This document shows positions 1 to 64,000 of a stretch of 64,000 nt of DNA, in pieces. Positions within the stretch are counted from its first letter, which is position 1. Every line of letters begins with the position of its first letter. The stretch is from Elusimicrobiota bacterium (GTDB taxonomy: Bacteria; Elusimicrobiota; Endomicrobiia; Endomicrobiales; Endomicrobiaceae), in contig JAISQF010000008.1 of the NCBI GenBank assembly GCA_031274365.1, positions 53,489 through 117,488 of the forward strand. The letters are read 5' to 3'. The notes under the pieces were generated by a model that worked only from the letters and a program-made list of their open reading frames with translations, searched no databases and had not been told where the DNA came from. The translations under genes were made by a program, and so were the position numbers.

Positions 1-906
1 TCTGTTTTTTGTTCTAACGACAAACAAATACCACACGTGAACTTTTTCCCCTTGGCTTATATTTCCATGAGAAATAGGAATAGCGATATTTCCGTCATAA
101 ATCTGCGGCAAAATTATAAAAGGATTTTTTATATTTGTTCTGTAATATTTTGCAATTTCAAAACGTCTTAAATTATCCTCTTTTAGATATTTCAATTTCA
201 CATTCAAAACGGCAGCGCAAATATCGCTAAGTCTCGAATTTACTCCTTTATATATATATTCATATTTTTTTATCCCGCCGTAATTTGCAAGACATTTTAT
301 TTTCTCAAAAAGAGATTCGTCATTTGTCAAAACCATTCCGCCGTCTCCCAAAGCGCCGAGATTTTTACCGGGGTAAAAAGAAAATGCCGCCGCGTCTCCG
401 AGATTTCCGGCCATTTTTCCTTTATATACGGCTCCATGCGCTTGAGCGCAATCCTCTATAACTTTTAAATTATATTTTTTTGCTAAAGCGCAGATTTTGT
501 CCATTTGAGCGGTTTGACCATAAAGATGAACTGCCATTATTGCTTTTGTTTTGGGAGTTATTTTTTCGGCAATCAAATCAGGATTGATATTATAACTGCA
601 AATATCAGGCTCTACTAAAACGGGAGCCGCGCCGTTTTCCGATACGGCCAGCATAGAAGCGATAAAAGTGTTTGCTGGAACTATTATCTCGTCGCCCGCG
701 CCAAAACCATAAGCTCTTATAATCAGCTTAAGAGCGTCAAGTCCGTTTGCAACGCCGACAGCGTATTTTGTCCCGCAAAAATCTGCAAAATTTTTGCAAA
801 AACTATCATATTCTTTACCAAGCAAATACCATCCGCTGTCAATTGTTCTTTTGACAGCCTCGTCGATTTCCTTTCTATAACGTTGATTTATTTTATACAA
901 ATCCAT
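1..906 (-). CDS. DegT/DnrJ/EryC1/StrS-family sugar aminotransferase (FdtB/QdtB-like), 3' end cut by window edge
   Basis: Own translation from ATG at 906: [101 protein letters not shown]..., with ..[20 protein letters not shown].. (PLP lysine motif). Confidence 0.9.
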
Positions 907-910
907 AAAG

Positions 911-1963
911 CTAATCATTATTAAATAAATCCTCCAATTCTTTTTGTGTAAAAATCCTCGGATTATTAGCCATTCTTTCCAAGTTCACTTCTTTAACGAG
1001 CTCTGCGGTATTATTTATGCCTAATTTTTTTAATCTTGTCTCTAAATTTATTTTCTCAAAAAGTTTGTCAAAATATTCTTTGCTTAAAATATCTTTTAAT
1101 TCTTTTGAAATTTCATTTACATAATCCAATCCTCTTTTATCATTTAACGCGCCGATAGGAATATTGGTATTAGCCGCAAATAATTTTGAAAAACTCAAAG
1201 CCACGGCATGACCGTGAGGAATATTAAATCTTATCGTAAAAACATAAGAAAGCGCATGAGCGGCCGTCGTCTTTGATATATTGATGGCTTTGCCTGCTAA
1301 AAATGAAGCCAGCGACATATTTTCCATACTTTTTTTATCGTTTGAATTTACAAAATCAACGATATTTTCTTTACATAAATAAATTGATTTTTTCGCATAC
1401 CGCCTGCTTTCATCAGTGGAACGAATTGACCAAAAAGATTCCACGGCTTGAGCAAAAGCGTCAAAAGACGAACATGCTTTGAGATATTTCGGACAACTGG
1501 TTAAGAATTGGCTGTCAACAATAGCATAATTTGGCAGAATGCTTTCATCCTCGACGGACTGCTTTTTTCCTTTAACCCAATAAACCGCAAATTTTGTCGC
1601 TTCGCTTCCGGAACCGGCCGTCGTGGGAACAGCTGTTAAAAACAAATGTTTTCCTCTATTAAAATTAAACAATTTTGCAAAATCTATAACGCTGCCTCCG
1701 CCGATAGCAATTATAGCTTGATAATCTTTCTTTAGTTTATTAAGAGCTTTCTGTAAATCCGTATCCGTCGGATTTGTAGAAAAATCTGAATAATAATCAA
1801 TATCGTAACTTTCAAGCAAAGGAATTATTATTCCTCTAAAATTTTCAAAGACTTTTTTACCGGTAAAGATAAGAATTTTTTTTACATTTCCAATTTTTCT
1901 TAGCACAAACGGCAATTCTTTTATAGACCCGCAGGACAAGCTGGCATTATCAACTATCAACAT
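911..1963 (-). CDS. Iron-containing alcohol dehydrogenase, phosphonoacetaldehyde-reductase-like
   Basis: [51 protein letters not shown] motifs; overlaps the PEP mutase-like gene. Confidence 0.75.
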
Positions 1964-3257
1964 TTCCCCCGGGAATTAAATTAATTATTTCTTTAATAGG
2001 TATGCAGTATTTATCGGACGCTTCTTTTGCTCTGTGATTTTCAAGTATAGATTGGGCAGTCTTTATCATAGCCGGATAAGCCGCGCGTAAAAGTTGATTT
2101 GCGTAAATAACAATTTTGACATTATTTTTAATAAGCTCTTCCTCTTTTACTTGACAATAATAAGACGGCATAGCTATAAGCGGTTTCAAATAACCCAAAC
2201 TATTATAACATTGGCAAAATTCTTTTACCTCTTCAAAACTTTCCTTTTTCCAATGTATCATTATGCCGTCTGCGCCCGACTGTATATACGCTTTAGTTCT
2301 ATCTATGGCATCGTCCAAACTTTTATCAAATATTAAACTTTCGATCTTTGCAAATATCATAAAATTTTCGCCCGTTTGCGCGCGTTTTCCCGCGGCTATT
2401 TTTTGCGAGAAGTTTTCAATACTGTCTTGACCGTCGAAAAATCCGTTTTTAGATAAATTATTATTATTTATTTTGTCGTTGATAGTGATAGCCGAAACGC
2501 CGAGACTTTCAAGAGATTTAATCGTGGAAACAAAATGCTCTATCTGGCCTCCGTTGCTTCCGTCGTAAATTATAGGTTTTGTGGTTATGTCCAACATATC
2601 AAAAATAGTTAAAATCCTCGTTGTAACGTCAAGATAACCGTTGTTGAGTTTGCCTTTTGCAACCGGCTGAGTTAAAGATGAAATCCACATCGCGTCAAAT
2701 TCTCTTCTTTGATTATTTTCGCTTATAAAAACATTTTCAGCTATCAATGAAGTCAAACCGTTATGCGCTTCTATTACTCTTACAATATCTTTATTATCTA
2801 TAAGCCTTTTTAATTTTTGGCTTCTTAAAGACGGAGTTGTTCCTATTTCTTTAAGCGCTTTATTTAATTTCGTCGAAGAAATACCTTCGGTGTAAGGAAC
2901 TTCTATAAGCTCTCCGCCCCATTTTGATATTACTTCTATAACTTTTTGACGGACGGCGGATTGAACTCCGCTTTTCCAATCGTCTCCGTGAACTACAAAA
3001 TTAGGTTTTATTTTTTCCAAATTCTCAGTGTAATCGAGAGTGTCTTGAGGCACAACTTCGTCAACGCCTTTAACATTTTCAATTATCACTTTTCTTTGTT
3101 CAAAACTCATATAGGGAAGTCTCTTATAGCTTGCCACGGCTTTATCGGTAAGCAAACCCACTATCAATTGCCCGCCTAATTTTCTTGCCCGCTCAATAAT
3201 GTTCAAATGTCCCGGATGAAGCAAGTCCGCGCTCATGCCTAAATAAATTTTTTTCAT
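1950..3257 (-). CDS. Cytidylyltransferase domain fused to PEP mutase-fold domain whose active-site motifs are degenerate
   Basis: N-term LHPGHLNII (HxGH) and ISSTK; C-term YDGSNGG and [13 protein letters not shown] in place of DGDTGG / EDKx5NS; full-length similarity to 37986..39296. Confidence 0.8.
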
Positions 3258-3351
3258 TGCAATACACTGTCCCCAAATTATTTTTACTTAAATCATAAAA
3301 AATAATACTATATTTAAAACTAAAGATAACAACAATACAAAACTTTTATTA

Positions 3352-4491
3352 TTACAAATTAAATGCTTTTTCAATTAATCTAATATCGTCTTGATTATCT
3401 AATTTTTTATATAAACCTATATTTTTTCTTGAAACATTTGGATCAAAAAATCCTTTTTTATAAATATGATTTTCCTCTTTCAAACCGCAAAAATCCATAA
3501 TCTTTTTTATATTTTGTTCATAGTTAAAAACTAAATCTTCAAAACTAATATACATTATATTTTTATTTTCTCCTATCACTAAACGTTCCCTCATTCGTTT
3601 ATAAGAATTAATAAATTCGTCAACTTTTTTAGGCAGCCAAGGAACATCCAATAAAATAGCAGTCGCAAAAACATCCCTTGGATCTCTATAAACATGCAGC
3701 CTTTTCAAATCTTTCACATAATTTTTTATTGTATCATCCGAAACATTCGGACCGATAAATTGATCTAAAACAAGATATTCTTTTGACTCTATAGTCTTAA
3801 AAACTTTATCTAAAAAAATCTGCGCTCTCTGGCGGTAAACATCCAAAGTCAAGTCTTTTTTTGACGCAAATGTATATCCGATATCGCTTGGATAAACTAA
3901 ATATGGAGCGCTGATATTTGTCGGAATAGACTTCTCCTCGTCATCGCAGAAAGATGCATAGCCTATATCCCAGCCCGACAATTTTTTTTTATCTGAAATT
4001 TGATCGACAAATTCCCACATCAACTCCATATATTTATCATTATAAATTCCGCCGTTATTTACATAAAATCTTTCACTAAGTCCGACAAAATGATTTATTA
4101 TATCCGAATTTAATAAACCTGCGGCAATATATTTTTCTAAATCAAGTATGCCGTAACTGTCTCTAAAAATTGTAAATTCTATTTTGGCTTCATCATTTTT
4201 TATTGTTTTGCCTAAAGGGCCGATGCCGTTTTCATCAATGCCGCCGCTGACGGAGCAATTGTCAAATTCTCTCAAAAAATCAATGACGGCCCCCGAACCG
4301 CTATGCCCTTCTCCCGAAACTGAAATCAAGTGAGAACAGTGGCTTTTAGGCTCAGTCCATTCTCTCTTTATGGAACCTCTTTTTGACTCCGATAAAATCT
4401 TTCTTACTCTGATTCTTTTATCTCTGTCATAAATCAAATTAGAAATCATTTTTGCATAAATTTTCTTGAATTTTTTTTTTAATCTATTCAT
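3352..4491 (-). CDS. Sulfotransferase-family protein
   Basis: SVSGEGHSGSGAVIDFL P-loop-like 5'-PSB; RLHVYRDPRDVFATA; YISFEDLVFNYEQNIKKIMDFCGL. Confidence 0.7.
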   Translation of the reverse strand: MNRLKKKFKKIYAKMISNLIYDRDKRIRVRKILSESKRGSIKREWTEPKSHCSHLISVSGEGHSGSGAVIDFLREFDNCSVSGGIDENGIGPLGKTIKNDEAKIEFTIFRDSYGILDLEKYIAAGLLNSDIINHFVGLSERFYVNNGGIYNDKYMELMWEFVDQISDKKKLSGWDIGYASFCDDEEKSIPTNISAPYLVYPSDIGYTFASKKDLTLDVYRQRAQIFLDKVFKTIESKEYLVLDQFIGPNVSDDTIKNYVKDLKRLHVYRDPRDVFATAILLDVPWLPKKVDEFINSYKRMRERLVIGENKNIMYISFEDLVFNYEQNIKKIMDFCGLKEENHIYKKGFFDPNVSRKNIGLYKKLDNQDDIRLIEKAFNL

Positions 4492-4590
4492 CTAAGAAAC
4501 CTTTATTTATTTTTCTGCATAAAATAATGTTCATATAAATAATCGTCCATATTTAAAAATTTCTTTACTCTATACATTTCACCCTCTATT

Positions 4591-5334
4591 TTATATGCCA
4601 AGGATTTCTAAACACTCTTTCGGATTTTCCACTCCGTGTATTTCATAATTTCCCGCGGCGCGTAAATACTGGACAAGACTGTAATCATTTCCGCCTTCGT
4701 CAATTTTATCTCCAAAAAATATAATTTTTGTTTTTGGAAATTCTTTGCGCAAAATATCTATAACCTGCTCTTTGCCAAACCCTTTTTTAACGATATCTAT
4801 GCTTATATTTCCGCCTATAGAAAATTCATAGCCCGGACAAAGCTTTTTTAATCTATCGACAATTTCTTTTCTCTCCCCGCTGCTATCGTCCCAATTTTTA
4901 TATTTTATTCTTTCGCTGTGAGGGCAGTCTCTGCCAAGCACGCTGAAATTTATCGCTCCGCAGCGTTTCTCTAAATAGTTTGGAAATAATTTGAACGGAT
5001 ATTTTGTCCTCTTGCGTTCTGTTGTTAAGAGATCAACCAGCAAAGCGTCCTCAACAAAAGGCCTGCTAAAAATTTTTTCGCCTTTTTTATAAATCTCATT
5101 TCCCATAGACGAAAAAATACCGCAGATGTAAAAAAATATTTCAGACGGAATTTGCTCTTTAACTTTTACAATATCCGAACCTGAAACTATGTATGCCGAA
5201 TTTGTTTTTATAAAGGGAATGAAACGGCGGGCAAAATATTCCTCCATAGGCAATCTGGCAGGCGTAAGCGTTCCATCCAAATCAAAAAGATACAGAGATT
5301 CATTCGACACTTTTAATATATCCTCTTTTATCAC
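4591..5334 (-). CDS. HAD-superfamily phosphatase/mutase resembling eukaryotic-type phosphomannomutase (PMM family)
   Basis: LFDLDGTLTPARLPM, IVSGSDIVKVKEQI, GRDCPHSERIKY, FSIGGNISIDIVKKGFGKEQ, IIFFGDKIDEGGNDYSLVQ. Confidence 0.75.
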   Translation of the reverse strand: MIKEDILKVSNESLYLFDLDGTLTPARLPMEEYFARRFIPFIKTNSAYIVSGSDIVKVKEQIPSEIFFYICGIFSSMGNEIYKKGEKIFSRPFVEDALLVDLLTTERKRTKYPFKLFPNYLEKRCGAINFSVLGRDCPHSERIKYKNWDDSSGERKEIVDRLKKLCPGYEFSIGGNISIDIVKKGFGKEQVIDILRKEFPKTKIIFFGDKIDEGGNDYSLVQYLRAAGNYEIHGVENPKECLEILGI

Positions 5335-5449
5335 TCGGCGCTTGAATTATATTGATTAGACAGACAACTAACGTCCCGAAATTACTCTCATAATAAGCGC
5401 TGTTATATAGATAAATTTTCTATTTTTTCTCTGTCCAATTATTCAATAT

Positions 5450-5884
5450 TTACGACGAAAAATTGGCTTTGTTTTGTCCGCCGACTCCAAATTCCAAACA
5501 AACATTATATTTCCGGCAGACAGGGATTTCTGGAATATTATCTTTTGTTCTGTCTCCGCCGTTTGCAAAAACAAGATTTACATCGGGATATTTTTCGCGG
5601 CATTTTTTAATTCCATCGCAAGCTGAATTATCGCTGTCGTCAAATTCAAAAACTTCAACAACGCCTTTTATATTTTCACATATAATTTTGCGCGATTTAA
5701 AAGGCATAAAAAATTTTCCTTTCTTACGGATAAGCCAATCGTTAGAATTAAGTAATAAAATTACTCCGTCGCTTTTTGAAACGGCGTCTTTAATCAATTC
5801 TATATGTCCCTCATGAACAGGATCAAAACCGCCGCTTACAATATAATACGTTTTCTGATTTTTATTTTCCGTTTTTTGTTCCAT
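5450..5884 (-). CDS. Small nucleotidyl(cytidylyl)transferase
   Basis: VSGGFDPVHEGHIELIKDA (HxGH), RKIICENIKGVVEV. Confidence 0.75.
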   Translation of the reverse strand: MEQKTENKNQKTYYIVSGGFDPVHEGHIELIKDAVSKSDGVILLLNSNDWLIRKKGKFFMPFKSRKIICENIKGVVEVFEFDDSDNSACDGIKKCREKYPDVNLVFANGGDRTKDNIPEIPVCRKYNVCLEFGVGGQNKANFSS

Positions 5885-5888
5885 AAAA

Positions 5889-6866
5889 TCAAATTACTCC
5901 TTTTTCTTTAAGAATATTTTCAGAATATCTCCACACTCTATAACGAATTTTATTTTTCAATGATAATTTATTGTAATCAAATTTCTTAAAAATTCTTGTT
6001 TTCTCTAAACCCAACTCGGCAAAAATATCCCACCAAACATCCGCCTTTTTTGTCTCTCTATGCTTCCAAGGTTTCCAAGCGGCATAATGAAGTATTTTTG
6101 GTTTATATAAAGATTCCAGCAATTCTTCTTGCGCATAATGACTTTGAAATCCTTCTTTGGAAATAACATCCATTAAATATGGATATGAAATATATCTCAA
6201 GGAAATATATTTTACTTTATTATCGCAAGCTATATTCATCACATCCTGATCCGGCCACTTTTTTGCAATATTATCGTCATTGACTATTTCAATCATCTTT
6301 TCTTCCAAATTATCCCGCCTAATTTTATCTAAATTCATCACCCATATTCCGCCGGCAAAATAAGTGTCTCTAAATTTATCGCAATTCTCTTTTGAGAAAT
6401 GCGACAATTCGTCTGGATCATTTTTTATAAAAGCATTTTTTACCGCGCCGATATATTGATTTTCTAAATCTAAATCACTCAACTCGGATATATCGTCCAT
6501 AAAAACAACATCCACATCTGAATAAATAATTTTATCAAACTGTGGAAAAAACCTTGCGGCAAAACATTTAACTATTGCATCCGGAGTAAATTTTCTTAAA
6601 TTTTTTTCTAAACCTTCAAAGTTTCCTCTGTCCCACTCTTGCCTCAAAAAACCTTTAACGTCTATAAATTCTAATTCGGCATTCTTATGTTTATTAACAA
6701 TATTAAAAAGCAAATCCTGATTATATTCTGAAATATCCGAATGTAAAACGAACATTTTATAAACTATATCCGTCTTGGCATAATATAATAACGTATGAAA
6801 TGCAACCGCCGCAGGAACAACATAATCGTTATTGAAAGAAAAAAATATTGGATTCTCGTTTTTCAT
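5889..6866 (-). CDS. Glycosyltransferase family 8 (ORF track start 6929; internal Met at 6866 likely)
   Basis: VVPAAVAFHTLLYYAK, IIYSDVDVVFMDDISELSDLDL (DxD), AGGIWVMNLDKIRRD, ILHYAAWKPWKH. Confidence 0.85.
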   Translation of the reverse strand: MKNENPIFFSFNNDYVVPAAVAFHTLLYYAKTDIVYKMFVLHSDISEYNQDLLFNIVNKHKNAELEFIDVKGFLRQEWDRGNFEGLEKNLRKFTPDAIVKCFAARFFPQFDKIIYSDVDVVFMDDISELSDLDLENQYIGAVKNAFIKNDPDELSHFSKENCDKFRDTYFAGGIWVMNLDKIRRDNLEEKMIEIVNDDNIAKKWPDQDVMNIACDNKVKYISLRYISYPYLMDVISKEGFQSHYAQEELLESLYKPKILHYAAWKPWKHRETKKADVWWDIFAELGLEKTRIFKKFDYNKLSLKNKIRYRVWRYSENILKEKGVI

Positions 6867-6951
6867 ATAATATCTCCTCGCATTAATAATCGCCCAACAT
6901 TTACAATAATGAAATCGAAAAACCGACAAAATATAGTTGTTGTTTAAAGTT

Positions 6952-7899
6952 TTACATATTTTCCTCCTCTCCTTTGTCTTTCCCTTCGCTTGTATTAACT
7001 GTTAAAATACAAACTTTCCCGCCAAGTATATAGTATTTAATCTTATCATTATAAACCTTTTTTCTAAACAATGACAATTTAGAAAACAATTTGTATTTTG
7101 ACATAACATAATCTTTATTCGGATTATCAACTTTAATCTCAAAGTTATGAGTCCTGGCAAATTCTTTCACTTTATTAAACATATCTATATAATCGCTATC
7201 TTTCTTTTTCGCTTCTTGACTATCCTGCAAATTCATAATAGAACCAGCTCTACGAAACCTATAATAGTATGAAACTTTCGGCACTAAAACTATCTTATTT
7301 GAATAATACAACGCAGTGACAGTAAACATAGGATCTTCCCCGTATCCGTATATTCCTGCTTCAAAACTAAGATTTCTGTCCTTAATAAATTCTGTCTTAA
7401 AAAGATATTTCCAAACAGTTAGATGTATAAAACCGTAAACATAGAGTTTGTCATTAGTATTTGTAAGAATGACATTTTGCGAAAAGCTTATAACAGACCA
7501 ATCACATACCCCTCCCCCATCTACAAAAAATCGAAACCCACTACCAGCCATATCCGCTTGAGTGTCAACCGCCGCTTTTAGCATTTTCTCATAATAATCA
7601 AGATCTATATAATCGTCGCTGTCCATAAAATGAATATATTCGCCCTGCGCTTGTTTGATTCCGGCATTTCTTGCACTGGCCGCCAATCCTCTATTAGCCT
7701 GCTTTATAATTTTTATACGCGTATCTTGGCTTGCATATTTTTCATAAATTAAATGCGAACCATCGGTAGATCCGTCGTCAACTATTATTATTTCAAGGTT
7801 TCTATAAGTCTGAAATATTAAATTCTCCAAACACTGAGATAAATATTTCTCAACATTATAAACTGGAACTATTACGGATATTAAAGGATCTCGCGTCAT
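6952..7899 (-). CDS. Glycosyltransferase family 2
   Basis: LISVIVPVYNVEKYLSQCLENLIFQTYRNLEIIIVDDGSTDGS...HFMDSDDYID. Confidence 0.9.
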   Translation of the reverse strand: MTRDPLISVIVPVYNVEKYLSQCLENLIFQTYRNLEIIIVDDGSTDGSHLIYEKYASQDTRIKIIKQANRGLAASARNAGIKQAQGEYIHFMDSDDYIDLDYYEKMLKAAVDTQADMAGSGFRFFVDGGGVCDWSVISFSQNVILTNTNDKLYVYGFIHLTVWKYLFKTEFIKDRNLSFEAGIYGYGEDPMFTVTALYYSNKIVLVPKVSYYYRFRRAGSIMNLQDSQEAKKKDSDYIDMFNKVKEFARTHNFEIKVDNPNKDYVMSKYKLFSKLSLFRKKVYNDKIKYYILGGKVCILTVNTSEGKDKGEEENM

Positions 7900-7959
7900 T
7901 TTATTCCCCTCATCTGATGAATTTATAGAGTATTTCTTTATGTTTTTTATCTATCTTCT

Positions 7960-9000
7960 TTATACCAACCCTTTTCTATGTAATTTTTTATACAGGTATT
8001 TAAAAACTTTAAGCCTCAATCTTTGCTTAAAACTCATCAATTTTATTCTCTTTTCATTTTCAATTTCTCTTTTACGCATATATGATAACATCAATTCTTC
8101 ATTATTTATGTTTTTAAGAACATTTGTAAACATCTCTAAATAAATTGGCTTAATGGATTTATTTACAATATCATTCTTAAAACAGTCTATTGCTTTTAAT
8201 ATTACTTCATAAGCATTAAGAAAAAAAGCGGCTTTATACTTATTATTATAAAATTCATTATAATCAAGATATATCTGGGCATTTAATGTGTTTTGTTCAA
8301 ATAAAGAAAGAGAAGTCCACACTCCTCCCCCAAGTCTATATACACTTTCTACATTGTTAACATATTTTGCTTTTCCATATTGCAGATGCATCATAAATCT
8401 CCCTGCATCAGCTCTAAAGGAAGCCTCCGAAATCGTCCCTACAGCTTTACTCATTATATCAGGAACTCCTTTCTTAAAAATAACATTCCTAAAAAACGCG
8501 CCGCTTGTTTGAGGAATCAACAGACTCCAATCGATAATATTATCTTGAGAAAAACTGGCTTCTTTTTTTCCATCCTCTCTAAAATATTTATAAGAAAGTT
8601 TTGCCTCGTCCTCATAGGAACATAGTATATTGGTAAAATAAATCGTATACTCGGGATGTGTCTCAAAAAAATCAAAAGCCCTTTGAAGTCTGTTTTCATC
8701 AGTCCAATAATCGTCAGGATCTAAAACGCAAAAATAATCAGTTTTGGTAAGAGAATATGCTCTTATGAGATTTTTAAGAATACCTCTTTCATTATCGTTT
8801 GATAAAAGAGGATATATGTTTGAATATTTACTTGCATACTCCTTAATAATATTGAGAGAATTATCCGTTGAATTATCGTCGGATATTACTATTTGATAGT
8901 CAAAATTTGTCTTCTGAGAAAGAACTGAATCTATCGCTTGTCTTATAAACTTTCCTTTATTATAATTCAGCATTATGACAGTAAACCTATATGCACTCAT
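7960..9000 (-). CDS. Glycosyltransferase family 2
   Basis: RFTVIMLNYNKGKFIRQAIDSVLSQKTNFDYQIVISDDNSTDNS...CVLDPDDYWTD. Confidence 0.9.
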   Translation of the reverse strand: MSAYRFTVIMLNYNKGKFIRQAIDSVLSQKTNFDYQIVISDDNSTDNSLNIIKEYASKYSNIYPLLSNDNERGILKNLIRAYSLTKTDYFCVLDPDDYWTDENRLQRAFDFFETHPEYTIYFTNILCSYEDEAKLSYKYFREDGKKEASFSQDNIIDWSLLIPQTSGAFFRNVIFKKGVPDIMSKAVGTISEASFRADAGRFMMHLQYGKAKYVNNVESVYRLGGGVWTSLSLFEQNTLNAQIYLDYNEFYNNKYKAAFFLNAYEVILKAIDCFKNDIVNKSIKPIYLEMFTNVLKNINNEELMLSYMRKREIENEKRIKLMSFKQRLRLKVFKYLYKKLHRKGLV

Positions 9001-9114
9001 CTATCTATCCTTCTTGCGGATATCTACTTATATTCTCGAATTCCAAATCACTTTTCACTTTTGTATATAACACACAATCTTTTATATTTCCCTACTTTTC
9101 TCTCTCATTTTACT

Positions 9115-9174
9115 CTATATAACTCCTTTTTTTAGAATACTATCAGAATATTTCCGCGCTTTATGCGGCATACT
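9115..9174 (-). pseudogene. Remnant of the C-terminal tail of a GT8-like gene
   Basis: In frame after the TAA of the GT2 gene: SMPHKARKYSDSILKKGVI*, resembling the GT8 (5889) tail YRVWRYSENILKEKGVI*. Confidence 0.5.
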
Positions 9175-10158
9175 TTATTTATCATTTCCTTCGCTTGTAT
9201 TAACTGTCAAAACACAAATTTTCCCGCCAAATATATAATATTTAATTTTATCATTATAAACTTTTTTTCTAAACAATGACAATTTAGAAAATAATTTATA
9301 TTTTGACATAACATAATCTTTATCCGGATTATCAACCCTTATTTCAAAATTATGACTTATTGCAAACTCTTTGAGCTTATTTCTCATATATAAATCATCA
9401 TTGTTTCTTTTTTTTACTTTTTCACTGTCAATCATATTTGTAATAGAATTATAAGAATCTCTCCTATAATGATACATGGCCTCCGGAACTAAAACCACTT
9501 TATTTGAATAATACAGCGCAGGAACAGAAAACATACTATCTTCGCCGCAACATCTTCCTTCTTCAAAACTAAGATTTTTATTCTTAACAAATTCGCTTTT
9601 GAAAAGAAACTTAGTAACTCCTGGATATCTCAGACACTCGGAAACATGGAGTTTATCGTAAACATTTGTAAGAATTGCATTTTGCGAAAAGTTTATCCCA
9701 GCCCAAGTCACTCCGTTGCTTCTAAAAAAACAAAGCCTGCTGCAAGCAATATCCGCTTGAGTATCAATCGCCGCCTTTATCATTTTCTCATAATAATCAA
9801 GATCTATATAATCGTCGCTGTCCATAAAATAAATATATTCGCCATGCGCCTGCTTCATCCCGGCATTTCTCGCGCCCGACGGTCCTTTATTAGCCTGCTT
9901 TACAATTTTTATACGCGGATCTTTGGCGGCATATTTTTCATAAACCAGATGCGAACCATCGGTAGATCCGTCATCAACTATTATTATTTCAAGGTTTTTA
10001 TAAGTTTGATATATTAAATTTTCCAAACACTGAGACAAATATTTCTCAACATTATAAACTGGAACTATTACGGATATTAAAAAATCTTGCGGCATTTTAC
10101 TTTCCTCGTCTAATGAATTTTTTAATGTCTCTTTATGTTTTTTTATATTTTCTCTCAA
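9175..10158 (-). CDS. Glycosyltransferase family 2
   Basis: FLISVIVPVYNVEKYLSQCLENLIYQTYKNLEIIIVDDGSTDGS...YFMDSDDYID. Confidence 0.9.
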   Translation of the reverse strand: MRENIKKHKETLKNSLDEESKMPQDFLISVIVPVYNVEKYLSQCLENLIYQTYKNLEIIIVDDGSTDGSHLVYEKYAAKDPRIKIVKQANKGPSGARNAGMKQAHGEYIYFMDSDDYIDLDYYEKMIKAAIDTQADIACSRLCFFRSNGVTWAGINFSQNAILTNVYDKLHVSECLRYPGVTKFLFKSEFVKNKNLSFEEGRCCGEDSMFSVPALYYSNKVVLVPEAMYHYRRDSYNSITNMIDSEKVKKRNNDDLYMRNKLKEFAISHNFEIRVDNPDKDYVMSKYKLFSKLSLFRKKVYNDKIKYYIFGGKICVLTVNTSEGNDK

Positions 10159-10198
10159 ACATGTGGCAATTTCACTTCTGATTTAGAACAAACATAGA

Positions 10199-11140
10199 CT
10201 ATCCATCTTTTCCCTCGCTTAATTTAACCGTCAAAACACAAACTTTCCCGCCAAGTATATAGTATTTAATTTTATCATTATAAACCTTTTTTCTAAACAA
10301 TGACAATTTAGAAAATAATTTATATTTTGACATAACATAATCTTTATCCGGATTGTCAACTTCATACTCAAAGTTATGACTTCTCGCAAATTCTTTGAGC
10401 TTATTTAACATATATATATGATCGCTGTCTCTCTTTCTTGCCAGCTCATTATTAAACGCGCTTGAGATAGCGTCTAATCTTTTGAACCTGTAATGTAATT
10501 TTACATCAGGGACTAAAACTACTTTATTTGCATAATAAAGCGCCATATTAGAAAACAGCAAGTCCTGTCCCATACGTCCTTCTTCAAAACTAAGGTTTTT
10601 ATCTCTAACAAATTCCGTTCTTAAGAGATATTGCCAAGCGGCCAGAGGGGCGGCGGGACGATTTATATAAAGTTTGTCATAAATATTTGTAAGAATAGCG
10701 CTGTGAGAAAAAGTGTTATACCCCCAAGACATATCATCCCAATGTCCTCCCTCGCCGTCTCTAAAAAAAACAAAGCCTCCGCAAGCCATATCCGCTTGAG
10801 TATCAACCGCCGCTTTTAGCATTTTTTCATAATAATCAAGATCCAAATAATCGTCATTATCTATAAAATGAATATAATCGCCTTTAGCTTGCTTAAAACC
10901 AACATTGCTTGCAGCTGACGGCGACGGCCCTTTATTTTCCTGCTTTATAATTTTTATACGCGGATCTTGACTTGCATATTTTTCATAAACCAGATGCGAA
11001 CCGTCTGTAGACCCATCATCGACTATTATTATTTCAAGATTTTTATAAGTCTGAAATATTAAGTTTTCCAAGCATTGAGATAAATATTGTTCAGAATTAT
11101 AAACCGGAATTACTACGGATATTAAATGATTTTGCGGCAT
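10199..11140 (-). CDS. Glycosyltransferase family 2
   Basis: LISVVIPVYNSEQYLSQCLENLIFQTYKNLEIIIVDDGSTDGS...HFIDNDDYLD. Confidence 0.9.
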   Translation of the reverse strand: MPQNHLISVVIPVYNSEQYLSQCLENLIFQTYKNLEIIIVDDGSTDGSHLVYEKYASQDPRIKIIKQENKGPSPSAASNVGFKQAKGDYIHFIDNDDYLDLDYYEKMLKAAVDTQADMACGGFVFFRDGEGGHWDDMSWGYNTFSHSAILTNIYDKLYINRPAAPLAAWQYLLRTEFVRDKNLSFEEGRMGQDLLFSNMALYYANKVVLVPDVKLHYRFKRLDAISSAFNNELARKRDSDHIYMLNKLKEFARSHNFEYEVDNPDKDYVMSKYKLFSKLSLFRKKVYNDKIKYYILGGKVCVLTVKLSEGKDG

Positions 11141-11227
11141 CGCTCGCTCCTTTGATTATTTTTTCACGTTAACTATCACTTCCGCCACATCTATATTTGA
11201 TTTTTTCTTATAAACTTTGCACAATCA

Positions 11228-11377
11228 TCATATTCTCCTTAAATATTTTTCTCTTATCATTCTACGTTTATTTCTAAAAGGAATAAAATTTGTTAAAAAT
11301 TGTATCCCTTTGCGCATAATTCTATTTATCATTTTATTATGATACTCATTTCGTTTTTTTAATAACTCATATTTATC
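11228..11377 (-). pseudogene. Short remnant of a glycosyltransferase-like gene
   Basis: Open frame DKYELLKKRNEYHNKMINRIMRKGIQFLTNFIPFRNKRRMIREKYLRRI*; FIPxxxxRRxxR motif also near the termini of other glycan proteins here (15394, 34634). Confidence 0.4.
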
Positions 11378-11410
11378 TCATACTCCATATATAAATATTA
11401 CTTGCAAATC

Positions 11411-12448
11411 TTATTTATAAAAAAACAAATTAAAAGCCGCGTATATCAATAAAACTAAAATTATAAAACAGATTGCACCTTTATAAAACCTCATCTTATG
11501 TCTTATATAAGATCTAATTTCATCCCGCGCATTATTTGTATTTTCCCTCGCAATTTCCACAGAAATATCCATAATTATTTTTTCATAAGAATATGTCTTA
11601 CGGGCATAATGCCACCAAAAACTGCTCCAAAATAAATCTGTTCCGCGATACCAAGGCTTAAAATAGCCTGCGTAATGGATAATATATGGGTTCTCTTGCG
11701 CTTCTTTAATTTCATCTTGACCAAATATCAAAAATATCCTATTATGAAACCTCTTGTCTGATACAATAACTGGACAGAAATTATATTTAAGATTTAACGG
11801 ATAAATTTTATTAAAACATACCTTGTTTATGATATTTTGATCAAAACCTAAAAGCTTGTTGCGATCTTTGCGAGACTCCTCTAAGAAAATTGGAAAAATA
11901 TCCATCTCTCTCATCAGCTTCAGATTCATAATTAAAACACCGGCATTAATATACTGATCAAGTGAAGGAATACCATACTCTTTATAATGTTCATCAGGAA
12001 TCGTTTGCAAACAAATCCAAGGATCACGAACCCCTGCAACTAGATACCCTGCCCCATATTCTCCTGCCATTTTAAATCTCGTCTCATACATCTCTGATAA
12101 ATCACAATTAACTACTAAATCAACATCAAGACATATGCAAAAATCATATTTTTCAGGTAGTAATTCACATGCTTGTAATCTATAATATACTTCTTTGCCT
12201 AACGGTTTTGCCATGTATGAATGTTTGAAAGTATTTTCAGCATATATAAAATTAATTTTATGCCTATAATATTTTTCTATTTCTGAAACAATTATTCTTT
12301 TTGAATCCTCTAAAAAATCATTGCTGATAAGAAAATAAAAATCATAAATAGTATTTTCATTAGCATTTTCTAAAATAGAAACTACCGTCACGCTTGCATA
12401 CGCGGCGAAATACTCGTTTGACGTCATAACAACCGGAATTACATTCAT
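11411..12448 (-). CDS. Glycosyltransferase family 8
   Basis: FAAYASVTVVSILENANENTIYDFYFLI, FCICLDVDLVVNCDLSEMYE (DxD), YINAGVLIMNLKLMRE, YIIHYAGYFKPW. Confidence 0.88.
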   Translation of the reverse strand: MNVIPVVMTSNEYFAAYASVTVVSILENANENTIYDFYFLISNDFLEDSKRIIVSEIEKYYRHKINFIYAENTFKHSYMAKPLGKEVYYRLQACELLPEKYDFCICLDVDLVVNCDLSEMYETRFKMAGEYGAGYLVAGVRDPWICLQTIPDEHYKEYGIPSLDQYINAGVLIMNLKLMREMDIFPIFLEESRKDRNKLLGFDQNIINKVCFNKIYPLNLKYNFCPVIVSDKRFHNRIFLIFGQDEIKEAQENPYIIHYAGYFKPWYRGTDLFWSSFWWHYARKTYSYEKIIMDISVEIARENTNNARDEIRSYIRHKMRFYKGAICFIILVLLIYAAFNLFFYK

Positions 12449-12511
12449 TACAATACCTCTTTATTATTTTTTCTAATACTCCATAATATAAATAAAATTA
12501 CTCTGTAACTC

Positions 12512-13520
12512 TTATTTATAAAAAAACAAATTAAACACCGCGTATATCAATAAAATTAAAATTATAAAACATATTGTAATTTTATAAAATCTCATCTTAT
12601 GCCTTACATAAGATCTAATTTCATCCCGCGCATTATTTGTATTTTTCCTCGCAATTTCCACAGAAATATCCATAATTATTTTTTCATAAGAATATGTCTT
12701 GCGGGCATAACGCCACCAAAAACTGCTCCAAAAGAAATCTGCGCTGCGAAACCAAGGTTTACATTCGCCCACATAATGGATAATATATGGTTTTTCTTGC
12801 GCGGCATCAACTTCATCTCGGCTTAATTCTTTATAAAACTCTTCTTTTGGAATATGTAAATAAAAATTATACTTAAGATTTAATAGATAAATTTTATTAA
12901 AACATATTTTATTTATGATATCTTGATCAGCCAAAAGATGCTTTTTGCGAGACTCCTCAAGGAAAATTGGAAAAATATCCATCTCTCTCATAAGTTTTAA
13001 ATTCATAATTAAAACACCGCTATTGATATATTGATCAGATGAAGGAATGCCAAGCTTTTTACAATAATCAGGAATGCGAAGAATTGCAATACCTCGAACC
13101 CCTGCAACTAAATACCCCCCCCCCCCCCCCGTCTCCTGCCATTTTAAGTCTTGTCTCATACATCTCTGATAAATCGCAATTAACTATTAGATCACAGTCA
13201 AGATATATACAAAAATCATATTTTTCAGGCAGTAATTCGCATGCTTGCAATCTATAATATGCTACAAGACTAAGATAAGGCACATAATATGAAGAATTAA
13301 AGGTATCCCCGACAGATATAAAATTAATTTTATGTCTATGATATTTTTCTATTTCTAAAATAATTATTCTTTTTGAATCCTCTGAAAAATCATTACCGAT
13401 AAGAAAATAAAAATCATAAATAGTGTTTTCATTGGCATTTTCTAAAATAGAAACCATTGTCACGCTTGCATACACAGCAAAATCATTGTTTGACGACATA
13501 ACAATTGGAATGACATTCAT
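12512..13520 (-). pseudogene. Glycosyltransferase family 8 gene split by a frameshift at a C16 tract (probable phase-variable OFF allele)
   Basis: ORFs 13068..13520 and 12512..13159 are the N- and C-terminal parts of one GT8 closely similar to 11411..12448; frames differ by one base at the tract 13115..13130. Confidence 0.85.
13115..13130. repeat. Mononucleotide tract C16 (G16 on the coding strand)
   Basis: aataCCCCCCCCCCCCCCCCgtctcc read directly. Confidence 0.97.
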
Positions 13521-13532
13521 ACAACACCTCTC

Positions 13533-13988
13533 TTATTTTTTTACCGCGGGATTTCCAATCACAACAGCGCCGTCTTCAACGTCTTTTGTCACAACGCTGC
13601 CCGCTCCGATTAGTGCATTCTCGCCTATTGTAATTCCAGGAAGTATCGTCGCATTTCCTCCGACAGAAGCGCCTTTTTTAATCAATATTTTCTCCAACTT
13701 AAAATTTTTATTACCCGATTTAGGATACTTATCATTACAGAATGTAACGTTTGGACCTATAAAAACATCATCCTCTATTTCTATCCCGTCCCAAATTTGA
13801 ACTCCGCATTTTATCGTCACATTGTCCCCGACAATCACGTCGTTTTCTATAAATACATTTGCGCAAATATTGCAGTTTTTTCCTATTTTTGCGCCCGGCA
13901 AAATAATGCAAAACTGCCAGATCTTTGTCCCCTCGCCGATATTTTCGCTTTGAACGTCGGACAATTTATTTATCATTTTTTCTTGCAT
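13533..13988 (-). CDS. Left-handed beta-helix N-acetyltransferase (FdtC/QdtC-like, WbbJ family)
   Basis: Hexapeptide repeats [64 protein letters not shown]. Confidence 0.85.
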
Positions 13989-14371
13989 TTTAAGAATTCC
14001 TCATAATCTTTAATATATTCTTTTTCATTATAATATTGATTTGCCAAAACCATTATTACGCAGTCTTTAGAAAAATTAACAAACTCTCTCCATATATTTC
14101 CCTCTATATAAATCGCTTTCAGAGGAGAATCTAAAGTTATTTTTTCCTTTCTATCGCCGTCGTCTAAATAAAAATCGCAGCTGCCGCTGACGCAAATAAT
14201 ATATTGTTTAAGATTTTTATGACTGTGTTTTCCCCTCACAAAATCTTTTTTAGTCCCAAAAATATAATATACCCTTTTAATTTCAAAAGGAATATTTTTT
14301 TCCGCCTCTAAAGCGACAAGAGATCCGTTTTTATCTCCAAAACTTTTAAGTTCGACAATTTTATATTCCAT
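13973..14371 (-). CDS. Sugar 3,4-ketoisomerase, WxcM/FdtA/QdtA-like cupin
   Basis: Start at [72 protein letters not shown]. Confidence 0.85.
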
Positions 14372-15320
14372 TATTTTGTTTTTTTCTCCATAACAAAAAT
14401 TCTTCCACTCCTTCCTTAAAAGACGTCTTAGGTTCAAATTTAAGCAGAGTTTTTGCTTTCGAAATATCGCAGACAGTCCTTTCCACATCGCCTTTTTGCA
14501 TAGGAAGATTTTTTCTTAAAGCTTTTTTTCCGACGGCTTTTTCAATGACCGCTATCATTTCATTTAATGTTATCGGCGAGCCTCCGCCGAGATTTATTAT
14601 TTCATAAGAGCTTTTATCATAATCTATCGCCGCGCTTATTCCGTTTATAATATCGTCGATATAAGTATAATCTCTTTTAGAACTGCCGTCGCCAAAAACG
14701 GGAATTTCTTTGCCTTCTTCAATTAACTCCGCAAATTTTCTTATGGCCAAATCTGGTCTCTGACGCGGACCATAAACTGTAAAAAATCTCAAACATATTG
14801 ATTTTATCGCATATAAAAACGAATATGTGTATATCAATTGCTCGCAAGCGGATTTTGTCATCGCATAAGGAGAAATCGGCTCGCTTACTTTTAAGTCTTC
14901 CGAAAATTTATCGGCCTTGCAATTGCCGTATACTGAGGATGAAGATGCAAAAACAAGTTTTTTAATTTCTTTTTTTTTCATCTGCTCTAAAACATTTAGA
15001 GTTCCCGAAATATTTGTCTGCACAAAAATTTCTGAATTTTCTATAGAAGCCCTGACCCCCGCGTTTGCCGCTATATGAATCACAGCGTCAATTTTATTTT
15101 CGTCAAAAACTTTTTCCAATATTTGTTTATCGCAAATATCTCCGCGATACAAGCGGTATTTTGGATTTTGCAAATTATGCCTGACATTATTTTCTTTAAG
15201 CGCCGGATCATAATAATTATTAAAATTATCAAGGACAATTATTTCTTTGCCTTTTAACAATAAAGCGTCGGCAAGACTTGAACCTATAAAACCGGCGCCT
15301 CCTGTAATCAATATTTTCAT
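14361..15320 (-). CDS. NAD-dependent sugar epimerase/dehydratase (UDP-glucuronate/UDP-glucose 4-epimerase-like)
   Basis: ILITGGAGFIGSSLADALL, SSSSVYGNCK, SPYAMTKSACEQLIYTY. Confidence 0.9.
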   Translation of the reverse strand: MKILITGGAGFIGSSLADALLLKGKEIIVLDNFNNYYDPALKENNVRHNLQNPKYRLYRGDICDKQILEKVFDENKIDAVIHIAANAGVRASIENSEIFVQTNISGTLNVLEQMKKKEIKKLVFASSSSVYGNCKADKFSEDLKVSEPISPYAMTKSACEQLIYTYSFLYAIKSICLRFFTVYGPRQRPDLAIRKFAELIEEGKEIPVFGDGSSKRDYTYIDDIINGISAAIDYDKSSYEIINLGGGSPITLNEMIAVIEKAVGKKALRKNLPMQKGDVERTVCDISKAKTLLKFEPKTSFKEGVEEFLLWRKKQNNGI

Positions 15321-15393
15321 TTTTCCTCTTTATTTTAATTTAGATACAGACGCTTTTACTTTTTTTTGAAAACAACAATTATAAGAACTATTA

Positions 15394-16701
15394 TTACAAA
15401 CTTTCTTCTAAAGCGTCTCTTGTCGCTTGTAAATAAGCGTATCCATATTTTCTATCGGGCTCTAAATGAGCGCCTTCGGCCCATTCATTCCAAGCGTTTA
15501 TAAAAACTATTTGCTCGTCTTTTTTATGATATTTTTTTGTCCATGACAAACAGTATTTAAGCCATTGTTTATAAAGCTCGGGCGTTAGTCCAAACAAAAC
15601 GCTTCCATTATTTGGAAAACGCGGAGTATTGTCCCAAGACGGAAAACAAGCCTTAAATAAATTATATACGTCGTTTTTATCATTTAAGTAAATTTCATTT
15701 TTCACATAACTTTCCATATCGTAAATTCTGCCGTCAAAATTCGGATTAACATATCCAAAAATTTTCTTATCCGGAACATTAAGCTCTTTATTTTTATTAC
15801 TTCTTAAATTGTGAGGAGGAAAATCCGCATAAGCGTCAAAACCCCACTCCGCAGTATCTTGAGAGTGAAACTCGCTTTCAAACATTTCGCTTGTTCTTGC
15901 ATAAATCAAATACAATTCTCCGACATTATTTTCTTCTGCTAATTTTCTCAAACTTTCAAAAAAAGTTTTTACCGTTTCTTTATCAAAAAGATGAGGTTTA
16001 TAAACGACTAATAAAATTTTTCCGTCTATTTTTATATATCTTGCGTCGCGCCAATAAGGCTCTATATCGTAAAAAAACTTCTCGACGTCGCCGGACTTAA
16101 ACTCCTGCCGCATTATCACTTCTTTATCTCCGGCATCCCATTTTCTCGTCCAATTTTCCAAAGCCCAGCAAAAACAAAAAGGGAAATCCAAACTTTTATT
16201 TTTAAGATAATTATTAAAAGGTTTGTCCAATAATTTTTCTCCCGAAAACCAATAATAATAAGCGCAAAATCCATATACGCCGTATAATTTAGCCAATTCA
16301 ATTTGTCTAAACATAATATCTTCATGAGACAAATCGTAAAAACCCACGTCTATGGGCAAACGCGGCTGATAATGATCCTTAAATAGAGGCGTAGCTTTTG
16401 TAACATTAAACCATTCCGTAAAACCCTGGCAATAATTACGGCTGTTTTGCTCTATCGGATAAAATTGAGGAAGATAAAAAGCTAAAAGTTTTATATCAAA
16501 AGATTTTGACGGCTGTGTTTTTGCTATGTCAACAAAACAATCTTTATTGTCTTTGTTTTCCAAATATTTAACAAATTCGCCGTAAAAAACGGCGTTCTCT
16601 TTATCTTTTATGAATTTTACAAACAATTTATTTCTAACTTTTTTTCTCAACTCTTTTTTAGGAATAAAAGCGCTTATTAAATTGATTAATAATTTTTTCA
16701 T
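15394..16701 (-). CDS. WbsX-like (GH99-like domain) glycan protein
   Basis: LLAFYLPQFYPIEQN..GFTEWFNVTKATPLFKDHYQPRLP..YGFCAYYYWFSGEKLL..FCWALENWTRKWD. Confidence 0.88.
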   Translation of the reverse strand: MKKLLINLISAFIPKKELRKKVRNKLFVKFIKDKENAVFYGEFVKYLENKDNKDCFVDIAKTQPSKSFDIKLLAFYLPQFYPIEQNSRNYCQGFTEWFNVTKATPLFKDHYQPRLPIDVGFYDLSHEDIMFRQIELAKLYGVYGFCAYYYWFSGEKLLDKPFNNYLKNKSLDFPFCFCWALENWTRKWDAGDKEVIMRQEFKSGDVEKFFYDIEPYWRDARYIKIDGKILLVVYKPHLFDKETVKTFFESLRKLAEENNVGELYLIYARTSEMFESEFHSQDTAEWGFDAYADFPPHNLRSNKNKELNVPDKKIFGYVNPNFDGRIYDMESYVKNEIYLNDKNDVYNLFKACFPSWDNTPRFPNNGSVLFGLTPELYKQWLKYCLSWTKKYHKKDEQIVFINAWNEWAEGAHLEPDRKYGYAYLQATRDALEESL

Positions 16702-16729
16702 TTACTCTCCGAAAATATTTTTATATTTT

Positions 16730-17584
16730 TTAAGTTAAAGGAATAAGAGGCTTTGGCTCTCTTAACCGCGACTGCTTTTCAATTATTTTTTTAGATAATC
16801 TTATCCATTTTGAAATTTGGCGCTTGCGAAGCAAAAATTTAGGAATAAAGGAACGCATATCGTCAAACTTCCATTTGCCTTCAGAACTTCCCCGCCCAAA
16901 ATGAGAACACATAATTTCATCCGTTCCTTTCATAAAAAATTCAAGACAATAAATTCCGGGAAAATATCTGCTTTTTATATAATTGTGTTTTGTATAAATT
17001 CCGTCAAAAACATAAAATTTATGATTTTGTCTAATACATTCTTTTCTAACAAGCCAGCCCGTGTCTTTTTGTTCCAATGAATTTCCATTATCCGAATTAG
17101 CCCAATTCTCGTCGGGACACAATGTCGGTGAACCTAACTCTTTATATTTTTGCGCGTCAAACATAGTCGCATAAACCTCGGGAAAATCTATGGGTTTATA
17201 AATATTAAAAACGGCGGGCGTCCCTAATAATGTATAACCGCCTTTTTGCATTTCATTTATAATATCGTCGTCCCAATACTTTCTCAAAAAAATACAGTCC
17301 GCATCCATTAAAAGAAAATAAGACGTGTCTGCTTTTGATATAAGCAAGTCTATTGATTTTCCGTGAGCGATGCTGGGCTGATCGTTTCCTTGTTGTCTTA
17401 CTATAATTTCCGCATTTTGATAATTTTGAACCGCTTTGCGTAAATTAAGAAAATCCTCCGGCTTGCTTCCATTATCGCAAATTATCATTTTCCATTTTCT
17501 TTTTGTCAGTTTGGAAAAAGAAAAAAGCATAAGCTCTATAAAATGAGAAGTATTGTAATTAACCGTAAGAATTGTTATTTCCAT
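16730..17584 (-). CDS. Glycosyltransferase family 2-like
   Basis: EITILTVNYNTSHFIELMLFSFSKL...ADTSYFLLMDADCIFL. Confidence 0.75.
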   Translation of the reverse strand: MEITILTVNYNTSHFIELMLFSFSKLTKRKWKMIICDNGSKPEDFLNLRKAVQNYQNAEIIVRQQGNDQPSIAHGKSIDLLISKADTSYFLLMDADCIFLRKYWDDDIINEMQKGGYTLLGTPAVFNIYKPIDFPEVYATMFDAQKYKELGSPTLCPDENWANSDNGNSLEQKDTGWLVRKECIRQNHKFYVFDGIYTKHNYIKSRYFPGIYCLEFFMKGTDEIMCSHFGRGSSEGKWKFDDMRSFIPKFLLRKRQISKWIRLSKKIIEKQSRLREPKPLIPLT

Positions 17585-17616
17585 TCTTAATCCCTTTTTA
17601 ATTATTACCGCGCAAA

Positions 17617-18759
17617 TTATTTTGCATATTTTATTACTTTCTCGGCGATAAATTCTCTATCGTCTCGGCTTACCCACCAACCCACGGGAATACAAAGATG
17701 CGTATCGTTAAATTTCTGGGCGTTTGGCAAATCCGCTTTGAAATCCTTAAACATTGAATGAATATCGTTTCTTGCATGAACTTTAGACGACATTATCCCG
17801 TCCTCTCCGAGTTTTTTCATCACTTCGTCGCGATTATTAAGATGAAGAGTGTAAAGCCAATAAGAACTTTTTGCGTCCGGATTTTGAGGAGAAATCGTTA
17901 TCCCCGATTTTGCCTTAAACGCTTCATTATAAAACAGAGCGTTTGCGCGGTGTTTAGAAAGAATCTCGTCTATATGTTCAAAATTTTTAATTCCAATAAT
18001 TGCGCAAACGTCATTCATATGAAATTTATATCCCGCTTCGGCAACGTCCAACTCGCACCTTAAATCTATCCCCTCTCTGATCGTTCTGTCTATTCCATAC
18101 CAGCGCAGCAATTTTACGCGCTCATAATCTTTTTCAGATTTTGTCATCAAAATTCCGCCGTCAACGCTTGTAATATGTTTTATAGCTTGCAGAGAAAGAA
18201 CCGTATAATCGCTGTTATTGCCGATTTTTTTTCCTTTATATTCCATACCCATAGAATGAGCGCCGTCTTCAACGGTTTTAATATTATATTTTTTTGCTAT
18301 CTCGTTTATTTTATCAATCTCGCAAGGATTGCCGCCCCAATGAACCATAACTATCGCTTTTGTGTTTTTTGTAATTTTATTTTCTATGTCTTTTGGATCA
18401 ATATTTCCAGTTATAGGATCCACATCAGCCCAAACAATTTTTGCGCCGGTAGATATTATCGGAGTATTTGTGGCTGTGCAAGTAATAGGCGTGGTTATAA
18501 TTTCATTTTTATTATTGTTGAAATAACTTTTATACTCGTCCTGATTTTGAGCAAGATGATAAGAAAGATGCAATCCCGCCGTTCCGTTATTTAATGTCGT
18601 CAAATAAGGATTTCCAAAAAAAGCTCTTAACTTTTCTTCAAATTCCTTAACTTTCGGACCCTCGCCTATCCAACCGCTGTGAATTACGTCAAGCAAAGGG
18701 TTATCGACATTAGGCGACATAAAAACCTTAAATAAAGGTATGTTTTTTTTATTACTCAT
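17617..18759 (-). CDS. DegT/DnrJ/EryC1/StrS-family aminotransferase
   Basis: GWIGEGPKVKEFEEKLRAFFG..TLNNGTAGLHLSYH..VEDGAHSMGMEYKGKKIGN..YTVLSLQAIKHITSVDGG. Confidence 0.9.
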   Translation of the reverse strand: MSNKKNIPLFKVFMSPNVDNPLLDVIHSGWIGEGPKVKEFEEKLRAFFGNPYLTTLNNGTAGLHLSYHLAQNQDEYKSYFNNNKNEIITTPITCTATNTPIISTGAKIVWADVDPITGNIDPKDIENKITKNTKAIVMVHWGGNPCEIDKINEIAKKYNIKTVEDGAHSMGMEYKGKKIGNNSDYTVLSLQAIKHITSVDGGILMTKSEKDYERVKLLRWYGIDRTIREGIDLRCELDVAEAGYKFHMNDVCAIIGIKNFEHIDEILSKHRANALFYNEAFKAKSGITISPQNPDAKSSYWLYTLHLNNRDEVMKKLGEDGIMSSKVHARNDIHSMFKDFKADLPNAQKFNDTHLCIPVGWWVSRDDREFIAEKVIKYAK

Positions 18760-18774
18760 ACTATTCTCCTTTTT

Positions 18775-20085
18775 TCAAAAATTCCATTTAATTTTATTTT
18801 TATTTTGTAAAAAACTTTTAATCGCTCTATGCCTTCTCTTAAATTTTCTTTTTAAGTTGCCTAACGTTATATGATAAAGAATATAATAAATTATCCTGTC
18901 TATAATAGAATAACTTGATATCTCAATAGCTTTAATAGCGTTGAAAGCGTTTATGCTGTCTTTATTTGTAAACGTTAAACCTCCGCCAAATCTATTATCT
19001 CCGTAAATTTTACAATATTGATAAACAAAATCTTTTATATATTTTTCAACCTTAAACGACGCGTTAAAACTATTCAAATTATGATCCTTAAAAAAATCTT
19101 TAAGAAATTCCGTGAACCCCACGATAAACGGACCTCTTGCATGCATTACGGGAAAAGGATTTGCATATGCCCTTATAACATACCAATCCGTTTTTGCGGC
19201 TTCATTTATGACATATTGAAAATCAAATTCTTCATTGCGATTGAGCATTATCAATTTAAGATTAGGGGACGCAAACAAAGCGTTATGAAACGCCGTGCCG
19301 TTAATTCCCGCGACAATTTCGGCGCCTTTAATAATCGATATTTGCTGCCTTAAAGATAATCTCTCGAGATAAACCGATACGAATCCATTTTTATTAAAAA
19401 CTTTTTCCAAAGTTTCTTCGCCTAAAGATTCCGAATCAGTCCAAAATTTTCTTGAAAAAAAAATCTTTTTATATTTCCCCGGCTCTATATTTTGAGCCGC
19501 TTTATTAAAGGGTAAAATAAAATCGTCAGTATAATCGTCATATTGCTCGCTTGCAATCGGAGGACAAATAACCGTTCTAAATTTTGTCCAACTTTTAATA
19601 TAAATAATATTGTCTCTTGGAATTTCCAATAAATCAAAAAAATCAATAATATATTCTGGCAATTTGTCGTCTTTGTTAATTATAAAAGCAATATTAGGAT
19701 ATTTATCTTTATTTTTAATGTAATAATAAAGTCTCAATGTGCTTTGTATCAAAAAATGACCGTAATGACATATAATTCTACCGCCCCAAATAACGTCTTT
19801 GTCAACAATATCAATGTCGTCGTCTGCCGGCAATGGCGGAATAAAATCTTTCACGTCATATCCCGCTGTGCCCGAACCCTCTACATATTTTTTATTTTCG
19901 TCTAAAACCGCAGCTTCATGTATCGTTCTATTAGTAGTCGTAAAAGCCGGCGTTATAACCGCATTCTTTACAAAAACAACTTCCCGCTCTTCTTTTCTCC
20001 AATGATTCTTATACCAAACTTTTTCAAAATCCTCTTTGGTTTTATCGTCCATATATAAACGTTTTATATTTTCATTTTTAATCAT
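18775..20085 (-). CDS. Glycosyltransferase family 61-like
   Basis: GGRIICHYGHFLIQSTLRLYY; LRQQISIIKGAEIVAGINGTAFHNALFASPNLKLIML. Confidence 0.75.
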   Translation of the reverse strand: MIKNENIKRLYMDDKTKEDFEKVWYKNHWRKEEREVVFVKNAVITPAFTTTNRTIHEAAVLDENKKYVEGSGTAGYDVKDFIPPLPADDDIDIVDKDVIWGGRIICHYGHFLIQSTLRLYYYIKNKDKYPNIAFIINKDDKLPEYIIDFFDLLEIPRDNIIYIKSWTKFRTVICPPIASEQYDDYTDDFILPFNKAAQNIEPGKYKKIFFSRKFWTDSESLGEETLEKVFNKNGFVSVYLERLSLRQQISIIKGAEIVAGINGTAFHNALFASPNLKLIMLNRNEEFDFQYVINEAAKTDWYVIRAYANPFPVMHARGPFIVGFTEFLKDFFKDHNLNSFNASFKVEKYIKDFVYQYCKIYGDNRFGGGLTFTNKDSINAFNAIKAIEISSYSIIDRIIYYILYHITLGNLKRKFKRRHRAIKSFLQNKNKIKWNF

Positions 20086-21364
20086 TTTTTATTTTCCAGT
20101 TTTTGATTATATCATTATAATAAAAAAGCATCTCACCGGCAATTTTTTGCGGAGTTAGTTTCATAACTCTCAAAACGGCTTTTTTGCCTATGTCATCCAG
20201 CTGTCCGGCGCTTAAACTCATTATTTTATTTAAGCCGCAAAGTAAAGACGCCGAATTATAAGCTTTGCACAAAAAACCGGTTTCTCCGTCGGTAATTATT
20301 TGATCAAAACCCGCGTCCCCGCAGCCCAGAACAACTTTCCCCAAGCTCATAGCTTCAATACATGTGTTTGGAAAATTATCGTATCTTGACGGTAAAATCA
20401 CAGCTCTTGCATTTTTAATTATCGGATAAAGCGACGAATGCTGCTGACTGTCTATATAAATTACTCTGTCTTTATACTCTTTAGAATTTTTAATTATTTT
20501 ATCTATCGGATAAGAATTATTTTTTTTATCTTTATTTTGTTTTCCCACAAAAGCAAAATGCATATTTTTATAAGCGTCTAAAAAATCATAAATAATTTCG
20601 GCTATCTCTTCAGAGCCTTTTAATGCCCAGAGAGTTCCAAAAAACAACATATAATCCTTGCCCTTTAATCTCTCATTATAAACCGAAAAATCCTCGTCTT
20701 TATTGTATTTAACAAAAGGAGTTTCTATAGTTTTTATTTCATTTTCTAATCCTAAATCGGCTTTTATAAAAGCATTCGTTTTATTTGAAGGACCAAAAAT
20801 AAATTTAGACGCTTTATACATTTCTCTCTCGTTATCCGCCTCGGCTTTATTTACATATCCCGCGGCTTCCTGATGCAGCTTTGCATAACTTGAAACTCTA
20901 ACGCATGCAGGAATATAAGAAAGAGGAAATTGTCCTAATGACAAATAACTAGCGTATTGAATAATGTCAATTTTATATTTTTTATTAAAATTCTCAAGAT
21001 AATCTCTCACGACCATAGCGCTTGGATTTGCAGAATTTCTATATTTCTTAAAACCAAAAATATTTCGTCTTTTTATAAAATGCAAATGAATGCCGTTATA
21101 ATTTATTTCTTTTTTTACGGAACCCACGACGACAACATGAATTTCATTTTCCATTTTATTTAATATATCGGTTATTTTATGCAAATAATTGGCTAACCCT
21201 CCGGCGGGGATAAGACCCGTTTTAGGCTCTATAAATTCGGGCGAAACAAAAACAATTCTCAATTTTCCGTCGGATAACGATTTGACTTCATTTTTTTTAC
21301 AAGAAAAAATCATATAAAGCCTCTTATATATTTTTTTGATCATACCACGAATCCGAAACCACAA
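20078..21364 (-). CDS. Glycosyltransferase family 4
   Basis: RIVFVSPEFIEPKTGLIPAGGLANYLHKI; ARAVILPSRYDNFPNTCIEAMSLGKVVLGCGDAGFDQIITDGETGFL. Confidence 0.88.
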   Translation of the reverse strand: MWFRIRGMIKKIYKRLYMIFSCKKNEVKSLSDGKLRIVFVSPEFIEPKTGLIPAGGLANYLHKITDILNKMENEIHVVVVGSVKKEINYNGIHLHFIKRRNIFGFKKYRNSANPSAMVVRDYLENFNKKYKIDIIQYASYLSLGQFPLSYIPACVRVSSYAKLHQEAAGYVNKAEADNEREMYKASKFIFGPSNKTNAFIKADLGLENEIKTIETPFVKYNKDEDFSVYNERLKGKDYMLFFGTLWALKGSEEIAEIIYDFLDAYKNMHFAFVGKQNKDKKNNSYPIDKIIKNSKEYKDRVIYIDSQQHSSLYPIIKNARAVILPSRYDNFPNTCIEAMSLGKVVLGCGDAGFDQIITDGETGFLCKAYNSASLLCGLNKIMSLSAGQLDDIGKKAVLRVMKLTPQKIAGEMLFYYNDIIKNWKIKND

Positions 21365-23252
21365 GTTGATATAAAACTTTCTCTATGGAAAACAATAAAA
21401 TCGCATTGCTTTTGGACATATCTATGTCGCTGTTAGACGGATCTTTCCAATCTTGCTCAGCCGTCCCTTCATTATTTATAAGGAATATCTCCTCGCCTTC
21501 ATAAGATAAAAACACAAATCTATTTTTTGTTTTTGAAAATAAACTTTTCCCCATCGACGAATATGGATCGCTTATATTTAACGCGTCAATTATCGTCGGA
21601 ATAATGTCATTTTGAGAACCTATTTCTTTTATCAAAGCATGCTTAAACAAAGACGGCGCATATATAATCATTGGAATCTTAAATCCTCTGTCGGCCGGAG
21701 TTTTCTCAAGCTCTGAGCTGTCTCTGCCGACCGTATAAGCCTGATGATCTGCAAGAAGTATAAAAATAGTTTTGTTAAACCAAGGCTGTTTTCTTGCTTT
21801 TTGAAAAAACTGTCCAAGAGAATAATCGGCGTAATAAAGCCTGTTTAGATAACCCATTTTTTCCGTTCCGTCCTCGGGATATTTTTCTAAAGATTTCAAA
21901 ATCGTTTTTGCATAAGGAATATGAGTGGTGGTGGTGAAGATAAAAGCAAAAAATGGGCGCTTTAATAAATTAACTTTGTCAAGAAAAAATTCAAACGTTT
22001 CAAGATCATAGCCTTTGCTTATTTGAACATAATCGTTTTTGACGGGAATATCTTCCTTAAAATAAGCGTTCTTAAATCCAAGAAAATTGGCGACATAATA
22101 GGCTTTATCCGCTTCTCTTTTGTCGCCGGCTACAAAAACATTATCATAACCGTTTTTTGCAAGCATAATGGGAAGTCTTATCTGTTCAAAATTTTCAAGC
22201 CCATGCGCCATATAAGGAATGCCTTTAATAAAAGGCATACTGTAAAAGATAGACATCATCCCCATCAGACTTCTTTGTCCATTGGCGTAAAATCTATCAA
22301 AGACCAACGCGTCTTTTATCAATGCGTCAAAGTTTGGAGTGACTCCGTATTTGGATCCGGACAATGAATCAATATAATCTTTCTGCCAGCTTTCAAGCAA
22401 AATAATAACGATATTATAACCTTTAGCGTTAACGTTAAACTTTATTCTTTTTCTCATCAACGGAAATTTTTCATCATAAAAAATCTCCTCGTCATTATCT
22501 ATTAAATTACTTCTCACAACTTTCAAAGCGTCGCCATAATCGATATTTATTTTGTTAGGAAACCTTCTTTCTCTCAAACTTTCAAAAGAGGTGAACACGC
22601 CGTTTAATATCAATTCGCCGCCGATATGCCCGCCCATTGAATAGGCCTCGACTATATCAAGAGGAGTTTTGTCTATCCTTCCTCTAAAAGAGAGGATAAT
22701 TAAAACGACTAATATTATAAATGTTGCAATGTTAAAAAAAACTTTTTTATTAGGCGGACAATAATATTTATCTATCGCCTTAAAAGAAAAATAAAAAAGC
22801 AAAAATGACACGACGACAATAATGAAAGTTACATAAATATAATCGCCGAAAGCCAGACTGAGAAAATATGTGAAATGATCGCCTATTAAAAGAGGTTCCG
22901 TGGTGAAATGCTTTAAGAATAATTTGAAATATATTATGTCGGCTGCAAGTAAAAAAGAAAAAGTCAAAAGAAAAACATTCATAAAAGCGCAGCATATTTT
23001 TATTAAACGTTTGGAATCTGTCGGAATATTTATCAATAAAATAAACAGTCCGTAAAAAACCGCTGTCACTATAAGGTCAAAACGAAAACCTTCTATGAAA
23101 GAAAAAAACACTTCCTCAGGCGATAGTTTTTCAAAAAATTTATACGACGACAAATACAAAACGATTCTTCCAATAAAAAAAACAACGGCTATTATTGCCG
23201 TATAAACCGCCGATAATTTTAATCTAAAAAAAGTTCCTCTCGCTATTATCAT
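21324..23252 (-). CDS. LTA synthase-family membrane sulfatase-fold protein
   Basis: Several TM segments, then IVIILLESWQKDYIDSLSG..TPNFDALIKDALVFDRFYANGQRSLMGMMSIFYSMP..FILLADHQAY. Confidence 0.88.
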   Translation of the reverse strand: MIIARGTFFRLKLSAVYTAIIAVVFFIGRIVLYLSSYKFFEKLSPEEVFFSFIEGFRFDLIVTAVFYGLFILLINIPTDSKRLIKICCAFMNVFLLTFSFLLAADIIYFKLFLKHFTTEPLLIGDHFTYFLSLAFGDYIYVTFIIVVVSFLLFYFSFKAIDKYYCPPNKKVFFNIATFIILVVLIILSFRGRIDKTPLDIVEAYSMGGHIGGELILNGVFTSFESLRERRFPNKINIDYGDALKVVRSNLIDNDEEIFYDEKFPLMRKRIKFNVNAKGYNIVIILLESWQKDYIDSLSGSKYGVTPNFDALIKDALVFDRFYANGQRSLMGMMSIFYSMPFIKGIPYMAHGLENFEQIRLPIMLAKNGYDNVFVAGDKREADKAYYVANFLGFKNAYFKEDIPVKNDYVQISKGYDLETFEFFLDKVNLLKRPFFAFIFTTTTHIPYAKTILKSLEKYPEDGTEKMGYLNRLYYADYSLGQFFQKARKQPWFNKTIFILLADHQAYTVGRDSSELEKTPADRGFKIPMIIYAPSLFKHALIKEIGSQNDIIPTIIDALNISDPYSSMGKSLFSKTKNRFVFLSYEGEEIFLINNEGTAEQDWKDPSNSDIDMSKSNAILLFSIEKVLYQLVVSDSWYDQKNI

Positions 23253-23257
23253 ATATT

Positions 23258-24103
23258 TTAGGCCTTTTGCGGCTTAGAATAATTTTTGGAGTAATATTTT
23301 GTTAATTTCTTTGCTCTGCGTTTTTTCTCCAAATACTTGCGCGGCTGATGAACAAAAAAACCATGTCTGCGATATTTGTCGTCAAACAATAAATACTTTA
23401 TCATAGAAGCCTGCATTTTTAGAGCTATGGGTAAAAGTTTATTTATTATTTCTTTATTAAAATCCGACGCGGGGATAAAATTTGCCGAAAACTCAACCGA
23501 CGTATCGCTGCAATGCTCTCCGTCAAAACCTATATGCTGCGCCAAACAATTTTTAGCGACCGTTATTCTGATATTATTGTCAAGCAAAAAATCTGAAAAC
23601 TTAAAATCAATCGCTCTCGCTTTTGGATCTTGGCGTAAAATAAAATCGCTTAAAACTTTTTTGCTTACGCATATTCCCGCAAAACCGACGTCTTCTTTAT
23701 AAACAAATTCTCCGTCAAAAAATAAATCCCTGTGAAGTTCGGAATTATATAAACCCAAGAAACCGTCCGTCTTATTAAAATTATTAAATATATAATCTAT
23801 CGCGTCGGGTCTTAAAAGCAAATCGGAATCTAAAATCGCCAAAACGTCGCAGTCTGTCTTTATAAAATATTTCATAATATTATAATAATGTATGTCTATG
23901 TCTATTTTCTCGTCGGCATTTATTATTTTTGTATTCGGACGGTTAAACAATTCTTTGAGATAATTTTCGTCAAACTCGTCGCTGCAATCGTTAAAAACGA
24001 CAATCTCCGCTTTATCAACATTTGAACATTCATAAAGGGATCTCGCCGTAATTTCCAAATATTCCTTTCTATTATAAACGGGAATTGCTATAAAAAGTTT
24101 CAT
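23258..24103 (-). CDS. Glycosyltransferase family 2-like
   Basis: KLFIAIPVYNRKEYLEITARSLYECSNVDKAEIVVFNDCSDE..VLAILDSDLLL. Confidence 0.8.
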   Translation of the reverse strand: MKLFIAIPVYNRKEYLEITARSLYECSNVDKAEIVVFNDCSDEFDENYLKELFNRPNTKIINADEKIDIDIHYYNIMKYFIKTDCDVLAILDSDLLLRPDAIDYIFNNFNKTDGFLGLYNSELHRDLFFDGEFVYKEDVGFAGICVSKKVLSDFILRQDPKARAIDFKFSDFLLDNNIRITVAKNCLAQHIGFDGEHCSDTSVEFSANFIPASDFNKEIINKLLPIALKMQASMIKYLLFDDKYRRHGFFVHQPRKYLEKKRRAKKLTKYYSKNYSKPQKA

Positions 24104-25206
24104 ATCATTTCCTTAAATTTATTAAAAATTTTATTGTTGTCAATATTGTTTATATCGTTTTCAATTTTTCCATTTTGCGCGTCGGCATTTATAATCACGG
24201 CGTTTGAATTATTAGGTCCCCAAATTATATCCGTCTTTTCTTGTCTGAAAGAAAAATCTAAATATAGCCCTATGGTCTTTTTATTAAAAGCCGAAGCTAT
24301 GTGAATAATGGAAGTGTCCGGAGAAATAACGATATCGCATTCTTTAATAAAAGCCGCGACCGAAAGAATAGAATTCAATCGGACTGCAATTATATTATTG
24401 TCCGCTTTTTCAATATTTTTAATACTTTTATAATTGTACGGAGGACATAAAATATAAACGCCGCATTTTTGCGTTCTGGTAATTCTCAACGCCAAATCCC
24501 GCAATTTTTCATACTTAAAAGTTCTGTGCTTGCTGCTTGCAAAAGGATTTATGACGACTTTTATTTTGCCGCCGCTTTTATCAAGATATTTTTGCGCTTC
24601 GTTTTTTTCTTTTTGCGTAAAGAAAATATCGTAATCCAAATTCGGATTATCTATCCCCAAAATTTTTAGCACAGCTTTATGACGATTAACCATATGCGTA
24701 TCAAAGAAATTTTCGTCGATAGATAAATCATAAGTATTGTAATTTTTCTTTGAAAAACCTATGAGAAAAAACGGATTTATAATCCTTAAAAATAAAAGAT
24801 GAGACGGACGGGGATTGAATTCAAAAAAATCAATCAAAATTCCGATATGTTTTTCTCTCAATCTTTTATAGATTTTCAGATCTTTACAAAACTTTCCACA
24901 AACTTCAAAAATCTCATCAACGTTAGGATTATATTTAAGCGTTTCTTTTCCGTTTTTCCCGCACAAAACAAAAACTTTTATATTTGGATATTTCTTTTTT
25001 ATTTCTCTAAACTCTATTGTGGAAATTATCATATCGCCTATTCTGTCGTCGTGTATTACAAACAAAACGGAGCGGAATTTCAAAACGTCTAAAATTCCCT
25101 CCGATTTATAATAATTCCCGTCAGCCAGTTTTCTTTCTTTTTTATCAAACAAAAATTTCGCAAAAGCCGTTCTTATATTTCTTGAAATAATATTTAATTG
25201 TCCCAT
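24100..25206 (-). CDS. Glycosyltransferase family 9 (heptosyltransferase-like)
   Basis: SVLFVIHDDRIGDMIISTIEFREIKKKYP; VVINPFASSKHRTFKYEKLRDLA; DIVISPDTSIIHIASAFNKKTIGLY. Confidence 0.88.
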   Translation of the reverse strand: MGQLNIISRNIRTAFAKFLFDKKERKLADGNYYKSEGILDVLKFRSVLFVIHDDRIGDMIISTIEFREIKKKYPNIKVFVLCGKNGKETLKYNPNVDEIFEVCGKFCKDLKIYKRLREKHIGILIDFFEFNPRPSHLLFLRIINPFFLIGFSKKNYNTYDLSIDENFFDTHMVNRHKAVLKILGIDNPNLDYDIFFTQKEKNEAQKYLDKSGGKIKVVINPFASSKHRTFKYEKLRDLALRITRTQKCGVYILCPPYNYKSIKNIEKADNNIIAVRLNSILSVAAFIKECDIVISPDTSIIHIASAFNKKTIGLYLDFSFRQEKTDIIWGPNNSNAVIINADAQNGKIENDINNIDNNKIFNKFKEMI

Positions 25207-25208
25207 TT

Positions 25209-26117
25209 TTATTTTTGTATGGCCGGCATTACGGAATGTTTTACATCTTCAATCATATTACAATAACTGCATGCGTTAAAATATATGTTTGAATAAAATG
25301 CAAAATAATCTCTTTGCATGACCGGTTTTTTGAGATCTAAATATTCCACGCCTTCTTGCTGAAAACAAATATCATACATCTTAAAAAAAGCCGCGCGGGG
25401 ACACACAAATAAAGAATCTAAAGTGAGAGAGACGCATTGAAAAGGACATATTAGAAAATTTTTTATATTTTCCTTACGGGAACGTCCATAATTTTTAATT
25501 TGAGAAACGGGATACCAATTGGCGTTTTTTGTTGATGAAACGGGCACTCCGAAAGATTTAAGTTTTGCTTTAATTTCTTTTATTTTCAATTTGCCCGATA
25601 TTTCTTTATTTGCCGAATAATCCGATATAAAAAGACGAACTTTTGAAAAAAGAGGCTTGCTGTAACGCTTAATCAGCATTATTATATTTTCAGGAATATC
25701 CATCGTGCCGTTTGTTACCAATTTAACTTTTCTTACTTTAGGATGCTCTAAAGAATATCTCAAAATTTTTTCCAAATCCCTGTTTAACAAAGGTTCTCCG
25801 CCGAGCAAAACTAATTTGTGAAGTTTTTTTATATCAAAAAGCAAATTATCAAGATATGTTTTATATTCCTCAAAAGTCATGGAATAATGTTTATCGTTGT
25901 CAATGTCGGGAATATAATTAGCGCAATCTTTGCATTTTAACGTGCATCTTGTCGTAATGGCAATTTCGACATAAGGGATTTTCTTAAACAAAAACAAATT
26001 AATTAAATTCTTTATTTGTTTATTTTTTTTTATTCCGGTCTCGGAGAGATTTTTTCTCATCTCTTTTACGGCCAAAATATATTCTTTGATTTTAGGTCTT
26101 GTTTTTTGTAGGCGCAT
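25209..26117 (-). CDS. Radical SAM protein with C-terminal Cys-rich (SPASM-like) region
   Basis: VEIAITTRCTLKCKDCANYIPDI (Cx3Cx2C), LLGGEPLLNRDL; C-term CPFQC..CPRAAFF..CSYCN. Confidence 0.85.
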   Translation of the reverse strand: MRLQKTRPKIKEYILAVKEMRKNLSETGIKKNKQIKNLINLFLFKKIPYVEIAITTRCTLKCKDCANYIPDIDNDKHYSMTFEEYKTYLDNLLFDIKKLHKLVLLGGEPLLNRDLEKILRYSLEHPKVRKVKLVTNGTMDIPENIIMLIKRYSKPLFSKVRLFISDYSANKEISGKLKIKEIKAKLKSFGVPVSSTKNANWYPVSQIKNYGRSRKENIKNFLICPFQCVSLTLDSLFVCPRAAFFKMYDICFQQEGVEYLDLKKPVMQRDYFAFYSNIYFNACSYCNMIEDVKHSVMPAIQK

Positions 26118-26137
26118 TTAATTTCCTTAATTTAGAT

Positions 26138-28413
<2,276 letters not shown>

Positions 28414-28429
28414 AAAAACTCCTCGTATA

Positions 28430-29617
28430 TTATATTCCCGACAATTTTTTTAACTCCGCGGCTTTATTTGTCTGCTCCCAAGTAAATTCCTTATCGCGTC
28501 TTCCAAAATGTCCATAAGCCGCGGTCTTAGCAAAAATAGGTCGGCGCAATTTCAAATATTCAATTATACCGTTTGGAGTAAGAGGAAATACTTTTCTAAC
28601 AATAGGCTCTAAAATATTTCCGGCAATCTTTCCTTTTCCATGCGTGTTTATATAAACGGAAACAGGCTCGGCCACTCCTATGGCATAAGCAAGCTGAACG
28701 GTGCATTTTTCCGTAATGCCCGCCGCAACTATATTTTTTGCAATATGTCTTGCCATATAGCATGCGCTTCTATCGACTTTTGTCGAATCTTTCCCAGAAA
28801 ATGCTCCGCCGCCGTGCGCGGCCATTCCGCCATAAGTGTCAACTATTATTTTTCTGCCCGTAAGACCGGTATCGCCTATCGGACCGCCAACCAAAAATTT
28901 TCCCGTGGGATTTATATAAATTTTTGTATTCTTATCAATACGATTTCCAAGAACGGGTTTTATTATCTTTTCAAAAATTTCTTTTTTAGATTTCTCAGTA
29001 ATTTTTTTACCGCTTTTATCTAAAATTTCCTCAGTGTGCTGAGTTGAAATAACGACTGCGTCCACTCTTACCGGCTTGCCGTCTATATATTCCACAGTCA
29101 CTTGGCTTTTTCCATCCGGCCCTAAATATTTCAATATGCCTTTCTTGCGAACTTCGGTAAGCCTTAAAGCAAGTTTATGCGCAAGCATTATTGGAAGAGG
29201 CATAAGCTCGGGCGTTTCTTTGCAGGCAAAACCTATCATCAAACCCTGATCGCCCGCTCCGCCGATATCAACTCCTTGGGCTATGTCCGGCGACTGGCTG
29301 TTTATAGCGTCTAATATCGCGCAAGTATTATAATCAAAACCAAAAGACGGTCTGTCATAACCTATATTTTTAATGGCTTCCTTTATAACCTCTCTGGGAT
29401 TTATTTTTGCGCTTGTCGTAATTTCTCCGCCGACAATTAAAAGTCCTTTTGAAATAAACGTTTCGCAGGCGACTCTCGCTTTTGTATCTTGTTTCAAAAT
29501 TGCGTCTAAAATAGAATCCGAAACAATATCGCAAACTTTATCGGGATGTCCTTCCGTAACAGATTCTGAAGAGAAAAAATAACCTCTGGAACTGCCGCTG
29601 CTTTTTACTAAACTCAT
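28430..29617 (-). CDS. metK: S-adenosylmethionine synthetase (start [27 protein letters not shown] at 29617)
   Basis: [82 protein letters not shown]-like aaggag upstream. Confidence 0.97.
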
Positions 29618-29714
29618 AAAACTTCTCCTTTTATATAGGGACCGCCAAGCTCGAAAGCAAGACACGCCCTTGTATTTGCATATATGCATTATTCATTTAT
29701 ATACGCATACTCAT

Positions 29715-29720
29715 ATTATA
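29715..29720 (-). promoter_or_regulatory. Candidate -10 element (TATAAT) for metK
   Basis: minus strand gtgcTATAATatgag about 100 nt upstream of metK ATG; no convincing -35 seen. Confidence 0.35.
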
Positions 29721-29775
29721 GCACTAAACTTATATAAAAGAAAATTTATTGCTAAATCTCTTAACACATTAGACT

Positions 29776-30035
29776 TTTTGCTGTGTCTTTATTTATAGAG
29801 TGTTTTTTGCGAAAGCCGCCTTAAAAGGACGCGTCTATGAGCGAGATATTTTTTTGGATTATCATTTGACACTGTGTGAGACGCCCTACCTTATGTCGTA
29901 ATGCGCGGGGGCGGCGAGTTTGGCAAATGCCAAAAAAATATAAGCGAATGTCCGCAGCGGCTGGAGACAAAAAACAAAAAAAGAAACCATAGCGGTCAGC
30001 GAAAAAAATAAAACAAAAACAACGGCAAGTGCCAT
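29776..30035. repeat. Intergenic element, copy A (homologous to 63349..63497)
   Basis: tctttatttatagagtgttttttgcgaaagccgccttaaaagga...aagcgaatgtccgcagcggctgg...caaaaaaa...ggcaagtgccatccc. Confidence 0.75.
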
Positions 30036-30129
30036 CCCTATGAGATACTGCTATGGCAAAAACTAAAATCTATTATGTGTATGAGATTTTTCATTTGTCG
30101 CTTATGAAATCGTCGTTATTTTTTAGCGC

Positions 30130-31050
30130 TCAATTTTTCTTAAAATATTCAATCGTTTTAGCTATGCCTTCATTTATATCAACTTCCGGTTTCCAGCCTA
30201 AAACTTTCACGGCTTTTCCAAAATCTAAAAAATTCTTAAAAAGCTCTCCGTCGCGCTTTGGTTTCATATTCGGCTTTTTAGAACATCCCGTGATTTTGGA
30301 CATAATTTTTATCAAATCAAGAACGGAAATGGTCTTTTTAGTTCCTATATTTATAATTTGATTATCGCCTTTCAAAAGAGATTTTACATTTGCGTTGACA
30401 ACGTCGCCTACAAAAACATAATCTCTCATCTGTTTTCCGTCCCCAAAAACTGTTACCGGCTCGTTTGAAAGCATACGTTTTGAAAATATGGCGACAACGC
30501 CGGCTTCTCCAAAAGGATCTTGTCTTGGTCCATAGACATTGCCGTATCTTAAAATCGTATATTTAAGTCCATAAACTAAATGAAAAAATTTAATGTAATT
30601 TTCAACGCAGAATTTAGCTATACCGTATGGAGATATCGGATTTGCTAAAGCCTTTTCGTCGGGGGCTTTCTTGCCGCATTCGCCGTAAATTGTTCCGCCC
30701 GAAGAGGCGAAAATAATTTTTTTAGTTTTATTATTCACGCAAGCCTTCAAAACATTTATAGATCCGATAATATTAACGTTAGCGTCGTAAGCGGGATCTT
30801 CAACCGATTTTCTAACGTCTATTTGGGCCGCATTATGAATAACTATCTGCGGTTTTTCCTTTGCAAAAATTTTATCAATGGTTTTTTTATCGGCTATATC
30901 GGCTTTATAAAATTTTTCTCCGCGGTTTATATTTTCTTTTTTACCCGTCGATAAATTATCGATGACGACAACTTTATGTTTTTTTTCAATCAAAACATCG
31001 ACTATATTTGAACCAATAAATCCCGCTCCGCCCGTAACTAAAATTTTCAT
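30130..31050 (-). CDS. NAD-dependent epimerase/dehydratase (UDP-glucose 4-epimerase-like)
   Basis: ILVTGGAGFIGSNIVDVLIEKKHKVVVIDNLSTGKKEN; ASSGGTIYGE; SPYGIAKFCVENYIKF. Confidence 0.92.
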   Translation of the reverse strand: MKILVTGGAGFIGSNIVDVLIEKKHKVVVIDNLSTGKKENINRGEKFYKADIADKKTIDKIFAKEKPQIVIHNAAQIDVRKSVEDPAYDANVNIIGSINVLKACVNNKTKKIIFASSGGTIYGECGKKAPDEKALANPISPYGIAKFCVENYIKFFHLVYGLKYTILRYGNVYGPRQDPFGEAGVVAIFSKRMLSNEPVTVFGDGKQMRDYVFVGDVVNANVKSLLKGDNQIINIGTKKTISVLDLIKIMSKITGCSKKPNMKPKRDGELFKNFLDFGKAVKVLGWKPEVDINEGIAKTIEYFKKN

Positions 31051-31052
31051 TT

Positions 31053-33074
31053 TTATTCTCCCGTATATTTTATTAAATAATCCGCAACCGCCGTCTGAGC
31101 AAGAAAATGTTTTAAGAGTTTTTTATGCCCCTGCATTTCTTCAGACAAAATTGCGCGTCTTGGATTATTTTTATCCCACACAAAATATTTAATATTTCCG
31201 CTTTGGAAATTATATTCAATGGCAAATTTTTTGTCCATTACCGCCCCGCTGTCGTGAGAAACAATATTTTTTAACGCTCTTTTAGACAAAAGATTTTCTC
31301 CCATAGCCATATATTTAATATTTGATAAAGAAATGGAATACAGAGTGGGCATGATGTCTAAATGCGAACCAAAAACCGACATATCTATATTTTTTCGTCT
31401 CAATTTTTTAGGAATATATAAATAAAAAGGAACGCTTAACCTGTCGAGAAGCTCGCTGTCGGAGTATTCAAATAAACCCCAAAAATTATGATCTCCCGTA
31501 ACGGCTATTATGGTATTGTCGGCGTATTTTGAATTCTTTATCTGGCTTATAAATTTTCCAAGCATTTGACATGCGTATTGATATGTTTCAAATCTCATTT
31601 TTGCAAGCTCTTTATCTTGAATTCTTACGCTTAAACTATCAGGAGGATTTAACGGAAGTTTTTTATAATCTTGCGGCAGAGAAAAAGGCGGATGATTTGT
31701 CATCGTCAAAACTTCTATGAATTTTCTTTTATCGTCTCTTTGCAAAATCTCATAAACAAAATCAAAAAGATAACCGTCGTAAATTCCCCATTGATTTCTT
31801 GGAAATTTTTGATCCATCGCTCCCTCGCCTAAAACTTCGTCAAAACCAAGACTTATCATAAAAGGCTCTAAACCTCTCCATCCCATATTCCCACCGTAAA
31901 TAAAAAAAGTCTTATAATCCTTATCTTTATAAGGTTTTGGTCCCGCAAATTTATATTTATTATAAACATATTTTGATTGAGACAAATAAGACGACATAGG
32001 TTTTCTCGCCGTATTTGTAATTGTGGCTTCAAGACTGCCTATAGTTACATGATGACCGGGTAAAAAATTAAAAAAGACTATGTCCTCGTCAAAATGTTTT
32101 TTTAACTCGCCCAAAATATTAAATTCATCCGAATTATATTTAATTAAATCAGTCCCGAAACTTTCCATAACAATCAAAATCACATTTGGTTTTATATCCT
32201 CAATATCCTTATTATAAGCAAGAGCCGTTATCAAAGAATCCTCGGGGTTATCCTTAGGAATTTGCTCTATGTTTTTGTCCAAGAAATCCGCAAAAGCGCG
32301 TCTTATATCGTCACCATATCCCGCTTTGCTTATAAAATCAATATCTTTTTTTTCTTCGGCTCTGATTATCATAGCGTCTTGCATAGTAAAAAAACCGTTT
32401 ATCGCCATTTTGTTGAGGAAACTATTTGTGGAAATTTCCGCATGAAAAAGACTTAAAGGAAACATATGAAAAGTTTGTCTTATAAGCATAAAATGTAAAA
32501 TGCCGATAACAAATAACACCGTTATTTTTACGCTTATCTTTTCAGGCAGCGCGCCGCTTGTATTTTTTAATATCAATATTTTTTTTGAAATAAAATAAAT
32601 CAAAAAATAAATAAAAATAAATCCTATAAATATTAAAATTAAATTATAATTTTCGGCAAACGTCGATAAAAGCGCTTTGGTGTCATCGTCAATTATACCG
32701 TAAGCCAAAATATTTAAATGGCTTTGAAAATATGAATAAAAACCAAAATCTATGCACAAAAAAACAAAAGCGCTTCCGGTTATCAAAGCGTAATACCACT
32801 TTGCCGCCGAGAAAAAATTCTTAAAATACCGCGTTTTTCCAATAAAAAACAAAACAATCAAAGAAACTGTTATGGGTATATTTATATATCCAAGCACAAC
32901 CGCGTCAAAACGCGCTCCCATATAAAAAGTCTTGAACACGTCGAAAGCAAAGCCCGTTAAATCTATTCCTCTACCGTAATAGAAGAAAAAAACCGCTCTA
33001 AATATAGACATCAGAAATAAAAATATTAAATTTAATAAAATAATTTTTAGTAAAACCCGCCAAAAAAATTTCAT
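31053..33074 (-). CDS. LTA synthase-family membrane sulfatase-fold protein
   Basis: TM-rich N-term; NVILIVMESFGTDLIKYN..NFLPGHHVTIGSLEATITNTAR..TIIAVTGDHNFW. Confidence 0.88.
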   Translation of the reverse strand: MKFFWRVLLKIILLNLIFLFLMSIFRAVFFFYYGRGIDLTGFAFDVFKTFYMGARFDAVVLGYINIPITVSLIVLFFIGKTRYFKNFFSAAKWYYALITGSAFVFLCIDFGFYSYFQSHLNILAYGIIDDDTKALLSTFAENYNLILIFIGFIFIYFLIYFISKKILILKNTSGALPEKISVKITVLFVIGILHFMLIRQTFHMFPLSLFHAEISTNSFLNKMAINGFFTMQDAMIIRAEEKKDIDFISKAGYGDDIRRAFADFLDKNIEQIPKDNPEDSLITALAYNKDIEDIKPNVILIVMESFGTDLIKYNSDEFNILGELKKHFDEDIVFFNFLPGHHVTIGSLEATITNTARKPMSSYLSQSKYVYNKYKFAGPKPYKDKDYKTFFIYGGNMGWRGLEPFMISLGFDEVLGEGAMDQKFPRNQWGIYDGYLFDFVYEILQRDDKRKFIEVLTMTNHPPFSLPQDYKKLPLNPPDSLSVRIQDKELAKMRFETYQYACQMLGKFISQIKNSKYADNTIIAVTGDHNFWGLFEYSDSELLDRLSVPFYLYIPKKLRRKNIDMSVFGSHLDIMPTLYSISLSNIKYMAMGENLLSKRALKNIVSHDSGAVMDKKFAIEYNFQSGNIKYFVWDKNNPRRAILSEEMQGHKKLLKHFLAQTAVADYLIKYTGE

Positions 33075-33106
33075 ATCAGAGCCCTCCTATTTTTATAAAT
33101 TTTAAG

Positions 33107-34612
33107 TTAAAAATTATCACGTTTTTTATTTGTAAATAAAACGTCCTCTTTTGTCCGGCCGATAATTTGCGCTTCTATCGTATTGCCGATTTCATCGAAA
33201 GTTTTTTTATAAACGACGAAATAATATTGCTTGGAAGAATTAAACATCTCCATAAATTCATTTTCCTCTATATGAATGACATTCGGTTTATCCCTATAAA
33301 ACATAAGCAAAGCGTTATAATATTTTGCCCTGTCCAATGTATAAATTTTATCGCCGTTATCGCCGACGGCGTTCATCTCGGGAAGTATTTTAACAGTGTT
33401 AACATAATGCTGATTATCTAAAGTTCTTGGAAAAAGTTTGAAAGCAAAACATAAAAATGAAAGCAACATCAACGCTGTCAATAGATATGAAATTACCGCA
33501 TTACCGCCCTTTTTTCTAAAAACGTATAAAAGCCCGAATGCGCTTAACATTGAAAACGGAATATAAAGAGGCAGAAGAAAATAATATTTATGTCCGCTCA
33601 TAGCCAAAAATAAAATTAAAGGAATATAAGCCCATATAATTATGAATTTTTCAAAAGATTGATTAAAGATTAATTTCTCTTTTATTATTTTTTTTATTGT
33701 TACAAAAGAACCGACAATCAAAAATATAAACCACGGCTGATAATTTGCCAAAAGTATATTTAAGTATGTTATGCGTCCGCTGTCGTCAAAAGGACTTGTC
33801 TCAAAATTTGCTCCCGTCAAAATTTTATAAGGAGTCGCCAAATATTCAATTAGAAACTTTTCTCCGTATTTATCATAAGCCGCTATATACCAAGGCAAAA
33901 CGATTAAAACCGCCAAAATCAAAGACAGCCATAAATGTTTGTTTAGAAATATTTTTTTTCTTTCGGGAATAGTTAAAACATAGAAAAAAACGACGGGAAT
34001 AATAAACAAACCGACCGCTTGCCTTATTGATATCGATATGGCAAGACAAATACCAAAGAGATAATAAAAAAGCGGCTTATCGCCGCTTACGGCTATATAA
34101 AAAGCAAAAACTGCAAAAGTAAAAAAAACTGCAAAATTACCGTCCGGATGAACCGCTCTTGAGTGATGCAAAAATTGTTGAGTCAAAAGCAAAACTGCAG
34201 CGCTTATAAAAGCAAATTTATATCCACGCCTTTTAGACAAAAATAAAAACACAATTATAACGCAGGCAAAACCCAATACGGCCGCCGGAAGTCTCATTGC
34301 AAAATCACTAAACCCTAAAAGCGCGCCCGACAAAGCGTATATCCAATAAAAAAGATGGCCTTTGCCGCTTGTAAAATCAATTTCATTGTCGGCGTTAACA
34401 AAGGTTATATAGTCGTTATTTATGACCATATTTTTTGACAAATTCGCATAATAATATCCATCGGTAGAGAGAGGATTTACGGATAAATTATTAAACAATA
34501 AATAAGCTGAAAATATAATCAAGGCTAAAAATAAAAAATTTCTGTTAAATTCTATATCGCCTTTTAGGAAAGATTTAACAGAAATTTTTATTTTAGATAA
34601 AACTTTTATCAT
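33107..34612 (-). CDS. GT39-family (ArnT/PMT-like) membrane glycosyltransferase
   Basis: NPLSTDGYYYANLSKNMV..SDFAMRLPAAVLGFACVIIVFLFLSKRRG..HHSRAVHPDGNFAVFFTFAVFAFY. Confidence 0.85.
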   Translation of the reverse strand: MIKVLSKIKISVKSFLKGDIEFNRNFLFLALIIFSAYLLFNNLSVNPLSTDGYYYANLSKNMVINNDYITFVNADNEIDFTSGKGHLFYWIYALSGALLGFSDFAMRLPAAVLGFACVIIVFLFLSKRRGYKFAFISAAVLLLTQQFLHHSRAVHPDGNFAVFFTFAVFAFYIAVSGDKPLFYYLFGICLAISISIRQAVGLFIIPVVFFYVLTIPERKKIFLNKHLWLSLILAVLIVLPWYIAAYDKYGEKFLIEYLATPYKILTGANFETSPFDDSGRITYLNILLANYQPWFIFLIVGSFVTIKKIIKEKLIFNQSFEKFIIIWAYIPLILFLAMSGHKYYFLLPLYIPFSMLSAFGLLYVFRKKGGNAVISYLLTALMLLSFLCFAFKLFPRTLDNQHYVNTVKILPEMNAVGDNGDKIYTLDRAKYYNALLMFYRDKPNVIHIEENEFMEMFNSSKQYYFVVYKKTFDEIGNTIEAQIIGRTKEDVLFTNKKRDNF

Positions 34613-34633
34613 AAAATTGCGCTCTCCTTTGAT

Positions 34634-35584
34634 TTAAGAGTTATCTAATCTTTCTTTAAGTTTAGGAAGAAATCTTAATATATCGTCATTATACTCGCTT
34701 TCCGAATTGTTAAAATTAGAAAGTTTATTTGTATTGCGAAGCTCGCGAGACAGACATTCCTCTTCCGATTTAGACCAATAATGATTTACTTCAATAATGT
34801 CAGTCGTCGCACCTATGACCGACGGATCCTCCAAATAAGGCATTTTTCTTTCATCAACCGGCATACCGATAACGGAAGAATAATGCTCATAAATTTTCCC
34901 GCAAGCCGCGCGGGGATTTATAATGGATTTACCCGTATTATCATTGACCACGCTGTCAACGGTATTTTCCGAACTTTTTCTCGAATAAAGATAATTTTCA
35001 ATAACTAATCCATTAGGTTTTGTTTTGTGTCCGCAAGAACCAAAAAATTTATAATGAATGGTAATTTGGGAAAACGCCTCGTAAGATTTCAAAAATTCAG
35101 AAATTGTGTCATGCTTTATAGGGACTATAAATTCATCAATATCAAAAACGGCCATCCATCTTGTTTCTTTTTTATATTTGCGCACAGCTTTTGTATAAAC
35201 TTCTATTTGAGGTTTTGGCCAAATATCGCCCTTAAAAGAAAATGTATGATAAACGACTATTCCTTTATCTATATAAGGTTTTAATATTTCATAAGTATTG
35301 TCTTTTGACTCATTGTCAAAAAAATAAAATCTTTCAATCCCCAAAAGCAAGTGATATTCAATCCATTCTTTTAAGTAAGGAGCTTCATTTTTTGAGCAGA
35401 CCAAAGCGCTTAAATAGACGGGAAATTTTGTATTATCCTCAAAAGCGTAACGCTTGCAGTAAAATTTGAGTTTCAACATAGACTTTCTCAAACTTCTGCG
35501 CTTTTCTTTTATAGGTATAAAAGAAGTTATAAATAAAACAAATATTTTCCAGATTCTAAAAAACAGTTTTAACGCGGTGTCCAT
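34634..35584 (-). CDS. Glycosyltransferase family 92-like
   Basis: ALVCSKNEAPYLKEWIEYHLLLGIERFYFFDNESKDNTYEIL..WMAVFDIDEFIVP. Confidence 0.85.
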   Translation of the reverse strand: MDTALKLFFRIWKIFVLFITSFIPIKEKRRSLRKSMLKLKFYCKRYAFEDNTKFPVYLSALVCSKNEAPYLKEWIEYHLLLGIERFYFFDNESKDNTYEILKPYIDKGIVVYHTFSFKGDIWPKPQIEVYTKAVRKYKKETRWMAVFDIDEFIVPIKHDTISEFLKSYEAFSQITIHYKFFGSCGHKTKPNGLVIENYLYSRKSSENTVDSVVNDNTGKSIINPRAACGKIYEHYSSVIGMPVDERKMPYLEDPSVIGATTDIIEVNHYWSKSEEECLSRELRNTNKLSNFNNSESEYNDDILRFLPKLKERLDNS

Positions 35585-35605
35585 TCTTTTGCGCTCCCAA
35601 TTTAT

Positions 35606-36763
35606 CTATTGGCCGCTTTTTTTACCTCTTGACGGTTTTTCTTTGGCTTGAGGCTGAGATTCGTCTTTTTTTATCTCATCCTCTTTTTTAGTTTCGCCGA
35701 GCGGTTTTTCATCTTTATTTTCCTTAACTTCTTTACTTTCTTTAACTTCTTTAACGCTTTTATCGTCTTTTAAGCCAAAAGCCTTAGCGCGTATTTTCCC
35801 TTCAATTTCGTCGGCAATATCTTGATGTTGATGCAAAAACTCCTTTACATTTTCTCTGCCCTGTCCCAATCTTTCTCCATTATAACTAAAAAACGCTCCG
35901 GCTTTTTCAATAAGTCCGTCCGCCACTCCAATGTCTATCAAATAACCCATTTTATCAACGCCCGAACCAAATATTATTTCAAATTCAGCTTGTCTAAAAG
36001 GAGGCGCGACTTTATTTTTTACCACTTTAACTCTAACTCTATTTCCAAGAATTTCATCGCCTTTTTTTACAGATTCTATTCTTCTTATATCAAGACGAAG
36101 AGAGGAATAAAATTTCAACGCTAATCCTCCGGGCGTGGTCTCGGGATTTCCCCATGAAACGCCGATTTTTTGTCTCAACTGATTTATAAAAACTATGGAA
36201 GTGTTTGATTTTGAAATATTTGACGTCAACTTTCTCAACGCTTGACTCATAAGTCTTGCCTGCAATCCCACAAAAGCGTCTCCCATTTCTCCTTCAATTT
36301 CAGCTTTCGGAACAAGAGCCGCTACAGAATCCACAATTATAATATCAACCGCTCCAGAACGTATAAGTTTATCCGCAATCTCTAATCCCTGCTCGCCTGA
36401 ATCCGGCTGAGAAATAAGCAAATTATCAATGTCCACTCCTATCTTAGACGCGTATTCCGGATCCATAGCGTGTTCGGCGTCTATATAAGCCGCAGTTCCG
36501 CCGAGCTTTTGCGCCTCAGCCACCATACATAAAGCTAAAGTTGTTTTGCCCGACGATTCGGGACCAAAAATTTCAATGACTCTGCCCCTTGGTATTCCGC
36601 CCACTCCTATGGCGATATCAAGAGGAAGCGCGCCGGTCGGTATAGCGTCCACTTTTTCTTTAGAATGTTTCTCCCCTAACCTCATAATCGCTTCTTTGCC
36701 AAAATCTTTTTCTATCTGAGAAAGAGCCAAATCTAAAGCCTTAATCTTGTCGTCTTTTGCCAT
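35606..36763 (-). CDS. recA: Recombinase RecA with Lys/Glu-rich C-terminal tail
   Basis: [81 protein letters not shown]. Confidence 0.98.
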
Positions 36764-36855
36764 AACCGCCTCCTTTTAATCCTAATTGACTTACCGATTA
36801 TCTGATTTTTATTTTTAACAATACATAACAAACTATTTGCAATATACTAAAATTT

Positions 36856-37986
36856 TTATTTTTTCAGAAATTGCATAAACGCTTCTTTATTTTCAACAGG
36901 ACTCATTTTTGGTCTTCCCAAATCTTTCCTCGCTCCTTTACGAACAATAATTTCAATAAAAATTAAACCGCAATTTTCTCTCGTTTGCGCAAGAACTTTT
37001 TTCATTTCATCTTTATTAGACACGCTATATACTTTTTCATAACCTGCGGCGCGCGCTATTTGGCAAATATCTATAAACGGCGCTATTGTGGGTTGTCCTC
37101 CGACAGAATCGTGAGCTCCGTTATTTAACACAATATGGCGCAAATTAAACGGTTTTTTTGTTCCGATAGCGCATAAAGATCCCAAATGCATAAGCACTGC
37201 GCCGTCGCCGTCAAGACAAGTGAACCTAATTTCCGGTTTTTCTAAAGCGGCGCCAAGCGCGATATGAGAAGCATGTCCCATAGAGCCGACTGTAAGAAAA
37301 TCATGACTGTGATTCATTTTATATTTATCTCTTATTTCATAAAGCTCCCGCGAAATCATACCGGTAGTCGAAATAAAAGCCTCATTTTCATTTGACAAAT
37401 TTACAATATCTTCAATAGCTTCCTCTCTGCTCATTTGCGCTTTATTATCATAACCCTTATTTTGCAAAACATAAGGCTTAAAAATATCTTTCCTGACGAC
37501 AAAAGCATAAGGAGCGCTGTTTTTAGAAAAATAATCAAAACATTGCGCCATCTGTTTTTTTACATCATCTTCATTATTTTCAACGATAGAGTAAGGTATT
37601 CCTAACGTTTTAAGAATATCGCAGGTGACTTTCCCCTGCTTAACGTGTTGAGGCTCGTCTTTTATTCCGGGCTCGCCGCGCCAGCCGATAAGCAAAATCA
37701 TCGGTATTTGATAAACGTCAAAATCGGCAAGAGACAATAAAGGATTTATCGCATTTCCTATGCCGGAATTTTGCATATAGATTAGAGGGATTTTCCCCAA
37801 AGCAAGATAATAACCGGCGGCAAGTCCTATGGCTGCTCCTTCATTTACGGCTACGATATGTTTTTTATCGCCGCAATTATCCGTAATAAAAGCGCAAAAA
37901 CTTTTCAAAAGAGAATCGGGAACACCGCAAAAAAAATCAACGTTATTTTTTTTTAGCTCTGAATAAAAAAACGAAACGTCTATCAT
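36856..37986 (-). CDS. aepY: Phosphonopyruvate decarboxylase
   Basis: FFYSELKKNNVDFFCGVPDSLLKSFCAFI..AVNEGAAIGLAAGYYLALGKIPLIYMQNSGIGNAINPLLSLAD..LDGDGAVLMHLGSLCAIG (ThDP); start overlaps pepM stop. Confidence 0.92.
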   Translation of the reverse strand: MIDVSFFYSELKKNNVDFFCGVPDSLLKSFCAFITDNCGDKKHIVAVNEGAAIGLAAGYYLALGKIPLIYMQNSGIGNAINPLLSLADFDVYQIPMILLIGWRGEPGIKDEPQHVKQGKVTCDILKTLGIPYSIVENNEDDVKKQMAQCFDYFSKNSAPYAFVVRKDIFKPYVLQNKGYDNKAQMSREEAIEDIVNLSNENEAFISTTGMISRELYEIRDKYKMNHSHDFLTVGSMGHASHIALGAALEKPEIRFTCLDGDGAVLMHLGSLCAIGTKKPFNLRHIVLNNGAHDSVGGQPTIAPFIDICQIARAAGYEKVYSVSNKDEMKKVLAQTRENCGLIFIEIIVRKGARKDLGRPKMSPVENKEAFMQFLKK

Positions 37987-39296
37987 TATTTGCCTCCCGG
38001 TATCAATTCCAAAATCTCTTTTATGGGCATACAAAATTCGTCGGCTCTAATCGAACGTTCGTCGTCGAGTATAATTTTTGCAACATTTAACATAGCGGGA
38101 TAAGACGCGCGCAGCATGTGATTTGCATAGATAATAATATTTGCGCCCCACGATAAAAATTCTTTTTCTCTAAATTGGTTGTATGTCGTGGGAACGAGAA
38201 CTATCGGAACGCTCAAATAATCGTCCCTAAATCTTAAACAAAATTCTTTAATGTCCTGTCCGCTTTTTTCTTTGCTGTGAATCATAACTCCGTCCGCTCC
38301 GGCCTCGACATAAGCTTTGGCTCTTTTAAGCGCGTCGTCCACGCTATGGCCCGCTATCAAACTTTCAAGCCTTGCTATAATCATAAATTCTTTCGTTATT
38401 TGAGCGCGTTTTCCCGCTCTTATTTTTAAGCAAAAATCCTCGATAGACGAAAGTTCTTGTTTAACTTCAGTTCCAAAAAGCGAATTCTTTTTCAATCCGA
38501 CTTTGTCCTCGATGATAACGGCCGATATGCCGTTTCTTTCAAGAGTGCGGACTGTAAAAACAAAATGCTCGGTTTTTCCGCCGGTATCTCCGTCATAAAT
38601 AATCGGTTTTGTCGTGCATTCAAGAATATTCGTCAAGTCCTGCATCCGCGTCGTTAAATCCACCGCTTCAATGTCGGGTTTTCCTTTGCTGGCAGAATCC
38701 GTAAGACTCGACGACCACATTCCGTCAAAACTGTGCAAGCCGTCTTCTTTTTGTATTTCAAGTTTTTCAATTATCAACCCCGACAAACCCGAATGCGCCT
38801 CCATAATTCTTACTATTTTTTTTACCTCTATAAGACGTTTTAACGACGCAAGACGAACGTCGGGAGTAATTCCTATCGAACGCATAGCCTCGCCCATAGC
38901 CGAAGAATTTACTCCTTTGGTGTAAGGGATTTCTATCACCTCTCCGCCAAGCTCTTTCATTAAAGCAAAAACATCGTCTCTTTCTTTTCTCAAAAATCCG
39001 CTTTCCCAATCGTCTCCGTGAATAATCGCATCCGGTTTATACTTGCGCAAATTCGGAATATAACTCCACTCCTCCTGAGCCACGATACGCGACACTCCTT
39101 TAATATTTTCTATCACCGCTTTTCTTTGCTCGTAATTTAGATAAGGAACTCTTTTGCGCGACGCTATCGCGCTGTCTGTGAGAAGTCCCACCAAAACGTC
39201 GCCTCTTTTTGCGGCTTCCTTTATTATATTTATAATTCCGGGATGAACGATTTCTCCGCTCAAACCCAAATAAATAGTTTTCGTTTTATCCGTCAT
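37986..39296 (-). CDS. pepM: Cytidylyltransferase-like domain (HxGH lost) fused to phosphoenolpyruvate mutase
   Basis: PIIYDGDTGGKTEHF; VIIEDKVGLKKNSLFG = EDKx5NS PEP mutase signature; N-term VHPGIINII. Confidence 0.93.
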   Translation of the reverse strand: MTDKTKTIYLGLSGEIVHPGIINIIKEAAKRGDVLVGLLTDSAIASRKRVPYLNYEQRKAVIENIKGVSRIVAQEEWSYIPNLRKYKPDAIIHGDDWESGFLRKERDDVFALMKELGGEVIEIPYTKGVNSSAMGEAMRSIGITPDVRLASLKRLIEVKKIVRIMEAHSGLSGLIIEKLEIQKEDGLHSFDGMWSSSLTDSASKGKPDIEAVDLTTRMQDLTNILECTTKPIIYDGDTGGKTEHFVFTVRTLERNGISAVIIEDKVGLKKNSLFGTEVKQELSSIEDFCLKIRAGKRAQITKEFMIIARLESLIAGHSVDDALKRAKAYVEAGADGVMIHSKEKSGQDIKEFCLRFRDDYLSVPIVLVPTTYNQFREKEFLSWGANIIIYANHMLRASYPAMLNVAKIILDDERSIRADEFCMPIKEILELIPGGK

Positions 39297-41116
39297 ATTT
39301 CCTCCATATATTTTTTAAGAATACGGCAAAATTCTTGCATTTCCCAAACTTTTATATCTCCGATATTTGCAATGCGAAAAGTATCGGCTTGCGAAATTTT
39401 TCCGGGATAAATAGTAAATCCGCTCTTTTGCGCAAAATCATGAAAATCGTCAAAATTATATTTTGGAGATTTTGGCTCTAAAACAGCCGTTATCATTTTT
39501 GATTGATGTTTAAGCGGAACAAGCATTTTTAATTTTAATTCGTCAACCGTTTTCACAAGCTCTTTCCAGCAAGCCGAGTAACGAGCGTAGCGTTTTTCTA
39601 TAGTTTCAATTTTTGTCTCGATAATAGCTTGGCGCAAAGCGTAAAGAGTCTGAACGGGAGGAGTAAAACGCATTTGTTTGCTTTTTTCAAAATGCAAATA
39701 TTGAGACCATAAATTCAAATAATAATTTCTCATAGGATAATTTTTTATATTTTCAAGCGCTTGTTTGCGGCAAAAAACAAAAGCCGCTCCCGCCATTGCC
39801 TGAATATTTTTATTTGAAGTCGAAGCCATAAAGTCAATACAGTCTCTATCCATATCAATAGGTATGGCGGCAAAAGCGCTTACCGCGTCCACTATTGTAA
39901 CAATTCCATACTCACGGCAAAAACGACAAATCTCAGGCACAGGATTTAATAGACCCGTTGTAGTTTCATGATAGACAATGGCAATATGAGTAAATTTCCC
40001 GTCAATCAATTTTGATTTCAAAGTTTCAATATCAATTGGTAAAAATCCGGAACTTTCATAAATCTCAAAATTAATTTTATAAACCTCGGCAATCTTTGCC
40101 AAACGCAAACCGTAAGCGCCGTTATTAACTATCAAAAGTTTTCCGTCGTCGGGTATGCAGGAAGAAATCATCGCCTCGTCGGCCGCCGTTCCCGACCCAC
40201 CGAATAAAACTGTTTTTATATTTTCTTTTTTCCCCACCATTGCCGAAAGTTCGTCGCATATCCATCGCATAATCCCGCCAAACTTTTTTTCCCTCGGACA
40301 TATGTCGGGACATATTTGAGCGTATTTTACGCTGTCGGTAGTCGTGGCCGGCCCCGGATTTAACAACACTTCGCGCTCGACGGAATATAAAGATTCGTTT
40401 TCAATAATACGCGGAAGAATTTCTTTTTTTGCCATTTCCAAATGATTATTGTCGTCAATTTCACGCCAAGCGTAATATTGTATTTTTTTTACAAAAACCG
40501 GACAATCGCCGGTTGAAACGGACGCGAGAACTTTTTCATAATCAAGTTTTGGAAAATCTTTTTTATTTTTGTCAAAAAACAGACGCATAGATTTTAGCAA
40601 TTTAAGAGAAACTTTGCTGATGCCGACCAACTCCGCACCGGCATTTGCAAGTTCGTCTTTTTTCTTAGATATATTTTTTAACAAATCGTTTTTTCCTATC
40701 TCAATATAGACTTCGTCGCCCGAGCAAGTCGCGCCTGAAGCTAAAACAATATTCGAACGTCTGTCGTTTATCAAAACGTTTAATCCGGCTTTATCATAAA
40801 TCAAATCCGATTCAAGCAATAAAAAATCATCGTCTATCAAATCCACGCAAATATCGAGAGTGGCCATACTTCCAACGTTTGCATAATCATAATTTTTTAT
40901 CGTGCGGATAACGGAATATTTTTTTGCCAAATCGTCGTAAAAATTACTGCAATGCCCGGTCCCTATTATAATTTTGTCTATCCCCGCATTTATAAGTTTT
41001 TGAACCGACCACTCGACGATGGCAATGCCGTTTAGCTCTATAAAACCTTTAGGCATATATTTCGTTTTATCTTCTAATCTCGAACCCAGCCCGGCAGCAA
41101 GTATAACAGCTTGCAT
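39293..41116 (-). CDS. NTP transferase (PntC-like) fused to 2-aminoethylphosphonate transaminase
   Basis: N-term VILAAGLGSRLEDKTKYMPKGFIELNG; C-term LLNPGPATTTDSVKYAQICPDICPREKKF..VDAVSAFAAIPID..STSNKNIQAMAG. Confidence 0.9.
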   Translation of the reverse strand: MQAVILAAGLGSRLEDKTKYMPKGFIELNGIAIVEWSVQKLINAGIDKIIIGTGHCSNFYDDLAKKYSVIRTIKNYDYANVGSMATLDICVDLIDDDFLLLESDLIYDKAGLNVLINDRRSNIVLASGATCSGDEVYIEIGKNDLLKNISKKKDELANAGAELVGISKVSLKLLKSMRLFFDKNKKDFPKLDYEKVLASVSTGDCPVFVKKIQYYAWREIDDNNHLEMAKKEILPRIIENESLYSVEREVLLNPGPATTTDSVKYAQICPDICPREKKFGGIMRWICDELSAMVGKKENIKTVLFGGSGTAADEAMISSCIPDDGKLLIVNNGAYGLRLAKIAEVYKINFEIYESSGFLPIDIETLKSKLIDGKFTHIAIVYHETTTGLLNPVPEICRFCREYGIVTIVDAVSAFAAIPIDMDRDCIDFMASTSNKNIQAMAGAAFVFCRKQALENIKNYPMRNYYLNLWSQYLHFEKSKQMRFTPPVQTLYALRQAIIETKIETIEKRYARYSACWKELVKTVDELKLKMLVPLKHQSKMITAVLEPKSPKYNFDDFHDFAQKSGFTIYPGKISQADTFRIANIGDIKVWEMQEFCRILKKYMEEI

Positions 41117-41153
41117 AGTTTCCTCCTCTTAAATTTTTTATAAGACGCGTCTA

Positions 41154-43673
41154 TTAAAGCAATTCTCCCTTGTCGAATCTGCGCCCTCTTATTTCAACTT
41201 CCGTATTCTTAATTTTATATTTCAACGGAATAGGAGAGTCGTAAAGATAAGCAAAAACAATGGGAAATAAATCCTGAACTATGGTAAATTCTTTATCATA
41301 TTTTGACGCTCTTTTTTTATCAGGCCAATGTATCGCCATAAATGCGCCAAAAGTGTCGCGAAAATGCATAGCGCTTATTTCTTTTGCGTCAAGACTGGAA
41401 TAAAGACGGACGGCATCGTCTAATAAAACGGGCCCGTGATCGCTCATTATAATTACAATCGCGTCCGGATTATTTCTTAAAGTCAATTCAAGTTCTTTTT
41501 TCATATCTTTTATCGAATTGTAATATCTTGGTTTCCATCTGCGCTGCTCCTCGGCGGAACCATGTCCCTGTAATGTCGAATGGTCGGGACCCGTATGTCC
41601 CCAAGCAAAAATTTTATCTTTATTATTTTGTTTAGAGGCAAATTTAGCGGTCACCATAGCGGGATAATCGGAATAATATTTTAACATTGTGCTGTTTAGA
41701 TATCCCTGCATTATCCCAAGCAATACTTGAGGCATAAAACCGTATTTATTCATTACTCTCATAACAGAATCAACGTCTTGGGATTGATAATCGACAAGAC
41801 TGCCTTCAAGCCAAATTGAATATCCTTTGCTGTGCAATAAAATATCGGTAAAATTTTCTCCGCTCATAATTTTTTCCCAAAGTATGCTTACGGAAGGATG
41901 ATTGTTGTTGACATCTGTAAATGAGATTGTTGACATCACCAAAGCGCTTTTATCCGAGATATTAAAAATAGACGACATTGTCCCTAACGTATTATCGGTA
42001 ATAGAATAAACGTCATAAATAGTAAAATCATATTCCTTTAATATTTCCTCTACTTCTTCATAATCAATATTTAAAACTTGGGCTAAATCTTTTCTTGGAA
42101 AAGCGTCATGCATAAAAAGATAAATGCTCGGCGTGTCCTTCATATCCATATTTAGTAATTCTTCGGGAACGGCTTCGACAATTTGATCTTTTACGTCGAT
42201 ATTTACCACATTGTCGTCTTGAGACGCGGACTTTAATGCAAAAGCTGAAAAAGGACTATATGCGGCGCCGCAAAGTAAAAATATAATTAAAATTTTTCTA
42301 TACCTTTTTATAAGATTGAGGACAAAAAATACGAAAGCAAATAAAATAATAAAATCAACTGAAATATCTCCCGTAAATTTTACCATAGTTCTTATTAAAG
42401 GTAAAAACATAGCCGACAATATAAAAGAAACCGATAAATCCGTAATTTCTCTTAGCGGCAATGAACTAAAAAAAGAAGAAATCACAGGTAACAATGCCGC
42501 AAAAAATATAAGTATCGCCAGATATATAATTATGTCGTTTCCGACGAAATACATTTGATTTGGATTAACATAAATCAAAGCCGGAAATAAAACCGCAACC
42601 ATACAAAAACCCGAACTTTGCGCATATTCTTTAAAAAGATATTTTTTGAAATGCCATTTATTGCAAATTAAAAAGAAAAGCAAAACCGACAATAAATAAT
42701 AAAGTTTCTCGTCTAAATATACTCTGTTGGGGATGAGAAATAACAATAAGGCAATTAAAATTATTCTGCTCTTAAAATGTTTGTCCTGTTTTATATTAGA
42801 GTGAATATAACCGCAGGCTTTTAGAATGCAAGCCGCATAAGAAAGAATCAAAGCGCCGTAAAGAATAGGAACATTTGATTTGTCAAAATTTCCAAAAGAA
42901 AAAAGATTTATAGAAAAATAAAGAGCGCAAAAAAGCAGGAAAACGCTTAACTCGTCTTTGTTTATAAAACCCTTTATCTTTTTGCCGACCGCCTGCGCAA
43001 TTTCAGAAACACTATTTTCTTTATTCCAAATTATAAAATATCTAATCATATTTATAAGATTGTTAAATGTCCAATAAAGAACTAATCCAGCGGGCGAAGT
43101 ATAAAGCAATACTAAGAAAAATACCGCTATAATATAACTTTGTTTTCTCTCTTTTTCTGTTTCTCTGCTCACGCTGCCGGCATTCCAAGTCATAAATATC
43201 GCGGCCGCAAAATTTATCAATGTCATCATTACCGGCAATAAATTTACTCCGCCCAAAATTTTATCAGGCTCGCCCAAATCATTTATAAATAAAAAGCTTA
43301 CTCCTCTAAGTCCTTCAAAATGTTTCAACATTTCGTATGCCGCTATAAAAAAAGGAATTTGTATTAGCAGCGATGACAATGAACGCAATGAATATATAGG
43401 CGAATATTTAAACGATTTATAAAGCTTTTGCATATGCTTGTGACGAATTTGAGGATCTTTAATTTTATTTATGCGCTCTATAAAGGGATCTAATCTTTCC
43501 CTTGTATTCTTCTCGCGCTTTTCTAAAATTCCGGTAAGATAATAAAAAGGCGTTAAAAATCCTGTGACGGCTATTGATAGAAAAATAATTGAAATCCCGT
43601 ATGAATTGCTGATAATATAAAAATATTCAAATACATTTCTTAATGCTGTTTCTAAATAATGCATACGACACAA
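41154..43673 (-). CDS. YidC/Oxa1-like domain + polytopic membrane region + C-terminal sulfatase/alkaline-phosphatase-fold domain (fusion, copy 1)
   Basis: SPIYSLRSLSSLLIQIPFFIAAYEML..TSPAGLVLYWTFNNLINMIRYFII; C-term PSIYLFMHDAFPRKDL..NTLGTMSSIF..FAWGHTGPDHSTLQGHG..IIMSDHGPVLL. Confidence 0.85.
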   Translation of the reverse strand: MCRMHYLETALRNVFEYFYIISNSYGISIIFLSIAVTGFLTPFYYLTGILEKREKNTRERLDPFIERINKIKDPQIRHKHMQKLYKSFKYSPIYSLRSLSSLLIQIPFFIAAYEMLKHFEGLRGVSFLFINDLGEPDKILGGVNLLPVMMTLINFAAAIFMTWNAGSVSRETEKERKQSYIIAVFFLVLLYTSPAGLVLYWTFNNLINMIRYFIIWNKENSVSEIAQAVGKKIKGFINKDELSVFLLFCALYFSINLFSFGNFDKSNVPILYGALILSYAACILKACGYIHSNIKQDKHFKSRIILIALLLFLIPNRVYLDEKLYYLLSVLLFFLICNKWHFKKYLFKEYAQSSGFCMVAVLFPALIYVNPNQMYFVGNDIIIYLAILIFFAALLPVISSFFSSLPLREITDLSVSFILSAMFLPLIRTMVKFTGDISVDFIILFAFVFFVLNLIKRYRKILIIFLLCGAAYSPFSAFALKSASQDDNVVNIDVKDQIVEAVPEELLNMDMKDTPSIYLFMHDAFPRKDLAQVLNIDYEEVEEILKEYDFTIYDVYSITDNTLGTMSSIFNISDKSALVMSTISFTDVNNNHPSVSILWEKIMSGENFTDILLHSKGYSIWLEGSLVDYQSQDVDSVMRVMNKYGFMPQVLLGIMQGYLNSTMLKYYSDYPAMVTAKFASKQNNKDKIFAWGHTGPDHSTLQGHGSAEEQRRWKPRYYNSIKDMKKELELTLRNNPDAIVIIMSDHGPVLLDDAVRLYSSLDAKEISAMHFRDTFGAFMAIHWPDKKRASKYDKEFTIVQDLFPIVFAYLYDSPIPLKYKIKNTEVEIRGRRFDKGELL
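42895..43664. repeat. Direct repeat copy 1 (YidC-domain coding segment)
   Basis: Near-identical to 46671..47440 at constant offset 3776. Confidence 0.9.
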
Positions 43674-43684
43674 CCTCTTTGTTT

Positions 43685-44953
43685 TTACGTTGAGATGTCA
43701 GTTATTTGGCGCGCGATTATTTCGGCCGATAAGCCGATATTTGTTACTATTGAATCTTTGTCTATACTTGCTTTATTATTAATACATCCTTTGATTTTTT
43801 CAACTATATTTCCTATTTCATCTTTCTTTACATAAGCGCCTAAATCCTTTCCTATCTCCACGTCCCAACAATAGCCTAAATCGGCGTATTCATATTGATC
43901 ATAATTTTCATATCCCGTCTCTAAAGATATAATCGGCCTGTCAAAAGCAAAAAGAAAATCAAATCTTACCGCCGAAACATCAGACACTAAAACATCAGCT
44001 CTTGCAAGACTTTTTAAGTTATCGATTTCATCGTCAAATTTTATATTCGTAAAATCTTTTAACTGTCCGGCCAATTTATCGATAAAGTCGGGCTCAAAAA
44101 CATATGAATAAGGATGAGGTCTGACTATGACATTATATCCCGCTTGCGCAATTTGTTTAATAAAATCGGCGCCATATGTTTTTAGGCATCCTCTTTTATC
44201 CCATGTTGAAGCTATCAAAACTGTTTTTCCGTCGGTTTTTATATCAAGCCGCGACGCTTTGGCTATTAAATTATCCATATAAGGCAAGCCGCCTATAAGC
44301 AGTTTTTTAGGGGGCAAGTTGCGTTTTTTCTCAAGCGCTCTGATGTCGCGCTCAAACTCTTTGCCGGAAAGAATCGCTGTGTCAAATGAGTCCAAAGAAT
44401 GTTTATGATAAATGCTTACGCTGCTTATGGAATGAAAAATATGAATAAGATTTTTACAATTTTTTGGTTTTTTTATCGGATAGCCGGGCGTTCCTATATT
44501 GGGAGTAGTGGTAACTAAATAAGGTTCTTTCAAAGCGCTTATCGCGGCATAACCTTTATTTCCTTTGCCGACATATTGTATGTCAAAAGCATCCAAATCC
44601 GCATTAGAATCTCCCAAATCCATTATTTCAAAAGCGGGATCGTCCATATCCATTGTGTAATATGTAAATCCAACTTTTCTTTTTATCAGCTCGTCTATAA
44701 TGTCTTTATAAAAAATCCAATACCTGCGGCCCTCTGAAAAAAAAGCGAGATTATTTGCGGCATTTGTTTTTATTTCTTTGCCGGTAATTTTTGCTTTAAC
44801 CTTATAATAAAGATTTTTTGAAAAAAATAAAACGCTGCCAATCAATCCAAAGAGCGCGGCCGCTAAAGCGTTTCCCGTCCCCGGATCAAGATAAGCGTAA
44901 GCATAGACGGGCAGAAATATTATAATTGCCGCCGCTAATTTCAACACATTCAT
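43685..44953 (-). CDS. CDP-glycerol glycerophosphotransferase-like protein with N-terminal YLDPGTGN membrane segment
   Basis: YLDPGTGNALAAALFGLIGSVLFF; LIHIFHSISSVSIYHKHSLDSFDTAILSG..VLIASTWDKRGCL..YNVIVRPHPYS..ARADVLVSDVSAVRFDFLFAFDRPIISLET. Confidence 0.78.
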   Translation of the reverse strand: MNVLKLAAAIIIFLPVYAYAYLDPGTGNALAAALFGLIGSVLFFSKNLYYKVKAKITGKEIKTNAANNLAFFSEGRRYWIFYKDIIDELIKRKVGFTYYTMDMDDPAFEIMDLGDSNADLDAFDIQYVGKGNKGYAAISALKEPYLVTTTPNIGTPGYPIKKPKNCKNLIHIFHSISSVSIYHKHSLDSFDTAILSGKEFERDIRALEKKRNLPPKKLLIGGLPYMDNLIAKASRLDIKTDGKTVLIASTWDKRGCLKTYGADFIKQIAQAGYNVIVRPHPYSYVFEPDFIDKLAGQLKDFTNIKFDDEIDNLKSLARADVLVSDVSAVRFDFLFAFDRPIISLETGYENYDQYEYADLGYCWDVEIGKDLGAYVKKDEIGNIVEKIKGCINNKASIDKDSIVTNIGLSAEIIARQITDIST

Positions 44954-44965
44954 TCCAATCTCCTT

Positions 44966-47440
44966 TTAATAAAAGTGCGGATAAAGTTTTCCTTTATCAA
45001 ATTTATAATCTTTAATTCTAACGTCGGTATTTTTTATTTTATATTTAAGAGGAATTTTGGAATCATATAAATAAGCCAAGACGATCGGAAATAAATCCTG
45101 CGTTATATAAAATTCTTTGTCATATTTTGAAGCTCTTTTTTTATCAGGCCAACGTATCGCCATCTCGGCGCCGTATTTATCTCTAAAATACAAAGAATTA
45201 ATATCCTTGTCTAAAACATTGGCATAATCATTTCTGGGATTGCCCAACATCCACGGTCCGTGATCGCTCATAAAAATAATAATGGCGTTTGGATTTTCTT
45301 TTATCATTATATCAATTTCTTTTCTAAAATCAGAAATCGCATTATAGTATTTTACAGACCACACTTTTAATTCATTGGATAAATCCAAACTCAATGAGGA
45401 ATGATCTGGTCCCGCCGATCCCCAAGCAAAAATTTTATCTTTGCCGGCATTCTTTTTAGCAAATTCGGCAACCTGCATAGCGGGGGATCCTTCGCGTCTA
45501 TATTTTAGAAGCATTGTGTTTAACCGCCCCTGCATTATTCCAAGCAGCACTTGATTTTGCATTTCTCCTTTTCCCGAAGTTAACCCATAGACAAAAAGAT
45601 TTTTATCAAATGCAGACGGATCGTCTTCTCCCGCGACGGCCGTCATATAACCTTTTTGTCGCAACAATAAATTTACAAAATTATCTCCCGCAAATATCTG
45701 GCGTCCTCTTTGTTCGTCTATAAAAACTTCGTCTATTCTGTGATCTTTTATATCAAAAACCGACGTCATAGAAACATTGGTGTAATATCCTATCGAATAA
45801 ACATCATAGACGACAAAATCATTTTGCGAAAAAATTTCATCAAGTTGGCTGTAATCGAGTCCCAGATATTGCGCCAGCTCTTTTGGAGGAAAACCGTCGT
45901 GCATAAAAAGATAAATGCTCGGCGTGTCTTTCATATCCATATCGATTAATTCTTTTGGAATATTTGTAGTCGGATTGATATTAGAACTTTGCCGCTCATT
46001 AGAATCTGAATTTATTTTAAGGCCGGAAAAAGCCGCATACAGAGCGGCGCATAAAAAGAAAATGATGATTATTTTTTTGTATTTATCAAACAGCCAAATT
46101 ATAAACAAAACGATTAAAAAGAATAAAACAAAATCAATTGAAGTCTCTCCCGCATATCCGACGCTTTCTCTAATCAGAGGAAGAAACATCGCTGAAATTA
46201 TAAATGAAACGGAGAAAATAGAAATTTTGTTTAATGAAGTTTGATTAAGAAAATATGTAATTAGCGGCAGACAAGCCGCAAAGAAAATCAATGCTAAAAA
46301 GTAGAAAAAAATATCATTGCCTACAAAATACACCGCATTTGATTTGAAATAAAGTATGGATGGAAAAAGCATTACCGTCACAGACAACATAGAAATTTTT
46401 AGATAATCTTTAAGAGGATAGAATTTGATTTTTTTATATTGATACGCGGCGAGTAAAATTAAGACGGCAAAAAGATAATGAGTTTTTTCATATTGATAAA
46501 CTGCAAAAGAAACGATATAGCAAATTATAACAATTGATATTTTAATTATAAAACTTTTATTTTTTGAAAAATTTTCTTTAATAAAACGCGCTGTTTTTAA
46601 TAATAATGCAAGATAAAAAGGAATAAGCAGCATAATGAGAATATTGGAATTATTTCTTGTATATGCCCCAAAAGAAAAAAGATTTATAGAAAAATAAAGA
46701 GCGCAAAAAAGCAGGAAAACGCTTAACTCGTCTTTGTTTATGAAATCCTTTATCTTTTTTCCAACCGCGCCAACAATTTCGCAAACGCTGTTTTCCTTAT
46801 TCCAAATTATAAAATATCTAATCAAATTAATAAAATTATTAAATGTCCAGTAAAGAACTAATCCAGCAGGCGAAGTATAAAGCAGCACTAAGAAAAATAC
46901 CGCTATAATATAACTTTGTTTCCTTTCTTTTTCTGTTTCTCTGCTTCCACCCCCGGCATTCCAAGTCATAAATATTGCCGCTATAAAATTTATCAATGTC
47001 ATCATTACCGGCAATAAATTTACTCCGCCCAAAATTTTATCAGGCTCGCCCAGATCTTTTATAAATAAAAAACTTATCCCCCTAAGTCCTTCAAAATGTT
47101 TTAACATTTCATATGCCGCTATAAAAAATGGAATTTGTATTAGCAGCGATGACAATGAACGCAATGAATATATCGGCGAATATTTAAACGATTTGTAGAG
47201 CTTTTGCATATGTTTATGGCGAATTTGAGGATCTTTAATTTTATTTATGCGCTCTATAAAAGGATCTAATCTTTCCCTTGTATTCTTTTCGCGCTTTTCT
47301 AAAATTCCGGTAAGATAATAAAAAGGCGTTAAAAATCCTGTGACGGCTATTGATAGAAAAATAATTGAAATTCCGTATGAATTGCTGATAATATAAAAAT
47401 ATTCAAATACATTTCTTAATGCTGTTTCTAAATATTGCAT
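44966..47440 (-). CDS. YidC/Oxa1-like domain + polytopic membrane region + C-terminal sulfatase-fold domain (fusion, copy 2)
   Basis: First ~250 aa almost identical to 41154..43673; C-term PSIYLFMHDGFPPKEL..TNVSMTSVF..FAWGSAGPDHSSL..IIFMSDHGPWML. Confidence 0.85.
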   Translation of the reverse strand: MQYLETALRNVFEYFYIISNSYGISIIFLSIAVTGFLTPFYYLTGILEKREKNTRERLDPFIERINKIKDPQIRHKHMQKLYKSFKYSPIYSLRSLSSLLIQIPFFIAAYEMLKHFEGLRGISFLFIKDLGEPDKILGGVNLLPVMMTLINFIAAIFMTWNAGGGSRETEKERKQSYIIAVFFLVLLYTSPAGLVLYWTFNNFINLIRYFIIWNKENSVCEIVGAVGKKIKDFINKDELSVFLLFCALYFSINLFSFGAYTRNNSNILIMLLIPFYLALLLKTARFIKENFSKNKSFIIKISIVIICYIVSFAVYQYEKTHYLFAVLILLAAYQYKKIKFYPLKDYLKISMLSVTVMLFPSILYFKSNAVYFVGNDIFFYFLALIFFAACLPLITYFLNQTSLNKISIFSVSFIISAMFLPLIRESVGYAGETSIDFVLFFLIVLFIIWLFDKYKKIIIIFFLCAALYAAFSGLKINSDSNERQSSNINPTTNIPKELIDMDMKDTPSIYLFMHDGFPPKELAQYLGLDYSQLDEIFSQNDFVVYDVYSIGYYTNVSMTSVFDIKDHRIDEVFIDEQRGRQIFAGDNFVNLLLRQKGYMTAVAGEDDPSAFDKNLFVYGLTSGKGEMQNQVLLGIMQGRLNTMLLKYRREGSPAMQVAEFAKKNAGKDKIFAWGSAGPDHSSLSLDLSNELKVWSVKYYNAISDFRKEIDIMIKENPNAIIIFMSDHGPWMLGNPRNDYANVLDKDINSLYFRDKYGAEMAIRWPDKKRASKYDKEFYITQDLFPIVLAYLYDSKIPLKYKIKNTDVRIKDYKFDKGKLYPHFY
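46671..47440. repeat. Direct repeat copy 2 (YidC-domain coding segment)
   Basis: Near-identical to 42895..43664. Confidence 0.9.
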
Positions 47441-47443
47441 AAT

Positions 47444-48085
47444 TTATTCTCTAATACTTTCCCATATAAGCATTGCGGCTTCTTTTGGATTATGCGCTTC
47501 TATAATAGGTCTGCCTACGACTATAAAATCCGCTCCGTTTCTAACGGCATTTTGAGGCGTCGCAACTCTTTTTTGATCATCGTCTGTTTTCAATAAACGA
47601 ATGCCGGGCGTAATTACTTCAAAATTTTTTCCAAACTCCTTTTTTATGACGGCAATTTCAAGAGGAGAGGCGATGACGCCGTCAGCCGCGCAATCCTTCG
47701 CAAGCTTCGCCATTTTTAGAACTTCAGCCTCGCTTGTCATTTGGCTTGTAAGAATAGTCACAGCCCAAATCTTAGGTCTCTTTTCAACTGAAACCGCGCC
47801 CTCAAGCATTTCTTTACCGCCGGCGCAATGAACCGTCAAACTATAAACGCCAAGCTCCCTTGCGGATTCAACGGAACGTTTAACCGTCGCCGGTATATCG
47901 TGAAATTTCAAATCCAAGAAAATTTCTTTGCCGTTATCTTTTAACATTTTTATTATTTCTTTACCCGATTGCAAAAAAAGCACCGGACCGACTTTGAAAA
48001 TATCAATATAGCCGCTTGTGTCTTTGACGAGCTTTTCGGCTTTCTTTAAGTCATAAACGTCAAGAGCAAGAATTATTTTTTTCAT
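47444..48085 (-). CDS. pyrF: Orotidine 5'-phosphate decarboxylase
   Basis: IILALDVYDLKKAEKLVKD; EIFLDLKFHDIPATVKRSV; VTPGIRLL; DFIVVGRPIIEA. Confidence 0.95.
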   Translation of the reverse strand: MKKIILALDVYDLKKAEKLVKDTSGYIDIFKVGPVLFLQSGKEIIKMLKDNGKEIFLDLKFHDIPATVKRSVESARELGVYSLTVHCAGGKEMLEGAVSVEKRPKIWAVTILTSQMTSEAEVLKMAKLAKDCAADGVIASPLEIAVIKKEFGKNFEVITPGIRLLKTDDDQKRVATPQNAVRNGADFIVVGRPIIEAHNPKEAAMLIWESIRE

Positions 48086-48201
48086 TTTTCATCCTTTTTG
48101 TTTAATCTCGTTTAAGTCATTTGTATTTAATCAATCTCTGCATATTTTTTCAAAAAACATTTTTACAAAAATTATATTTCTCTGATTTTTTATCATCAAT
48201 T

Positions 48202-49110
48202 TTATCTTTTCATAGCTCCGGATATTTCTTTAATCGATTTTATTTTTTTTACCGATAAAAAATTTTCAAGACCGTCTATAATTTTTATAAGATTTTTTGG
48301 AGAAATCAAACTCGCCGTTCCTACGCTTACCGCGCTTGCGCCCGCAAGCATAAATTCCACAGCGTCTTGCCATGTCATTATTCCGCCGCAGCCAAGTATG
48401 GGGATTTTAATTTTTTGATACGCGTCATAAACGCAGCGTATTGACATAGATTTTACGCACGGTCCCGACAAGCCGCCTTTTATAGTTGAAAGTTTCGGCT
48501 TAAAAGTTTCTATATCTATTGCCATCGCGGGATATGTGTTTGCAAGAGTTACGGCGTCCGCTCCGCAATTTTGCGCGGATAATGCAAGCTCTGAAATGTC
48601 GGTAATCAGAGGAGAAAGTTTTACAATAATGGGAACTTTAGAAATTTTTTTTACCCGCTTAATAATATCTTTTGTTAAAGATACGTCATGACAGATAATT
48701 TTTTTTTTCAAATTCGGACAGGAAAGATTTAGCTCGACTGCCGCTATCTCCTTAAACCCGTTTAATATTTTTACAATCTCGGCATAATCTTTGCCGCATT
48801 TTCCAGCAATGCTTACGATAATTGGAACGCCGGTTTTTTTTAAGTTTTCAAGCGGCTTTTCAATAAAATTCTTTACGCCGATATTTTGCAATCCTATGGC
48901 GTTGAGCATTCCGCTTTCAACTTCGGCAATTCTGGGCTGCGGATTTCCTAAACGCGGCTCAAGAGTGATTGTTTTTGTAATAATTGCCCCGAGTTTTTCT
49001 AAGGGAATTAAGTCGGCAAGTTCATAACCGTAACCAAAAGTCCCCGACGCCGTTAATACCGGATTTTTTAATTTTATTCCCGCAAAATTTATATTTAATT
49101 TCGTATTCAT
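48202..49110 (-). CDS. pyrD: Dihydroorotate dehydrogenase, class 1B
   Basis: FAGIKLKNPVLTASGTFGYGYELADLIPLEKLGAIITKTITLEPRLGNPQPRI; VELNLSCPN. Confidence 0.95.
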   Translation of the reverse strand: MNTKLNINFAGIKLKNPVLTASGTFGYGYELADLIPLEKLGAIITKTITLEPRLGNPQPRIAEVESGMLNAIGLQNIGVKNFIEKPLENLKKTGVPIIVSIAGKCGKDYAEIVKILNGFKEIAAVELNLSCPNLKKKIICHDVSLTKDIIKRVKKISKVPIIVKLSPLITDISELALSAQNCGADAVTLANTYPAMAIDIETFKPKLSTIKGGLSGPCVKSMSIRCVYDAYQKIKIPILGCGGIMTWQDAVEFMLAGASAVSVGTASLISPKNLIKIIDGLENFLSVKKIKSIKEISGAMKR

Positions 49111-49171
49111 TTTAATTTCTCAATTTTTAATACGCCGAAATCTTTTTTATCTACTCCGCACCCTCGCAATA

Positions 49172-50584
49172 TCAGTTTTTAGCTTTATCTAATGTTTGGC
49201 TGATACTTTTAGGCGCTTTTGACGCGTGTTGATCCACAAAAAATTTATTTTTTGGACTATGATGTAAATTTCCCGCTCCGCCGACGCATCCTCCGACACA
49301 AGCCATACCCTCTATAAAATTTTCAACTCTATTATCTTTATTAGCCGACGCTTTCAACAAAGCTTTATTACATTCCTCCAAGCCGTTGCAAGCAACAGCT
49401 TTTAATTCAAAATCAATACTTTGTTCTTTAAGCGCTTCTCTCACGGCTTCGCTCACGCCGCCGCTTCTTGCAAAAATTCTTCCAAAATACGAAGCGTCTG
49501 AAAAATCATCTCCCTCAAGCGCTTGTATTTCTATATCGCGGCTCTCGATAAGAGCTTGTAATTCCTCATACGTCAAAACGCTGTCAACATATTTTCTAAC
49601 TTTCTGATCTTGAAATTCCATTTTTTTTGCCGTGCAAGGCCCGATAAAAACGACTTTAATATCTTTATCTTTTTCTTTAAGAAATTTCGCTATCTCTCCC
49701 ATGGGCGAAAGATTATGAGAAATATTATCTTTCATATCCGGATAATTTTTCTTTACAAAAGACACAAAACTCGGACAACACGAACTTGTGAGAAATTTCT
49801 TTTGCGACAATTCCAAAGCCTCGTTATAAGCCGTCATATCCGCGCCTAAAGCCACTTCCCAAACTTCCTGAAAACCAAGTTTTTTAATTGCGCTTATAAG
49901 TTGTCCCATAGAGGCAAAATCAAATTGTCCGGCAATTGACGGCGCGCAAATCGCGTAAATTCTTTCCCCTTTTTTTATCATATCTATAACGTCTAAAATA
50001 AAAGATTTATCGGTTATCGCTCCGAAAGGACATTTGGCTATGCAAGCTCCGCAAGAAACGCATTTGTCATTATCTATAAAACTTGCTCCGTCGTCTTGCC
50101 TTTTAACCGCGTTAACCTTACAAGCCGTCTGGCACGGCGGAACAAAATTGATAATCGCATTATAAGGACAAACCCGCGCGCAAAGTCCGCAGTTAATGCA
50201 TTTTGTTTTATCTATATGAGACGTGCGGTCCTCGCCTATGCTAATCGCTTTTTTAGGACAAGATTCCAAACAGTTATGAGACAAGCATCCTCTGCAGATA
50301 TTTGTAACATTGTATCCGTCCACCGGACAGCCGTCGCAGGCTATGTCTATTACTTCTATGACATTTGGATTATTTTTATTTCCGCCCATCGCTATTTTTA
50401 TCCTCTCGCTTAAAATTGCTCTTTCCTTAAAAATGCAGCAACGAAGCGTCGGACGCGGTCCCGGCATAATTTTTTTTGGTATATCCGTAAGGTCGTCAAT
50501 TAAAGTTCCCTTAAAATAACTTCTTGAAATTTCAGTTAAAACTTTATGTTTAAGCAGTTTAACCGTTGAGTCAAATTTTTTCAT
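49172..50584 (-). CDS. [FeFe]-hydrogenase-like protein with N-terminal ferredoxin domains
   Basis: H-cluster-like motifs TSCCPSF, GPCTAKKMEFQ, EGMACVGGCVGGAG; ferredoxin clusters CINCGLCARVCP, CVSCGACIAKCP. Confidence 0.88.
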   Translation of the reverse strand: MKKFDSTVKLLKHKVLTEISRSYFKGTLIDDLTDIPKKIMPGPRPTLRCCIFKERAILSERIKIAMGGNKNNPNVIEVIDIACDGCPVDGYNVTNICRGCLSHNCLESCPKKAISIGEDRTSHIDKTKCINCGLCARVCPYNAIINFVPPCQTACKVNAVKRQDDGASFIDNDKCVSCGACIAKCPFGAITDKSFILDVIDMIKKGERIYAICAPSIAGQFDFASMGQLISAIKKLGFQEVWEVALGADMTAYNEALELSQKKFLTSSCCPSFVSFVKKNYPDMKDNISHNLSPMGEIAKFLKEKDKDIKVVFIGPCTAKKMEFQDQKVRKYVDSVLTYEELQALIESRDIEIQALEGDDFSDASYFGRIFARSGGVSEAVREALKEQSIDFELKAVACNGLEECNKALLKASANKDNRVENFIEGMACVGGCVGGAGNLHHSPKNKFFVDQHASKAPKSISQTLDKAKN

Positions 50585-50599
50585 TTACCTTCTCCTGTT

Positions 50600-51877
50600 T
50601 TATTTAGATAAAAATCTACTAATTATTGGAAAAATTATCACTAAAATATAGACTGACAGAAAGCCTATAAAGAACGGCATTTGACCTTTGGCTATGGCGC
50701 CCGCACTGAGTTTTGTAAAAGTTTTTGCGGCAAAAATACTTACAGCCACGGGCGGCGTCATAGATCCTAAAACCGCTCCGACGCACATTATCATTGCAAA
50801 ATGAACTCCGTCAATACCCAGACTTTGAGCTATGGCATAAAATGCCGGCGCTAAAAAAACACATATCGCCGCTCCGTCGAGAACAGTTCCTATTGCAATA
50901 ACTATAAATCCCGCAAATAAAGAAAAAGACAGAGGCGAAAGATCCAAAACACTAACTGTGTTTTGTAAATATTTATCAAGTCCGGAATTTATAAAAATAA
51001 CGGAAAAAAGATTTGCCCCGATAATAATAAATAAAATCATAGCCGAATTTTTTGCGCAATTAAAAAAAGCGCGGACAAACTTTTCTTTATTAAGAGTTTT
51101 ATAAACGAAAAATCCCAAAAGCAAAGCGTATAAACTTGAAGCGGCGCCGGCTTGCAAAGGCGTTAGGATTTTGAAATAAATGCCGCCCGCTATAATAATA
51201 GGTATAAAAGCCGCAGGCAATAAAGAGATAAAAGATTTAACAAAATCTCTAAACACAAATTTTTCAATATTCCTGCGCAAATTTTCTTTCTTACCAATGT
51301 ATAAACAAATAATCATATAAACTACAGTAAGTATTATTCCTATACCCATACCGGCCGTAAATAAATCTTTTATCGGGATTTTTGTAATTGAAGAATAGAC
51401 AATCATAATGACGCTTGGCGGAATAATGGATCCTAAAGAACCCGCCGCCGTAAAAAGTCCAGCCGAGCGTTCTTTGGGATAACCCAAAGCCGTCATCTGC
51501 TCATACAAAACTGAACCGACAGCTATCACCGTAAGCGGCGCGGGACCTGCTAATGCTGAAAAAAAAGCGCATGCGGCGACTGCGGCATAATTTAGCCCGC
51601 CGCGCATTCTCCCCAAAAAAGAATCTAAAAAAATAATTATTTTTTTTGAGATTCCGCTTTCCATCATAATATTTCCAACAAGAATAAAAAAAGGAATGGA
51701 CATAAGCGCGTCGGACTGCAAACTTGCAACCATACGTTTAGCCAAAAAATCGGGAGCGATGTCTAATAAAAATGCGCCGGCAAGAGCGCAGAAACCAAGC
51801 GCCGCGGTTATGGGAACGCCGGAGATCAAAAGAACAATAAGTAAAAACAATAAAATTAAAATGGAATAGATAGTCAT
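50600..51877 (-). CDS. TRAP transporter large permease (DctM family)
   Basis: LISGVPITAALGFCALAGAFLL; MSIPFFILVGNIMMESGI; FFSALAGPAPLTVIAVGSVLYEQMTALGYPKERSAGLFTAAGSLGSIIPPSVIMIVY. Confidence 0.92.
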   Translation of the reverse strand: MTIYSILILLFLLIVLLISGVPITAALGFCALAGAFLLDIAPDFLAKRMVASLQSDALMSIPFFILVGNIMMESGISKKIIIFLDSFLGRMRGGLNYAAVAACAFFSALAGPAPLTVIAVGSVLYEQMTALGYPKERSAGLFTAAGSLGSIIPPSVIMIVYSSITKIPIKDLFTAGMGIGIILTVVYMIICLYIGKKENLRRNIEKFVFRDFVKSFISLLPAAFIPIIIAGGIYFKILTPLQAGAASSLYALLLGFFVYKTLNKEKFVRAFFNCAKNSAMILFIIIGANLFSVIFINSGLDKYLQNTVSVLDLSPLSFSLFAGFIVIAIGTVLDGAAICVFLAPAFYAIAQSLGIDGVHFAMIMCVGAVLGSMTPPVAVSIFAAKTFTKLSAGAIAKGQMPFFIGFLSVYILVIIFPIISRFLSK

Positions 51878-51935
51878 TTATCCCTCAGTTAATAACTCTA
51901 TTAAAAAATGCCGCTCTATTAAAACGCAAAATATA

Positions 51936-51971
51936 CAATTAAGCGTTAAAATTTAACGGCTTTTTTAATTG
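51936..51971. promoter_or_regulatory. Imperfect inverted repeat between pyrK and dctM-like genes
   Basis: caattaagCGTTAAAATTTAACGgcttttttaattg. Confidence 0.4.
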
Positions 51972-51994
51972 TCGTATTCATATTCGCTTGGCTT

Positions 51995-52765
51995 TTACAA
52001 GTTTTGATTAATATAAAAAACCGGTCCGTCTTTACAGACCATTTTGTTTTGCCCGTCGATTAAAACGGAGCAGCCTTGACAATTTCCAACGCCGCAAGCC
52101 ATTTTTTCCTCAAGAGAAACACAGCCGCTTAAAGAATAATGCCGCGCAATTTTAATAGCCGCATTCATCATAGGAGACGGTCCGCATACATATATATAGT
52201 ATGATGAAAAATTTTCTTTTTCTCGAAAACGCAATGCCAAATCTTTTTCAAACATTTCCGTAACAAAACCTTTATAACCTTTTGATCCGTCTTCGGTAGA
52301 AATAAAAACGCGCCAGCCGAGCTTGCGAAATTTATCAAGACAAATTAAATCTTTGCGCGACCTTGCCCCGTAAAAAAGTATTCCCTTCTTTTTTTTAATC
52401 GCGGCCGCCAAACAATAAAGCGAGGCAATACCCGTTCCGCCTGCTATAAGCACCGGAGTTTTTGACCCTATATTTAAGTCATATCCATTGCCTAAAGGAC
52501 CTAAAATTTCTATTTTCCCTTTTTTCATTTGAGACAAAATTCCAGTTCCCTTGCCGGCAACTTTATACAAAAAGGAAATAGTTTTTTTCTCTATCTTATG
52601 AACGCCCATGGGACGGCGTAAAAAAACGCCGGGAATATTTATCATAAAAAACTGTCCCGGCGCGCAAATTTTTGCAGCGCTTATCCACTCCGCTTTCATC
52701 TCAAAAAAAAACTTTCCGGCTTGTTTATTAGAAATAATTTTGCAAACCGTATCCCTCCGCATCAA
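51995..52765 (-). CDS. pyrK: Dihydroorotate dehydrogenase electron-transfer subunit
   Basis: PGQFFMINIPGVFLRRPMGVHKI; GPLGNGYDL; ACGVGNCQGCSVLIDGQNKMVCKDGPVF (2Fe-2S). Confidence 0.93.
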   Translation of the reverse strand: MMRRDTVCKIISNKQAGKFFFEMKAEWISAAKICAPGQFFMINIPGVFLRRPMGVHKIEKKTISFLYKVAGKGTGILSQMKKGKIEILGPLGNGYDLNIGSKTPVLIAGGTGIASLYCLAAAIKKKKGILFYGARSRKDLICLDKFRKLGWRVFISTEDGSKGYKGFVTEMFEKDLALRFREKENFSSYYIYVCGPSPMMNAAIKIARHYSLSGCVSLEEKMACGVGNCQGCSVLIDGQNKMVCKDGPVFYINQNL

Positions 52766-54036
52766 TTCTTACGCTCCCAGACAATCTTTCCGCCGACGAT
52801 AGTCATACAAGCGCCGCCCTTAAAATCTCTGTCGATAAAGGGAGAATTTTTGCTTTTCGAAACAATGCTTTCTTTACTGAATTTATAAGAATAATCAAGG
52901 TCTATTATCGTTATATCGGCAATAGATCCGGCTTGCAAATTACCTCTATTTTTTAAGTTAAAAATTTTTGCGGGATTAGCCGTCATTTTTGCCACGGCTT
53001 GGGATAATGTCAAAACTTTCGTATAAACAAGCTCGCTTAAAATCAAACTTAAACAAGTTTCAAAACCTATAATTCCAAAAGGCGCATTATCAAATTCTCT
53101 TGATTTCTCCTCTTGAGCGTGAGGAGCGTGATCCGTCGCTATACAGTCTATAGTCCCGTCGCAAAGCCCGTCTTTTACAGCCTTAACGTCTTTTTTACTT
53201 CTCAAAGGAGGATTCATTTTTGTATTTGTATCATAAGCTTTGACAATATCGTCCGTTAAAGAAAAATAATGCGGACAAGTTTCGGCGCTGATTTTAAGAC
53301 CGGATTTTTTTGCCTGTCTTATTAAATTTACTGAAAGCGCCGTCGAAATATGAGCAAAATGAACGGATCCGCCCGTGAGCTCGGCAAGTAAAATATCGCG
53401 GCTCACCATTACTGCTTCGGCTTGAGCGGGTATTGGACGCAAACCTAAAATCGTAGAATTTAATCCCTCATTCATCACTCCGTTTCTACTCAACTCTTTA
53501 TCCTCGCAATGAGAAATTACCGGTATATTAAACATCTTCGTATATTCAAGAGTCCTTCTCATTATTTGAGAATTTGAAATGGGATTTCCATCGTCGCTTA
53601 CCGCGACAATTCCGGCTTTTTTCAAAACGCCTATTTCCGAAAGCTCCTCGCCCAAAGATCCTTTTGTGGCGCATCCTATGGGAAAAACATTTACCAAACC
53701 CTCTTTTTGAGCTTTTAATAAAATAAATTCCACAGTCGGCGCATTATCTATGACGGGATTGGTGTTTGGCATACAAAAAACGCTTGTTATTCCGCCTTTA
53801 GCGGCCGCTCTCGTGCCCGTATAAATTGTTTCTTTTCCTTCCATTCCCGGCTCTCTTAAATGAGAATGAATGTCGATTAAACCGGGGACTGCAATTTTGC
53901 CTTTCCCGTCGATAATTCTATCCGCTTTTTTTGAAAGCGAAGAAACAATTTTTCCGCCCTCCACAAAAAGAGAACCCTTTTTGTCTTTATTAAAAGCCGG
54001 ATCTATAATTCTAATATCGTCAATCTGAATACGCAT
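52762..54036 (-). CDS. pyrC: Dihydroorotase
   Basis: VPGLIDIHSHLREPGMEGKETIYTGTRAAAKGGITSVFCMPNTNPVID; ATDHAPHAQEEK. Confidence 0.96.
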   Translation of the reverse strand: MRIQIDDIRIIDPAFNKDKKGSLFVEGGKIVSSLSKKADRIIDGKGKIAVPGLIDIHSHLREPGMEGKETIYTGTRAAAKGGITSVFCMPNTNPVIDNAPTVEFILLKAQKEGLVNVFPIGCATKGSLGEELSEIGVLKKAGIVAVSDDGNPISNSQIMRRTLEYTKMFNIPVISHCEDKELSRNGVMNEGLNSTILGLRPIPAQAEAVMVSRDILLAELTGGSVHFAHISTALSVNLIRQAKKSGLKISAETCPHYFSLTDDIVKAYDTNTKMNPPLRSKKDVKAVKDGLCDGTIDCIATDHAPHAQEEKSREFDNAPFGIIGFETCLSLILSELVYTKVLTLSQAVAKMTANPAKIFNLKNRGNLQAGSIADITIIDLDYSYKFSKESIVSKSKNSPFIDRDFKGGACMTIVGGKIVWERKN

Positions 54037-54961
54037 TTTTATTCGCCTTTGGTTTTAATAAAAATAAAATCGCCATCCTTACGGCAATGCCGTTTGTCAC
54101 TTGCTCGTTTATCACGGCATTTACGCTGTCGGCGACTTCCGACGAAATTTCTATCCCTCTATTCATCGGACCCGGATGCATTACTAAAACATTTGATTTT
54201 GCTTTTGCAAGTCTGTCTTTTGTCAATTGATATAATTCCACATATTCATGAACCGAGGGAAAAAGATTTTCTTTTTGTCTCTCTAATTGAATTCTCAAAA
54301 TATTTACCACGTCGGCAGTTTTAAGCGCTTCGTCTAAATTATAAAAAACTTTCACTCCGAGCTTTTCAATTCCCTGAGGAATTAAAGTCGGCGGACCGGC
54401 GACGGCGACATCCGCGCCCATTTTTGTCAATGCCCAAATATTTGATTTTGCAACGCGCGAGTGCAAAATATCGCCGACAAGCAAAACTTTCAAATTCTCG
54501 AATTTTTTCTTTTTTTCAAAAATCGTATAAAGGTCAAGCAGTCCTTGCGTCGGATGCTCGTGAAATCCGTCTCCGGCATTTATTACGGAAGCGTCTAAAT
54601 TCCTTGCAAGAATATCGGGCGCGCCCGTCATAGAATGTCTTATTATAATATAGTCGGCATTCATCGCGGCAAGAGTTTTGCCCGTGTCTATCAGACTCTC
54701 TCCCTTTACGACGCTTGAAGCGTTCACGGCGAGATTTACAACGTCTGCCGACAATCTTTTAGCGGCGATTTCAAATGAAGTTCTTGTTCTTGTGGAAGGT
54801 TCATAAAAAAGAGTCACCACAGTTTTTCCGACTAATGTGGGCGCTTTTTTTACGGAGCGCATAAAAAGACTTTTAAAAGGTTTTACCGAATCTAAAATAA
54901 TTTGAATTTCTTTTTTATCAAGAAACTCAAGTCCTAAAAGATCTTTGCGGTTAAAAAGCAT
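54020..54961 (-). CDS. pyrB: Aspartate carbamoyltransferase catalytic subunit
   Basis: TVVTLFYEPSTRTRTSFEIAAKRLSAD; INAGDGFHEHPTQGLLDLYTI; MHPGPMNRGIEI. Confidence 0.97.
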   Translation of the reverse strand: MLFNRKDLLGLEFLDKKEIQIILDSVKPFKSLFMRSVKKAPTLVGKTVVTLFYEPSTRTRTSFEIAAKRLSADVVNLAVNASSVVKGESLIDTGKTLAAMNADYIIIRHSMTGAPDILARNLDASVINAGDGFHEHPTQGLLDLYTIFEKKKKFENLKVLLVGDILHSRVAKSNIWALTKMGADVAVAGPPTLIPQGIEKLGVKVFYNLDEALKTADVVNILRIQLERQKENLFPSVHEYVELYQLTKDRLAKAKSNVLVMHPGPMNRGIEISSEVADSVNAVINEQVTNGIAVRMAILFLLKPKANKNAYSD

Positions 54962-54972
54962 TTTTGTTTCCT

Positions 54973-55491
54973 TTATATTTTGACGACTATATTTTTATCA
55001 TAATCAACTTTTACCAACTGTTTTGTCGGATATTTAATTCCCGTAAAATTCGCCTCAATCGGCAATTCTCTATGTCCCCTATCGACTAAAACGGCAAGCT
55101 TAATGGATCTTGGCCGCCCGAAATCCATCAAGACGTCCAAAGCCGCTCTGACAGTTCTGCCCGTATAGAGAACATCATCGACAAGAATAATATTTTTTTC
55201 ATTTATCTCAAAAGGAATGGCTGTTTCTTTAATAAGAGGAATATCCGCGCCGCGTTTATAAATATCGTCTCTGTAAAGGGTAATGTCTAAAGTTCCAAAA
55301 GGAATTTTTAACAAATCGTCTTTGGCGAGTTTTACAATTTTATCAATTATCCTTTTTGCTAAAACAACTCCTTTTCCGTGTATGCCTATCACGGCCAAAT
55401 TTTTTATATTTTTATTATCGTCAAAAATCTGGCGCGACATTCTTGTAATGGCGTCGTTAAAATCAGCGCTTTCTAAAATTATTTCTTGCAT
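54973..55491 (-). CDS. pyrR: PyrR bifunctional regulator/uracil phosphoribosyltransferase
   Basis: ILVDDVLYTGRTVRAALDVLMDFGRPRSIKLAVLVDRGHRELPIEANFTGIKYPT. Confidence 0.95.
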   Translation of the reverse strand: MQEIILESADFNDAITRMSRQIFDDNKNIKNLAVIGIHGKGVVLAKRIIDKIVKLAKDDLLKIPFGTLDITLYRDDIYKRGADIPLIKETAIPFEINEKNIILVDDVLYTGRTVRAALDVLMDFGRPRSIKLAVLVDRGHRELPIEANFTGIKYPTKQLVKVDYDKNIVVKI

Positions 55492-56009
55492 TGTAAATAC
55501 TTCCTTATCCCGAGTTTTTGAAGTTTCAAATCTTTTTTTACAATTTCTCCCGCCATGTCGTCTTTATATTTTTGCAATTTTTCTCTTAAAGATTTATCTG
55601 AGACAGCGATAATCTGAGCCGCTAAAACCGCGGCGTTCACCGCTCCCGCTTTTCCAACGGCAACACATGCCACGGGCGCGCCCGCCGGCATTTGAACGAT
55701 GGAGAATAAAGAATCCAAACTTGCAAGAGAGCCGCCCTTTATCGGCACTCCGATTACCGGCAAAACAGTTTGCGCCGCAATTACTCCCGGCAATGCCGCC
55801 GACATACCGGCGCCGGCAATAAAAACTTTTGCTCCGGCTTTTTGAGATTTTTCTATACATTCTTTTAGATGCTCCGCGGTTCTATGAGCCGAGGCTATAT
55901 TGAGACTATAAGTCAAATCAAAATATTCTAAAATTTTACAAGTCTGCTCAATAATATCAAGATCGGAATCTGAGCCGACAATGATAGCGGCGTCTATTGA
56001 TTTTGTCAT
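55479..56009 (-). CDS. purE: N5-CAIR mutase
   Basis: AIIVGSDSDLDIIEQTCKILEYFDLTYSLNIASAHRTAEHL; MPAGAPVACVAVGKAGAVNAAVLAAQI. Confidence 0.95.
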   Translation of the reverse strand: MTKSIDAAIIVGSDSDLDIIEQTCKILEYFDLTYSLNIASAHRTAEHLKECIEKSQKAGAKVFIAGAGMSAALPGVIAAQTVLPVIGVPIKGGSLASLDSLFSIVQMPAGAPVACVAVGKAGAVNAAVLAAQIIAVSDKSLREKLQKYKDDMAGEIVKKDLKLQKLGIRKYLQCKK

Positions 56010-57289
56010 AAATCCTCCGTTTTGTTTTTTAACGCTTTTGCCGCAATATCTTTTCTATAGTGCATATTTTCAAAATCTATCAAAGCAACTTGACTATAAA
56101 CTTTATCGACAGCGCTTTTAATATCGTCGTCTAAAGCCGTAATTCCCAAAACTCTGCCGCCGTTGGTGAACAATTTAGCGTCTTTTATTTTCGTTCCCGC
56201 AAGAAAAATCAACGCCTCTTTAATATCCTCAAGTCCTTTAATTTCAAAACCGCTTCTGTAAGCGTCGGGATAACCGCCAGACGCCAAAACCACGCAAACC
56301 GAAAAACCTTTTTTCCAAGAAATTTTTATCTTATCAAGATTTCTATCTAAAATCGCCTGACAAATATCGACTAAATCGCTTTCTAAAAGCGGCAAAACCG
56401 CCTGCGTTTCAGGGTCGCCAAATCTACAATTAAATTCTAAGACATAAGGCTCGCCGCCGCTGACAATCACGCCGACATATAAAATGCCTCTGTAATCCAA
56501 ATTTTCTTTTTGCAGTCCCGTCATTACTTTTTTTAATATATTTTCCTCAACTTTTTTATTTAAGCTTTTGCTTGCAAGAGGAGCGGGAGCGTATGCGCCC
56601 ATACCGCCGGTATTTGGTCCTTCGTCATTATCGTTTATTCTTTTATGGTCTTGGGCCGCGGGCATCATCGAATAATGTTTTCCGTCGGTAAAAATTAAAT
56701 ACGATAATTCCTCTCCGCAAATAAATTCCTCGATTAAAACATTTATTCCCGCATCGCCCAAAATTTTTTCATGCATTATTTGTTTCACGGCGTTTTTTGC
56801 GCTAACGCTGTCGCCGCAGATATAAACTCCTTTGCCGGCGGCAAGTCCGTCGGCTTTTACGACGAGCTTTTTATCTTTGTCAATTTTATCAAGAAAATTC
56901 AGAGCGTCGTCTAAATAAGAAAAGCTATTATATTTTGCCGTGGGAATACCGTATTTTTCCATAAATTGTTTTGAATAAATTTTACTTGCCTCAAGTTTTG
57001 CGGCTTCCTTACAAGGACCGACTATTTTCAATCCTTTGCTTTCAAAATAATCGACAATACCCAGCGATAAAGGAATTTCGGGTCCCACAAAAGTAAAATC
57101 AATTTTATTTCTTTTTGCAAATTCGGCAAGTTTTTCAAAATCGCAAATATCAATATCCACCAATTGCGCAACATTACTAATTCCGTCATTTGTCCCCGCG
57201 CAAAAAACTTTTTTTACTTTATGGCTTTGAGAAAATTTCCAGCATATCGAATGTTCTCTTCCGCCCGAACCTATCACCAATATTTTCAT
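56006..57289 (-). CDS. purD: Phosphoribosylamine-glycine ligase
   Basis: MKILVIGSGGREHSICWKFSQS; NTGGMGAYAPAPL; YVLEFNCRFGDPETQAVLPLL. Confidence 0.97.
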   Translation of the reverse strand: MKILVIGSGGREHSICWKFSQSHKVKKVFCAGTNDGISNVAQLVDIDICDFEKLAEFAKRNKIDFTFVGPEIPLSLGIVDYFESKGLKIVGPCKEAAKLEASKIYSKQFMEKYGIPTAKYNSFSYLDDALNFLDKIDKDKKLVVKADGLAAGKGVYICGDSVSAKNAVKQIMHEKILGDAGINVLIEEFICGEELSYLIFTDGKHYSMMPAAQDHKRINDNDEGPNTGGMGAYAPAPLASKSLNKKVEENILKKVMTGLQKENLDYRGILYVGVIVSGGEPYVLEFNCRFGDPETQAVLPLLESDLVDICQAILDRNLDKIKISWKKGFSVCVVLASGGYPDAYRSGFEIKGLEDIKEALIFLAGTKIKDAKLFTNGGRVLGITALDDDIKSAVDKVYSQVALIDFENMHYRKDIAAKALKNKTEDL

Positions 57290-57312
57290 TTTATTTCCTC
57301 TAATTTTTTAAT

Positions 57313-58101
57313 TTATCCCTTGACATAATCCACGGCATTTTGAAAAATTATTTTTCCCCAGCCGAATTTTCCGTCATAACCCTGTCTTGCGGGATGCTGC
57401 AAAGCAAAAACATATCTTTCAGGATGCGGCATAAGTCCAAAAACATTTCCAAAATCGTTTGATATTCCCGCTATTTGCTCAATTGAACCGTTTGGATTAA
57501 GAGGATAATCCGCTTCAGATCCGTCTTTTGAACAATACTTAAAAGCTATCTGCTCATTATTTTTCAACATATCAAGAATATCTTTATCTCTAACTATAAA
57601 TTTTCCTTCGCCGTGCGCCACCGGCAGAGAAATAATTTCAGGGAGATTTCGCGTCCACAAACATTTTGAGACGCCGTCTATATTTTTCATTGTTTTCAAA
57701 TAAACCCATCTGCATTCAAATTTACCAGAATCATTATAAGAAAGAGTTGACGTTTGGCAAAACTCCCGCACAGACGGCAATAAACCCATTTTTACAAGCA
57801 CTTGAAAACCGTTGCATATTCCTATTACGGGTCTTTTACTTAAAGCAAATTTCTGCAAAACGCCGCCCATTTTATTTTTTACTTCATTTGCTAAAATTTT
57901 TCCCGAGGCGATATCGTCTCCATAAGAAAATCCGCCCGGAAAAACTAAAATATCATAATTTAGAATTTCATCTTTTTTCTCAAGCAAAACATTTATATGA
58001 ACTCTATCCGCCGACGCTCCGCATAATTGCAAAGCCGCTTGCGACTCATAATCGCAATTTGTTCCCGCCGTCGTTAGAATTAAGGCTTTTACTTTTTTCA
58101 T
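57313..58101 (-). CDS. purQ: FGAM synthase glutaminase subunit
   Basis: ILVFPGGFSYGDDIASGKILANEV; VIGICNGFQVLVKMGLLP; LPVAHGEGKF; GLMPHPERYVF. Confidence 0.96.
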   Translation of the reverse strand: MKKVKALILTTAGTNCDYESQAALQLCGASADRVHINVLLEKKDEILNYDILVFPGGFSYGDDIASGKILANEVKNKMGGVLQKFALSKRPVIGICNGFQVLVKMGLLPSVREFCQTSTLSYNDSGKFECRWVYLKTMKNIDGVSKCLWTRNLPEIISLPVAHGEGKFIVRDKDILDMLKNNEQIAFKYCSKDGSEADYPLNPNGSIEQIAGISNDFGNVFGLMPHPERYVFALQHPARQGYDGKFGWGKIIFQNAVDYVKG

Positions 58102-58153
58102 ATCTGCTCCGATTTAATTTTCAATTGCAGCTCGTTTTTAAAGCTCGCCAAAA

Positions 58154-60568
58154 TCAAATATCTTGAAGAGTTTTTTGCCAAGACGACATTAATTTTTTTG
58201 GATTTTCCATAACTTTTATTTTGTTTTTTACGCTCTCAAAAACGACGTCTTTTCCGCCCGTCAAACCAACTTGCGAAAAAACCGTTCCCTTAAAAAGAGA
58301 GCGGAACTTTTTTTCATTTTTAGCGTCAACCTCGACGACAAATCTTCCGTTTGATTGAGAAAACAATATCTCGGCGGGACTCATTTTTCCCTTTATCTTT
58401 ACTTTATCAATGTCTATCTTAACCCCTATGCCGGCGCTAAAAGCCATTTCGCTTACGGCAGCTGCGAGTCCTCCGTCGGAAATATCATGACAAGACTCAA
58501 TCAAACTTTTATTTATAGCCTGATATATTTTTTTCATTATGGGCTTTGATTCTTTGGGATAAACGTTTGGAACAACTCCGTCTTTTATTGAATTGATTTT
58601 TGAAAAAACGGATCCGCCGAGTTCATTTCTCGTCAAGCCTAAAATAAAAACTTTATTTTTTTCTTTCTTAAAAGGCATAGTCAAAGTATTTGAAACGTTT
58701 TCTATAACGCCCATAGCCGAAATAAGCAAAGCTGGAGGAATTGAATATTTTTTTTGACCGATAGAATATTCATTATGCAAACTGTCTTTTCCCGAAATAA
58801 AAGGAATTGAAAAACTTTTTGAAAAATCATAACAAGCTTTAGCCGCTCTAATTAGAGAGCCTAAAATTTCCTCTTTATCGGTATTTCCCCAGCAAAAATT
58901 ATCAAGCAAAGATATTTTTTCAATATTTCCGCCGACGCAAACGGCGTTCCTGATAGCTTCCTCTATGGCGCTAGCCGCCATTTTGTATGCGTTGATTTTT
59001 CCATATTCTGGATTTAATCCATTTGATAAAACAATAGCTTTTTTTGTCCCTTTTACGACGGTATAAGGAAAAATAACGGCGGCGTCCCCGGGACCTGAAA
59101 CTTCAATATTATTTCCCTGCAAAGGTTTTATTATAGTCTGGCCTTGAACTTCGTGATCGTATTGTCTGATTATCCACTCTTTTGAACAAACATTCAAATC
59201 CTCAAGAACTTTTTTCAAAGATTTTAATATCTCTGATGAATTCATTTTTATCGTTTTTTGTTCAAATTCATTTTTTATCTCGCAAATTGCACGGCGCGTT
59301 ATTTTCGGAACGCCTTTGTGCAAAAAAGACATATCCATATCGGCTATTAAATCTCCGTCGTAGGAAATTTTTAATTTTTTATCTTTTGTAAATACGCCGA
59401 TAAAAACCGCCTCGACGTTTTCTTTTGCAAAAATTTCAATTATCTTTTCTTTATTTTTTGGCGGAACTGCAAAAACCATTCTCTCCTGCGCTTCGGAAAT
59501 CCAAATTTCCCAAGCTCTAAGTCCGTCATACTTTAGAGGAACTTTTTTGAGATCTATTTCAACTCCGGTATTTTCGCCCAACTCCCCAACCGCGCTCGAA
59601 AGTCCGCCCGCTCCGCAATCGGTTACGGCCCTATACAAATTCAAATCTCTCGCTTTTAACATAGCGTCTAAAACTTTTTTTTCAACTATGGGATTTCCTA
59701 TCTGAACGGCGCTGACATCCGATTCTTTATTAAGCTCCACTGAAGAAAAAGTCGCCCCGTGTATTCCGTCTCTGCCCGTCCGTCCTCCCGCGACAAGAAC
59801 TAAATCGCCCGCGCGCGTTTTTTTTGCAATTTTATTTTTTGGAATTATTCCCATAGTCCCGCAAAAAACAAGAGGGTTCGCCATATAACCGTCGTCAAAA
59901 TAAACGGACCCGTTGACTGTTGGAATACCCATTCTATTGCCGTAATCTCTTACGCCGGATACAACTCCGCCAATAATGCGTTTAGGATGATGCATGCCGT
60001 TTGGAACTTTTTTTGGCGGCGTGTTTGGTTTTCCAAAACAAAAAACGTCGGTGTTTGCAAGAGGTTTTGCGCCAAGACCGACTCCGAGTATGTCTCTGAT
60101 TACTCCTCCTATCCCCGTAGCCGAACCTCCGTAAGGCTCCAATGCCGACGGATGATTGTGCGTTTCAACCTTAAAAGCTATCGCGTTTTTATCGTCAAAA
60201 TCTATAATGCCCGCATTATCCTCAAAAACGGACAGACACCATTTCTTTTTCAATTCCATAGTGGCCTTAAATATAGTTTCTTTAAGAAGATTGTTATATT
60301 GTTTATGAATTTTCTTTTGAGGAGATATTTCCAAATAATCAATAATACCCGTTAAGGTTTTGTGTTTGCAATGTTCGCTCCAAGTTTGGGCTATTGTTTC
60401 AATTTCAATATCGGTGGGATTTCTTTTGAGATTTTTATAATAATCTTGAATTGTTTTCATCTCTTCCAAAGAAAGAGATAAGACGTTGTTTTTACTTAAA
60501 TCTAAAAGCTCTTTGTCGGACAAATTCAAAATGTCAATTTCTTTGCAATGCGTGGTTTTCAATTTCAT
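58154..60568 (-). CDS. purL: FGAM synthase synthetase subunit
   Basis: IAQTWSEHCKHKTL; AFKVETHNHPSALEPYGGSATGIGGVIRDILGVG; SGKDSLHNEY; DISDGGLAAAVSEMAF. Confidence 0.97.
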   Translation of the reverse strand: MKLKTTHCKEIDILNLSDKELLDLSKNNVLSLSLEEMKTIQDYYKNLKRNPTDIEIETIAQTWSEHCKHKTLTGIIDYLEISPQKKIHKQYNNLLKETIFKATMELKKKWCLSVFEDNAGIIDFDDKNAIAFKVETHNHPSALEPYGGSATGIGGVIRDILGVGLGAKPLANTDVFCFGKPNTPPKKVPNGMHHPKRIIGGVVSGVRDYGNRMGIPTVNGSVYFDDGYMANPLVFCGTMGIIPKNKIAKKTRAGDLVLVAGGRTGRDGIHGATFSSVELNKESDVSAVQIGNPIVEKKVLDAMLKARDLNLYRAVTDCGAGGLSSAVGELGENTGVEIDLKKVPLKYDGLRAWEIWISEAQERMVFAVPPKNKEKIIEIFAKENVEAVFIGVFTKDKKLKISYDGDLIADMDMSFLHKGVPKITRRAICEIKNEFEQKTIKMNSSEILKSLKKVLEDLNVCSKEWIIRQYDHEVQGQTIIKPLQGNNIEVSGPGDAAVIFPYTVVKGTKKAIVLSNGLNPEYGKINAYKMAASAIEEAIRNAVCVGGNIEKISLLDNFCWGNTDKEEILGSLIRAAKACYDFSKSFSIPFISGKDSLHNEYSIGQKKYSIPPALLISAMGVIENVSNTLTMPFKKEKNKVFILGLTRNELGGSVFSKINSIKDGVVPNVYPKESKPIMKKIYQAINKSLIESCHDISDGGLAAAVSEMAFSAGIGVKIDIDKVKIKGKMSPAEILFSQSNGRFVVEVDAKNEKKFRSLFKGTVFSQVGLTGGKDVVFESVKNKIKVMENPKKLMSSWQKTLQDI

Positions 60569-61016
60569 ATCCTTGAATTAAAGTATTTGCAAACAATTTT
60601 TCAGCCATAAGCGCCAAATCCTCGTCTGATATATCTCCAAACAAATAATATTTATGACCCGTATTAACCTCTATTTTTTTATCTATACCCAAATCTTTAA
60701 CCGCTTTTTGAACGCTTTGTGCGACAGTATCGGTCACGCCTTTTTTATACCAAACTTCTATTGCTCCCCCAACTTTAATTGGAGACAAAATTTCATTTTC
60801 TTTTTTTATGGAATAATCCTCGGTTATCTCGTCAATCAACAATTGCCTTGCTATAATTTCAGCCTCGCCGTCAGAAATATCTCCTTTAATAATGTATAAA
60901 GGACAATATTTAACTTTCTTAACATTATCAAACCCCATTGAAATTATTTCATAAAGATAATACTCGCCGCGCGCGTCTCTAAAATTTTCTTTTGTTTTAA
61001 TTTCAATTTTATACAT
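60534..61016 (-). CDS. purS: PurS-like protein with two tandem PurS-type domains (start MYKIEIKTKENF at 61016)
   Basis: MYKIEIKTKENFRDARGEYYLYEIISMGFDNVKKVKYCPLYIIKGDISDGEAEIIARQLLIDEITEDYSI + IEVWYKKGVTDTVAQSVQKAVKDLGIDKKIEVNTGHKYYLFGDISDEDLALMAEKLFANTLIQGYEI; adjacent to purL. Confidence 0.75.
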   Translation of the reverse strand: MYKIEIKTKENFRDARGEYYLYEIISMGFDNVKKVKYCPLYIIKGDISDGEAEIIARQLLIDEITEDYSIKKENEILSPIKVGGAIEVWYKKGVTDTVAQSVQKAVKDLGIDKKIEVNTGHKYYLFGDISDEDLALMAEKLFANTLIQGYEIENHALQRN

Positions 61017-61042
61017 CGCCTCTCCGTTTATGAAATTTCTTA

Positions 61043-61909
61043 TTATTGCCAACGTTTGCCCGTCAATTTCTCATACGCTTCTATATATTTTTCTAAAGTT
61101 TTTTTAACAATCTCATCCGGCAAATTCGGCGCGGGCGGTTTTTTATCCCATTTTATTTTTTCAAGATAATCTCTAACAAATTGTTTGTCCAAACTGTCCT
61201 GCGCTTTGCCCTCTTGATATTTTGCAGCCTCCCAAAACCTCGAAGAATCGGGAGTAAAAATTTCGTCTATTAAAATAATTTTATTATTATAATAACCAAA
61301 TTCAAATTTTGTATCGGCTAAAATAATTCCTTTACTTAAAGCAAAATCCGAAGCTTTTTGATAAATTTTAAGAGTTAAATTTTTTATCGTTTCGGCGGCC
61401 TCGTCCCCTATCCTTTTTTTAGTTTCTTCAAAAGATATATTCTCGTCATGCGCCCCGCCGTCCTCTTTACTCGACGGAGTAAAAATTGTGTTAGGAAGCT
61501 TAGACGATTCTTTTAATCCGTCCGGCAAAGGCATGGAACACACCGTTTTATAAAGCTCATACTCTTTCCAAGCCGAACCCGATAAATAATTTCTCGCTAT
61601 ACATTCAATGTCAATTCTTTTTGCTTTCTTTACTATCATAGCTCTGCCGTCGAGATAATCATATTTTTTCAAAAAATCCGGGAACTCGCTAAACTCTCCA
61701 GTTATTATATGATTTGCGGCAATATCTTTAACAAAATCAAACCAAAACATTGAAAGTTTATGGAGAATTTTTCCTTTATTTGGAATTTCGGTGGGAATAA
61801 CGCAGTCAAAAGCGCTGATTCTATCTGACGCGCAAATTAAAAGATTATCGCCTAAATCGTATATGTCTCTAACTTTTCCTCTGTGCAGCAAAGGCAAATC
61901 TATTTTCAT
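61043..61909 (-). CDS. purC: SAICAR synthetase
   Basis: LLHRGKVRDIYDLGDNLLICASDRISAFDCVIPTEIPNKGKIL; ILADTKFEFGYYNNKIILIDEIFTPDSSRFW. Confidence 0.97.
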   Translation of the reverse strand: MKIDLPLLHRGKVRDIYDLGDNLLICASDRISAFDCVIPTEIPNKGKILHKLSMFWFDFVKDIAANHIITGEFSEFPDFLKKYDYLDGRAMIVKKAKRIDIECIARNYLSGSAWKEYELYKTVCSMPLPDGLKESSKLPNTIFTPSSKEDGGAHDENISFEETKKRIGDEAAETIKNLTLKIYQKASDFALSKGIILADTKFEFGYYNNKIILIDEIFTPDSSRFWEAAKYQEGKAQDSLDKQFVRDYLEKIKWDKKPPAPNLPDEIVKKTLEKYIEAYEKLTGKRWQ

Positions 61910-61921
61910 AAATTCCGTTCC

Positions 61922-62575
61922 TCACTTACTAAAAGCTTTGGGATGTCTTATGTCTTTTCCTTGGACCATAAAAATCACGTCTTCGCTGATATTTGTCGCA
62001 TGGTCTCCAATTCTTTGAATATTTCTCAACATCATAACTTGATCTAAATATTTTCCAATCATTTCAGAATCGGTCGACTTCATCATAGATTCTTTTAAGC
62101 GCTGCAAAATTTCGTCTTTCAAATTTGAAAGCTCTCTGTCTTTATCGAGAACGCTGTTTGCAAGATCCACATCGCTTTTATTAAAAGCGTTTATCGCGTC
62201 CTCAACCATCTGTCTGACAATCCCGGCCATTTTTGAAACATTTTCAATAACGTCTAAATTTATGTCTATTTTTTTTGCAATTCCTATGGCTTCGTCGGCC
62301 ATTCTCTCCAAATCCGTATTGATTTTCATAGCCGAAGTTATAAATCTCAAATCCGTCCCCACAGGCTGATTTAGAGCTATGAGTTTCAAGCATTTATCGT
62401 CGATAACAATCTCTTGAATATTGACCTCTTTTTCAATGGCAAAAAGTTTATCGTGAAAATCGGCGTTTTTTGAAATAAGCTGATCCATTATGGACTTAAT
62501 CATCTCTCTTACTAAAGCCGCCATATCGACCAATTGTTTTTTTAATTCATTGATTTCCAAATCAAAATGACGCAT
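61922..62575 (-). CDS. phoU: Phosphate signalling regulator PhoU
   Basis: RHFDLEINELKKQLVDMAALV; PVGTDLRFITSAMKINTDLERMADEAIGIAKK; RIGDHATNISEDVIFMVQG. Confidence 0.93.
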   Translation of the reverse strand: MRHFDLEINELKKQLVDMAALVREMIKSIMDQLISKNADFHDKLFAIEKEVNIQEIVIDDKCLKLIALNQPVGTDLRFITSAMKINTDLERMADEAIGIAKKIDINLDVIENVSKMAGIVRQMVEDAINAFNKSDVDLANSVLDKDRELSNLKDEILQRLKESMMKSTDSEMIGKYLDQVMMLRNIQRIGDHATNISEDVIFMVQGKDIRHPKAFSK

Positions 62576-62626
62576 TTTATTCTCCTATTTTATAATAGAA
62601 AAAGCGCGGCAAATGCGCGCTCTATT

Positions 62627-63040
62627 TTATTTTGCCGACCTAATAATTTTTAATTTATCCAAAACGCCGTTGACAAATTTACTGGAATCTTTTGTGGAAT
62701 ATTTTTTAGATATTTCAACGGCCTCGTCAATTATCACGCTAATGGGAGTTTCGGGCATTTCCATAATTTCATAAACCGCCAAACGTATTATATTTCTATC
62801 AACCGCCGCCATTCTGCTTATTTCCCAGTTTTTTGCATGTTTTGCAATGAGCTCGTCTATTTCATCTTTTTTTTTGCAAACGCCGTCAAACAATTTCATC
62901 ATAAAAGATTTATAAGTCTCTCCTTTTGGAATACGGCTCTCAAAAAAACTTACAATCTCGTCAACGGGCATTTTACAATTGTCATAAGCATAAAGCATTT
63001 TCAACGAACATATTCTTGCTTGTCTTCTTTTAGTAGTCAT
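62627..63040 (-). CDS. nusB: Transcription antitermination factor NusB
   Basis: RRQARICSLKMLYAYD; ISRMAAVDRNIIRLAVYEIMEMPETPISVIIDEAVEISKKYSTKDSSKFVNGVLDKL. Confidence 0.93.
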   Translation of the reverse strand: MTTKRRQARICSLKMLYAYDNCKMPVDEIVSFFESRIPKGETYKSFMMKLFDGVCKKKDEIDELIAKHAKNWEISRMAAVDRNIIRLAVYEIMEMPETPISVIIDEAVEISKKYSTKDSSKFVNGVLDKLKIIRSAK

Positions 63041-63236
63041 TTATTCCCCGGTCAAAATACGATGCGCGTAAATATAAATACCCAATAATTATAGCATATT
63101 TTATATATTATAATTATGCGCCCGACAAGCGTAGGATTTATTATTCAACATCCGCGGGGAAGCAGACTTACTTTCGCCATTGTTGTTTTTGTTTCCATCG
63201 TATGCTTTTAGCTTTTCTATTGTGTTGCTTTTAGTC

Positions 63237-63320
63237 CTGCCTTTCAGGCAGACACTTGTGAGGGGAGCGTAGTCCGCAGGTCAAGACCTGCGGTTATGAA
63301 AATACAGCCTTTCAGGCTGT
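63237..63320. repeat. Cluster of three short perfect palindromes (REP-like)
   Basis: CTGCC tttca GGCAG (63237-63251); CCGCAGGTC aa GACCTGCGG (63274-63293); ACAGCC tttca GGCTGT (63304-63320). Confidence 0.8.
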
Positions 63321-63348
63321 AAAGGAAAAAAGACACGACAAAAAAACA

Positions 63349-63497
63349 GTTTTTGCCGCGTCTTTATTTATAGAAGTTTTTTAGCGGAGACCGCCTTAGA
63401 GGATGAGGTTATAAACGAATGTCCGAAGCGGTCGGGTCGGAGCTAGAAAACAAAAAAATATTTTAATAATAAAGAGCAAAAGCAAGTATCGTCCCCC
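63349..63497. repeat. Intergenic element, copy B (homologous to 29776..30035)
   Basis: tctttatttatagaagttttttagcggagaccgccttagagga...aacgaatgtccgaagcggtcgg...caaaaaaa...agcaagtatcgtcccc. Confidence 0.75.
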
Positions 63498-63506
63498 CGC
63501 GGGGAC
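63491..63506 (-). terminator. GC-rich hairpin just downstream of the OMP gene stop (possible terminator)
   Basis: GTCCCC ccgc GGGGAC with flanking gcaag/cttgc; no clear U-tract. Confidence 0.35.
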
Positions 63507-63551
63507 TTGCAAGTGTAATATCATACGCCGGCTTGAGCAAACCGCCCTCAA

Positions 63552-64000
63552 TTAAAAACCTACTCTCACTCCGGCTCCTCCGAAATATTCAAATATATCC
63601 GCTCCTGCTTTTATACTTGTGTTCAATGTCAATGCAGTCTTTGTCGTCAACTTGTATTCTATTCCCCCGCCAAAGCCCGCATACGCCGATTGTTTTATTG
63701 ATCCTTCTATCTCTCTCATCTTCTGACCCTCTAAACTCATATCGTATTCAACATCCTTTCCATACTCTATTCCGCCTAAATAAATCTTTCCAAACCAATC
63801 AAGCTTATCCGATACCCAGTCGGCTCTCAATCCAAAAAGTCCGCTCACCTTCGCATAATATCCCGCTTCTATTTTCATTGTCAAATCTCCTGTCTCTCTT
63901 ATCTCGTCATTCTGGCTTACTCCGCCGTTTATCCCTGCAAATCCTTTTACTTCAAGCCCCTTGTTTTGCGCATAACTTATGTCCGACCATATCGTCCGCT
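63552..64000 (-). CDS. Outer-membrane beta-barrel/autotransporter-type C-terminus, 5' end outside the window
   Basis: Frame stays open upstream of the listed Met (..ISYAQNKGLEVKGFAGINGGVSQNDEIRETGDLTMKIEAGYYAKV..); amphipathic strands, ends ..FEYFGGAGVRVGF with terminal Phe. Confidence 0.75.
   Translation of the reverse strand, partial: RTIWSDISYAQNKGLEVKGFAGINGGVSQNDEIRETGDLTMKIEAGYYAKVSGLFGLRADWVSDKLDWFGKIYLGGIEYGKDVEYDMSLEGQKMREIEGSIKQSAYAGFGGGIEYKLTTKTALTLNTSIKAGADIFEYFGGAGVRVGF

Follow-up and report, generated by a model that had tools for sequence, protein, structure and literature searches.

A probable contingency tract in the GT8 gene

The locus raises the question of whether a GT8 glycosyltransferase gene that is broken by a single homopolymer is a dead gene, a wrongly assembled gene or a gene that is switched on and off. 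The window, which is the whole 64-kb stretch of DNA analyzed here, belongs to an Endomicrobiaceae MAG of the Elusimicrobiota (G000; 1.04 Mb, 22 contigs, 59% complete), a bacterium related to symbionts of the termite gut. A C16 run of the + strand was found at 13115..13130 inside the GT8 gene, which is read from the minus strand, so that the coding strand carries G16. The run was the only C/G run of at least 7 nucleotides in the window, and one C6 run was the next longest and the sole other run of more than 5 nucleotides. The window contained 65% A+T, its longest A and T runs were 9 and 10 nucleotides, respectively, and a first-order model gave an expectation of 2e-6 C runs of at least 16 nucleotides per 64 kb. 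The original prediction had placed the run exactly here, at a break in the GT8 frame, and had given ORFs of 13068..13520 and 12512..13159 in different frames; both ORFs were recovered with these coordinates on the minus strand, and PF01501 matches were found on either side of the run. The N-half ORF (13068-13520, 150 aa) matched profile positions 1-124 (E 2.1e-14, 54 bits) and the C-half ORF (12512-13159, 215 aa) matched positions 154-251 (E 3.3e-17, 63 bits). The intact, tract-free tandem GT8 paralog at 11411..12448 (minus strand, 345 aa) matched positions 2-251 (E 3.3e-31, 109 bits), and all three scores exceeded the curated cut-off of 24.3 bits.

The N-terminal half of the gene (13131..13520, minus strand) contained 130 whole codons upstream of the tract, and its ORF continued out of frame past the tract to 13068. 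The C-terminal half (12512..13114, minus strand) contained 201 whole codons downstream, including the stop, and ended in a hydrophobic C-terminal segment. Since whole codons flank the tract on both sides, the reading frame is set by the tract length modulo 3 alone, and the earlier codon arithmetic, by which C15, C12 or C18 gives a single frame, was right. The tract as assembled puts the halves out of frame. The proposal that C12 followed by gt would resemble the spacing of the paralog also agreed with the 12 nt between the tract-flanking residues of the latter. No stops were found in the two halves besides the frame break, and the tract was the single defect of an otherwise intact gene.

The GT8 gene was adjoined in the glycan cluster by four further minus-strand genes, encoding a hexapeptide acyltransferase (13533..13988, PF00132), an FdtA/WxcM-like sugar isomerase (13973..14374, PF05523, E 6.4e-52), a sugar-nucleotide epimerase/dehydratase (14361..15320, PF16363 and PF01370), and a WbsX-like glycosyltransferase (15394..16701, PF14307, E 9.2e-116). 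An Rfam search of the 64-kb window gave no match, and the tandem arrays found in the window were short and imperfect.

Constraint, conserved motifs, and position of the tract in the fold

The tract copy and the tandem paralog were 82% identical at the DNA level. The dN/dS against the paralog was 0.29 in the N half and 0.42 in the C half, and all indels between the two copies, in both halves, were of whole codons. By these measures both GT8 halves look constrained, and the gene does not appear visibly decayed. The invariant residues of the GT8 alignment were D108, D110, H258, K264, and P265. The tract copy contained DCD (DxD) in the N half and HYVGECKPW (HxGxxKPW) in the C half, and these motifs, together with the profile scores, place it in the GT8 family.

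The paralog contained a seven-residue insertion at the tract site, which was absent from 11 of the 11 aligned GT8 proteins of relatives; the solved GT8 structure 3tzt also showed a gap at this site. In the AlphaFold model of the paralog (mean pLDDT 84), residues 128-136 formed a coil between the helix 123-127 and the strand 137-141. The tract site is thus modeled as a length-tolerant loop, where an in-frame run of glycines is plausible. The 150-residue out-of-frame product retains DxD but not the conserved DQ and HxGxxKPW motifs, and is therefore expected to be inactive. No orthologue of the tract was found in the relatives, whose nearest GT8 proteins were at most 39% identical, and a sequence scan of a genome-contig collection gave a distant Gastranaerophilales GT8 as the sole match.

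Poly-C/G tracts of the genome

A genome-wide pattern search gave 19 matches to C/G runs of at least 12 nucleotides, of which 15 had real flanks, where about 0.015 were expected; pure poly-C at contig starts (C22 to C70) was set aside as likely read artefact, which reduced the 19 matches to 15 robust tracts. Several contigs began with C13 to C70, in some cases with junk GC sequence, and these resembled poly-G read artefacts (L014/L015, L057, L064, L073, L076, L169). The tracts ranged from G12 to G19. Eight of them were gene-internal, and by Pfam were located in the GT8 gene, a PMT-type membrane protein (just under the Pfam cut-off), a hexapeptide acyltransferase, three FkbM methyltransferases, an FAD amine oxidase-like gene with G14 near its C-terminus, and a PTS EII gene with the tract between EIIB and EIIC. 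The coding strand carried the G in all eight (sign test 0.008, or 0.03 for six independent families). Seven of the eight were out of frame, a share not significantly different from the chance expectation of two thirds (P 0.2). Two GT2 genes had tracts of 15 and 14 nucleotides at their 5' ends and no in-frame start codon of their own before the tract. Translation of these two genes could start in a leader that lies upstream in a different frame, as is usual for translational switches. A leader of ~300 bp was found repeatedly, next to several of the poly-C/G tracts that precede autotransporter-like, GT2, and larA-like genes (L057, L060, L061, L065, L070, L072), and it may be the source of the start codon for the two GT2 genes. 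Spread of the tract on a common mobile element was considered and rejected for the GT8 gene, as this leader adjoins several other tracts and not that of GT8. The remaining tracts were intergenic, and two of these were ~180 bp upstream of Chlam_PMP (polymorphic autotransporter-like) genes.

The FkbM copies at the ends of contigs C11 and C21 were identical over 104 bp before and 53 bp after the tract, and contained G16 and G15, respectively. A different tract length within 157 bp of identical flank suggests that the tract changes more quickly than the sequence around it, with the caution that both copies stand at contig ends and belong to a repeated gene. The third FkbM copy contained G12, and a fourth FkbM paralog was tract-free. 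At L063:5252-5267 the arrangement TTGAAA-AC-G16-TATAAA was seen by eye, which is promoter-like with the G tract as the -35/-10 spacer. The promoter of meningococcal porA is a known case with a similar G-tract spacer. The dinucleotide TA came directly after the poly-G tract in 13 of the 19 cases in G000 and in 18 of the 38 in genome G006, whereas short G runs of 4-6 in the window were followed by it in 3 of 102 cases; this G(n)TA context was considered in G000, G006, G014, and G036, and homologous copies inflate the counts. Loss of mismatch repair was rejected as the cause of the tracts, because mutS was present in all 61 of the 61 genomes.

Other repeat arrays and the contig ends

All 44 contig ends were checked, and 24 of them coincided with simple repeats, which were of five different unit types. 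A poly-C/G run lay within 160 bp of the end in 14 cases, and 10 further ends consisted of (ACAG)n, (AACAC)n, (CACAG)n or (ACATCGCACA)n. The array units were tetra-, penta-, and decanucleotides, and none of these lengths is a multiple of three. (CAGA)29 was present at the end of contig C16 (L219:2852-2967) and at the start of contig C12 (L220:1-116). The ORFs adjoining it gave a Methylase_S match on each side and correspond to two HsdS halves, which makes the pair a candidate for one repeat-switched type I specificity gene spread over the two contig ends. The other arrays (L217-L226) were (ACAG)8 adjoining a methyltransferase (contig ends C18/C2), the 10-mer array (ACATCGCACA)11 adjoining an autotransporter-like gene (C5/C8), the contig-end array (AACAC)23 (C7/C20), and (CACAG)23 adjoining a type III Res-like gene (C19/C22), and the assembly breaks at these four sites. 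By Pfam, the gene classes that carry tracts fit surface and restriction-modification functions, with any enrichment judged by eye, and such classes are typically phase variable.

Explanations of the broken GT8 gene

We consider the GT8 gene to be a simple-sequence-repeat contingency locus subject to slipped-strand phase variation, with a probability of roughly four in five, and the tract very probably belongs to a large repertoire of random on/off switches, a set that has not been reported before in the Endomicrobiaceae. The poly-G tract would gain or lose bases by slipped-strand mispairing at replication, a change of length would move the downstream GT8 half in or out of frame, and cells would thereby differ in whether one particular sugar is added to a surface glycan. 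When in frame, the tract would encode a glycine run in the helix-to-strand loop of the GT8 fold; an out-of-frame allele would give a product that stops just past the tract and lacks half of the catalytic motifs. We infer a variable tract length in the population, reversible switching, and a surface location of the glycan. The original prediction of an OFF allele of a contingency locus is supported by the sequence, where "OFF" describes the assembled consensus only, and the assembled state is provisional, since tract lengths in an assembly are uncertain. The presence of mutS in the genome counts against the switch, as does the position of the tract in the middle of the gene and not near its start. 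Some classic cases of phase variation differ from this genome in their mutS status.

The uncertainty of the tract length gives some room, perhaps a minority chance, to the explanation that the assembler miscalled the tract, that the gene is really in frame, and that the "OFF allele" is an artefact, an explanation which partly overlaps with a switch. Long G/C runs are difficult to sequence, the pure C runs at contig starts resemble read artefacts, and an exact contig overlap of 77 bp suggests a short-read assembly. The GT8 tract, however, is flanked by unique sequence on both sides, and a wrong length would alter only the called ON/OFF state and leave the tract as a switch. It is unlikely that the gene is a recent, fixed pseudogene, formed when a duplicate of the neighboring GT8 was inactivated by a tract indel in a decay-prone lineage. 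Such an origin would agree with the adjoining intact paralog and with the many pseudogenes of the endosymbiotic members of the Endomicrobiaceae (PMC4505116). A very recent loss would also leave little damage: when neutral drift was simulated from the paralog, the frame remained stop-free in 30% of cases at 0.02 substitutions/site, and in 5% at 0.05 and 0.3% at 0.1. The constraint on both halves and the whole-codon indels argue against it, as do the seven further genes of this genome that carry a tract of the same type, one of them in frame; moreover, a C16 run would be a rare form for a random inactivation.

Polymerase slippage can arise at long homopolymers, and slippage of the transcript or the ribosome at the G run might tune expression and yield the full-length protein at any DNA length, without genetic switching. 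Poly-G encodes glycine in all frames, so the products would be tolerated. We regard this explanation as very improbable, because the documented outcome at the G/C tracts of gonococcus and Campylobacter is DNA slippage (PMC5320596, PMC8355987), and the tetra- and pentanucleotide arrays that are also present in the genome are not usually explained in this way.

Tracts in the relatives

C/G runs of at least 12 nucleotides occurred in 19 of 37 genomes of the family, against 4 of 24 genomes of other Elusimicrobiota families. The tract-bearing genes of the relatives encoded two HsdS, two FkbM, radical SAM proteins, MBOAT, an epimerase, and an autotransporter, and both HsdS genes were split by poly-G tracts in one relative of the family. 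The FkbM tracts of the relatives were at positions different from those in this genome, and such differing positions in three genera suggest that FkbM tracts arose repeatedly and independently. Endomicrobium proavitum (G011) contained at least six CAGA arrays (L227-L232), which were intergenic where checked, and one G13 tract. Some of its CAGA arrays were near outer-membrane or autotransporter-like genes. One family genome (G023) carried a plasmid identical to NZ_AP017460 of Candidatus Endomicrobium trichonymphae. In a single-cell study of Endomicrobium, reads with G runs of at least 23 and low-entropy reads were removed before assembly (PMC8809381), a filter that could keep the longest tracts out of published genomes.

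A probable phasome in gut symbionts and its comparison with known systems

With 15 robust C/G tracts and about five other repeat loci, the genome exceeds ten candidate phasome loci. It is probable, with less confidence than for the GT8 switch, that the Endomicrobiaceae, gut symbionts that are not known to cause disease, carry a multi-locus phasome similar in size to those of Neisseria and Campylobacter, in which mono-, tetra-, penta-, and decanucleotide repeats would switch glycan enzymes, restriction-modification specificity, and autotransporters, and in which the G12-G19 tracts are unusually long despite intact mutS and often stand in the G(n)TA context. According to a 2025 review, why many-locus phase-variable genomes seem confined to pathogens is a major open question, and database bias is suspected (PMC11868660). 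A repeat repertoire in symbionts of a phylum unstudied for phase variation makes this question directly testable, and the cultured relative Endomicrobium proavitum Rsa215 has already been long-read sequenced. If the phasome is real, it would suggest that phages, protist hosts or gut competitors, beyond mammalian immunity, select for switchable surfaces. The repeat tracts fragment the genomes of the group, may lower their apparent completeness, and may make switchable genes look like pseudogenes.

No paper that treats Endomicrobium and phase variation together was found in the literature, which is a weak result, as most subscription journals were outside the coverage. The nearest single-gene parallel is lgtC of Neisseria gonorrhoeae, where the poly-G tract ranges from G8 to G16 by strain (PMC5320596). 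Both genes are GT8 (the present one also by a phmmer match to LgtC structures), both contain a gene-internal poly-G of similar length, and the frame would decide expression here as it does in lgtC, whereas the lineages are unrelated and the present tract interrupts its gene midway, in a lineage-specific loop, and is known from the sequence of one assembly. The closest repertoire is the poly-G phasome of Campylobacter (LOS, capsule, and flagellar glycan), which resembles the present one in its many G tracts, both intergenic and intragenic and mostly in glycan and surface genes, and in its small A+T-rich genome (PMC8355987). The Campylobacter tracts are mainly G9-G10, whereas here G12-G19 tracts were found together with tetra-, penta-, and decanucleotide arrays. 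The (CAGA)29 array between the Methylase_S ORFs, and the poly-G in the HsdS of a relative, resemble phase-variable type I HsdS systems, with the difference that the single gene is here inferred across two contig ends. The G14 of the FAD oxidoreductase, near the 3' end and affecting the last ~30 residues, resembles the C-terminal phase variation of Helicobacter canadensis and gonococcus (PMC5320596), although it is one case, seen with a single tract length. C-terminal switching and repeats in HsdS are thus already known types. Slipped-strand phase variation at G/C tracts is itself the standard mechanism, and what is new here is the host lineage and the repertoire.

Follow-up and report, generated by a model that had tools for sequence, protein, structure and literature searches.

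The window analysed here is a stretch of 64,000 nucleotides from an Elusimicrobiota bacterium of the Endomicrobiaceae (assembly GCA_031274365.1, contig JAISQF010000008.1, positions 53,489 to 117,488), and it holds on its minus strand a series of six genes that spans 47440 to 36856, with neighbours either separated by short gaps or slightly overlapping. In the order in which they are read, the genes, together with the predicted catalytic residues of the first, are:

44966..47440, minus strand: fusion protein B (824 aa), with a YidC/Oxa1 domain (1-217), a polytopic middle (about 239-473) and a sulfatase-fold domain (about 500-824)
45260..45898, minus strand: predicted catalytic residues of B, from conservation in 27 homologues: D515 (45896-45898), nucleophile T554 (45779-45781), H680 (45401-45403) and D726-H727 (45260-45265)
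43685..44953, minus strand: PF04464 CDP-glycerol glycerophosphotransferase-like protein (422 aa), with a GT-B fold and an N-terminal YLDPGTGN membrane segment
41154..43664, minus strand: fusion protein A (836 aa from ATG; 839 aa from a TTG at 43673), with the same architecture as B
39293..41116, minus strand: PntC-AEPT (607 aa), a cytidylyltransferase fused to a 2-aminoethylphosphonate aminotransferase (PDB 6pd1; TIGR03301)
37986..39296, minus strand: Ppm (436 aa), a phosphoenolpyruvate mutase with an N-terminal CTP_transf_like domain (TIGR02320; EDKVGLKKNS)
36856..38034, minus strand: Ppd, a phosphonopyruvate decarboxylase (Pfam; TIGR03297)

Fusions B and A flank the TagF-like PF04464 gene, in agreement with the original prediction of two fusions bracketing a glycerophosphotransferase-like gene, the coordinates of which were correct and the genes of which all lie on the minus strand. 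That prediction drew a unit of three genes (41154-47440); the genes stand, but the extent does not, for the same strand runs unbroken into PntC-AEPT, Ppm and Ppd (36856-41116). Likewise, the TTG start of fusion A (839 aa) gives way to the ATG nine bases on (836 aa) as the more likely one. Directly upstream of the operon, on the same strand, lie pyrF, pyrD, pyrC, pyrB and pur genes (47444-62000, minus strand; named by eye from their translations), with a gap of 3 bp between pyrF and fusion B.

The presence of a YidC domain at the N-terminus of both fusions, as originally proposed, is borne out by profile searches and by the fold of the model. PF02096 matches residues 22-215 of both proteins (E of about 2e-25, 90 bits against a cut-off of 35) and is found in all 27 aligned fusion homologues, and TIGR03592 scores 95.6-96.8 bits on the two proteins (cut-off 84.3). 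The AlphaFold2 model contains the five-transmembrane core fold and the cytoplasmic hairpin, with pLDDT mostly between 70 and 90 over residues 1-215, and Foldseek matches the N-terminus of the model to E. coli YidC (6al2; E=3.6e-6). The fusions share this core and fold with the YidC/Oxa1/Alb3 insertases, but differ from them in carrying the domain at the N-terminus of a chain of 800-960 aa, in forming a separate clade, in having the basic groove residue replaced and in occurring alongside an ordinary YidC. In a tree with 52 canonical domains, the fusion domains make up one side of a single branch (SH-aLRT 100). At the groove position of E. coli R366, T, S or N is present in 34 of 36 fusions and K or R in none, whereas K or R occupies it in 32 of 35 canonical YidC proteins outside the Elusimicrobiota set; the 16 canonical Elusimicrobiota proteins all have Q. 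The loss of the groove arginine does not by itself prove that insertase function is lost, as canonical Elusimicrobiota YidC also lacks a basic residue there. An inserted arginine precedes the third transmembrane helix in 35 of 37 fusions. In the 341 Elusimicrobiota genomes searched, those bearing a fusion typically carry an ordinary YidC of about 530 aa as well, and hence the fusion is not the housekeeping insertase; in the genome of the window itself, a draft that is 59% complete, the fusions are the only YidC-type proteins seen.

The hydrophobic stretch that follows the YidC domain was originally described as long and multi-pass, and this holds for both fusions, with about nine transmembrane helices in each. 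Hydropathy, shown for protein A, gives five YidC helices and nine more between the YidC and sulfatase domains, with K/R-rich loops in the cytoplasm; the odd number of helices after the YidC domain and this positive-inside pattern would place the catalytic domain outside the cytoplasmic membrane. The identification of this C-terminal domain as a sulfatase fold is a family-level result. PF00884 is borderline on B (24.8 bits against a cut-off of 25) and has no match on A, and a Pfam scan of the two window proteins alone was thus insufficient; the family profile and the fold supplied the assignment. PF00884 matches 23 of the 27 fusion homologues at E<=0.01, and Phosphodiest matches 18. When the 27-row fusion profile is compared with the PDB, E. 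coli YidC chains align with one end and LtaS, MCR-1, sulfatases and phosphonate monoester hydrolase with the other. Foldseek finds YejM, MCR/EptA and LtaS folds at the C-terminus of a model that has a mean pLDDT of 56.6 and is of low quality except in the YidC domain and the core of the sulfatase part. Lastly, D515, T554, D726 and H727 are kept in every one of the 27 homologues and H680 in 26, and therefore both the nucleophile and the metal site are preserved as in an active enzyme. LtaS, EptA and MCR likewise have, behind their transmembrane helices, a sulfatase-fold domain that lies outside the cytoplasm and carries D, T, D-H and H in its active site, but they have about five such helices, lack a YidC domain and draw on PG or PE as the donor, while in the fusions a YidC domain and some nine helices precede the catalytic domain. 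The window also encodes two further LtaS-like polytopic sulfatases (21324-23252 and 31053-33074, minus strand), with strong PF00884 matches and without a YidC domain.

The glycerophosphotransferase-like nature of the middle gene (43685-44953) is upheld by a PF04464 score of 49.9 bits (cut-off 22.1) and by the RPHP and SD motifs, in which R278, P279, H280, P281, D325 and S327 are invariant in 15-16 sequences; its model adopts the fold of CMP-binding, TagF-like capsule polymerases. The protein has the PF04464 family, the GT-B fold and these motifs in common with TagF/TagB-like CDP-glycerol phosphotransferases (Cps3D), but it is short and single-domain, bears a Y(I/L)DP(G/A)TGS membrane segment, and has CMP-AEP or LicC-type genes, not those of CDP-glycerol synthesis, as its neighbours. 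No separate TagD gene is present in the window operon, and the gene context argues for CMP-AEP over CDP-glycerol as the probable donor.

The remaining three genes are predicted with good confidence to provide a complete route to CMP-aminoethylphosphonate (CMP-AEP), because their products score above the relevant Pfam and NCBIfam cut-offs and resemble an enzyme of published activity. Ppm reaches 406 bits on TIGR02320 (cut-off 320) and its motif EDKVGLKKNS conforms to the EDKx5NS pattern; Ppd reaches 502 bits on TIGR03297 (cut-off 312); and PntC-AEPT exceeds the cut-off of TIGR03301 (NCBIfam) with its aminotransferase part and matches PDB 6pd1, Tde1415 of Treponema denticola, over its full length (E=1.3e-244). 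Tde1415 makes CMP-AEP in vitro, and the steps that come after it in T. denticola have been termed enigmatic (PMC6697681). The Pnt pathway of that species shares Ppm, Ppd and the PntC-AEPT fusion with the window operon, and a surface phosphonate is expected from it; its published form nonetheless ends at CMP-AEP, and the transfer steps, for which the fusion and PF04464 pair is a candidate, are absent from its description (PMC6697681). Elsewhere in the window (911-3257, minus strand), a second gene of the Ppm type, which also encodes a CTP_transf_like domain, adjoins an iron-containing alcohol dehydrogenase, a pair of the hydroxyethylphosphonate type; this Ppm-like protein lacks EDKx5NS and falls below the TIGR02320 cut-off, and its reaction is doubtful.

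The search for the same architecture in other genomes, covering 341 genomes of the Elusimicrobiota phylum and a profile-guided scan of GTDB contigs, yielded at least 40 fusion ORFs in at least 33 loci, and the single-ORF fusion thus recurs in many independent assemblies. A single-sequence locus search of the genome contigs, with patterns that were too specific, had returned no match. Among the matches listed are Endomicrobiia and other Elusimicrobiota, Treponema and other Spirochaetales, Brachyspira, Lachnospiraceae and one Ramlibacter MAG, and isolates with the fusion include Brachyspira alvinipulli and Lachnospiraceae NK4A179. Gene context was counted for 27 well-flanked fusions and 41 canonical YidC loci processed in the same way. 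A PF04464 gene lies within 500 bp of the fusion in 17 of the 27 and within the fetched locus in 23, as opposed to none of the canonical loci; cytidylyltransferase genes (19/27) and Ppm (10/27) are similarly absent from all 41. The neighbouring PF04464 proteins begin with a Y(I/L)DP(G/A)TGS membrane segment. By head-group genes, the census loci (L numbers) are distributed as follows:

Ppm/Ppd/PntC-AEPT: the window, L037, L038, L047, L056, L058 and L068, and L069 as separate genes
Ppm/Ppd/Fe-ADH (hydroxyethylphosphonate-type): L054
NTP_transf_3 fused to Aminotran_1_2: L061, L070 and L075
LicC fused to choline kinase: L076
HTH-LicC: L062
Aminotran_5 with CTP_transf_like: L036, L039, L049 and L043
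Neither a PF04464 nor a head-group gene within the fetched flank: L057, L063, L072 and L073

The constant element is the fusion together with PF04464, and the variable element is the set of genes that make the CMP-activated head group. Since the same pair stands beside genes for other head groups activated in this way, it appears to be a module of general use in head-group transfer. In another Elusimicrobiota genome (L045, 5652-9435), a polytopic sulfatase without a YidC domain resembles residues 337-795 of the window protein and lies near a small YLDAGTGS membrane protein; it is possibly an unfused relative of the fusion.

The two window fusions are 96% identical as proteins in their YidC domains and 47-53% identical in their transmembrane and sulfatase parts. 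At the DNA level (41163-47440), the first 800 nt, which encode the YidC part, are 98-82% identical, and the remainder is about 60% identical. A third copy of 849 aa is found in the same genome on another contig (C18; L004, 10239-13051), beside glycan genes and without phosphonate genes; it is followed by a PF04464 gene stub of 88 aa and shares part of the YidC block of A and B at 92-95%. The near-identical 5' parts and the shared block of the third copy suggest gene conversion among the copies. In turn, near-identical YidC domains, diverged sulfatase domains and a single PF04464 gene suggest one shared donor and two acceptors for A and B, though the pattern may reflect mere recombination in the better conserved half.

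The proposal that brings these observations together, and to which we give about an even chance, is that the six genes make and export a phosphonate surface decoration through lipid loading by the PF04464 enzyme, crossing by way of the YidC domain and transfer by the sulfatase domain. As their family identity predicts, Ppm, Ppd and the aminotransferase produce 2-aminoethylphosphonate (AEP), which PntC converts to CMP-AEP. Anchored in the membrane, the TagF-related PF04464 enzyme would then move AEP from CMP to a lipid acceptor at the cytoplasmic face; the hydrophilic groove of the YidC-type domain would let the AEP-lipid donor reach the outer leaflet; and the extracytoplasmic sulfatase-fold domain, to judge from its conserved residues, would form a phosphonyl-threonine intermediate and hand AEP on to an acceptor, either a glycan or a lipid. 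That the PF04464 enzyme loads a membrane lipid directly is a guess, because enzymes of this family normally lengthen sugar- or polyol-phosphate acceptors. The original reading of the locus as a head-group decoration machine gains support from catalytic residues of the sulfatase type, from a topology that puts their domain outside the cytoplasm, and from the adjoining CMP-AEP genes with their counterparts in other genomes; of the phospho- or phosphono-alcohol then envisaged, the phosphonate is retained, specifically as 2-aminoethylphosphonate. The separate clade, the lost basic groove residue and the published in vitro scrambling of lipids by Oxa1-family insertases, YidC among them (PMC10491306), fit the proposed use of the YidC fold as a platform or as a conduit for lipids. 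The proposed division of labour is like that of three-component decoration systems of lipid loading, flippase and outer transferase, such as GtrA-type glycosylation; this is an analogy from general knowledge, and in the fusions the head group would not be a sugar and the flippase-like and transferase parts share one chain.

As to the donor of the sulfatase domain, gene linkage fits either an AEP-lipid or ordinary phospholipids and cannot tell between them. The domain might thus act like EptA or LtaS, taking phosphoethanolamine or phosphoglycerol from ordinary phospholipids, while PF04464 alone adds AEP to glycans in the cytoplasm, the two working in parallel on the same polymer. We consider this rather unlikely. 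It would explain the profile and fold matches to MCR/EptA and LtaS and the fusions that have no PF04464 gene nearby, and it has a precedent for PF04464 in LicD-type transfer, the cytoplasmic transfer of phosphocholine by LicD being the accepted Lic model; but the pairing of fusion and PF04464 is tight, often overlapping, across phyla and head-group types, fusion paralogues cluster round one PF04464 gene, and the third copy retains its PF04464 stub, as if the pair moved as a unit.

Two other alternatives concern the YidC domain. It could still be a protein insertase or chaperone for its own polytopic part, or for the membrane segment of the PF04464 partner, with no handling of lipids, and the scores above the YidC model cut-offs and the preserved core fold and hairpin speak in its favour; other proteins with 9-13 transmembrane helices nonetheless manage without a private insertase, and the fusion domains form a single separate clade with lineage-specific residues (the inserted arginine and a groove without a basic residue), which leaves this reading, too, on the improbable side. 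A passive role as a membrane or docking scaffold without transport, for instance with the cytoplasmic hairpin as the binding site of the PF04464 enzyme, we judge unlikely. Fusion partners often act in docking, and the loops of canonical YidC bind the ribosome and SecYEG; the 24 columns that are invariant across 27 divergent fusion sequences, however, fall mostly within the YidC domain and exceed what a scaffold would need, a point that is suggestive only. Finally, an assembly or gene-fusion artefact of local YidC and sulfatase genes is exceedingly improbable: the draft is incomplete and poly-C tracts elsewhere in it look artefactual, but the fusion region has no long poly-G/C run and the same architecture recurs in independent assemblies, isolates included, so the fusions are not misassembled.

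One step still open in a widespread bacterial phosphonate pathway is the passage of AEP from CMP-AEP to the surface of the cell (PMC6697681); the fusion and PF04464 offer a two-protein candidate for it, and the fusion itself is a strong candidate for this missing step. In evolutionary terms, we put forward only tentatively that, on one occasion, a branch of the YidC/Oxa1 family turned into a dedicated translocator of lipids joined to a sulfatase-fold transferase, so that one chain would both flip and transfer CMP-activated phosphonate and phospho-alcohol head groups in three phyla. If true, this would be a natural case in which lipid scrambling by a YidC/Oxa1 protein is the selected function. 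The original remark that no function was known for this architecture agrees with the open-access literature, where we found no description of YidC joined to a sulfatase, a phosphonate function or a phosphoglycerol or phosphoethanolamine transferase, a paper elsewhere being possible. With a YidC-model score above the cut-off, the fusions will probably be labelled as membrane protein insertase YidC by automatic pipelines, so that an enzyme family of Treponema, Brachyspira and gut Lachnospiraceae would go unnoticed.

The window also carries tandem near-duplicates of glycosyltransferase genes (6952-13520), with three GT2-like copies (79-89% in blocks) and GT8-like copies (86-89%). A 16-base poly-C run (13115-13130) breaks a GT8-like gene. 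Phase variation was set aside as the default explanation of poly-G/C tracts, as such tracts also begin several contigs, and the run is more likely an assembly artefact.
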